From positions 1 through 28,488 of IMG/VR virus record IMGVR_UViG_3300029258_001682: DNA of 28,488 nt. One strand, given 5' to 3'. The position numbers and the translations under genes are program-made. The stretch is from a virus. Positions within the stretch are counted from its first letter, which is position 1, and every line of letters begins with the position of its first letter. The notes below the pieces were generated by a model. It was not told where the DNA came from and ran no database searches. It saw nothing but the letters and a program-made list of their open reading frames with translations. Positions 1-28,488 of this stretch are shown here, in pieces.

Positions 1-978
1 TCCAAGGGCCACAAATTCATTAGACCTCTGGATTGAACGTAAAGTTCTGGGAATCCCGTAATCTGCATCTGCATTGATTTTGCAATAATCCGTTTTGTCG
101 TTCACTATGTCGGAAACGAAATCATCACTGGTATCATCATCAAGGACTGCCGCCTGATAATCTTCCTTGGTTTCCCAGTCGGCTTCTCCCAGCTCCGATT
201 CCTCTTCAATAAGAACATCAAAACGAGTCCAGCTTCCGTTTTCAGCGTAATCCTCATCACCGGAAAGGGTCATACGCACCTGATTGTACCATGCGCCTGC
301 ATACGGAGATATAATTCCCCATCCATATGCATCTTCGCCGGTGTACGTATAAGTTCCGCCATCCTTAAGACCACAAACTTCCATGAGACAACTGTTTGAA
401 GTTCCAGCTTTAAGTTCGATCTCAGAAGCATCTCCCGGTACATCGGAAGCCAATTTAATTCTGTTAGATCCAACCATAGTAGCAGTTAAATTTGCCACAG
501 TATTAAATCTTCCGAGAAGTACCGATAAAGCATAACTACCACCAAAACCGGAATCACCTGTTACATCCAGATCTGCCGCGCCTCCATCATTAACATCAAT
601 ATTGACATTATAATGAGTACCATCAAGTGTAATCGGATCAGCCAATGGCCTTGTGATGAATTCCGCAGCAGTTGCAGCAGAATCAAAATCACTCGTATTT
701 GCAGCTTCCGCAGCATCACTCGGAACAACCCTGAATACATAGGACCGTCCACCTTCATTCAAGAAAAATCCATCTTCCTGAAACGGTACATAACTATTAC
801 GCCATGGACCTGCAAACGTATCCAGAAATCTCTGGTAACTGGTTACGAGCCTTGCCTCATTAAGTGGCCCCTTCCGCAGCCATCCACCCGTTGCATAAGT
901 GGATGTCGAAACTCCTGCGACCGGGCCTGCTGAAGCCTTTCTTTCTGATGTATAAACATCAGGAGTCTCAAATATCAT
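1..978 (-). CDS. 18: Contractile tail sheath protein, N-terminal 326 residues (gp18-like), cut by window edge
   Basis: Reading from the ATG at 978 gives an uninterrupted frame to position 1 without a stop, so the gene continues outside the window. The N-terminus (PDVYTSERKASAGPVAGVST) and the segment around residues 45-85, including FFLNEGGRSYVFRVV, follow the pattern of myovirus sheath proteins: a start that anchors to neighbouring subunits, an early A-G-V-S-T stretch and a GG-x-x-x-YV-x-RVV strand. The middle (about residues 90-230) is rich in D, G and T and probably forms an outer insertion domain. A strong site, AGGAGGAAATAGGAA, precedes the ATG. Sheath subunits polymerise around the tail tube and contract to drive it through the host envelope. 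It lies downstream of connector and tail-completion candidates, where a tail module should begin. The family assignment is firm; T4 naming is by analogy. Confidence 0.85.
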   Translation of the reverse strand, partial: MIFETPDVYTSERKASAGPVAGVSTSTYATGGWLRKGPLNEARLVTSYQRFLDTFAGPWRNSYVPFQEDGFFLNEGGRSYVFRVVPSDAAEAANTSDFDSAATAAEFITRPLADPITLDGTHYNVNIDVNDGGAADLDVTGDSGFGGSYALSVLLGRFNTVANLTATMVGSNRIKLASDVPGDASEIELKAGTSNSCLMEVCGLKDGGTYTYTGEDAYGWGIISPYAGAWYNQVRMTLSGDEDYAENGSWTRFDVLIEEESELGEADWETKEDYQAAVLDDDTSDDFVSDIVNDKTDYCKINADADYGIPRTLRSIQRSNEFVALG

Positions 979-1009
979 TTCCTATTTCCTCCTTGGTTTC
1001 GGGGCCATT

Positions 1010-1432
1010 TTACTTCCTTGATGACGCCTTTTTCCATTTTTTCTTACCCTTTTTCTTTCCTGTATCGTTCTCAGGATACGTGACGTCCTCTGATACCATT
1101 TCCACTGATTCTGGGGAATTTGTCAAAGAATCATCACCTTTTCCCTCACCTTTTTCGTCCTTTATCTCGCCTTCTTCCTGTTCCCCCTTCGGAGACAGCA
1201 TATCTTGCTCAACAACCTTCTTTTCCTTTTTGACCTTAGCCTTTTTCTCTTCCAGCCTTTTGGTCTCATCCCGCAATATGCCATCTTTCAACATCTGCCT
1301 GATCTCAGCAGTAACCTCTGAATCCGGAATATCGAATGTTTTCCTTTTGGGTACAGAAAATGCCTGAGTTGCCGTTCCTACCGGAAGCAACTGTGCAGTC
1401 ATATTTTTGTACGTCCTTACCTTCTCCTTCAT
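1010..1432 (-). CDS. Small charged virion-region protein of unknown function
   Basis: A 140-residue protein. The first 50 residues look folded, and a segment near residues 34-60 is probably helical (VTAEIRQMLKDGIL). From about residue 58 it is a charged, low-complexity tail: a K/E coiled-coil-like stretch, then an acidic part, then a very basic end (KKKGKKKWKK). The ATG has AAGGAG nine bases upstream and lies seven bases after the preceding stop. Its place between a tail-terminator candidate and the sheath suggests a tail-assembly or tail-attachment role. I do not recognise the family, so function is unassigned. Confidence 0.7.
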   Translation of the reverse strand: MKEKVRTYKNMTAQLLPVGTATQAFSVPKRKTFDIPDSEVTAEIRQMLKDGILRDETKRLEEKKAKVKKEKKVVEQDMLSPKGEQEEGEIKDEKGEGKGDDSLTNSPESVEMVSEDVTYPENDTGKKKGKKKWKKASSRK

Positions 1433-1438
1433 TTTGTT

Positions 1439-2194
1439 TTACTCCTTCCTATTAACATTTATTTGAGGCTCGGATGTAACCGTCTTGTCCAAAGTTTGTA
1501 TGTCAGAGAGATCAAAGTTCCCAGCCACCCTTATTGACAATGCATATATTTTACTGCTATCAGCAATATCAGCAACCATCCCCAAGTCACTTGGACCTTC
1601 TACAAACATATTGAACTTGCCTATCTCTCCAAAACTATTTGGCACATCCAGCACTGAATACGGCTCAAAGATTTTCATCGCATATTTCAACATAGCCTGA
1701 ACATGAAGTTCTGCACTTTTACCAGAAGCTTCGATGGTCAATGTGTATGGAATGTCATAAGGCCATGCTCCGTTTTGTTCTTCATATTTATCGTATCCGT
1801 TTAATACAGCATTCCCGTACTGAACCTGTATTGGATTTGCATCAGGTGCTGGACCTTTGTGTTTCAGATGCAAACTATTCCATCTTTCCAATGCAGGACT
1901 TGGATCTTCCCTCGATATTCTGAAGCAGGGCAATACATATCGCATGAATGACGGGTCCGGATTTTTCCAGATAATAGGTATTCCGGGCATGCGCATTCCA
2001 ACTTCGCTCGGAATTCCATGTGCCTCCGTGTATAACGGAAGCAATAATTGTGGAACTCCCGGCATAAGTGTTATCTTCTCCTTGCGTACAAAATAATACT
2101 TCCCTATTTTTTCTCCCCCCAACGTCATGACTATTCCCATATCGAAACTGTCGAGGAAATAATCACCAATCCTTTCTGTACCTACAAGTGCCAC
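1439..2194 (-). CDS. Putative tail terminator / tail-completion protein
   Basis: A 251-residue protein with a probable GTG start (AGG-rich leader, 4 bases after the upstream stop). The middle contains PYDIPYTLTIEA followed by a helical segment (ELHVQAMLKYAMKIF) and then VLDVPNSFGE. This resembles the pattern of tail-terminator and neck-end proteins, in which a P-Y-x-L-x-Y strand precedes a helix and a proline-rich strand. The protein directly precedes the sheath region, where a gp15-like or gp3-like protein is expected in contractile-tailed phages. Such proteins cap the tail tube or sheath and join the tail to the neck. The assignment rests on pattern and position, not a diagnostic motif; a baseplate or other structural protein is possible. 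Confidence 0.45.
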   Translation of the reverse strand: MALVGTERIGDYFLDSFDMGIVMTLGGEKIGKYYFVRKEKITLMPGVPQLLLPLYTEAHGIPSEVGMRMPGIPIIWKNPDPSFMRYVLPCFRISREDPSPALERWNSLHLKHKGPAPDANPIQVQYGNAVLNGYDKYEEQNGAWPYDIPYTLTIEASGKSAELHVQAMLKYAMKIFEPYSVLDVPNSFGEIGKFNMFVEGPSDLGMVADIADSSKIYALSIRVAGNFDLSDIQTLDKTVTSEPQINVNRKE

Positions 2195-2198
2195 TATC

Positions 2199-3011
2199 TT
2201 AACCTACTACCGCCTTTTGAAACTGATCTGTTTCCTTTTTGAACTTTTTCGTATCCCATATTTCTTTTTCTTTTAACGCCAATGTATGTTCCCTGAATAA
2301 TGCTTCGTACAATGCTCCATGGATCATTTTGTCATCATCAATTATCTCTTCTATCCTTCCGATAATATATCTCATGGTAGGTCTCCAATGAGGACGACTT
2401 TTTGCCATGACTCCAAACTCCGCTCTCAGTGCATCCGACATATAATCAGGCAATGATTCCATTTCCTCCGCTGATACTTCACCTTCTTCTATTGTATCCC
2501 ACCTGATTCCAAGTTTTGCAAATTCAGATCTGTTTTCAGAAATTAACTTCTGCAATCGATCTCTGGTTACACTCGCTTCGGCCTCTGTTACCTGCCTGTG
2601 TATTAACATGGTTGCTTTCGGATTAACAAAATTAGGCAACATATCTATTGTCCATGGATTATGTTGTATTAACACATCCAATAAAGCAGGAATACTCGCA
2701 CCTGCCTTTTCGTTTACATATACAACCGTGTTCCTCTTGGTCTTCTTATCTATATTGCCAAGCCTTACCGCATCCCTGTCAGACACTACAGCATATGCCA
2801 TAACGCCTTTTCCTTCGAGGCCCACAACCTTAAGCGATTGCAAATAGGGTTTGTACTGAGGATCTTGTGGAGCTTTATCCTTAAGCACCCTTAAAAACTC
2901 CATAGCCATATCTTTTGCAATCCTATTCTGGACAAGCCTTACACGCGCTCCATAGGATTTCATTAATCCATTGAGATCACGCCAATTGCCCTTTGCCTTT
3001 ATCTTAATCAT
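2199..3011 (-). CDS. Putative neck / tail-completion protein (HK97 gp10-like N-terminus)
   Basis: I choose the ATG at 3011, which overlaps the upstream stop as ATGA, giving 270 residues; the frame is open 26 codons further up but without a better site. The N-terminus, MIKIKAKGNWRDLNGLMKSY then RVRLVQNRIAKDMAMEFLRV and DKAPQDP, recalls HK97 gp10-type proteins: a short strand, a G-x-x-x-L-x-x-L turn, a long helix and an A-P turn. The C-terminal half is mostly helical and charged. HK97 gp10-type proteins sit at the head-tail interface, which fits the position two genes before the sheath. The protein is about twice the usual length of that family, so it may be a fusion or a different fold. Confidence 0.4.
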   Translation of the reverse strand: MIKIKAKGNWRDLNGLMKSYGARVRLVQNRIAKDMAMEFLRVLKDKAPQDPQYKPYLQSLKVVGLEGKGVMAYAVVSDRDAVRLGNIDKKTKRNTVVYVNEKAGASIPALLDVLIQHNPWTIDMLPNFVNPKATMLIHRQVTEAEASVTRDRLQKLISENRSEFAKLGIRWDTIEEGEVSAEEMESLPDYMSDALRAEFGVMAKSRPHWRPTMRYIIGRIEEIIDDDKMIHGALYEALFREHTLALKEKEIWDTKKFKKETDQFQKAVVG

Positions 3012-3565
3012 GCTAGACTTGGTAATCCTCGTACTTTTTTTCTTCTCAAGAAATCCCACATGTATTCCAGCTCTTCGCTCGGGAACCATACTGTGAATCT
3101 GACATTCCCATGACTCTTTTTTACCTCTTTCTTTTCTCCGCTTGTCATGAAAACCTTTCTTGTCTCCTTGGCCCTGATTTTTTCATCCTCAAGAAATCCA
3201 TCTGTCTTAAGAATGCTTAGTAACATATCCGTATTATATCTCTTGCTCTTTAATCTACGATATTTGCAATAATCTTCTGTAGCAGGAAACGAATATCCCC
3301 TCCCCTTTGTCAGCCAGTTTATAAGTGCAGCAATAGCCCCTGTAAATACAGACATGGTTGAAAAGTTTTTCTTCGCATACTTTCCAAATTGCTGCCAATC
3401 CTTCTCGTCAAAATGAGAAAATTTTGGATTGTCCTCAAGCTGTTCTCTCAACTTCATACCAGTAGTGGAAGTTATCTGTTCTTCCAGATCGCTCAGACCA
3501 TCAACAAATCCCAGATCGCTCATGAGCATTAATGTGTTTTCATCAAAATCAATTGTGCTTTTCAT
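3008..3565 (-). CDS. Hypothetical protein, virion gene cluster
   Basis: A 185-residue soluble protein sharing 4-base ATGA overlaps with both neighbours, so translation of the group is probably coupled. It starts acidic (DFDENTLMLMSDLG), has a hydrophobic helix near residues 68-86 (TMSVFTGAIAALINWL) and ends basic (FLRRKKVRGLPSLA). Residues 86-115 (RGYSFPATEDYCKYRRLKSK) and the following helix look like a compact helical domain. No catalytic motif or tag is visible. It belongs to the tight four-gene run 4367-2199, which probably encodes head-tail interface components, but I cannot name the family. Confidence 0.65.
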   Translation of the reverse strand: MKSTIDFDENTLMLMSDLGFVDGLSDLEEQITSTTGMKLREQLEDNPKFSHFDEKDWQQFGKYAKKNFSTMSVFTGAIAALINWLTKGRGYSFPATEDYCKYRRLKSKRYNTDMLLSILKTDGFLEDEKIRAKETRKVFMTSGEKKEVKKSHGNVRFTVWFPSEELEYMWDFLRRKKVRGLPSLA

Positions 3566-3972
3566 TCTCCAACCACTCCCATGAAAATGTTCGCATTCCC
3601 ACTTGCTCCAGCTATTGTAACATATACATGCGTAAATTCGGATTCCATGTACAATATTCCCGGTTTATTTGCACTTTCGCTATCCACCAGAGGTTTAACC
3701 TTGAAACCCGTATCTGCTATATTGTTAAGTTTAACAGTTATTTCTGTATCAGTCTCAATATACAGGATTCTGCCCGTGGTAATTGTAGTACCCTCTATCA
3801 GATCCTTGTCCGTTTCAGGTATAGCCACAGAGTATTTCTTGGTTTCACACTCGTTCAGTGCTTCTACCTCTTCGAATTTTGTTACACGATCACCCCTTCT
3901 GAATATCTCCTTTTCTCCGCTTCTCATTTCGGCAACCTGTATGATTGCCTGCCTTTGTACATATGTTGTCAT
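3562..3972 (-). CDS. Beta-rich hypothetical virion protein
   Basis: A 136-residue protein predicted to be nearly all beta: alternating hydrophobic stretches such as RILYIETDTEITVKLNN and THVYVTIAGASGNANIFM. It has no signal peptide or membrane segment. Its start overlaps the upstream stop by four bases (ATGA) and its end overlaps the next start in the same way, so production is probably stoichiometric with its neighbours. A small beta-barrel at this place would suit a head-completion, neck or tail-completion protein, but no specific family is recognised. Residues 1-16 carry no L-x-E tag of the kind seen in the accessory genes upstream. Confidence 0.65.
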   Translation of the reverse strand: MTTYVQRQAIIQVAEMRSGEKEIFRRGDRVTKFEEVEALNECETKKYSVAIPETDKDLIEGTTITTGRILYIETDTEITVKLNNIADTGFKVKPLVDSESANKPGILYMESEFTHVYVTIAGASGNANIFMGVVGE

Positions 3973-4367
3973 GCTACTTCCTCGAATTGATCAGGACCTG
4001 CCACATGTTCTGCTACCAGTATGACCATTCTATCAGGATCTCTCAGTGTCAGCTTTTTCACATGTTCTAGGCATCTGTCACAACATCCTATTGGCTTGGC
4101 CCCTTTGGTTTTTGCCTTCAACACCCATTTTACTTTTTCCCCGCACAAATAACAGTATTTCCATAAATAGCCCTTCAATGGTCCCTCGTATTCGTCAAAG
4201 CTTCCCCCACCTACAGGTCCACAACAATCACCCTTGGATGTACACCGAATCTCTCCAAACTTCTTATGCAGTCCGCGCATTTCTCCTTCGTGATAACGGA
4301 GGCAAGTCCTGCATACAAAACATACACCGTTGGCTTTTGCCTGAGCTATTTTATTTTGATCAAACAT
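3969..4367 (-). CDS. Cysteine-rich zinc-binding-type protein
   Basis: A 132-residue protein with eleven cysteines in metal-binding arrangements: C16-x2-C19-x2-C22, C42 then C48-C49, C72-x2-C75 (YCYLCGEKVKW) and C95-C96-x2-C99 followed by a histidine (CCDRCLEH). The C72/C75 and C95/C99 pairs look like a classic zinc ribbon; the N-terminal cysteines could form a second site. No catalytic domain is visible, so a structural or nucleic-acid-binding role is likely. It starts one base before the stop of the tagged gene above and overlaps the next gene as ATGA. Function is unknown. It differs from its tagged neighbours in lacking a targeting-like N-terminus. Confidence 0.65.
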   Translation of the reverse strand: MFDQNKIAQAKANGVCFVCRTCLRYHEGEMRGLHKKFGEIRCTSKGDCCGPVGGGSFDEYEGPLKGYLWKYCYLCGEKVKWVLKAKTKGAKPIGCCDRCLEHVKKLTLRDPDRMVILVAEHVAGPDQFEEVA

Positions 4368-4643
4368 CTATCTTCCAGATTTCTTCCCCTTGTATCCAGA
4401 CTGTCCGGGTGCTAATCCTTTCGAACGTGCTATTTTTGCACATATCGCTTCAGCATCTGTGACACCCTTGCAGCATTTCTGAAAAGCCTTTACACAATTA
4501 TCAAACCGCTCTCCGGACTTCCCCTTGAATCTACCTGTTTTTGTATTTTTATAACGATTCATACAGTCCCTGTCACAATTGACCTTTTCTACAAGGAGAA
4601 AAACTGCTTCCATCAAAAAGTCATTTGCTCTTTCAAGGTTCAT
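4368..4643 (-). CDS. Class B tagged small basic protein with Cys-rich motif (putative internal protein)
   Basis: A 91-residue protein. It begins MNLERANDFLMEA, with a putative L-M-E|A cleavage site after residue 12, the same tripeptide found at the predicted processing site of the capsid protein. The body is basic, with Cys at 23, 27, 50, 57, 58 and 68. Residues 47-72 form a helical motif (FDNCVKAFQKCCKGV then DAEAICAKIA). A similar C-V-x-A ... A-x-A-I-C pattern is in the gene at 11032-11433. The end is a glycine-lysine tail. AGGAG lies nine bases before the ATG. Twenty bases covering the tag are identical to the start of the gene at 4655-4999. I infer packaging into the prohead; the molecular role after infection is unknown. 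Confidence 0.75.
   Translation of the reverse strand: MNLERANDFLMEAVFLLVEKVNCDRDCMNRYKNTKTGRFKGKSGERFDNCVKAFQKCCKGVTDAEAICAKIARSKGLAPGQSGYKGKKSGR
4617..4636 (-). repeat. 20-bp direct repeat over class B tag, copy 1
   Basis: The 20 bases, which encode the E-R-A-N-D-F part of the tag, are identical to 4973-4992. The leaders before the two start codons are also similar (AGGAGAYAATA). This suggests duplication of the 5' module between the two genes, whose bodies are not related. Confidence 0.9.
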
Positions 4644-4654
4644 CCTATTGTCTC

Positions 4655-4999
4655 CTATCTTTTCTTAGCCCTTAAGCGTTTTTTTACTATTGCATTATCC
4701 AATATGCGTTCCATCATTCCCAGATAAACATTCTTGTCCATATCCTTTTCACCTATGCCTTCCCATCCTCCTAACTTCTTCATACGTCTGCGATGCGCTT
4801 GAAGTTGTTTACGAATTGTACTCTTAAGCTTATTCAGCTCCTTTGATGATTTCCAAGAAAACCAGTCAATAGCCTCTCTTTGTTTTTTCATGTCCCAGTC
4901 TCTGGGATCTTTACTAGAAAATTTAGACAACAAGTCTTCAGACTCAATTAAAACACTAGCCGTAATCCTGAGAAAGTCATTTGCTCTTTCAATATCCAT
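4655..4999 (-). CDS. Class B tagged helical protein, paralogue of the gene at 5118-5501
   Basis: A 114-residue basic, all-helical protein. The leader MDIERANDFL is nearly the same as in the next gene, and a possible L-I-E|S site lies at residues 17-19. Residues 32-70 (DWDMKKQREAIDWFSW, then SKELNKLKSTIRKQ) align with the gene at 5118-5501 in the order W, Q, (I/V)-(D/N)-W, K-E-L and a basic Q-rich helix, followed in both by GMMERIL or MMGRLL and a basic end. The pair are therefore paralogues with diverged sequence. A good site (AGGAGATAATAAA) precedes the ATG. Small helical proteins with this W...KEL pattern occur in other phages, but I know of no assigned function. Confidence 0.75.
   Translation of the reverse strand: MDIERANDFLRITASVLIESEDLLSKFSSKDPRDWDMKKQREAIDWFSWKSSKELNKLKSTIRKQLQAHRRRMKKLGGWEGIGEKDMDKNVYLGMMERILDNAIVKKRLRAKKR
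4973..4992 (-). repeat. 20-bp direct repeat over class B tag, copy 2
   Basis: Identical to 4617-4636 and in the same place relative to the start codon of its gene. Confidence 0.9.
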
Positions 5000-5010
5000 T
5001 TTATTATCTC

Positions 5011-5118
5011 CTATATTTCTTCACCGGGGTCTCTTTTTCCGGTTTTTATATAATGCCTTATGTACCCAGCCAGAGCCTGTGGATCTTTTGTGCCCTTTTT
5101 CTTCTTTAGTTTACTCAC
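5011..5118 (-). CDS. Small 35-residue basic protein, GTG start
   Basis: Between two paralogous tagged genes lies an open frame of 35 codons starting GTG at 5118, which shares one base with the upstream stop (TAGTG). The peptide begins MSKLKKKKGTKDPQALAGYI and continues with RHYIKTGKRDPGEEI. The D-P-x-A-L-A-x-Y-I core resembles a short D-P-E-A-L-A-type motif seen at the ends of many small phage proteins, and the spacing to both neighbours is what a real gene would show. The upstream site is weak, so translation is probably coupled to the preceding gene. Function unknown. The frame also includes the leader and ribosome site of the next gene. Confidence 0.6.
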   Translation of the reverse strand: MSKLKKKKGTKDPQALAGYIRHYIKTGKRDPGEEI

Positions 5119-5501
5119 TATGTTTTTACTCTTTTTTTTCTGCCGGTTTTCCTCTTGGATTTCTTTTTGGGTCCAAATTCCCGTTTGTCTACAGCCGCTG
5201 CCAACAATCGACCCATCATATCCATTCTTGCGCCAGCTCTTTCGTCTCTTTCGCTTGGGTTTTTAAATCCACCCGGAGATTTTGAGACTTTCTCATAATG
5301 CTGTCGCATCTGTTGTTTGATTATATCCTGACGTCTTCTAAGTTCTTTTGTTGGCAAACCCGCAAGCCAGTTAACAACCTTTTTCTGTTGAGATTTATTC
5401 CACTTGTCAGCATCCGCTGATAATCCGGGGGGAAGATCCTTTCTCTCGGACAGCTCATCAACAGTATTGCCAAGAACTTCACTTACTTTTTGTAAATCCA
5501 T
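5118..5501 (-). CDS. Class B tagged helical basic protein, paralogue of the gene at 4655-4999
   Basis: A 127-residue protein starting MDLQKVSEVLGNTVDELSE, with a possible L-S-E|R site at residues 17-19. The central helical region has KWNKSQQKKVVNWL, then TKELRRRQDIIKQQ, the same order of W, Q, W and K-E-L as the paralogue downstream. The last 20 residues are almost all K and R. GGGAGG lies upstream of the ATG. The basic tail would suit DNA contact inside the capsid, as with T4 internal proteins, but this is inference. The leader is less typical of class B than its neighbours because N, not E, follows the first V-L-G. Confidence 0.75.
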   Translation of the reverse strand: MDLQKVSEVLGNTVDELSERKDLPPGLSADADKWNKSQQKKVVNWLAGLPTKELRRRQDIIKQQMRQHYEKVSKSPGGFKNPSERDERAGARMDMMGRLLAAAVDKREFGPKKKSKRKTGRKKRVKT

Positions 5502-5516
5502 CTGCCTGTACCTCCC

Positions 5517-6341
5517 TTAGCTGACCTTGACCACTTCAAAGTTTTTATTCTTCTTCAACCTCTGAAGAGTCCCTCTGGTTGTGGAAATCTTAAATACTTT
5601 GTCCTTCATGTTAAATCCAACCCCTCCATACCTTTCGGCCTCTCGCCATAATGCCTCTGGATCACTTGCATGTTTGCCCACAACCTTTGCAACAACATCA
5701 ACAGGCTGAAAATCTTTCGGATTAACAGTTTCCCCCTTTTTGCCAGCCAACAATTTATTAAAATTGGCTACATCTTCCGGATACCTGCGTCCATAATTTT
5801 TAATCCATGTTCGCACGCCTTGAATGATTAAGTCCTCTCCTATCTTTCTATCTATGCGTAATTTATTTTTATAGGGATACGTCATATACGTAATGAATCT
5901 ATCGTTAACATCTGTAACAATAATATGCTTAGGATCGCTAGATGCTCCCATGTAATATTCAGTATTTTTCTGTATTCTGATTCCGCTCTTCAAGGGTTCA
6001 AGCCCCTTGCCCGTTATTGCCATGATCGCTTCATACAGTTTTTCTTCGTTGGTTGCACCCACCTTTTTAACATCACGTGGGGCCACACCCATAGTACCAG
6101 CCTTGTCCCATTTTACATACAGCAATCCACCCCCCGGACCCAGCAGATAATGTGATTTACCTCCCGGTAAAGGAACAGTAGTTACCGTACCTTCTTCACC
6201 TCTTCTGGGAAATTTTTCCTTATGCGGATACATAGCCATGCTCACAACATAAGGATCAAAAACAACACGGGTTCCTACCCGTGGCGTACCCTTGGGAGGT
6301 CTTCGTCCTTCGCTGATATATGTCCTTTTTCGTAAATTCAT
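5517..6341 (-). CDS. Class A tagged protein with SH3-like segment (putative internal protein)
   Basis: The ATG at 6341 is chosen because AGGAGG lies five bases upstream; an in-frame ATG six codons earlier has no such site. The 274-residue product begins MNLRKRTYISEGRRP, with a putative I-S-E|G cleavage after residue 11. The first 29 residues are identical to the second half of the upstream ORF (residues 174-202), within an 88-bp repeat. Residues 22-92 look like an SH3-type beta barrel: G-x-R-V-V-F-D, then RRGEEGTVTTV, then LLYVKWDKAGTMGVAPRDVKKVG. The remainder mixes helix and strand and has no known catalytic motif. I infer a capsid-loaded accessory protein whose barrel could bind nucleic acid or protein. 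Confidence 0.75.
   Translation of the reverse strand: MNLRKRTYISEGRRPPKGTPRVGTRVVFDPYVVSMAMYPHKEKFPRRGEEGTVTTVPLPGGKSHYLLGPGGGLLYVKWDKAGTMGVAPRDVKKVGATNEEKLYEAIMAITGKGLEPLKSGIRIQKNTEYYMGASSDPKHIIVTDVNDRFITYMTYPYKNKLRIDRKIGEDLIIQGVRTWIKNYGRRYPEDVANFNKLLAGKKGETVNPKDFQPVDVVAKVVGKHASDPEALWREAERYGGVGFNMKDKVFKISTTRGTLQRLKKNKNFEVVKVS
6254..6341 (-). repeat. 88-bp direct repeat, copy 1 (class A tag module)
   Basis: The 88 bases match 6733-6820 with a single difference (C here, T there, within the codon run for T-R-V). The repeat runs from the start codon through residue 29 of the encoded protein, so it carries the full tag and the first strand of the following domain. Beyond both ends similarity stops abruptly. 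This indicates a recent duplication or gene conversion limited to the tag-bearing module. Confidence 0.95.
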
Positions 6342-6400
6342 ATCTGCCTCCTGTAACATTTTGTTTTCGATCTTCCTGAATATCCTTCGCCTCGTCTAAC

Positions 6401-7339
6401 TCAATATTTTTCTTTAACATTAAAAGAACGTGGAACTTCCGCAACCATTATCATTCCACCTTGAACAGGTGGCCCCACCTCAATGCTCGCAAGCGAACGT
6501 TCCAAATCCGTTGTAGCAAAAGTTTTACGCAAAACAGAACTAGCCGTTTTTTGGAAATCCTTAACATCAGTACTAGAAATTTCTTTTTTTCCAGTCAACA
6601 AAAAAGAAAATCGAGCAGCACGACCAGAAAAACCAGACAACCTCTTCGCTGGCTTCCACTGGGAAATCTTCAGTCCCATTGTACGAGCCACAGAAGATAC
6701 AGCGTCCTCGACTGCTTTGCTTACAGCATTAAGATCAAAAACAACACGGGTTCCTACTCGTGGCGTACCCTTGGGAGGTCTTCGTCCTTCGCTGATATAT
6801 GTCCTTTTTCGTAAATTCATTTTTTTATCCTCTTTTATTAATGCCTCAGGATGTATATGCCACTTCGCACCACTGCTATCCTTGACTACAGCATGACCCT
6901 GCGGCTTTGCCCATCGTACAAATTGAAAATTGACATTTCCTTTTTTGATTAAATCCTTTTCCACATCAAAAAGACCCTTCACGAGTTTTACCCTCGTTCC
7001 GGGTTTGATCTTTTCAAACTGACGAAACTCTTTGACATGTTCCGGGCCAACATACGGACCACTTTTCCGAAATTGGATGGCCCATCCTTTCTGATATTCA
7101 ATAATCCTGTCAGTTGGAAAATTATGTTCCTTGGCATATGTGCGTGCATCCTGAAATGATGGAAAATAAAAAATGCCCTTGCTGGTCTTTATCTTCTTTG
7201 CCTCGTCCAAATCAGAAATGTCGAGACGTGATACTGATATAGAACGAGGCATATAACCTGTATGCATTCCAACTTTTTTCCTCAATATATCTTTTGCCTT
7301 CATCGCCTCGCTTAAATAATTTCTTTTTCTTAAATTCAT
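6401..7339 (-). CDS. Tandem double-tagged protein: two class A tagged units in one reading frame
   Basis: A 312-residue frame whose N-terminus is MNLRKRNYLSEAM (putative L-S-E|A cut after residue 11). At residue 174 a second complete tag begins, MNLRKRTYISEGRRP, preceded by its own site (AGAGGAT, seven bases before the internal ATG at 6820). Unit 1 (residues 1-173) contains a segment of a type seen in other phages: FYFPSFQDARTYAKEHNFPT, then DRIIEYQKGWAIQFRKSGPY, followed by a K-P-G-T-R-V-K-L-V beta segment. Unit 2 (174-312) shares 29 residues with the next gene, then diverges into a domain of unknown type. No stop separates the units. The frame may make a fusion, an independent second protein, or both; proteolysis at the second tag would also separate them. 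Confidence 0.75.
   Translation of the reverse strand: MNLRKRNYLSEAMKAKDILRKKVGMHTGYMPRSISVSRLDISDLDEAKKIKTSKGIFYFPSFQDARTYAKEHNFPTDRIIEYQKGWAIQFRKSGPYVGPEHVKEFRQFEKIKPGTRVKLVKGLFDVEKDLIKKGNVNFQFVRWAKPQGHAVVKDSSGAKWHIHPEALIKEDKKMNLRKRTYISEGRRPPKGTPRVGTRVVFDLNAVSKAVEDAVSSVARTMGLKISQWKPAKRLSGFSGRAARFSFLLTGKKEISSTDVKDFQKTASSVLRKTFATTDLERSLASIEVGPPVQGGMIMVAEVPRSFNVKEKY
6733..6820 (-). repeat. 88-bp direct repeat, copy 2 (internal class A tag)
   Basis: This copy starts at the internal ATG (6820) of the double-tagged frame and matches 6254-6341 at 87 of 88 positions. The ribosome sites ahead of the two copies differ (AGAGGATAAAAAA here, AGGAGGCAGAT there), so the duplication boundary is at the start codon. 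Confidence 0.95.
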
Positions 7340-7348
7340 TTTTGCCTC

Positions 7349-7822
7349 CTATAGCATCTTGTAAAGCTCTCTTCTTATCTTGCTGGCCTCCGCTCGGATG
7401 CCGTGTCGTTTTATTCTTATGGCCTGCGTTCTCCATAGATAATTCGTTTTCGGGAGATACAACCTCCGCGCCCATACCTTTCCCAGCTTGATCGCATCTT
7501 CCGGACTCAGATCCGGTTCTGCATGCATTATGGCTATCATGATCATCGACAATATCCAGTCATCCAGATTGTCAAACTCGGTTATCCTCTTGTGCTTCTC
7601 GGGAGCCTCCTCGGGAGCCTGAGGGACCCCTGAAGGCTCTAGTTCTCCAGACCTATCTCTGCCGATCAACCCTGTGGAACGCCCTGTGAACCCGCTTTTC
7701 GTAGCTCTCGCTGGCCTTCTGACCAAATCCTTTGGTCTCCCACGGGTATCTACGTTTCTACGCTCAGAAATTTCAGTATTCCTGAACAAATCGGAAAGTA
7801 TATCTTTGGCCGTTTCTGCCAC
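7349..7822 (-). CDS. Hypothetical protein with disordered basic N-terminal half
   Basis: A 157-residue protein with a probable GTG start, AGGTAGGG lying four bases upstream. Residues 15-80 are rich in R, G, P and E (RGRPKDLVRRPARATKSG) and probably disordered. Residues 82-157 are helical, with a hydrophobic stretch DDWILSMIMIAIMHAE and then LSPEDAIKLGKVWARRLYLP, and the end is basic. The hydrophobic segment contains charged flanks and looks like a buried helix rather than a membrane span. It sits between the gp14-like region and the double-tagged gene and has no obvious L-x-E tag. Function unknown. Confidence 0.65.
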   Translation of the reverse strand: MAETAKDILSDLFRNTEISERRNVDTRGRPKDLVRRPARATKSGFTGRSTGLIGRDRSGELEPSGVPQAPEEAPEKHKRITEFDNLDDWILSMIMIAIMHAEPDLSPEDAIKLGKVWARRLYLPKTNYLWRTQAIRIKRHGIRAEASKIRRELYKML

Positions 7823-7828
7823 TTTACC

Positions 7829-8158
7829 CTACCTGCCTTTTAACGGTATTCCCGTAACCTTCTTAAGTAACTCCCATGCTTTCTTCCACTGCTTCTTTTC
7901 CAGATACTTATCCATCAGCTTCTCTTGCTTTGGGGTTGCAACCTTCATGAATTTCATCATCTCTACAAATCCGAGATTGCCGACGTATACGGCCTCCACC
8001 ACAACAACCTTTTTGATTGCCGCAAGAGCTGTCACACACTGGTGAATATTCTTGCCGCTTAACAGCGTTTTCACGAGCGGTTCCTCCCGGTTAACAGTAA
8101 GGACAGCCTCGTGCTTGGCTTGATGGTAGCCAGTATTCTTATTTTTCATTTTGCACAT
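7829..8158 (-). CDS. Hypothetical small protein downstream of gp14-like gene
   Basis: A 109-residue basic protein whose ATG overlaps the upstream stop (TAATG), so it is translationally coupled to the neck candidate. It may start three codons later at a second Met. Residues 40-75 contain alternating hydrophobics (IHQCVTALAAIKKVVVVEAV), followed by two lysine-rich helices (PKQEKLMDKYLEKKQWKKAW). No tag, signal peptide or known motif. The coupling suggests a role with the preceding structural protein, but I cannot name one. Confidence 0.6.
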   Translation of the reverse strand: MCKMKNKNTGYHQAKHEAVLTVNREEPLVKTLLSGKNIHQCVTALAAIKKVVVVEAVYVGNLGFVEMMKFMKVATPKQEKLMDKYLEKKQWKKAWELLKKVTGIPLKGR

Positions 8159-8646
8159 TAAAGTCCTACATCCAGCATAAGACTCTCAGGTGGAGTCTTG
8201 GTTCTTCTTACTACATCCAGCATCCACATTGACGTCGTGGGTGCATCATTAGGAACTCCTTCCTTATGAAAATTCGTAACATCGAAATACAAATTCCATA
8301 CATAGATAATATCCCCTATTCTGGGATCTCTCAAATCTCTGTCCCTTAAATCCTTGTCCGCAATCCAGACCTTAGATATTTTATCAACCCGGTAACCTTC
8401 TTCTCCTGCAACAGGAGTTCGATCCGGTAACTCGAAAAACAACGGACATTTTATCCCATAAGTTCCTTGTGCGTTCCTCTTATATTCTGTCTGCATTGGT
8501 TCTGCATATAATGGATGAACCTGAGACTCCTCTTCGTTTAACTGGAAGATTATAGCATCTTCCTCGTTTACCCCGGAAAGCCGTATAACTTCCTGAGCAA
8601 CAGAATCAAACAGGCATTTGTCTCCATCTCCAATCAGACAACCCAT
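8158..8646 (-). CDS. Putative neck protein (gp14-like) or head-tail connector
   Basis: A 162-residue protein. It begins with a helical segment (CLFDSVAQEVIRLSG), then has QLNEEESQVHPLYAEP, which recalls the D-x-L-Y-G-E element of gp14-type neck proteins and other connectors. Strands follow around residues 60-125 (IGDIIYVWNLYFDVTNF), and the end is W-x-L-D-V-V-R. AGGGG lies seven bases before the ATG. gp14 in T4 forms part of the neck collar between portal and tail; the T4 protein is longer (about 256 residues). The assignment is by motif resemblance and by presence of a gp13-like gene in the same block; a different connector is possible. Confidence 0.45.
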   Translation of the reverse strand: MGCLIGDGDKCLFDSVAQEVIRLSGVNEEDAIIFQLNEEESQVHPLYAEPMQTEYKRNAQGTYGIKCPLFFELPDRTPVAGEEGYRVDKISKVWIADKDLRDRDLRDPRIGDIIYVWNLYFDVTNFHKEGVPNDAPTTSMWMLDVVRRTKTPPESLMLDVGL

Positions 8647-8656
8647 CTACATACCC

Positions 8657-8902
8657 CTACTTGAAAATAGACTCTGCAATATCGATCAAACCCTCTAATG
8701 CTTCCCTCAACATCGGATTGAGATCCTTGCACTGTCCAGCCTGTGCCCTTGGACCTGTCCGTGGACGTCTTGCCGGTCCTCCCCTTCCAAGGCCACGGCC
8801 CATTCCACGTCCATATCCTCTTCCTGCCGGAGGAATTCCAAGCCGCCCTGTATAATCATCGCTACTCTTCGCCCTCGTTTTTTTTACTTTCTTCTTTGCC
8901 AT
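8657..8902 (-). CDS. Small basic RG-rich protein
   Basis: An 81-residue protein with three parts: a lysine-rich start (MAKKKVKKTRAK), a glycine-arginine region with repeated GRG/GRGM steps at residues 25-52, and a C-terminal helix (NPMLREALEGLIDIAESIFK). RG-rich segments bind RNA or DNA in many proteins, and the positive charge suits packaging with genomic DNA. The I-A-E|S at the C-terminal end matches the protease signature but would remove only four residues, so it may be chance. It lies between a tagged gene and the gp14 candidate. Function unknown. Confidence 0.65.
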   Translation of the reverse strand: MAKKKVKKTRAKSSDDYTGRLGIPPAGRGYGRGMGRGLGRGGPARRPRTGPRAQAGQCKDLNPMLREALEGLIDIAESIFK

Positions 8903-8903
8903 T

Positions 8904-9389
8904 TTACCCTGCTCCTATTGATTTGAGTCTGACCTGTTCCTTCTCTTTTTTCTTTCTTCTTTGAATACCCATCAGATAATCGTAAGCGCGTTCTTTCCTG
9001 CGCCTTACGGATGATGGTTCTCTTACATGCTTTACATTCCGCTTTAATCCTTTACCTGTAAGCCTGAAATTTCCAGTAGGCTGTCCCGTAGCATATCCAT
9101 ATTTTTTGAGCATCCACTGGGCTATCAACTGTCCACCTTTGACCGCGCCCTTGAACCCCTCTCCTCTTTTTCTCAAATTATTATATATTGCCCTAACTGC
9201 ATGCTTATAAAACACACTCTGCTTTGCAGGTCTCGGAGAATGTGCAGCAACAGTCCTGCGTCTTTTTTGTTGCGCCTTCTGATAAGGAGTAAGCTTTGAC
9301 TTCCTTGCTTCTGAAAGCACTTCACTCCCATCCATAAATCGACATATAGATTCCAAGAGCAATGTCGAATCTGTTAAAAAATCACTCAC
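8904..9389 (-). CDS. Very basic protein with possible class B-like leader
   Basis: A 161-residue protein, most probably starting at the GTG at 9389, though no strong ribosome site is visible; a later ATG at residue 19 is an alternative. The leader contains GSEVLSE|ARKS, a fitting L-S-E|A site at about residues 25-27. After it the protein is strongly basic: KAQQKRRRTVAAHSPRP, an FYKHAVRAIYNNLRKRG helix, then K/R-rich segments to the end. The processed form would be a small DNA-binding-like protein. The longer leader is unusual compared with other tags, which supports a start later in the frame. Confidence 0.6.
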   Translation of the reverse strand: MSDFLTDSTLLLESICRFMDGSEVLSEARKSKLTPYQKAQQKRRRTVAAHSPRPAKQSVFYKHAVRAIYNNLRKRGEGFKGAVKGGQLIAQWMLKKYGYATGQPTGNFRLTGKGLKRNVKHVREPSSVRRRKERAYDYLMGIQRRKKKEKEQVRLKSIGAG

Positions 9390-9396
9390 TGTCTGA

Positions 9397-9483
9397 CTAT
9401 GCCTCTCTTGCTTTTTCTGCTGTCTCTACCGATCTTGATACTTTTGGCCTTCCCATAGGTTTCTGCTGGGATGCCCATGTCAT
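9397..9483 (-). CDS. Possible 28-residue small protein
   Basis: An ATG directly after the upstream stop (TAG-ATG) opens 28 codons: MTWASQQKPMGRPKVSRSVE then TAEKAREA. There is an AGGAT three bases from the start, too close to be optimal, so coupling would be needed. The 94-base gap it fills is otherwise unexplained and has no stop in this frame. The G-R-P-K and helical end are compatible with a small basic protein. It is short enough to occur by chance, hence low confidence. Confidence 0.35.
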   Translation of the reverse strand: MTWASQQKPMGRPKVSRSVETAEKAREA

Positions 9484-9882
9484 CTATCCTACAACATCTT
9501 CTACTACAGCTTCATACGAATTATTCGGCCCTATTACGAAAATAGCAGATCTTGTTCGTCCTTCATTTGTTACTGACGCATTTATATTATTCACATAAAA
9601 ATCTCTGTCCCTGCGATTGATATTTACCTTCCAGCTAAAAGTATCTTTCTTTATTTTTCCTCTACCAGATGCAGATGCATCATATGCACCTGCATATGAT
9701 CTTGCCCTGTCTTTATTATCATTTGCCGCAACAAAATATTCCGGCAAAGCCGCAGTGATACTCTTTATGATTTTTTTGTAAAAACTATATACAGCACGCT
9801 GTATAGAACCTTCCGAAGGTTTGCCATTCCTATTCATTGCAATCTTGGCTTCGTTTATATAACCCCTTTTTCTCAGTTTCAT
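9484..9882 (-). CDS. Class A tagged protein (putative internal protein)
   Basis: A 132-residue protein starting MKLRKRGYINEAKIA, with a putative I-N-E|A cut after residue 11. AAGGAG precedes the ATG. After the tag come a helix (SIQRAVYSFYKKIIKSITAA) and beta strands (DTFSWKVNINRRDRDFYVNN), ending EAVVEDVVG. The codons for L-R-K-R differ from those of other class A genes (CTG AGA AAA AGG here, TTA CGA AAA AGG at 6341), so the peptide, not just DNA, is conserved. Body function is unknown. Confidence 0.75.
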   Translation of the reverse strand: MKLRKRGYINEAKIAMNRNGKPSEGSIQRAVYSFYKKIIKSITAALPEYFVAANDNKDRARSYAGAYDASASGRGKIKKDTFSWKVNINRRDRDFYVNNINASVTNEGRTRSAIFVIGPNNSYEAVVEDVVG

Positions 9883-9892
9883 GACTCTCTCC

Positions 9893-10285
9893 TTATTTTC
9901 CTTTCGACATGAACCACTGTTTTGCCATTTTTACAGCTTCATCCCTTTCGCTGTCATCATTCTTGTAAACCAGAACAATATCTTTATCCGCATGCTCCAT
10001 CGAAGAATCTTTGTAATTGATAAACACTCCGTAACATGAACTCTTCACAGACAATGCAATGGACACATACCATTCACAATCCAACCCACCCGTTGTACAG
10101 CCTTCCCCTGCTGCCGTTGCCAATGTTGATGTCTCCCAGCACCTGAACTTCTTGGACATAAACTTTGATGGTATACCATTTACGATTCTTTCTATTATAT
10201 CCTTGCACACATTAATCAAATTAGCAGTTTTGCTACCCGCCTTTGCGGCCTCAGAACCTTTTTCCCATTTGAACTTCAAATTCAT
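9893..10285 (-). CDS. Hypothetical protein within tagged-gene cluster
   Basis: A 130-residue protein with ATG one base after the upstream stop. The start MNLKFKWEKGSEAAKAGS shares M-N-L with the tag families but lacks an L-x-E site. The middle has strands separated by glycine (GLDCEWYVSIALSV, then CYGVFINYKDSS) and the end is a helix (ERDEAVKMAKQWF). Six cysteines are scattered rather than in zinc-like pairs. It resembles the gene at 9484-9882 in layout (N-terminal helix, then strands), so the two could be distant relatives, but I cannot show this by motif. Confidence 0.6.
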   Translation of the reverse strand: MNLKFKWEKGSEAAKAGSKTANLINVCKDIIERIVNGIPSKFMSKKFRCWETSTLATAAGEGCTTGGLDCEWYVSIALSVKSSCYGVFINYKDSSMEHADKDIVLVYKNDDSERDEAVKMAKQWFMSKGK

Positions 10286-10286
10286 T

Positions 10287-10508
10287 CTAATCTTCTGCCC
10301 CGCTGTAGTCTCTTCTCAAACCAAACGGCATTCTAGTCCTTAACGGTCTCTGTACCTTCTTTTTCTCCAACTTCCCTTTTTTCTTCATCTTTAGCCTTTT
10401 CCTTGATCGAACATCCAATCCATATTCATCCGGATCGTTCTCGTCCACATCCAGACGTAATTCATTCAGGGCTTTTCCAAGTGAGAAATTGACTTCTGAC
10501 AAGTTCAC
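10287..10508 (-). CDS. Small basic protein with possible class B-like leader, GTG start
   Basis: I choose the GTG at 10508: it overlaps the upstream stop as GTGA and has AGGAG nine bases upstream. A GTG two codons earlier is too close to that site. The 73-residue product starts MNLSEVNFSLGKALNELR, with L-N-E|L at residues 14-16 as a possible cleavage site. An acidic stretch (DVDENDPDEYG) follows, then a K/R-rich segment (RSRKRLKMKKKGKLEKKK) and GLRRDY near the end. It looks like a small DNA-binding internal protein, but no family is recognised. Confidence 0.6.
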   Translation of the reverse strand: MNLSEVNFSLGKALNELRLDVDENDPDEYGLDVRSRKRLKMKKKGKLEKKKVQRPLRTRMPFGLRRDYSGAED

Positions 10509-11029
10509 TTCCACTGTCTCCTCACTTCTTTGATCGCGTGTTTTTTTATAACCCTAGAGTCTTCTCGCATTTCTTGATTTTTGATTTTTATATATTCCTT
10601 TATGGCATAGTCCACAGCACCCTTAGCATCTCGCTTTGAATAAAACCTTCCCTCGTTCACAGCCATTGTAATCACTTCATTAAGCATGGACTCCTGAGAT
10701 GGATCTAACTGCCCTGCAAAGAACTTCTTGATAGAACGTGCTTCGCCTCTGCTTTCTTTTACATACCCAGCAGGAACCTTTTCCAAACTGTCCCATCTGT
10801 ACTTCTCTCCGCTTACACGCAATTCTGTTGAATCAAGTGTCCCGAGACTCACAGTACGACCTGCCCTTAACAGCCGTAGAAGACCGATCAGCTTAGGCAT
10901 GGGGTTGCCGTAATCATGCACAATAGTATTAGCAACAGCTTCAGCGTCTTTTCCGTATTTATATATCTGCCATAGAATTGCACCGCCTTTTTGTTCCATC
11001 AGGGAATAACCTCTTTTGCGTAAATTCAT
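10505..11029 (-). CDS. Class A tagged protein, 174 residues (putative internal protein)
   Basis: It begins MNLRKRGYSLMEQKGG, one residue longer than other class A tags, so that L-M-E|Q falls at residues 10-12. L-M-E is also the predicted processing tripeptide of the capsid protein. The leader AGAGGATTAAAA is almost the same as the one ahead of the internal tag at 6820. The body is helical, with a segment AEAVANTIVHDYGNPMPKL and a basic end (AIKEVRRQWK). It overlaps the following gene by four bases. No enzymatic motif is seen; I infer capsid targeting from the tag only. Confidence 0.75.
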   Translation of the reverse strand: MNLRKRGYSLMEQKGGAILWQIYKYGKDAEAVANTIVHDYGNPMPKLIGLLRLLRAGRTVSLGTLDSTELRVSGEKYRWDSLEKVPAGYVKESRGEARSIKKFFAGQLDPSQESMLNEVITMAVNEGRFYSKRDAKGAVDYAIKEYIKIKNQEMREDSRVIKKHAIKEVRRQWK

Positions 11030-11031
11030 TT

Positions 11032-11433
11032 TTAATCCTCTTTCTTTCTGGCTTGCTTAAGTAGCTTTTCATATTCGGCCACCTTGTTAGAATGACCTTT
11101 TTGAGCAGCTTTCGACTTGCTCCGCTTCTTTCCCTTTGCTGTTACACTCTGTGTTCCCGGCTCAAGGTATCCGCCCTTCTGCAATTGAGCAGTACAAATT
11201 GCGAATGCCTTGCTTACGTCACCACCATATTGTTTTGCCACTGCCCTCACACATCGTTTGAGCACAACGGGGGTCCTCTTTTTTCTGGCTTCAAATATAT
11301 CTGCCAGATTTACATATGGACTTCCGTCATTGAGTGTGCGCAAAAAAGGAATATAGCGTGGATTCACTTTCCTTCCGCCTTGCTTAATCATTGTCGGATA
11401 CGGATGCATCCAGAGCTGCCATTCATTTATCAT
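11032..11433 (-). CDS. Small basic protein with C-V-x-A...A-I-C motif
   Basis: A 133-residue protein, ATG at 11433 with a weak GTAGG upstream. Residues 59-85 read KRCVRAVAKQYGGDVSKAFA then ICTAQL: a short two-helix motif framed by Cys 61 and Cys 80 that is common in small phage proteins and also present at 4368-4643. The N-terminus (W-x-L-W-M-H-P-Y) and the P-R-Y-I-P-F-L-R segment look like part of a virion or connector-type protein. The end is lysine-rich (KKRSKSKAAQKGHSNK). There is no class A or B tag. Function unknown. Confidence 0.65.
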   Translation of the reverse strand: MINEWQLWMHPYPTMIKQGGRKVNPRYIPFLRTLNDGSPYVNLADIFEARKKRTPVVLKRCVRAVAKQYGGDVSKAFAICTAQLQKGGYLEPGTQSVTAKGKKRSKSKAAQKGHSNKVAEYEKLLKQARKKED

Positions 11434-11466
11434 TGTTCAAAGCCTACTTTCTAGTTGTTCCTTGTT

Positions 11467-11520
11467 TTACATACGATTGATACATAGCAAAGTCTCCATT
11501 AAACTTGTCCTTAATGACAT
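11467..11520 (-). pseudogene. Decayed class A tag copy (17-codon remnant)
   Basis: The leader and start (TATATAGGAGACGAAA then ATGTCATTAAGGACAAG) copy those of the gene at 11530-11919 (TATATAGGAGATGAAAA then ATGTCATTAAGGAAAAG) with only a few changes. The frame then reads MSLRTSLMETLLCINRM and stops. L-M-E|T is still visible, but most of the basic tag and any body are lost. A different frame stays open to 11444 (ending QSYVKQGTTRK), which suggests a frameshifted remnant rather than random sequence. It may still be translated because the ribosome site is intact. Confidence 0.45.
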
Positions 11521-11536
11521 TTTCGTCTCCTATATA
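11505..11536 (-). repeat. Leader-plus-tag repeat, decayed copy
   Basis: These 32 bases match 11904-11936 apart from two substitutions and one missing base. They hold the ribosome site, start codon and first tag codons. The two copies are about 400 bases apart, which equals one gene length, as expected from a tandem duplication followed by loss of one body. Confidence 0.8.
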
Positions 11537-11919
11537 AAGTCTCTTCTGTTCGGGCTTTCATCTGTAGAATATTTCCTTATTGCTTTAACTAACTTCATTA
11601 CTTTATCTTTATCGCCCTCAATACCAATATACCCTGCATACCCCTTGTCTGGAGTCCTGTTAAGATAAGCACCATGTTCACCTGTCAAAGGATTAGCTGC
11701 CGTAACAATCACCAATCCCGGAACTGTCCAATGAAAATCTTTTATAACAGTAGGTTTCTCCTGACCGGGAATATCATGTTTCTTGGTCTTCACCCTCATC
11801 TTCAACTTGAACCGATCAACAATCTTCTTCCAGTTTGCAGCAGAATCAAAATCTGTAAGATCGAATCCCCATTTAATCTTCTTTTCTTCTGCCAAATAAC
11901 TTCTTTTCCTTAATGACAT
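11530..11919 (-). CDS. Class A tagged protein with conserved phage domain ending RDFI (putative internal protein)
   Basis: A 129-residue protein starting MSLRKRSYLAEEKKIK, with L-A-E|E at residues 9-11. The remainder is a compact alpha/beta domain: FHWTVPGLVIVTAANPLTGE, then AGYIGIEGDKDKVMKLVKAI and the C-terminal SPNRRDFI. Small phage proteins with a G-Y-x-x-Y-I-G-I-x-G strand, a V-K helix and a terminal R-x-F-I are widespread, but their function is not known to me. AGGAG precedes the start. A decayed copy of its leader and tag follows directly downstream. Confidence 0.75.
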   Translation of the reverse strand: MSLRKRSYLAEEKKIKWGFDLTDFDSAANWKKIVDRFKLKMRVKTKKHDIPGQEKPTVIKDFHWTVPGLVIVTAANPLTGEHGAYLNRTPDKGYAGYIGIEGDKDKVMKLVKAIRKYSTDESPNRRDFI

Positions 11920-11936
11920 TTTTCATCTCCTATATA
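11904..11936 (-). repeat. Leader-plus-tag repeat, intact copy
   Basis: Contains the ribosome site, ATG and first tag codons of the gene at 11530-11919; the decayed counterpart is at 11505-11536. Confidence 0.8.
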
Positions 11937-12175
11937 TTAGGATTTACTCCCTGCAACATTACCAAATATTTCGGAAACTTTATATATTCCGTACCTTCCG
12001 TTCCCGGCCTAAAATATATACCGGGGAAACTCCGCATGATCATCCATGAATCCTTATGTGGATGTCTCTCCCATACTGTATACATCTTATCCCTATCAGC
12101 TTTTTTGGGATCCGTAAGCGCACCTTTAGGTGCTCTCCTTTTACCCTCATGCAGATAATATCTTTTTCTCAGCAT
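11930..12175 (-). CDS. Class A tagged small protein (putative internal protein)
   Basis: An 81-residue protein starting MLRKRYYLHEGKRRAPKG. It lacks the second residue of other class A tags, so L-H-E|G falls at residues 8-10; the K-R-R-x-P-K-G that follows resembles the G-R-R-P-P-K-G after the tag at 6341. The body is a short beta-rich segment with aromatic residues (MYTVWERHPHKDSWMIM, then GIYFRPGTEG). The ribosome site is weak (TAGAG). It probably represents a shortened relative of the SH3-like tagged proteins, although I cannot show homology beyond the first 20 residues. Confidence 0.7.
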   Translation of the reverse strand: MLRKRYYLHEGKRRAPKGALTDPKKADRDKMYTVWERHPHKDSWMIMRSFPGIYFRPGTEGTEYIKFPKYLVMLQGVNPNI

Positions 12176-12184
12176 TGCATTTCT

Positions 12185-12601
12185 CTACGATATTCCCAGA
12201 ACAAGCAACCAGCTCGGAGAACCATCAGGACCAAATCCATCCGGCTCCACTCTTTTTCCAGTCGGAGTTGTTGCCACTCCCGAGTCAATCATCTTTTCAA
12301 CCCTTCCCATGCTAGGAGGCTTGCCAAATCCGCTTATTGTTTTATGCAAAATTATAATCGGATACTTTACGGGTTTCATCATATAATTACGTCCGCTTTT
12401 TCCGGTATAATCAGGATGCAGATAACAAGCCGTCTCCCCAGCAGAATTCTTTTTGCCTAAAAACTTTACTTCCACGGACGTTCCTTTTGGTATTGCATCT
12501 CCATTCTTTAATTTCAGATCACGAATAAACTTACGCCTCACGGACTCTTCAATGTTACCGACAACCTCTTTATGGGTTTCTCTTATCTGTTCAATTCTCA
12601 T
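12185..12601 (-). CDS. Class B tagged protein with conserved GPDGSPSWLL domain (putative internal protein)
   Basis: A 138-residue protein starting MRIEQIRETHKEVVGNIEES, with a possible I-E-E|S site at residues 17-19. The body has a conserved pattern: strands (GTSVEVKFLG), SGFGKPPSMGRVEKMIDSGV and then GKRVEPDGFGPDGSPSWLLV near the end. I have seen this P-D-G-x-x-P-D-G-S-P-S-W-L-L ending in other phage proteins but cannot give it a function. No catalytic residues stand out. It lies between a class A gene and another class B gene. Confidence 0.75.
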   Translation of the reverse strand: MRIEQIRETHKEVVGNIEESVRRKFIRDLKLKNGDAIPKGTSVEVKFLGKKNSAGETACYLHPDYTGKSGRNYMMKPVKYPIIILHKTISGFGKPPSMGRVEKMIDSGVATTPTGKRVEPDGFGPDGSPSWLLVLGIS

Positions 12602-12609
12602 GACGCCTT

Positions 12610-12975
12610 CTATCCACGGGCATATGCAGACCCGAAAAGCTTTTTGGCAATAGCTTTGCCCTTCTTTGTAAGAGCCACATAATCCCTTGCAGGATTAGAT
12701 ATATGCCACTCTACATCTGCAAGCTTATTTTTCTTTAATTCCAGCTTGCCTTCATGACTGCCAAGCTGGCCATGGTATTTCTTAGAACTAGTCGCCAGAT
12801 CGTTAAACAATCCCCTAGCATCTCTCGAAAGCCCATCATAAAGCTTCAACTGATCAGGAGTAAGTTTTGCTTTGTTTTTCTTATCCTTAGGAGAAAGTTT
12901 AATATCTTCTGTTAACAGATTTCCAAGTTCTCCAATCACCTCACTCAAAACTTCGTTCGCTTCTTTTATATCCAT
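12610..12975 (-). CDS. Class B tagged protein with possible winged-helix end (putative internal protein)
   Basis: A 121-residue protein starting MDIKEANEVLSEVIGELGN, with L-S-E|V at residues 10-12 and more candidate sites (I-G-E, L-T-E) just after. The middle is charged and helical (TPDQLKLYDGLSRDARGLF). The end, WHISNPARDYVALTKKGKAI then AKKLFG, resembles the last strand and helix of winged-helix DNA-binding domains, where an L-T-x-K-G-K element is typical. If correct, the packaged protein could bind host or phage DNA soon after injection. The winged-helix reading is tentative. Confidence 0.7.
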   Translation of the reverse strand: MDIKEANEVLSEVIGELGNLLTEDIKLSPKDKKNKAKLTPDQLKLYDGLSRDARGLFNDLATSSKKYHGQLGSHEGKLELKKNKLADVEWHISNPARDYVALTKKGKAIAKKLFGSAYARG

Positions 12976-12983
12976 GACGCCTC

Positions 12984-13547
12984 CTATTCAGCCACATCTA
13001 AATGGGAACCGTATCCCGCAGCCTTTTGCTGAATTGCCATATTCAAATCCTGTGGAAGATCATCCTGAAAAAGGTCTTTTTTCGGAGCAAATTTCTTGGC
13101 CTTGCTCCTGCTCTTGCTTATCGTAGGTTTCTTCTCAGGTACAGACTTCTTTTCCTCTGGCTCTTCCTCTATGCTCTCTTCAATAGCATCCATCGCCTCC
13201 GTAACCTCACTTGCTTCCGCCTTCACAACAGTCTCTTCCGTGTCCAATTTATCTATCAGCTCTTTCATCAATTCTGTTTCCAAAGGACTTGTTTCCGCCT
13301 CTTTTTTGTCTCCCATATGTACCAGCATCAACATGCGCATGGATTCAAAATCCTCATGCTGCTGGGCTACAACTTCTTTCACATGCTCTATATCCTTCTT
13401 CAGAAGCTCGTAAGCCAAGTCAGCTTTCCGTTCTCCATCTGTATTAATAGTCCGTATCAGTCCAGTAACAGCCACAATAAGCGAAACAATCAAGCCACCT
13501 ATCATGGCTACCTTCTTTACAGGACCGGGCTTTCCGTTCTCAGACAT
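12984..13547 (-). CDS. Single-pass membrane protein with coiled coil
   Basis: A 187-residue protein with one clear membrane segment at residues 13-31 (VAMIGGLIVSLIVAVTGLI) after a short basic N-terminus (KPGPVKK). A heptad-like helix (residues 38-75, LAYELLKKDIEHVKEVVAQQ) and a long acidic region rich in E follow, ending in K-rich and amphipathic segments. The topology resembles proteins that anchor assembly intermediates at the membrane, and also inner-membrane spanins, but the length and acidic tail are unlike typical Rz. It lies directly after the gp13-like neck gene, so a role at assembly is as likely as lysis. Function unassigned. Confidence 0.65.
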   Translation of the reverse strand: MSENGKPGPVKKVAMIGGLIVSLIVAVTGLIRTINTDGERKADLAYELLKKDIEHVKEVVAQQHEDFESMRMLMLVHMGDKKEAETSPLETELMKELIDKLDTEETVVKAEASEVTEAMDAIEESIEEEPEEKKSVPEKKPTISKSRSKAKKFAPKKDLFQDDLPQDLNMAIQQKAAGYGSHLDVAE

Positions 13548-13556
13548 CTCATCTCC

Positions 13557-14300
13557 TTAGTAAACCATCGGCATAACAGCCGATCTCCCAAGCACTTCCT
13601 GCCTTAATCGTTCTTTGTCCGCAATGCTCTCTTGAATCAGATCGTCACCGTCCAAGGTACGTTCTCCACCTGCTGCCGGTAATCCCTTGTACTTGCCCCT
13701 TATCCTTCCAAGCATGTACTTGGCTTCTGCCAATGCCCATTCTCGTATTAAATACAAGTCTCTCTCCTGATAATGCTTCAGCTTAATATCCTCAGGATCT
13801 ATTCTGTACATATACACAGCATCTCCACCTTCCTTTACAGGTGGCATCAACCTCAATATTCTAGTCTTGGGGTCAGTCGTGTTATCAGAATAAAATTCCC
13901 AGTCATTATCAAAGCTCAAAATTTTCTGTGATCCTTCGATAGTAATAAGACTCTGAACAATAGTACCTTGAGGATACTGTCCATACACATTCATCCCATA
14001 CGGTATTCCATGTACATCCAGAAATCCGGGGTAAATCTCCCTGAAATCAATCCACGCAACCTGCTTCGGAAACCATACTTTTACAATTTTATCTATTCCG
14101 GGCGTAACCCCCGACATATCGTATTCAGCCTGATCTACAACAAGGGACAACGTTGCTTCTTTGAACAATCCGAAATAGCTATTCCACCAGTCCTTCGCAT
14201 TGTCCAAAGCGAATTTCAACTGAGTCTCCGAAAGCTCTACCTTTACGCAGTCGGCCCCCAGCATTGCTCTGGCCCATTGCTTGAATTCATTGATATTCAT
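13557..14300 (-). CDS. 13: Neck protein, gp13-like
   Basis: A 247-residue protein with the outline of gp13-type neck proteins: an N-terminal helix pair (FKQWARAMLGADCVKVELSE, then TQLKFALDNAKDWWNSYFGL), a strand with V-V-D-Q-A-E-Y-D-M, D-K-I-V-K-V-W-F, a central beta domain, the R-I-D-P-E-D segment and a C-terminal helical part with AEAKYMLGRIRGKYKGL, GG and an acidic helix. In T4-like phages gp13 joins gp14 to seal the portal after packaging and form the neck on which the tail docks. T4 gp13 is longer (about 309 residues). The match is by layout and local motifs; no residue is diagnostic. Confidence 0.6.
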   Translation of the reverse strand: MNINEFKQWARAMLGADCVKVELSETQLKFALDNAKDWWNSYFGLFKEATLSLVVDQAEYDMSGVTPGIDKIVKVWFPKQVAWIDFREIYPGFLDVHGIPYGMNVYGQYPQGTIVQSLITIEGSQKILSFDNDWEFYSDNTTDPKTRILRLMPPVKEGGDAVYMYRIDPEDIKLKHYQERDLYLIREWALAEAKYMLGRIRGKYKGLPAAGGERTLDGDDLIQESIADKERLRQEVLGRSAVMPMVY

Positions 14301-14321
14301 GTATTCAATTCCTTCGCGGTT

Positions 14322-15128
14322 TTAATAGCTTCTGCGACGCAATCTCATTTCGGTTTTTTTCTGCCTTTTGAATTCCCTCTCTTCTTCATCGTCATCATAA
14401 TTATCTTTACCCTTGTACTTTTTCCTTAACTTGTTTTTTACCTTTTTCTTCCTATTGTTCTCTTCCTCATTTTCCTTATCCTTGCCTTTTCTTTTCATCG
14501 CACAATCTACACACAGAGCACCATCAATACATGGCTTTTCCGACCCTTCTATGGTCTTACCGCATTCAGCACATTTACACGCTCCACCTTCTGGTTTTTT
14601 ATCTTTATCTTTCTTTACCGTTTTCGGCATCTTTGGTTCCTGCATTGGAACATCATCATCTCCACCTCTGTCATAACCTCTATTAGCACCTTGACCACCC
14701 TTCTGATCTACATTCTGATTAACACCTTGTCTCTCACGCTGTTTCTCACGTTGTTTTTCACGCTGTTTGGCGTCTTTATCCTTATTGCTGTCTTTATCCT
14801 TTTCGTTACCTTTATTATTCTTTTTGTCCCGCTTGTTTTTTTTAACAACCTTTTGATCCTGCTCTGCAAGCCCTGCTAATCTGACCTTTACATCTGGTCT
14901 TCGCAAACGATTTTTCATAACCCGAATGCATTTTGCTACCTTCGACAAATCCCTGTCGTCACAAGCTTCAAGAAAATCCTGAGCTGTCTCCCTGAAATTA
15001 TCCCACTTGGACTCACGTATATCAGTTGAATCTGCAACCTGCTTCTGGGGATAAACCTCTTTCGCTAAGTCTCTTTTAATTCTGCGAAGGGCTTCCAGAT
15101 TTTTCTTATCCTGACCAAGCTTGACCAT
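14322..15128 (-). CDS. Charged zinc-ribbon protein with KQRE repeats
   Basis: A 268-residue protein. Residues 1-95 are helical and basic (KKNLEALRRIKRDLAKEV). Residues 96-180 are low-complexity K/D/N/Q with a short KQRE tandem repeat at 121-132. Six cysteines at 184, 186, 189, 200, 206 and 209 (CKCAECG ... C-x5-C-x2-C) form a probable zinc ribbon. The end is basic, closing MRLRRRSY. It starts one base after the upstream stop. A ribbon next to flexible charged arms suggests nucleic-acid or partner binding. It lies in the connector region but its role is unknown. Confidence 0.65.
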   Translation of the reverse strand: MVKLGQDKKNLEALRRIKRDLAKEVYPQKQVADSTDIRESKWDNFRETAQDFLEACDDRDLSKVAKCIRVMKNRLRRPDVKVRLAGLAEQDQKVVKKNKRDKKNNKGNEKDKDSNKDKDAKQREKQREKQRERQGVNQNVDQKGGQGANRGYDRGGDDDVPMQEPKMPKTVKKDKDKKPEGGACKCAECGKTIEGSEKPCIDGALCVDCAMKRKGKDKENEEENNRKKKVKNKLRKKYKGKDNYDDDEEEREFKRQKKTEMRLRRRSY

Positions 15129-15129
15129 G

Positions 15130-15696
15130 CTACTCCTCTTCTTTTATCTCCAACGCCGTCTTTCTCACCCTTGCGTAAAAGCTGGGCGTTATACCAGCTT
15201 TTCTCAGATCTGCATTGCCAGCTTCGATAATCGAATCCAATGTGGCAAATGAGCCAAGCACTTTCTTCGCATTCTTTTCCGTAACTCCGGGGAACACATC
15301 AATAAACTCTTCAATGGAAAACATTTTATCAAGCGTTTTCGGCTTCTCCGGCTGCTTTACTTCCTTCACAGGCTCCGGCTTGTTTTCTTTTTTTGTAGTC
15401 TCTTGTTTTACCACAGCAGCTTTCCCGCTATCTACAACATCAAAATTCTTGGTAGTTGTAGGCCCAAGGTGTTTCGGCTTTTCTTCATCAGGCACAAGAT
15501 GTTTGATAAATTCCTGCTGCTTCTTTGTCAGATCATTGAATTCAGCCCTTACAAGCCTCGGAGGTATTCCGGGGAACGTATTTGAATCAGCAAATTTCTC
15601 CCATATGCCTCCAACCACTATGGTTTCATCATCGAATGTTTTACCCTGTACACTGATGTTCCCTTTAACCTCAGGGTTCTTTTTGTATATATTCAT
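15130..15696 (-). CDS. Helix-hairpin-helix domain protein of the connector region
   Basis: A 188-residue protein. The N-terminal 70 residues contain strands and a helical segment (RAEFNDLTKKQQEFIKHL). Residues 80-125 are a K/P/E-rich linker. Residues 126-170 form a helix-hairpin-helix unit: EEFIDVFPGVTEKNAKKVLG, then SFATLDSIIEAGNADLRKAG. HhH units contact DNA backbone without sequence preference, or act as protein-protein domains. AGGAGG lies upstream of the ATG. The gene lies between the unknown protein at 15710-16252 and the zinc-ribbon protein; a head-closure or DNA-end-binding role is conceivable. Confidence 0.65.
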   Translation of the reverse strand: MNIYKKNPEVKGNISVQGKTFDDETIVVGGIWEKFADSNTFPGIPPRLVRAEFNDLTKKQQEFIKHLVPDEEKPKHLGPTTTKNFDVVDSGKAAVVKQETTKKENKPEPVKEVKQPEKPKTLDKMFSIEEFIDVFPGVTEKNAKKVLGSFATLDSIIEAGNADLRKAGITPSFYARVRKTALEIKEEE

Positions 15697-15709
15697 TTGA
15701 TCCTCCTGT

Positions 15710-16252
15710 TTATGCTTTGTCTATTTGTTCTTCCATGCATTTATGTCCAAACATGGCAATCAAATCATCCAGTGAATTGTCACTTATCTTTTCACACCAT
15801 TCCACCTTGCCCTTGTGCTTGATAAAATAAGCTTCAATCTCACTCTGAATAGCGTCGTCCATTTTCCCCCAGTCTTCTCTGGCCGTTGCCTTGGCCAAAC
15901 CAAGGTACTTCACAAGCTTCTTCCTCACTTTAAAAGGAAGTAATCCCCACCATTCGCTTACCTTGCTCTCGACAAGATCACGGTCCTCTTCGATGACTTT
16001 TTCCCTTAATGTCTTCTTGATCCACTCTGACATATCTTCGCTTTCGGGAGAGCAACTTTCGTTCAAATACTTAGATATTTTCATCACATTTACGCGATAA
16101 TTTTTGAGATCTGTTCTCATCAGCTCAGAGGCGGACTGCATTGTCTTTGCATATAAAGCATCCTTACCCTTTACCAAAAGAATATACTCATACCCCTTTT
16201 TCTGCATCTTGCGAGCAACTTCTTTTTCCTTCATTTTATTGAGATCTTTCAT
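15710..16252 (-). CDS. Helical hypothetical protein downstream of the capsid-region terminator
   Basis: A 180-residue charged, largely helical protein. The start codon lies a few bases after the U-run of the terminator at 16265-16320, with AGGAG four bases upstream. Segments include EYILLVKGKDALYAKTMQ, WGLLPFKVRKKLVKYLG and a final acidic helix. An L-N-E|S at residues 63-65 matches the protease signature but is internal and may be chance. The position means the gene is expressed by terminator read-through or from an unseen upstream promoter. Function unknown. Confidence 0.6.
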   Translation of the reverse strand: MKDLNKMKEKEVARKMQKKGYEYILLVKGKDALYAKTMQSASELMRTDLKNYRVNVMKISKYLNESCSPESEDMSEWIKKTLREKVIEEDRDLVESKVSEWWGLLPFKVRKKLVKYLGLAKATAREDWGKMDDAIQSEIEAYFIKHKGKVEWCEKISDNSLDDLIAMFGHKCMEEQIDKA

Positions 16253-16264
16253 CGCTCTCTCCTA

Positions 16265-16320
16265 AAAAAAACAGAGGATGCCTGCAATCCAGTTAAACTA
16301 AATATGCAGACATCCTCTGC
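16265..16320 (-). terminator. Strong intrinsic terminator after the capsid and decoration genes
   Basis: In the minus-strand RNA, CAGAGGAUGUCUGCA pairs with UGCAGGCAUCCUCUG (15 base pairs, one G-U pair), separated by an 18-base loop and followed at once by eight U. It lies 31 bases downstream of the 16352-16906 gene stop. This is a textbook rho-independent terminator and would set a high level for the capsid and decoration genes relative to the connector genes beyond. Confidence 0.95.
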
Positions 16321-16351
16321 TATGTTCCATTTGATTCCAGTCCCCGTTTGA

Positions 16352-16906
16352 CTACGGAGTAAATGTTACGACATCACTGTCACTGTTATCGATGGCATAA
16401 TCCGATCCCACAGGCCATGCCTTGAGATGTACTGCTGCCGGAGCGGTAACGGTCACTTTGCATGCAAACACTCCTGCTGCCGTTGGAGTTACCTTTATCA
16501 GGTTCGTACCTGTACCATCGTCAATAGTTCCAGACGTTGCCGTATCAAGTACTGCATCAACAGACGGTATTGTACACGCTGCATCATCAAAAGCACCCAT
16601 GTACATCTGAGGATCTACATTTGCTGCTGCCCCAGCCTGAGTAAGCAGATCAAAACCTACACCTGCCAACTCAACAACACCACCCGCAGGATCAGCAGGT
16701 TTCTTCATGGTGCAAACAATCGGAGACCTGTCCATGGCTTCGAGTTCGACCTCTATGATAACATCATTGCCACTCGCAAATGCCATCATATAGGTTATAT
16801 CTGCCGCAACCCTTCCGGGCATCTCATGAGTCGCACCTGCCTCACACTGTGTGCCGTCAACACAAGGAACTGCTGTACTGGAATTGTTGATAACTGTAAT
16901 CTTCAT
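16352..16906 (-). CDS. Ig-like domain protein, probable capsid decoration protein
   Basis: A 184-residue protein directly downstream of the major capsid gene, with AAGGAG eight bases before the ATG. Residues 1-75 form a small beta segment (KITVINNSSTAVPCVDGTQC and, later, VIIEVELEAM). The second half (about residues 90-184) has the strand pattern of an Ig-like fold: MYMGAFDDAACTIPSVDAVL, GTIDDGTGTNLIKVTPTAAG, FACKVTVTAPAAVHLKAWPV. Similar domains decorate phage heads (Hoc in T4), and the location next to the capsid gene inside the same terminator-bounded unit supports this. It may instead be a fibre-tip or other surface protein. Confidence 0.6.
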   Translation of the reverse strand: MKITVINNSSTAVPCVDGTQCEAGATHEMPGRVAADITYMMAFASGNDVIIEVELEAMDRSPIVCTMKKPADPAGGVVELAGVGFDLLTQAGAAANVDPQMYMGAFDDAACTIPSVDAVLDTATSGTIDDGTGTNLIKVTPTAAGVFACKVTVTAPAAVHLKAWPVGSDYAIDNSDSDVVTFTP

Positions 16907-16928
16907 TTTAACTCTCCTTAGTTATCTT

Positions 16929-16960
16929 CAAGGAGGGGAAGTATTACCCTCCCCTCCTTG
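16929..16960. terminator. 11-bp hairpin just after the major capsid gene, U-run on the plus strand side
   Basis: The arms CAAGGAGGGGA and TCCCCTCCTTG pair perfectly over 11 bp around a 10-base loop. The run TTTTGTTT follows on the plus strand, so as a simple terminator it would stop plus-strand transcription. For the capsid mRNA the hairpin begins 17 bases after the stop but lacks a U-run, so it may be a transcript-end stabiliser or processing site. It also contains AGGAGG-type sequence that could mask initiation. Confidence 0.6.
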
Positions 16961-16976
16961 TTTTGTTTCACCCAGC

Positions 16977-18467
16977 TTACGGAGTATTGGTTACCGTAAT
17001 CACTCCGTAGAAGTCCTTGTTCACGAGCTTCGAGAAGTACCGTGTTCTCAGACCCTTCCTCAGTGTCCAGTCTGCCGGATCAAGGAAGGTTCCTGTCATC
17101 TCCAGAGGCACATACGGTGAATAAACAACACCGGCGTCCACGAAAGACGGTCCCTTCAGTCCTACGAGGATCTTCCCAGCAGTGAAGAACGGATCGATTA
17201 TGACCGTCCACTTGTGCTGGAGAGTACCCATCACGAATACACCGTATCCGCTGGGAGCTGTCGGGAGTGTAAACGCAGGACGTCCCGTAACACCCTGTCC
17301 CTGTGGAGTAGGCGGAGGTGTGAACACCCTCGCAAGGTCTCCATGGGTTTCCAGTGCTCCGAAGATCGGCTGTACATCCGGACCCGTGATTATGAAGTTA
17401 CCGGGACCCCTGTGGAGCCTCCTGTTGATCTCTCCGCTTACCTTCTCCAGAGTGGTCATGATATTGCGGTAATGATCAACCTGATTCCTTCCGGCAGGAA
17501 CTGCCGCATCAAAAGTGTCCAGATTGGTCGTACCGGAATTATACATCTTCCTGATGATTTCACGGTCCTTGCCCAGAGTAATCTGGTTTGCAAGTCCACC
17601 TGTCAGCTCAGGCTCAATGTCCATTCCAAGAACTGCCCTCATGTCATCGACAACCTCAGAACTCCACAGACCCTTCAACTTCCTACTGTAAACTTTTATG
17701 GCTTCCAGTGTGACGTCAATATTGACCTGCGGAACGTTATTTGACTGACCTTCCATTGAGAAGAAGTAGTACGCCTTCACTGCGGTAACATTCGCGCTGA
17801 ACGTGATGTTGTAGTTACCGTTGGCATATACAACAGTTGATCCTGCGCCTACGTCACCTGTCAGTGTCCCGCTTCCATCTCCGTCGTAAATGGTCAGCGT
17901 GTTACCACCTACATCCGTTCCTTCGAACCTGACACCTATCTGTCCAACCCCGTAAGGCTTAACAGGAGACCATGCAAGTGCACCCACAAAATTTGCTGCC
18001 GGTCCCGCTCCGATTGCCTCACCATGCACCTCTTCCGAGCTGTAGGTATCATCGAAGTTGGCGATCATCTCGTCGCCAGCAGTAACGGTTCCCTTGGTTG
18101 TGCCATACAGCCATTTCCAGTAGAAAATGCCTCCAACCGGAGATGTCGTAGGCTGTACTGATGCAAGGTTGTTCGCAATCAGATTCGGCCATACCCTCCT
18201 GATAACCGGGAAGATAAACTTCACGAGATCAGGAACAGCAGAGCTGTACGTTGATTCCATGAGCGCAGGCTTGTTCATCATACGAGAAAGAGAAACCATC
18301 TGATTCTCGTAAATCTGGGCCATGCACTTCTTCGTCCAGTCACCATCGACGCCTGTCAGCATATCATCCCACTTCTCCATGAGCTGCTGGCTACGCATCT
18401 CATCGAATACACCGGGCATGCCCTGAGCATCGTTCTTTTCAATAAGATCTCTTGCTTCTCCGAACAT
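16977..18467 (-). CDS. 23: Major capsid protein, gp23-like
   Basis: A 496-residue protein with clear similarity to T4-type gp23. The N-terminal arm is followed by NQMVSLSRMMNKPALMES, then FIFPVIRRVWPNLIANNLAS and VQPTTSPVGGIFYWKWLYG, the usual conserved core start (R-R-x-x-P-N-L-I-A, V-Q-P-x-x-x-P-x-G). L-M-E at residues 69-71 stands where gp23 is cut in T4 (after residue 65), so cleavage before S72 would give a 425-residue mature subunit. Further conserved stretches near the end include PADWTLRKGLRTRYF. AGGAGG lies six bases from the ATG. It sits after the protease-scaffold gene and before the decoration gene. This is a very confident call. Confidence 0.95.
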   Translation of the reverse strand: MFGEARDLIEKNDAQGMPGVFDEMRSQQLMEKWDDMLTGVDGDWTKKCMAQIYENQMVSLSRMMNKPALMESTYSSAVPDLVKFIFPVIRRVWPNLIANNLASVQPTTSPVGGIFYWKWLYGTTKGTVTAGDEMIANFDDTYSSEEVHGEAIGAGPAANFVGALAWSPVKPYGVGQIGVRFEGTDVGGNTLTIYDGDGSGTLTGDVGAGSTVVYANGNYNITFSANVTAVKAYYFFSMEGQSNNVPQVNIDVTLEAIKVYSRKLKGLWSSEVVDDMRAVLGMDIEPELTGGLANQITLGKDREIIRKMYNSGTTNLDTFDAAVPAGRNQVDHYRNIMTTLEKVSGEINRRLHRGPGNFIITGPDVQPIFGALETHGDLARVFTPPPTPQGQGVTGRPAFTLPTAPSGYGVFVMGTLQHKWTVIIDPFFTAGKILVGLKGPSFVDAGVVYSPYVPLEMTGTFLDPADWTLRKGLRTRYFSKLVNKDFYGVITVTNTP

Positions 18468-18498
18468 GTCTGTTCCTCCTTACTTTTAAATCCTCAGG

Positions 18499-19419
18499 CT
18501 AAAGATTAGCCAGCTCCTTTGTTGAAACCCCGAATATCTTCTTGTCTTCATTGATAATGTCTTCCGCATCATCGTCTGAATCTTCATCCAGATAATTGCG
18601 AATGTCATCATACTCGTCTGACGTGGGGTTTTCCCTGTCGAACGCAACAACAAATTCGTCTATTTCTTTCTTGGTATCGAAATTTGCCTCGTTCAGATAC
18701 TCACGCAGTTCTGTGCGTCTCGGGTGATCAGCAAGTCTCTTTTCGATATACGCCTTGACCCCAAACTGCTTACTAAGTCCAAGGGCCTTATCCCTTTCGG
18801 ACTCAAGCTTCACATTCTCCTGCCTCAGTTTGCGAATTTCTTCCTCGTACTCTTCATGAGCTTCGTCCTCTTCGGACAATGCTTCCTGAATTTCCGAGAT
18901 CCTGTCCTTCAGTTCTTCCAGAGAGTCAAACTGCTTCACATCGCCTACCATGCCCTCAATCTGGGTACGTCTTTCGTCATCTCCCAGACTCTTTTCCATG
19001 TGCAACTTGAACAGTGCTTCTTTCGCAATCTCTGCAAGCTCTTCGTTCTCATCTTCAAGACGGCTTATTTCTTCATCCGCCTCAGCGAGTTTGCGATTAG
19101 CATTTTCAAGTTTTTTCTTCTGGTCGGCAACAAGCCTGTCCTCATCCTCTGACAGAACAAAAGGAGCAACCACATCGACGATCCTTTTCATGGCAGTTGC
19201 GCTCCCTGCCACTTCGGGATCTTCGAGCAGTCTCTTGCGCTCTTCCTCACGAGCCTCATTCTTGATGTCCTCGGCACTCTCAAGCAACTTGGCTTCGAAC
19301 TCTTCGCGCAATGCTTCCCTTGCATGCTCACGAGCTTCTGGCTCAACTTCTCTCTTAAGCTCTTCCATAATGCCCTTGACCACTTCGGGATGCTTCTCTC
19401 TCAGCTCCTTAAGTGTCAT
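18499..19419 (-). CDS. 22: Scaffold protein from internal start (gp22-like, nested)
   Basis: Within the fusion, AAGGAG (19434-19429) lies nine bases before the in-frame ATG at 19419 (residue 195), giving MTLKELREKHPEVVKG and 306 residues in all. The site is stronger than the one before the full-length start at 20001. The product is highly charged with long helical stretches, the right composition and length for a gp22-type scaffold (T4 gp22 is about 269 residues). Nested scaffolds inside protease genes are known in other phages, such as lambda C and Nu3. This would give much more scaffold than protease, as assembly requires. Confidence 0.75.
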   Translation of the reverse strand: MTLKELREKHPEVVKGIMEELKREVEPEAREHAREALREEFEAKLLESAEDIKNEAREEERKRLLEDPEVAGSATAMKRIVDVVAPFVLSEDEDRLVADQKKKLENANRKLAEADEEISRLEDENEELAEIAKEALFKLHMEKSLGDDERRTQIEGMVGDVKQFDSLEELKDRISEIQEALSEEDEAHEEYEEEIRKLRQENVKLESERDKALGLSKQFGVKAYIEKRLADHPRRTELREYLNEANFDTKKEIDEFVVAFDRENPTSDEYDDIRNYLDEDSDDDAEDIINEDKKIFGVSTKELANL

Positions 19420-20001
19420 ATTACCCATCTCCTTTTCTTCATAAACAGCCTTCGGGAAAGCACCGGCAGCAGCCGGATCTGCAACGACGTCATACGTAAC
19501 AAGCTGATAGCCCTCTTGTACAACATGATTGCCCTTTGTATCCGGAACTGTAGTACCAAACCCTCGACTGCTTACCCCGAGTATTCCTCCGGCCTTTAAG
19601 ATGGCAATTGCCTGATCCCCGTTTTTCGTTCCGGGGATAAATTCAAGCTCCCCATCTACTGCACCATCCTCAAGGATGGACAGTCCAGTAATCATATGGC
19701 TCACACTGTCCAAATGAGTTTTTCCATCCGCAGGATGATCGAGCATTCCATATACCTTGCGGTCTTTGATCGAAGGCATGAGACGATTGATATTCTCTCC
19801 CATAACCTTTTTTGGATATACTCTCTTGTTTGCAGTTGGAATATCACAATGTCCAATCTTGCCTTTGAGCTTGAATTTCTTGGTCTTGCCCTCTCCTTCT
19901 TCCAAAAGATCATATTCATCTGACTTCAGATAATATACATCTTCCAGCAGCTCTTTGCCTTCTGGAATCTCGAACTCTTGGATTTGAAGATCGCGTTTCA
20001 T
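18499..20001 (-). CDS. 21-22: Prohead protease-scaffold fusion (gp21-gp22-like)
   Basis: A 500-residue protein. Residues 1-190 match gp21-type prohead proteases: C-D-I-P-T-A-N-K-R-V-Y-P, then GMLDHPADGKTH with the probable catalytic His 89, and GILGVSSRGFGT with catalytic Ser in the 144-145 pair, followed by YDVVADPAAAGAFP with the third acidic residue. Residues 195-500 are charged and coiled-coil-like (LEDENEELAEIAKEALFKLH, KLRQENVKLESERD), as in scaffolding cores such as gp22. Protease and scaffold are separate genes in T4. The protease cuts at (L/I)-x-E and removes the scaffold after assembly. An internal start allows scaffold to be made alone. Confidence 0.9.
   Translation of the reverse strand: MKRDLQIQEFEIPEGKELLEDVYYLKSDEYDLLEEGEGKTKKFKLKGKIGHCDIPTANKRVYPKKVMGENINRLMPSIKDRKVYGMLDHPADGKTHLDSVSHMITGLSILEDGAVDGELEFIPGTKNGDQAIAILKAGGILGVSSRGFGTTVPDTKGNHVVQEGYQLVTYDVVADPAAAGAFPKAVYEEKEMGNMTLKELREKHPEVVKGIMEELKREVEPEAREHAREALREEFEAKLLESAEDIKNEAREEERKRLLEDPEVAGSATAMKRIVDVVAPFVLSEDEDRLVADQKKKLENANRKLAEADEEISRLEDENEELAEIAKEALFKLHMEKSLGDDERRTQIEGMVGDVKQFDSLEELKDRISEIQEALSEEDEAHEEYEEEIRKLRQENVKLESERDKALGLSKQFGVKAYIEKRLADHPRRTELREYLNEANFDTKKEIDEFVVAFDRENPTSDEYDDIRNYLDEDSDDDAEDIINEDKKIFGVSTKELANL
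19427..19434 (-). promoter_or_regulatory. Internal ribosome binding site for nested scaffold
   Basis: AAGGAGAT precedes the codon series ATG-GGT-AAT-ATG. The first ATG is directly next to the site and too close to be used; the last ATG (19419) has the ideal nine-base spacing and is taken as the scaffold start. Confidence 0.7.
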
Positions 20002-20006
20002 TTTAC

Positions 20007-20252
20007 TTACCCCGGCTGTCCCGGTGCTACCAGTCCTGCCTTGACCTTTTTCAGATAGCCAAGAAGAGCCTGTTTATCCCTTACGTCTTTTCTCACAGAA
20101 ACTTCTCTCTCGCTATCTCCTCCAGCCTTGGACCATGCAGAACCACTTTTTTTGGCCTTTTTCTTACCTTTTTTGGCCTTCTTTTTTCTTACGACTTTTC
20201 GCGGCTGCTTTTTGCGCTTGGCCTTTCGGGCCGCTTTAGCAGCCTCCCTCAA
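20007..20252 (-). CDS. Small lysine-rich core protein, or frameshift extension of the upstream gene
   Basis: An 81-residue frame with no ATG or GTG near its start; the only candidate is a TTG at 20252, overlapping the upstream stop as TTGA. It begins MREAAKAARKAKRKK if TTG is read as Met, is almost entirely K, R and A for 45 residues, then has a folded-looking end (RDKQALLGYLKKVKAGLVAP). Histone-like composition and the position before the protease-scaffold gene fit a prohead core protein such as gp68. A slippery heptamer just before the upstream stop offers a second route to this frame (-1 shift), which would add it as a basic tail to the acidic core protein. Confidence 0.6.
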   Translation of the reverse strand: MREAAKAARKAKRKKQPRKVVRKKKAKKGKKKAKKSGSAWSKAGGDSEREVSVRKDVRDKQALLGYLKKVKAGLVAPGQPG

Positions 20253-21058
20253 AAAGGGTAGTCATCGTCCTCCTCATCATCGTCCTCATCTTCCCAGTCG
20301 AGATATTCGTCATACTCTTCATAATCATCGTCGTCATCATCGAAATCTTCACCTTCAGTAATGACGTCATAATCCTCAAGAGCCTCCGCAACGATCTCCA
20401 TCATCTCGGAAAGCTTGTCCTCCAGAATTTCGTCTTCATCAGGACTGAGTACACCGTCGAGATCTTCCAGATAGGAAATTACATCTTCGGCATCTGTCGT
20501 GATTCCGATAACGTCTTCTGCCATGGCATCCTCTTCCAGAGTATGATACCTGTAAGTCAGAAGCTCACCTATATCTGCAATGTGATTAAATGCCTCGACA
20601 AAACCTGCGAAGCGATCTTCTACATCACTGTTGATGCTTTCCGCAAGCTCCATGATGTCCTCAAGCATTCCATCCCCTGCGTCAACATCCCTATCAGAAA
20701 CCACCCTACGATAGCCCTTTTTGACCTTCGTCTTTGCAAGCTTTGCCTGCCGTCTTTTGTAAGCAGACGTCCTTCGCACCCTCTTCATTTTCTTGGCAGC
20801 TTTTTTCGCAGACTTCTTACCAGCAGCAGACCTGCGATATTTTTTTGCCTGCATCTTTTTCTTGCCTCTCAGCTTGCGTACCTTCTTGTACGCCTCTGCT
20901 ACAGAAACAATGTCTTCATCTTCGTCTTCGTCTTCGTCCCCTATGAGTTCACCTTCATCCAGATCATCTTCGTCCTCAAGCATATAATGCATCGAGGCCC
21001 TGATCTCTTCTTCCGTGAGACCCATGTTACGGAACTGATTTTTAATTCCCTGTGACAT
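20249..21058 (-). CDS. Prohead core-like protein with basic middle and acidic ends
   Basis: A 269-residue protein of striking charge pattern: an acidic N-terminal part (residues 28-50), a basic middle (about 58-120, KKMQAKKYRRSAAGKKSAKK), and an acidic second half ending in a long D/E/Y run before the stop. L-T-E and L-A-E motifs occur (L-A-E|S near residue 137), as expected of proteins destroyed by the prohead protease. In T4 the small core proteins gp67 and gp68 lie between gp20 and gp21, the same position as here. The stop is preceded by C-CCT-TTT, a possible frameshift site. Confidence 0.65.
   Translation of the reverse strand: MSQGIKNQFRNMGLTEEEIRASMHYMLEDEDDLDEGELIGDEDEDEDEDIVSVAEAYKKVRKLRGKKKMQAKKYRRSAAGKKSAKKAAKKMKRVRRTSAYKRRQAKLAKTKVKKGYRRVVSDRDVDAGDGMLEDIMELAESINSDVEDRFAGFVEAFNHIADIGELLTYRYHTLEEDAMAEDVIGITTDAEDVISYLEDLDGVLSPDEDEILEDKLSEMMEIVAEALEDYDVITEGEDFDDDDDDYEEYDEYLDWEDEDDDEEDDDYPF
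20252..20258 (-). promoter_or_regulatory. Candidate -1 slippery heptamer C-CCT-TTT
   Basis: Read in the frame of the 269-residue gene, the sequence TAC-CCT-TTT-TGA contains C-CCT-TTT, which has the N-NNW-WWZ form of a -1 frameshift site, directly before the stop. After a -1 slip the next codon is TTG, then AGG-GAG-GCT, which is exactly the downstream 81-codon frame. A purine-rich AGGGAGG follows 3' of the stop. No strong downstream pseudoknot was identified by eye. Confidence 0.35.
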
Positions 21059-21072
21059 TTTCTCCGTACCTC

Positions 21073-21984
21073 CTATGGGTTTACAAATTGCGCTGAAACT
21101 TTTCGGATCAAACGCCCAGCCAATTCCAGCTCCCTTGATCGACGCGCAACCTCATCATGGACTGTAGCCATGCACATTACGCATCCTTCTTTTTTTATTT
21201 CCTCGGAAACAAACTTTGTTATTTCCTTCATATGATCAAGATAATCTTCTGCAAATGCTTCGAATCCAGAAAGAACCAGACTCTCTTCATTGTCAGAATC
21301 TATCTTCATCCCCGCAACAATGCCTTTGTAATTCTGGTAAGAAACGAGAGCATTCTCATATATATCAACAAGATTATTCTCCAAGTCCATCAAAGCACTT
21401 GTTGTTTCTTCTTCGAAATCTTTCAAATCGTCTTCAGATACCAGCCCCTCACAGACATTTTCAAATCGAGGATGAATATCCATTGGAACCCCAAGGTCAT
21501 AATCCCATCCGTGCATTACGGCCTTGTCCCTGTTCTTGTTAATATGTTTTCGCCATAAGGTTCCACCCTCAAATAACTTATCCAGCCTCTCCTGTGTCTC
21601 GCTCAAAGGAGTTCTCTTTGTAGAAACCACAGACATAATGCCCAGCAAATTCTCACCCAAGCTTCCACTCGTAAAGAAATTATCCACTGCCTTTTTGGCT
21701 GCTTCTTCAGCAAGATTATCCGGATTTACAACCGGCACATCCATGCTCTCAGTCGTCATGAACTTTACGATTCCCCCGTCATCTATTTTGTATGACGACT
21801 TAAAAAATTGTCCATCTTCATTTACCACCACAACATGATCCTTGAAAGTAGCGAGCAATAACGCATTACCCCCAAAGGTATCAGAGTCTTCCTCAACTGC
21901 CTCGTTCACAGCGGTCAACTTGTTCTCGTAAGAACCAACCGCGATTTTCTCCAATGTTTTTGCCTCTACAATCGGAAAACCCAT
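21073..21984 (-). CDS. Hypothetical protein, first gene after the promoter, prohead region
   Basis: A 303-residue, mildly acidic protein. It starts MGFPIVEAKTLEK; I-V-E|A at residues 5-7 fits the protease signature. The first 75 residues are beta-rich (NALLLATFKDHVVVVNEDGQ), and the remainder is helical with a long amphipathic stretch near residues 185-265 (LMDLENNLVDIYENALVSYQ). It begins shortly after the promoter-like sequence and a good AGAGGAGAGG site. Position between portal and core genes suggests a head-assembly protein. No family recognised. Confidence 0.65.
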   Translation of the reverse strand: MGFPIVEAKTLEKIAVGSYENKLTAVNEAVEEDSDTFGGNALLLATFKDHVVVVNEDGQFFKSSYKIDDGGIVKFMTTESMDVPVVNPDNLAEEAAKKAVDNFFTSGSLGENLLGIMSVVSTKRTPLSETQERLDKLFEGGTLWRKHINKNRDKAVMHGWDYDLGVPMDIHPRFENVCEGLVSEDDLKDFEEETTSALMDLENNLVDIYENALVSYQNYKGIVAGMKIDSDNEESLVLSGFEAFAEDYLDHMKEITKFVSEEIKKEGCVMCMATVHDEVARRSRELELAGRLIRKVSAQFVNP

Positions 21985-22018
21985 ATTTCCTCTCCTCTAA
22001 ACAGGACGTTACAGTCCT

Positions 22019-22047
22019 ATTAACGTATTTAATATAGAATGTGTCAA
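22019..22047 (-). promoter_or_regulatory. Promoter-like sequence between portal and head-core genes
   Basis: The 124-base gap (21985-22108) is the longest non-coding stretch of the window and is AT-rich. On the minus strand TTGACA (22047-22042) is followed after 17 bases by GTTAAT (22024-22019), four of six matches to the bacterial -10. The TTGACA is perfect, and the AT-rich bases before it could act as an UP element. A 5-bp hairpin (AGGAC/GTCCT) lies just downstream. It is well placed to drive the core-protease-capsid set. No T4-late TATAAATA was seen here. Confidence 0.45.
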
Positions 22048-22108
22048 ATTTTCATATATTTTATATGTAATTCCATATTAATTTTACTTCCAGTATACTT
22101 CCAATACC

Positions 22109-24835
22109 TTATTTGTTCGTTGCCCTCATACTATGGGATAACTCCCTCAACAAATACCCTGTCTCTCTCAATTGACGTCCAAGTGCATTATTGGGGTCGG
22201 CCATTACCTTTCGGATAGACGCTTCCATACGTTTCTCGTCCTCCCTGTTTCCGACCATCATTTCCCGTTCACTTATCGGAACCCTTTCAAAATTACCTAT
22301 TGATCTGGGCTGCTCATACATTATGAACCTGCGCCCATCAGGAGTGATTATCTCCCTGCCCTCAAACCCCGCACCAGCCTGTCCCATCGCCTTGGCCTCT
22401 TCTACCCTCTGTTTCATTACTTCTGCGGCCTCATCATCAGACATCCCATAAACCTTGGTAAGCAGATAATACAAAGACACCTGAGCCTGCATCATAGACG
22501 CCAGATTAGCCCTTGCATTCCTTACCTCCATCTGACCAAGTTCAAATATCGCAGAAGGGGCCGTCATCTCAACTTCAAAATCTACAGCAGCAGGATCAAT
22601 CTTCCTCGCCGCAAGATGTACTCTGCATATCTTGTGCAAACCATTTCTAAGTTCTCTTTGCACACGGAGAATAGTACGTCCGAATCTGACATCCTCTGAA
22701 GAAAGCGTAGCTCTACTCGGTTGATTCTCATCGTATCCCATATATGCCTTCGGAACTTTAATCGCTGCATAAAGCTTATTACGGAAATAATCTACGTCTT
22801 CTACATGCTGATAAGCAGGCCCATTCAATACATCAACTCTCGTTTGTTCCCTGCCATCTCGCATTGCCAGAAAAAAGTCCTCATCAAACGAGAGAGGGCT
22901 GTACCGAAAGTCGAGTTTTCCCGTCTTCGGATTAACGAACTTTTTCTTCTTTAATCGATGCATTGCTTCCTGCATAGCAGCTTCCGCATCATGCTTGGAC
23001 ATATTCCCAACGTCTACATAAAAGGCGTATCTCGACGGCGAGCGAGTCAGTCTATATACTAACAAAGAGTCCTCAAGTAACATCAACCTTTTCCATACCC
23101 ATCTGGCTGGTTCGAGAACACTCCAGCCAAAAACAGACTGTCGTCGTTTCGCTTGCAATCTCATATGCACAACACGCCATGGTTCGTATACTGCAATATC
23201 TCCCTGCTGATTTACTGCCGAACCCTTTTGTGTCATCATCTTTTTGAAATGCTCTGGATTTATGTCTATGTTTGAACTGTATGACTGAGCAAACCCCAAA
23301 AGTGCATCATTCTTGCTCTGTACTCTCCGCATTGTAGCCGCAGGTAAATAACGCAAACCTTCAACCCCATTATCACTTACAAGTATTTCGTCGAACTCAT
23401 TCCCATAGTGACAAAGCCCCCTTGATACTCCCCAGACCTCATCTTCAATATCAAGTTTTTTCCGCATCATGGTTTCAAGATCATTCTTAATATTTTCTTG
23501 CTTACAATTTATCCATACAGATTTCCTCTCCGTACTGTCCACCTGCGAACTGTCATCCGCATAAATATCCAGAGCTGAATTATGTACAACCACTCCATTG
23601 CAAACAAAATTATGATAAACAGGAACCGAAATGTCATATATATCGTCACGCTCATTTAGTTTTTCTACTTTGTCAACCCTATGGTTTGCACATGAATCAA
23701 GAAGATCATATTTCTCTGCCTTCCTTTTAATCGTACTCCATGACACCTTTAATAATCTAGCAGCATTAGCTATCGTGCCACCCTCTATTAATGCGGCCTC
23801 TATTTTTTCCTTCGGAATATCCATTCGATTAGGTTGTGATAATCCTATCCTTTGCTTCCATTCTTTGCTTTTCTTTTCCCCTTTGCGTGCTTGAGACATT
23901 TTCCTCTTTGTCTCTTCGGATAACTTTTTTCCCTTACAATAAGTATTACCCTTCATCTTACGAGACATCTCAAGCCTTCGCTCCTCTGTCCATTCTGGGA
24001 AATACTTACTATTGTCCAATTTAGCTATATGTTTTTTAGCATGCTCTGCTCTATCAAGAATTTCCAAGTTAGAAGGTGCATTGCAAAGACTATTATTATC
24101 AACATGATGCATTGTATCATCATCTTTTACTTCCAAGAAAAACATTCCAACCAACCTATGCACAAACATCCATCTACGTCCCGGATTGCCATCTTTTGCC
24201 CTTATCTGAGAGCCATGATTGGGCTGATGGACTTGCCAGTAAATACCCGAGTCAGCACTGTTAATATTTCTTATCCTTACAACCCCGGGCATCAACCTGT
24301 CGCCACACTTTAGATCTTTGGCTTCTTTCCATGTTTCATCTTTCATCATGAAAAGATGATCTTCTGTACATCTGATTTCTCTGCCATCATCCATTACTAC
24401 AGACACCATGGGCTTTTCGTGATCTTGGTTTCCGCTAAGGGTTGCTTTGTCAGCTTTCGCTGGAACCAACGATCTCAAATCCTTGTCATACGATAACACA
24501 TGGAAAGAACCTCCATGCTCGGCAAGGTCTCTTATTTTCCTCCAGCCCCATTCAAGCGTATAAATTAAAGAATCCCCAGACAAACATGACAGATCAGGGT
24601 ATGAGTCCATCTCTTCGTAATCGGCATAACGATAAAGTAATCTGCGATCTAATTTCAAATCCTCAGACACATTCCCCATGCCCATCATATCAAGACCGGG
24701 AATATGCGACTGCATGCCATACCTGTTTGTACGGGTTAATTCTTTCCCAGCAACGGACAAATCATCACGCGCCTTTTGATCGCGCCCGAATACTTCTCTT
24801 ATAAAACCAAATACTGCCGATGAAAGTTTAGCCAT
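22109..24835 (-). CDS. 20: Portal protein (gp20-like) interrupted by an intein
   Basis: A 908-residue precursor. Removing residues 84-419 joins DSYPDLS to SALDIYADDSS, a highly conserved gp20 element. The 572-residue mature protein is close to T4 gp20 (524 residues). Conserved portal features follow: WINCKQENIKNDLETMMRKK, the WRVVHMRL segment, LLVYRLTRSPSRYAFYVDVG, GNMSKHDAEAAM, TGKLDFRYSPLSFDEDFFLA and VDYFRNKLYAAIKVPKAYMG. The portal dodecamer forms the DNA gate at one capsid vertex and is the docking site for terminase and neck. The start ATG at 24835 follows AGGAAG. Splicing must happen for a working portal, so splicing speed could limit head assembly. Confidence 0.95.
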   Translation of the reverse strand: MAKLSSAVFGFIREVFGRDQKARDDLSVAGKELTRTNRYGMQSHIPGLDMMGMGNVSEDLKLDRRLLYRYADYEEMDSYPDLSCLSGDSLIYTLEWGWRKIRDLAEHGGSFHVLSYDKDLRSLVPAKADKATLSGNQDHEKPMVSVVMDDGREIRCTEDHLFMMKDETWKEAKDLKCGDRLMPGVVRIRNINSADSGIYWQVHQPNHGSQIRAKDGNPGRRWMFVHRLVGMFFLEVKDDDTMHHVDNNSLCNAPSNLEILDRAEHAKKHIAKLDNSKYFPEWTEERRLEMSRKMKGNTYCKGKKLSEETKRKMSQARKGEKKSKEWKQRIGLSQPNRMDIPKEKIEAALIEGGTIANAARLLKVSWSTIKRKAEKYDLLDSCANHRVDKVEKLNERDDIYDISVPVYHNFVCNGVVVHNSALDIYADDSSQVDSTERKSVWINCKQENIKNDLETMMRKKLDIEDEVWGVSRGLCHYGNEFDEILVSDNGVEGLRYLPAATMRRVQSKNDALLGFAQSYSSNIDINPEHFKKMMTQKGSAVNQQGDIAVYEPWRVVHMRLQAKRRQSVFGWSVLEPARWVWKRLMLLEDSLLVYRLTRSPSRYAFYVDVGNMSKHDAEAAMQEAMHRLKKKKFVNPKTGKLDFRYSPLSFDEDFFLAMRDGREQTRVDVLNGPAYQHVEDVDYFRNKLYAAIKVPKAYMGYDENQPSRATLSSEDVRFGRTILRVQRELRNGLHKICRVHLAARKIDPAAVDFEVEMTAPSAIFELGQMEVRNARANLASMMQAQVSLYYLLTKVYGMSDDEAAEVMKQRVEEAKAMGQAGAGFEGREIITPDGRRFIMYEQPRSIGNFERVPISEREMMVGNREDEKRMEASIRKVMADPNNALGRQLRETGYLLRELSHSMRATNK
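23579..24586 (-). mobile_element. Intein with HNH homing endonuclease (336 residues) in the portal gene
   Basis: The element begins CLSGDSLIYT (splicing block A, Cys 1) and has block B at GREIRCTEDHLFM (T-x-x-H), block F at YDISVPVYHNFVCNGVVV and ends H-N before Ser +1. The endonuclease lies between blocks B and F: an HNH unit with FVHRLVG, then HHVDNNSLCNAPSNLEIL and a terminal KKH; then a NUMOD3-like unit (KKLSEETKRKMSQARKGEKK); then a helix-turn-helix (GTIANAARLLKVSWSTIKRK). Class 1 inteins with Cys/Asn/Ser splice by standard chemistry. It inserts in a very conserved portal stretch, typical of homing targets. All key residues are present, so it looks active. Confidence 0.95.
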
Positions 24836-24845
24836 GAACTACTTC

Positions 24846-25235
24846 CTATGGATTGCTTCGTTTTGCATATTTATGTAGAACCTTTGCAGCCTTGTCTACA
24901 GTTACGTTCCTGTGGGATTCACCATGCCTATACCCCGGATCTTTGGTGATACTCAAGTATACAGTTGATCCTTTATCATCCTCTATCTCCAGTACACCCA
25001 TATGATCTTTCAGATGCTCCGAAGATTTCTTATGATAAATATTATACGAATGAAAACCAAGGTCCCTGTTAAAATAATATCCAAATTTCCATGTACCCTT
25101 GAGCTTTCTTTTTAGATTGTTCACAAATTTAGCGAGCTTAGTCTTCGCTTCCTTCGATTTTTCTTTGCTGCTATACATGGAAGAAGTTTCTCCCAGAACC
25201 TGATTTGCCAAACCTTTTATTTCTTCAATCCTCAT
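24846..25235 (-). CDS. Class B tagged protein upstream of portal (putative internal protein)
   Basis: A 129-residue protein starting MRIEEIKGLANQVLGETSSM, with L-G-E|T at residues 14-16. GGAGG precedes the ATG. The rest is basic and mixed alpha/beta: a helix (SKEAKTKLAKFVNNLKRKLK), strands (GTWKFGYYFNRDLGFHSYNI, then GVLEIEDDKGSTVYLSI) and a C-terminal helix (VDKAAKVLHKYAKRS). A small folded domain following a removable leader fits a T4-type internal protein. No enzymatic motif is recognised. Confidence 0.75.
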   Translation of the reverse strand: MRIEEIKGLANQVLGETSSMYSSKEKSKEAKTKLAKFVNNLKRKLKGTWKFGYYFNRDLGFHSYNIYHKKSSEHLKDHMGVLEIEDDKGSTVYLSITKDPGYRHGESHRNVTVDKAAKVLHKYAKRSNP

Positions 25236-25244
25236 TAGAGCCTC

Positions 25245-25979
25245 CTACTTGGCAACAATCTCAGGGGCCGTCCTGTCAGTCATAGTACCCTTGTACACAG
25301 TTTTGCTGCCTTTCAGCAAAGCATACTGTCCGTTCTTGTAGATATACAAAAAATACTTGCCACCTTTAGGTCCTGTCAGATAAAAAACTCTCTCCACCCA
25401 TTGTCGCACGGAATTTGGGAAATTCTCCATTTTCCCTTCTTTCCCATGATAAACAGTGTAATAACCCTCCAACCTGCCAACAGTCTTCTTCACTCTTTTT
25501 CTTGGAAATTTAATTTCCACTTTCTTTTTGGCCAGCCTTTTGTTCTTCTGGTTCCGGGCCATCAACTTATTCGCAGCACCTGTCTCTCCCTTGCCTATGC
25601 CCTTTTTCAGCCTGTCCTTAACCTTGTTTGCAAATGGAAATACAACATCGGGGTCCAATGCCTGATCTGTATAAATCAAATTAGCACTCCACGTAAATAC
25701 AGGACGACCCCTTTTAATGTCATCCCAGTATTCTGTCTCTACGTTATACAAATCGTGACCGGGTTCATATTCAATCTGGAGCAAAAACATGGGCCAGTAA
25801 TCCAGCCACTTCATGTTCTTGCCCTTTCGCATTGCAAACTTAGCCTGTACTGTCTTGCCCCCTCGCTTTAACATCGTAGGTTGTAGTTTAAACGACTTGC
25901 CAGTCTTCTGTTTAAGAAAACTCTCAATTTTCTTGGAAACAATCTGAATCTGATTTGCGGCAATTGTTGTATAATCCAT
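25245..25979 (-). CDS. Hypothetical basic alpha/beta protein
   Basis: I choose the ATG at 25979: AGGAG lies eight bases upstream and it begins one base after the previous stop; the frame is open 15 codons further up without a site. The 244-residue product starts MDYTTIAANQIQIVSKKIES, which resembles a helical leader but has no clean L-x-E. It contains strands (MKWLDYWPMFLLQIEYEPGH), a very basic helix (ARNQKNKRLAKKKVEIKFPR) and a C-terminal beta part (GGKYFLYIYKNGQYALLKGS). A packaged DNA-associated protein is possible. Function unknown. Confidence 0.65.
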   Translation of the reverse strand: MDYTTIAANQIQIVSKKIESFLKQKTGKSFKLQPTMLKRGGKTVQAKFAMRKGKNMKWLDYWPMFLLQIEYEPGHDLYNVETEYWDDIKRGRPVFTWSANLIYTDQALDPDVVFPFANKVKDRLKKGIGKGETGAANKLMARNQKNKRLAKKKVEIKFPRKRVKKTVGRLEGYYTVYHGKEGKMENFPNSVRQWVERVFYLTGPKGGKYFLYIYKNGQYALLKGSKTVYKGTMTDRTAPEIVAK

Positions 25980-25980
25980 C

Positions 25981-26259
25981 TTATCGTCTCCTGTATATTT
26001 CCATCGATACAGGGCGTTCATCAAAATCGAAAGGTGGTTTCTTCACATCCGGAGTAGCTGCTCTCGCAAAATTAACACCTGTTCTATACCTCCCTCTCAG
26101 AGGATTCATTCTGAAATCAGGAGCTGACTGCCCCCTCAGCACGGCTCCCGGATCATGACTCTGCCTCCCAATGGCACTTATCACCTCCGGAGTATTGGCC
26201 ACATACCTTACTACGTTACCAAGTGCTTCGTTTGCTCTGCTTAATTTAATTCGAGGCAT
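25981..26259 (-). CDS. Small hypothetical protein, P/R-rich
   Basis: A 92-residue protein starting MPRIKLSRANEALGNVVRYV. The leader resembles class B (helical, R-A-N-E-A-L-G) but has N where the E of the cleavage site would be. The rest is rich in R, P and G (RGQSAPDFRMNPLRGRYRTG) and probably extended. The ATG lies 14 bases inside the upstream gene, after GGGAG, so translation is coupled. It could be a relative of the tagged proteins that is not cleaved, or a linker-type virion protein. Confidence 0.6.
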   Translation of the reverse strand: MPRIKLSRANEALGNVVRYVANTPEVISAIGRQSHDPGAVLRGQSAPDFRMNPLRGRYRTGVNFARAATPDVKKPPFDFDERPVSMEIYRRR

Positions 26260-26830
26260 CGTCTCCCTCTTCTTCCTCTATGTCTTCATTATTGTTTTTG
26301 TCATCATCTTCGCCTTCGGTATCCTCCCCCATGTCTTCGATGTCATCTGGCTCATCTGATGCTACATCTTCATCATTGCTGTTATTATCGTTTTCGCCAT
26401 CATATTCATTGTTATCATATTCATTGTTGTTTTCATTATCGCTGCCATCATTATATCCATCATTTTCTATGACGTCATTGTTTTCCCATTCATCGAACTC
26501 TTCTTCATCGAACTCTTCTTCATCTATATCAGCCTTTTCGTTATCAGGCTTGCTCTCTATCTGCCTCATCCTGTCAGTATCAATGTTGAAAAAGTCGGCC
26601 AATTCCATCACTGACTTTAATGCACCGCCCTTGTCTTCCTGTGTTATCTGTAATGCAGCATTCTGAGGAGACAATCCCATCTGATACCATGAGTGAACAA
26701 CCTTCGCCCCATATGCCTTTATATTCTTACCCCGCTTCGACAATTCTTTTTTTAATTTCTGGAGCCACTTTTTATATGATGTACTTTCGTCCAAATCGAT
26801 TGTCACTCCTCCCTTGAATCCGTCTTTCAT
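26246..26830 (-). CDS. Protein with helical N-terminal domain and D/E/N-rich tail
   Basis: A 194-residue protein, ATG overlapping the upstream stop as ATGA. Residues 1-90 look folded and helical (YKKWLQKLKKELSKRGKNIK, then AADFF-type helices ending DTDRMRQIES). Residues 95-194 are nearly all D, E, N and G in irregular repeats of E-Y-D/N-N-E type, encoded by a low-complexity run at about 26270-26530. Such acidic tails can neutralise very basic partners; the preceding gene product (26827-27129) is extremely basic. Function unknown. Confidence 0.65.
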   Translation of the reverse strand: MKDGFKGGVTIDLDESTSYKKWLQKLKKELSKRGKNIKAYGAKVVHSWYQMGLSPQNAALQITQEDKGGALKSVMELADFFNIDTDRMRQIESKPDNEKADIDEEEFDEEEFDEWENNDVIENDGYNDGSDNENNNEYDNNEYDGENDNNSNDEDVASDEPDDIEDMGEDTEGEDDDKNNNEDIEEEEGDDASN

Positions 26831-27129
26831 TCCAACCAGTCCTTGAATACCTTTTTGACTTTAAGTGTGCGCCTGTATCCTCTCTTCGGCCTGCCTATCT
26901 TCTCCAAAGCCTGCTGATGCATCCTATGGCTTGCTGTCTTCCTCTTTTTCTTGCGCTCCCGGCTAATCTGTTTAGCCTTTCGTCGATAATCCATTTTTTT
27001 CTCTATATTAGCTTTCTTATCTTTAAGGCTTCGACGTCTCTTGATTTTTATACGCCTACCCTCTTCTATGCTCTCAGACTCCCCTAAAACTTCATTCCTT
27101 ATGTCCATGATTTCTTTTAGACTACCCAT
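26827..27129 (-). CDS. Class B tagged, extremely basic protein (putative internal protein)
   Basis: The ATG at 27129 is chosen because GGAGG lies five bases upstream; an in-frame ATG four codons earlier overlaps that site. The 100-residue product starts MGSLKEIMDIRNEVLGESES, with L-G-E|S at residues 15-17 and another candidate, I-E-E|G, nearby. After the leader the protein is about half K and R, with helical segments such as KMDYRRKAKQISRERKKKRK. It looks like a DNA-binding protein that would be packed with the genome. Production is coupled to the acidic-tailed gene that follows. Confidence 0.75.
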   Translation of the reverse strand: MGSLKEIMDIRNEVLGESESIEEGRRIKIKRRRSLKDKKANIEKKMDYRRKAKQISRERKKKRKTASHRMHQQALEKIGRPKRGYRRTLKVKKVFKDWLE

Positions 27130-27142
27130 TGTTTCCTCCATG

Positions 27143-27664
27143 TTACGCAGCTCTTTTTATCTTTGCTGCCTTGGCATCTCTGCGAATATCTCCCAATAAC
27201 CCATTCAACCTTGCCATGAACTTACCCAAGTACATATCATACTTTTTTCTGCCTTTTTTCTTTATCAGATTATTTATATCCCGTGGGTGAAACCTCGGTA
27301 AATCATACCTTTTTATCAGTCTATCATTTTTGTCACTTACAATTATACTTCCACCCAGCACTAACCAGAACCATTTAGAAGGAGATGTCAACTTCCGAAA
27401 GTACCTTCTGTCTATCGTGACGTCTATCCACCTACCATGCTTTTCTGCTCCATATGTGATCACTGCATCCTTTTCGGCCCAGCCATGACGTCTGTTCTCC
27501 CAGATCATATGTCTTTCCATCAGTTTCTTGATCTGCGATTCCAGATCCAAATTGTCTACCCACTTTGTTAACGCCTTTGCTTTGCGAGAAGTATCAGCAC
27601 CTATATCAAACATCTCTTCCAGTACTTCAGACTTAATCTGCCGTATTTGTTGTATGCAATTCAT
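27143..27664 (-). CDS. Class B tagged basic protein, 173 residues (putative internal protein)
   Basis: It starts MNCIQQIRQIKSEVLEEMFD, with L-E-E|M at residues 15-17. The ribosome site is weak and the start lies three bases after the upstream stop, so translation is coupled. The body has a helical segment, then strands (KDAVITYGAEKHGRWIDVTI, KWFWLVLGGSIIVSDK) and a basic helical end (YLGKFMARLNGLLGDIRRDA). The hydrophobic strand is too short and interrupted to be a membrane span. The function of the mature domain is unknown. Confidence 0.7.
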   Translation of the reverse strand: MNCIQQIRQIKSEVLEEMFDIGADTSRKAKALTKWVDNLDLESQIKKLMERHMIWENRRHGWAEKDAVITYGAEKHGRWIDVTIDRRYFRKLTSPSKWFWLVLGGSIIVSDKNDRLIKRYDLPRFHPRDINNLIKKKGRKKYDMYLGKFMARLNGLLGDIRRDAKAAKIKRAA

Positions 27665-27667
27665 CTT

Positions 27668-28330
27668 CTAACGATAAAAAACCCATTCTGCCTTATGTAG
27701 ATGAAGATTAAGTTTATCCCAATCATTTCTATTCATACTTTTCAAAAGTTTCTTAAAAGATACAGTAACCTTGTTTGCAAAACTCGCTGCCTTCGACAAA
27801 CTCACATCCTTTTCAGATCTCTCATTAATTACCTTGGCGTACTTCAACCATCTCTCATATACCTTCTTAAGTCTAGGAAACAAATGTTTGGGGACATCAT
27901 TCCCCGGTCCCCACGGATACAATTTGTCAAGTGTAATGCGCACTTCATTTGATGGAAACAAAAGCTTTGAGTCTCGCATTTTATCTTCCTCTAAATCATT
28001 TACATCTTCTGTCAGTCTCATCTTTACATGCTGCTGTACATTCTTTGGCAAATCACTGAACTTGATCTTCTTGCCCAGATGCTTTCCTTCTTGTCCATCG
28101 CTCCATTGTGAATAACCTCTAGGCTCATCACCCACGCCTAACATTTGCTTGTACCCACGACGATCCGCTTCCCATCCTTTGCCTTGTGGAACAATAGTAT
28201 ACCTGTCTATGCTAACACCCTTTTTCTTAAGTCCATTATCATAGACATGGACCTTTGGCATCTTGCCTTCGGCTATCTCTCGACCTATGACGTCATGAGC
28301 AATCTCTCTTACCTGTTCTATATTGGACAT
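27668..28330 (-). CDS. Class B tagged protein, 220 residues (putative internal protein)
   Basis: The ATG at 28330 is chosen over one four codons upstream because GGAGG lies five bases before it. The product starts MSNIEQVREIAHDVIGREIA, with I-A-E|G at residues 19-21 as the likely cut. The body begins with strands (PKVHVYDNGLKKKGVSIDRY), has a central region around VQQHVKMRLTEDVNDL, and ends in helices (LKKVYERWLKYAKVINERSE, WDKLNLHLHKAEWVFYR). No enzymatic motif is visible. The same leader type on neighbouring genes is the only clue to its role. Confidence 0.7.
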   Translation of the reverse strand: MSNIEQVREIAHDVIGREIAEGKMPKVHVYDNGLKKKGVSIDRYTIVPQGKGWEADRRGYKQMLGVGDEPRGYSQWSDGQEGKHLGKKIKFSDLPKNVQQHVKMRLTEDVNDLEEDKMRDSKLLFPSNEVRITLDKLYPWGPGNDVPKHLFPRLKKVYERWLKYAKVINERSEKDVSLSKAASFANKVTVSFKKLLKSMNRNDWDKLNLHLHKAEWVFYR

Positions 28331-28351
28331 CTTATCCTCCATTTATTTTTC

Positions 28352-28488
28352 TCAGCGCAAAATAAGAGTAGCATCCCTTTGAAGACCACGCTGCAAAGCT
28401 TTCACAAGATTAAGTTTTTTCTTTGTTACCCATGTATCATCATATCTCTGGCGAAGATAGTCTTCCATCTCTTCTGCCAATATTTGCA
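28352..28488 (-). CDS. C-terminal 44 residues of an unknown protein, cut by window edge
   Basis: The frame is open from the window end to a TGA at 28354-28352 and reads QILAEEMEDYLRQRYDDTWV and on to LQRGLQRDATLILR. It is helical and basic in its second half. L-A-E|E near its visible start resembles the class B cleavage element, so this could be almost the whole of another small tagged protein, but the true start lies outside the window. The following gene's leader begins about 20 bases after this stop. Confidence 0.6.
   Translation of the reverse strand, partial: QILAEEMEDYLRQRYDDTWVTKKKLNLVKALQRGLQRDATLILR

Follow-up and report, generated by a model that had tools for sequence, protein, structure and literature searches.

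N-terminal tags in the head module of an uncultured T4-like phage are probably capsid-targeting propeptides

In an uncultured T4-like virus of bacteria, genes with different bodies share short N-terminal tags that are modularly spread, end in a fixed cut motif matching that of head proteins, are swapped among phages, and co-occur with a head protease. As read from sequence, these tags very probably serve as propeptides for capsid targeting in head assembly of the T4 type. The window, i.e., the whole stretch of 28,488 nucleotides analyzed (positions 1 to 28,488 of IMG/VR record IMGVR_UViG_3300029258_001682), is a T4-like head module, in which Pfam and PHROG matches identify gp20, a gp21-type S77 protease, and gp23 (Table 1).

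Results

An earlier note had described seven small proteins with a removable-looking tag, and all seven tags were recovered on the minus strand, at 12175, 11919, 11029, 9882, 7339, 6820, and 6341; they are carried by six ORFs rather than seven, as the 6820 tag lies within ORF 6401-7339. The LRKRxY pattern (YTNMGNAARMGNNNNTAY), located at ORF starts or internal ATGs, had seven matches in the window, against a mean of 0.14 and a maximum of 2 in 100 dinucleotide shuffles, and the stricter ATG...[LI]xE pattern had five matches (0.00 expected in shuffles). This class A tag is 11 residues long, and most copies follow the form M-x-L-R-K-R-x-Y-(L/I)-x-E, except that 12175 lacks the x after M and 11029 has one extra residue (Y-S-L-M-E). 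Codons for the same residues differ between genes (Leu TTA/CTG; Arg CGA/CGC/AGA/AGG), as had been claimed, but the 6820 and 6341 tags are identical in DNA; likewise, the bodies are generally unrelated, but in these two copies the duplication extends over another 26 residues (GRRPPKGTPRVGTRVVFD...), after which they diverge. The gene called at 5517-6359 most likely starts at 6341, since AGGAGG precedes that ATG, and an internal start at 6820 is also possible, since a GAGG-like ribosome site lies upstream.

The 6820/6341 copies are plainly a recent duplicate, and all shared N-termini might accordingly be relics of gene duplication, a segment having been copied before unrelated frames with no targeting role. 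Such an origin is very improbable for the tags as a whole, since the remaining ones keep the peptide despite codon differences, the cut motif is retained with a variable P2, tag classes swap on orthologous bodies with the junction intact, and adjacent genes of the outgroup G004 carry a tag of another kind, which ends in [LI]FE.

Table 1. Coordinates of head-module genes, tags, and tagged or multi-part cargo genes in the window (a slash marks a predicted cut; G numbers are relatives).
Feature	Position	Strand	Details
Portal protein gp20, intein-interrupted	22109..24835	-	
Prohead protease (Peptidase_S77, gp21 type) with long C-terminal scaffold-like region	18499..20001	-	
Major capsid protein gp23	16977..18467	-	Predicted maturation cut ALME/S at residue 71
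Head-region protein	15710..16252	-	Predicted cut DLVE/S at residue 95; P3 L/I and P1 E fixed in 9/9
Class A tag MLRKRYYLHE/	12146..12175	-	On gene 11930-12175; G018 ortholog has MNLRRRGYLQE/ (46% identical, E 1e-18)
Class A tag MSLRKRSYLAE/	11887..11919	-	On gene 11530-11919
Class A tag MNLRKRGYSLME/	10994..11029	-	On gene 10505-11029; one residue longer
Class A tag MKLRKRGYINE/	9850..9882	-	On gene 9484-9882
Class A tag MNLRKRNYLSE/	7307..7339	-	Opens ORF 6401-7339
Internal class A tag MNLRKRTYISE/	6788..6820	-	Residue 174 of ORF 6401-7339
Class A tag MNLRKRTYISE/	6309..6341	-	On gene 5517-6341; DNA identical to the 6820 tag
Tagged cargo body	5517..6341	-	C-terminal part orthologous to G018 43606-44217 (42%, E 1.5e-31), which has a class B N-terminus
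Multi-part cargo ORF (probable)	6401..7339	-	Predicted cuts LSE/A (residue 11), LDE/A (residue 46), ISE/G (residue 184)
Class B tag MDIKEANEVLSEVIGELGNLLTE/	12907..12975	-	On gene 12610-12975
Class B tag MDLQKVSEVLGNTVDELSE/	5445..5501	-	19 residues
Class B tag MDIERANDFLRITASVLIE/	4943..4999	-	19 residues
Class B tag MNLERANDFLMEAVFLLVE/	4587..4643	-	19 residues
Class C tag MRIEQIRETHKEVVGNIEE/	12545..12601	-	G018 ortholog has class B MSVEWVNGMLNEAIAELAE/ (50%, E 2e-50)
Class C tag ...SNIEQVREIAHDVIGREIAE/GKMPKV	28268..28342	-	G008 ortholog has class B MSVRRINEVLSETVASLTE/GKMPKV (50%, E 9e-34)
MINE/ ahead of conserved WQLWMHPYP body	11422..11433	-	G008 has class A-like MSLRQRGHLEE/ at the same place
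27-residue variable N-terminus ending VLSE/, then conserved SKLTPYQKAQ body	9309..9389	-	

A second tag, class B, has 19 residues and is carried by four window genes (12975, 5501, 4999, and 4643), and looser class C tags occur at 12601, 25235, 27141, 27664, and 28342; the statistical tests covered classes A and B. The class B tag, the tag swaps, and the polyproteins described below extend the earlier note.

Tag detection used only columns upstream of the cut, the cut columns being left out of the scoring matrices, and [LIVM]xE stood exactly at the predicted tag end in 23/27 class A (p 6e-35) and 9/13 class B detections (p 6e-13), against a background of 2.1%; these p-values count related sequences as independent and come from matrices trained on sequences including many of those detected. 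Four detections of each class missed the exact spacing, and P1' in class A is not always a small residue. The gp21-like protease that had been proposed is real (Peptidase_S77, E 3.4e-13; PHROG head maturation protease, E 1.5e-41), and a small alignment of four showed His89 and Ser144/145 to be invariant. Furthermore, LxE/[SA] is invariant at the expected place in the clade's own major capsid protein, matching the predicted [LI]xE/ of the tags, and its pre-cut segments (e.g., LKRRFLTE/A and LKQKYLSE/S) resemble LRKRxYLxE/. P3 and P1 are fixed and P2 is variable at the cut sites of the capsid protein and of three further proteins of the head region, among them those with the WQLWMHPYP body (P3 I/L/F, P1 E fixed, P2 of 5 kinds in 7) and the SKLTPYQKAQ body (P3 L and P1 E fixed, P2 of 6 kinds in 6).

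Finding relatives required alignments, one of the protease and one of the capsid protein; scanning IMG/VR with a single capsid-protein sequence gave no match. The class A tag was present on differing bodies in seven further contigs, and class B likewise on differing bodies among IMG/VR relatives. The exact M[NK]LRKRxY[LI]xE DNA pattern was found in no other IMG/VR contig, because relatives mostly have LRRR, LRHR, LRQR, or a different second residue. Among the contigs examined, only one gp23/S77 head-gene clade has the tags, as would be expected of capsid-targeting propeptides. Head-gene relatives include the huge phage LR756511 and SP-15-like phages; the LR756511 stretch examined had no such tag, nor did a regex search detect one in the retrieved stretches of SP-15 and LIS04. 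A capsid-protein scan of genome contigs revealed neither host nor prophage, and we found neither a cultured relative with the tag nor virion proteomics for members of the tag-bearing clade. Large N-terminal clusters in the GC-rich G019 were set aside as apparent composition artefacts (edges 50 vs. control 45).

Moreover, the tag class on orthologous bodies differs from phage to phage, with the junction kept: window 27668 vs. G008 16305, window 12185 vs. G018 44595, window 5517 vs. G018 43606, and G001 52137 and G015 25719 (class A) vs. G002 7746 (class B). The G001 63067 body lacks the class A tag that its G002 and G018 orthologs have. Removable propeptides are favored over shared domains because the cut motif is exact at the tag end, tag classes are swapped on orthologous bodies, and head proteins combine a fixed P3 and P1 with a variable P2.

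A short, basic-hydrophobic N-terminal peptide is, by sequence, also compatible with a cellular receptor, and might have nothing to do with the capsid protease, acting instead as a host-directed signal for localization or degradation or binding a chaperone. We consider this highly implausible, since the tag ends in L-x-E as in the phage's capsid protein maturation site, the motif recurs inside reading frames at module borders, and it is confined to one gp23/S77 clade in the contigs examined.

Tagged bodies have a net charge per residue of +0.08 to +0.10, against +0.007 in other genes (p 2e-12), and are small, variable, and mostly orphans, as are T4 internal proteins. Some match non-structural families, namely DUF3175 and, weakly, ADP-ribosyltransferase (ART-PolyVal, E 0.023); the latter is a lead only, because the AlphaFold model failed (pLDDT 41) and a PDB sequence search gave no match. 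The location of most tagged genes within the head module and their small basic bodies would also suit prohead-core (scaffold) components, anchored by the tag and then cut, whose fragments leave or only aid DNA condensation, as with T4 gp67/gp68; indeed, some LxE-bearing bodies (WQLW and SKLTPYQ) are conserved across the clade, as structural parts would be. However, in the first relative set homologs were found for 0/11 tagged vs. 20/25 untagged window genes downstream of the portal, and core parts would be expected to be conserved; after G018 and G015 were added, five tagged genes had homologs. Together with the non-structural matches, these counts make a scaffold role unlikely.

Three relatives have ORFs of 1,060-1,661 residues in which bodies are divided by repeated EDVELDE/[AG], with module order shuffled between phages. 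ORF 6401-7339 is the sole window ORF approaching this architecture: its residues 103-168 are 71% identical (E 6e-32) to a module of the G018 polyprotein, and its 6820 internal tag stands where that polyprotein has an EDVELDE linker. Two window bodies recur within the relatives' long ORFs; that of gene 12610-12975 is an EDVEL-flanked module in the G015 polyprotein (52%, E 2e-21). For known polyvalent domains (ART, MPTase, ParB-like, and others), matches were weak, namely the ART-PolyVal match above and one to Peptidase_Mx on G015 27489-30716 (E 0.0018). Among the matches listed for the EDVELDE DNA pattern in IMG/VR, most were single and probably due to chance, L309 being the one useful new contig among them.

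The chances are about even that these long ORFs are cargo polyproteins, from each of which the capsid protease frees as many as about 18 small proteins, mostly unrelated, in the prohead, single tagged genes and modules being interchangeable formats of one shuffled, host-delivered repertoire. Alternatively, though somewhat doubtfully, the EDVELDE segments may be flexible acidic spacers of long proteins acting intact as multidomain (polyvalent) proteins; phages are known to encode polyvalent proteins of 2-15 domains, some of which enter the particle whole (PMC5512222). Against such spacers, 21/25 strict matches end in [LIM]-x-E with A or G next, single tagged genes in the window encode two of these modules, and module order is shuffled. 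A search of open-access literature found no phage polyproteins.

Discussion

The reading of the tags as capsid-targeting propeptides, proposed in the earlier note, is supported by a real protease, a cut matching the phage's own capsid protein, exchangeable tags, basic bodies, and confinement to one clade among the contigs examined. The closest known system is the capsid-targeting sequence (CTS) that gp21 cuts from IPI-III and Alt, internal proteins of T4; the two systems share a short N-terminal propeptide ending in L/I-x-E, basic variable bodies, and the combination of gp20, S77 protease, and gp23. The T4 CTS has F four residues before the cut; an aromatic residue, Y, holds this place here. 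On visual comparison, the two have in common only the aromatic-[LI]-x-E end; the present tags are LRKRxY or a 19-residue helix-like peptide. There are also far more tagged genes per phage, two classes exchanging on orthologous bodies, and related polyproteins. The system is probably a variant of T4 capsid targeting, differing in the peptide, the tag classes, and the putative cargo polyproteins.

In T4, propeptides of 10-19 residues on basic internal proteins are cut at L/I-x-E, and in T-even relatives further basic proteins have CTS-like sequences (PMC9026906). In phiKZ/SPN3US, a distant gp21 homolog cleaves head and ejected proteins after Glu, and in this group of giant phages the diverged paralogs gp53/gp54 have identical N-termini (PMC5694885). 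Several of the propeptides of these giant phages exceed 100 residues and the SPN3US motif is A-x-E, in contrast to the 11 or 19 residues and [LI]-x-E seen here. Like the polyvalent proteins of phages and conjugative elements, among which P1 DdrB is processed before packaging (PMC5512222), the long ORFs are multi-module, phage-encoded, and predicted to be delivered; unlike them, they have a repeated capsid-protease-like cut site between modules, which also exist as single tagged genes. In the unannotated repeat protein AGS80949.1 of Caulobacter phage Cr30, segments of a single polypeptide are likewise separated by a repeat, ESE..[LM].E, which occurs five times against 0.02 expected in shuffles; its linker sequence is different.

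In the mechanism that we propose, each small basic protein would be synthesized behind an N-terminal peptide of 11 (class A) or 19 (class B) residues, which would bind the prohead core and bring the protein inside. As the head matures, the S77 protease would cut after [LI]xE, freeing the body and discarding the tag, and polyprotein bodies would be divided at the same cut site. Packaged bodies would remain with the DNA; their delivery into the next host is probable, injection being the least certain step.

Because the bodies are accessory and exchanged between phages, the tag would be a standard loading address, and the tag swaps indicate modular evolution, with the loading signal changing independently of the cargo. 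For a DNA phage, cargo polyproteins processed by the capsid protease would be an unexpected strategy. Both tag classes are candidates for loading foreign proteins into capsids. If the reading is true, tag and cut motif would constitute a sequence-readable address for head-packaged proteins in a group of uncultured T4-like phages, and candidate injected host-takeover or anti-defence proteins could be listed from genomes alone.

Results

In the 28,488 bases of the window, an IMG/VR virus record, profile matches place a T4-like head module on the minus strand (see table), including the gp21-like protease that the earlier note had recognized; many small genes amid and after the conserved head genes gave no match in family searches. 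The portal intein has HNH-like and NUMOD3 parts, and the portal ORF of the related contig G001 comprises 1,465 residues, more than one insert being probable.

Coordinates of head genes in the window and of long linker-containing ORFs in related contigs
Feature	Location	Strand	Length	Evidence
gp20 portal with intein	22109-24835	minus		Portal_T4 E 4.7e-68
gp21-family prohead protease, long scaffold-like C-terminus	18499-20001	minus		Peptidase_S77 E 3.4e-13; PHROG head maturation protease E 1.5e-41
gp23 capsid protein	16977-18467	minus		E 1.6e-58
Ad2-type adaptor	13557-14300	minus		E 1e-12
Candidate cargo polyprotein	G018 17530-22515 (L218/L219)		1,661 residues	10 strict linker matches
Candidate cargo polyprotein	G015 35397-38675, reverse-complement coordinates (L222)		1,092 residues	6 strict linker matches
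Candidate cargo polyprotein	G001 48492-51674 (L178)		1,060 residues	9 strict linker matches
Long ORF with linkers, fourth contig	L309:2281-3564			two linkers

The seven copies of a shared N-terminal tag (class A, 11 residues) claimed by the earlier note were borne out, with seven LRKRxY occurrences on the coding strand (0.14 expected), five of which complete the full ATG...[LI]xE pattern (0.00 expected); its statement that codons for the same tag residues vary from gene to gene also held. The claimed dissimilarity of the bodies behind the tags stood in general and failed for the copies at 6820 and 6341, which have DNA and 26 further residues in common and are evidently a recent duplicate. Since AGGAGG precedes the ATG at 6341, the 5517 gene most likely starts there, and the internal ATG at 6820, given a GAGG-like site upstream, may serve as an internal start or be left over from a fusion.

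With alignments of the protease and of capsid proteins from the clade as queries, we recovered about ten close relatives, including contigs G001 (142 kb), G018 (78 kb), G015 (48 kb), G008, G002, G014, G016, and G017. The proposed tag search in phages with these head genes found class A on many different bodies in seven contigs (all those named except G017) and none in G004 and G019, the outgroup records. A scoring matrix limited to the seven residues that follow the initiator Met detected 27 ATG-anchored tags; in 23 of them [LIVM]xE stands precisely at the predicted end, and in 26 it lies within four residues of that position; against a per-position background of 2.1% the binomial p is 6e-35, indicative only, since the detected sequences are kin. 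A class A-tagged protein of 65-72 residues (L220:12345-12542, G018 51345; L185:17192-17410, G002) has a start that aligns weakly around the G016 capsid protein cut (E 7e-5).

Unbiased N-terminus comparison within G018 revealed a 19-residue tag, class B (MxLxxVNxLLxxTVxxLxE), present on four window genes, with [LIVM]xE exactly at residue 19 in 9/13 detections (p 6e-13). At the front of other window genes stands a looser class C (IEQIRxIxxEVLGE), and on adjoining genes with unlike bodies G004 has a tag of its own (MSKI..GL.FIR....L[FI]E; L016, 17064-19952).

Judged from sequence, tags and bodies are separate modules, since orthologous bodies carry different tags. The window protein 27668-28342 reads ...VIGREIAE/GKMPKV (slash, predicted cut) and its G008 ortholog ...TVASLTE/GKMPKV; window 12185-12601 has MRIEQIRETHKEVVGNIEE, the corresponding G018 stretch being MSVEWVNGMLNEAIAELAE; one body bears class A in G001 and G015 and class B in G002; the C-terminal part of the window 5517 protein has a G018 counterpart with an N-terminus of class B; and the WQLWMHPYP protein, which in the window starts with MINE/, has MSLRQRGHLEE/ as its start in G008. 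In G018 (L219:17146-18276) and G014 (L198:10542-11645) the WQLW protein is fused, through LSE/A or LYE/A, to a second, ParB-like-looking domain with ILDGHHR.

A column scan across 20 groups of orthologs of window genes gave nine columns with Glu fixed at P1, the residue before the cut, a hydrophobic P3, and a variable P2. Variation at P2 was greatest in five of them, with six residues in six sequences at the SKLTPYQ body start, five in seven at the WQLW body start, six in eleven at capsid protein residue 71 (LxE always followed by S or A), five in seven near the adaptor C-terminus, and four in nine in the SWW body. Such constancy at P3 and P1 with freedom at P2 is the L/I-x-E specificity reported for gp21 (PMC9026906), and these columns indicate selection on the cut motif in its role as a site. 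Adaptor residue 224, close to the C-terminus, lies at a conserved [IL]xE/S with variable middle residue, a possible site of C-terminal processing. By eye, capsid protein pre-cut segments (LKRRFLTE/A and LKQKYLSE/S among them) resemble the class A tag.

Net charge per residue was +0.08 and +0.10 in tagged bodies and +0.007 in other genes (p 2e-12), T4 internal proteins being likewise strongly basic. Downstream of the portal, BLASTP against the first relatives set found homologs for 0/11 tagged and 20/25 untagged genes; with G018 and G015 included, five tagged window genes gained homologs. A class B-tagged pair matched DUF3175 (E 4e-12) and one G016 body, weakly, a zinc-ribbon-like family. G001 22335 gave a subthreshold ADP-ribosyltransferase match (E 0.023); the packaged Alt protein of T4 is an enzyme of this kind as well, but for G001 22335 such an activity is only a lead. 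A 1,075-residue G015 ORF (reverse complement 27489-30716, L222/L223) carries a class A tag internally, at residue 969, and two zinc-peptidase-like HExGH motifs.

The long ORFs consist of mostly unrelated segments of ~40-280 residues split by EDVELDE/[AG] and variants; strict matches (10, 6, and 9 in G018, G015, and G001) compare with ≤0.008 expected in shuffles, A or G following directly in 21/25. Module order differs, G001 segments 3, 5, 6, and 8 being G015 segments 5, 8, 4, and 2. Furthermore, two window bodies recur as modules of these ORFs. In ORF 6401-7339, residues 103-168 correspond to a module of G018 (71%, E 6e-32), and the position of the following linker is taken in the window by an internal class A tag; for the 12610-12975 body, which bears a class B tag, the matching module is in G015 (52%, E 2e-21). 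This recurrence, with the internal tag replacing a linker, suggests that a single processing element takes the form of linker, N-terminal tag, or internal tag. The long ORFs might instead work as intact multidomain (polyvalent) proteins (PMC5512222), an alternative that we take seriously and yet do not favor. Candidate phage cargo polyproteins, of which we found no earlier account in the open-access papers searched, are a novel reading that we hold to be evenly balanced.

In the cultured T4-like Caulobacter phage Cr30, a 682-residue hypothetical protein (AGS80949.1, L356:4759-6807) contains five copies of ESE..[LM].E (0.02 expected) and is possibly a polyprotein; as this repeat is comparable, cultured T4-like phages may share the linker-repeat theme. 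Proteins of cyanophages S-SKS1 and P-TIM68 have a DE[LIV]SKGT[LM]G.Y[VI][RK]KA-like segment in common.

Discussion

Among known systems the T4 capsid-targeting sequence comes closest; its testable defining features were found here, and the differences lie in the tag sequences, in how many genes are tagged, in the two interchangeable classes, and in the candidate polyproteins. Giant-phage propeptides differ from these tags in length and motif (PMC5694885). In these phages tags and bodies form sequence modules, tags are exchanged, the cut motif is fixed, and tags co-occur with the protease. We infer targeting, cutting, and packaging of the tagged proteins: the tag would bring them and the polyproteins into the prohead core, where the S77 protease, active once the prohead has closed, would cut after [LI]xE, stripping tags and splitting polyproteins. 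The basic bodies would then stay with the packaged DNA and, in what is the least certain part together with their function, would probably be injected into the next cell.
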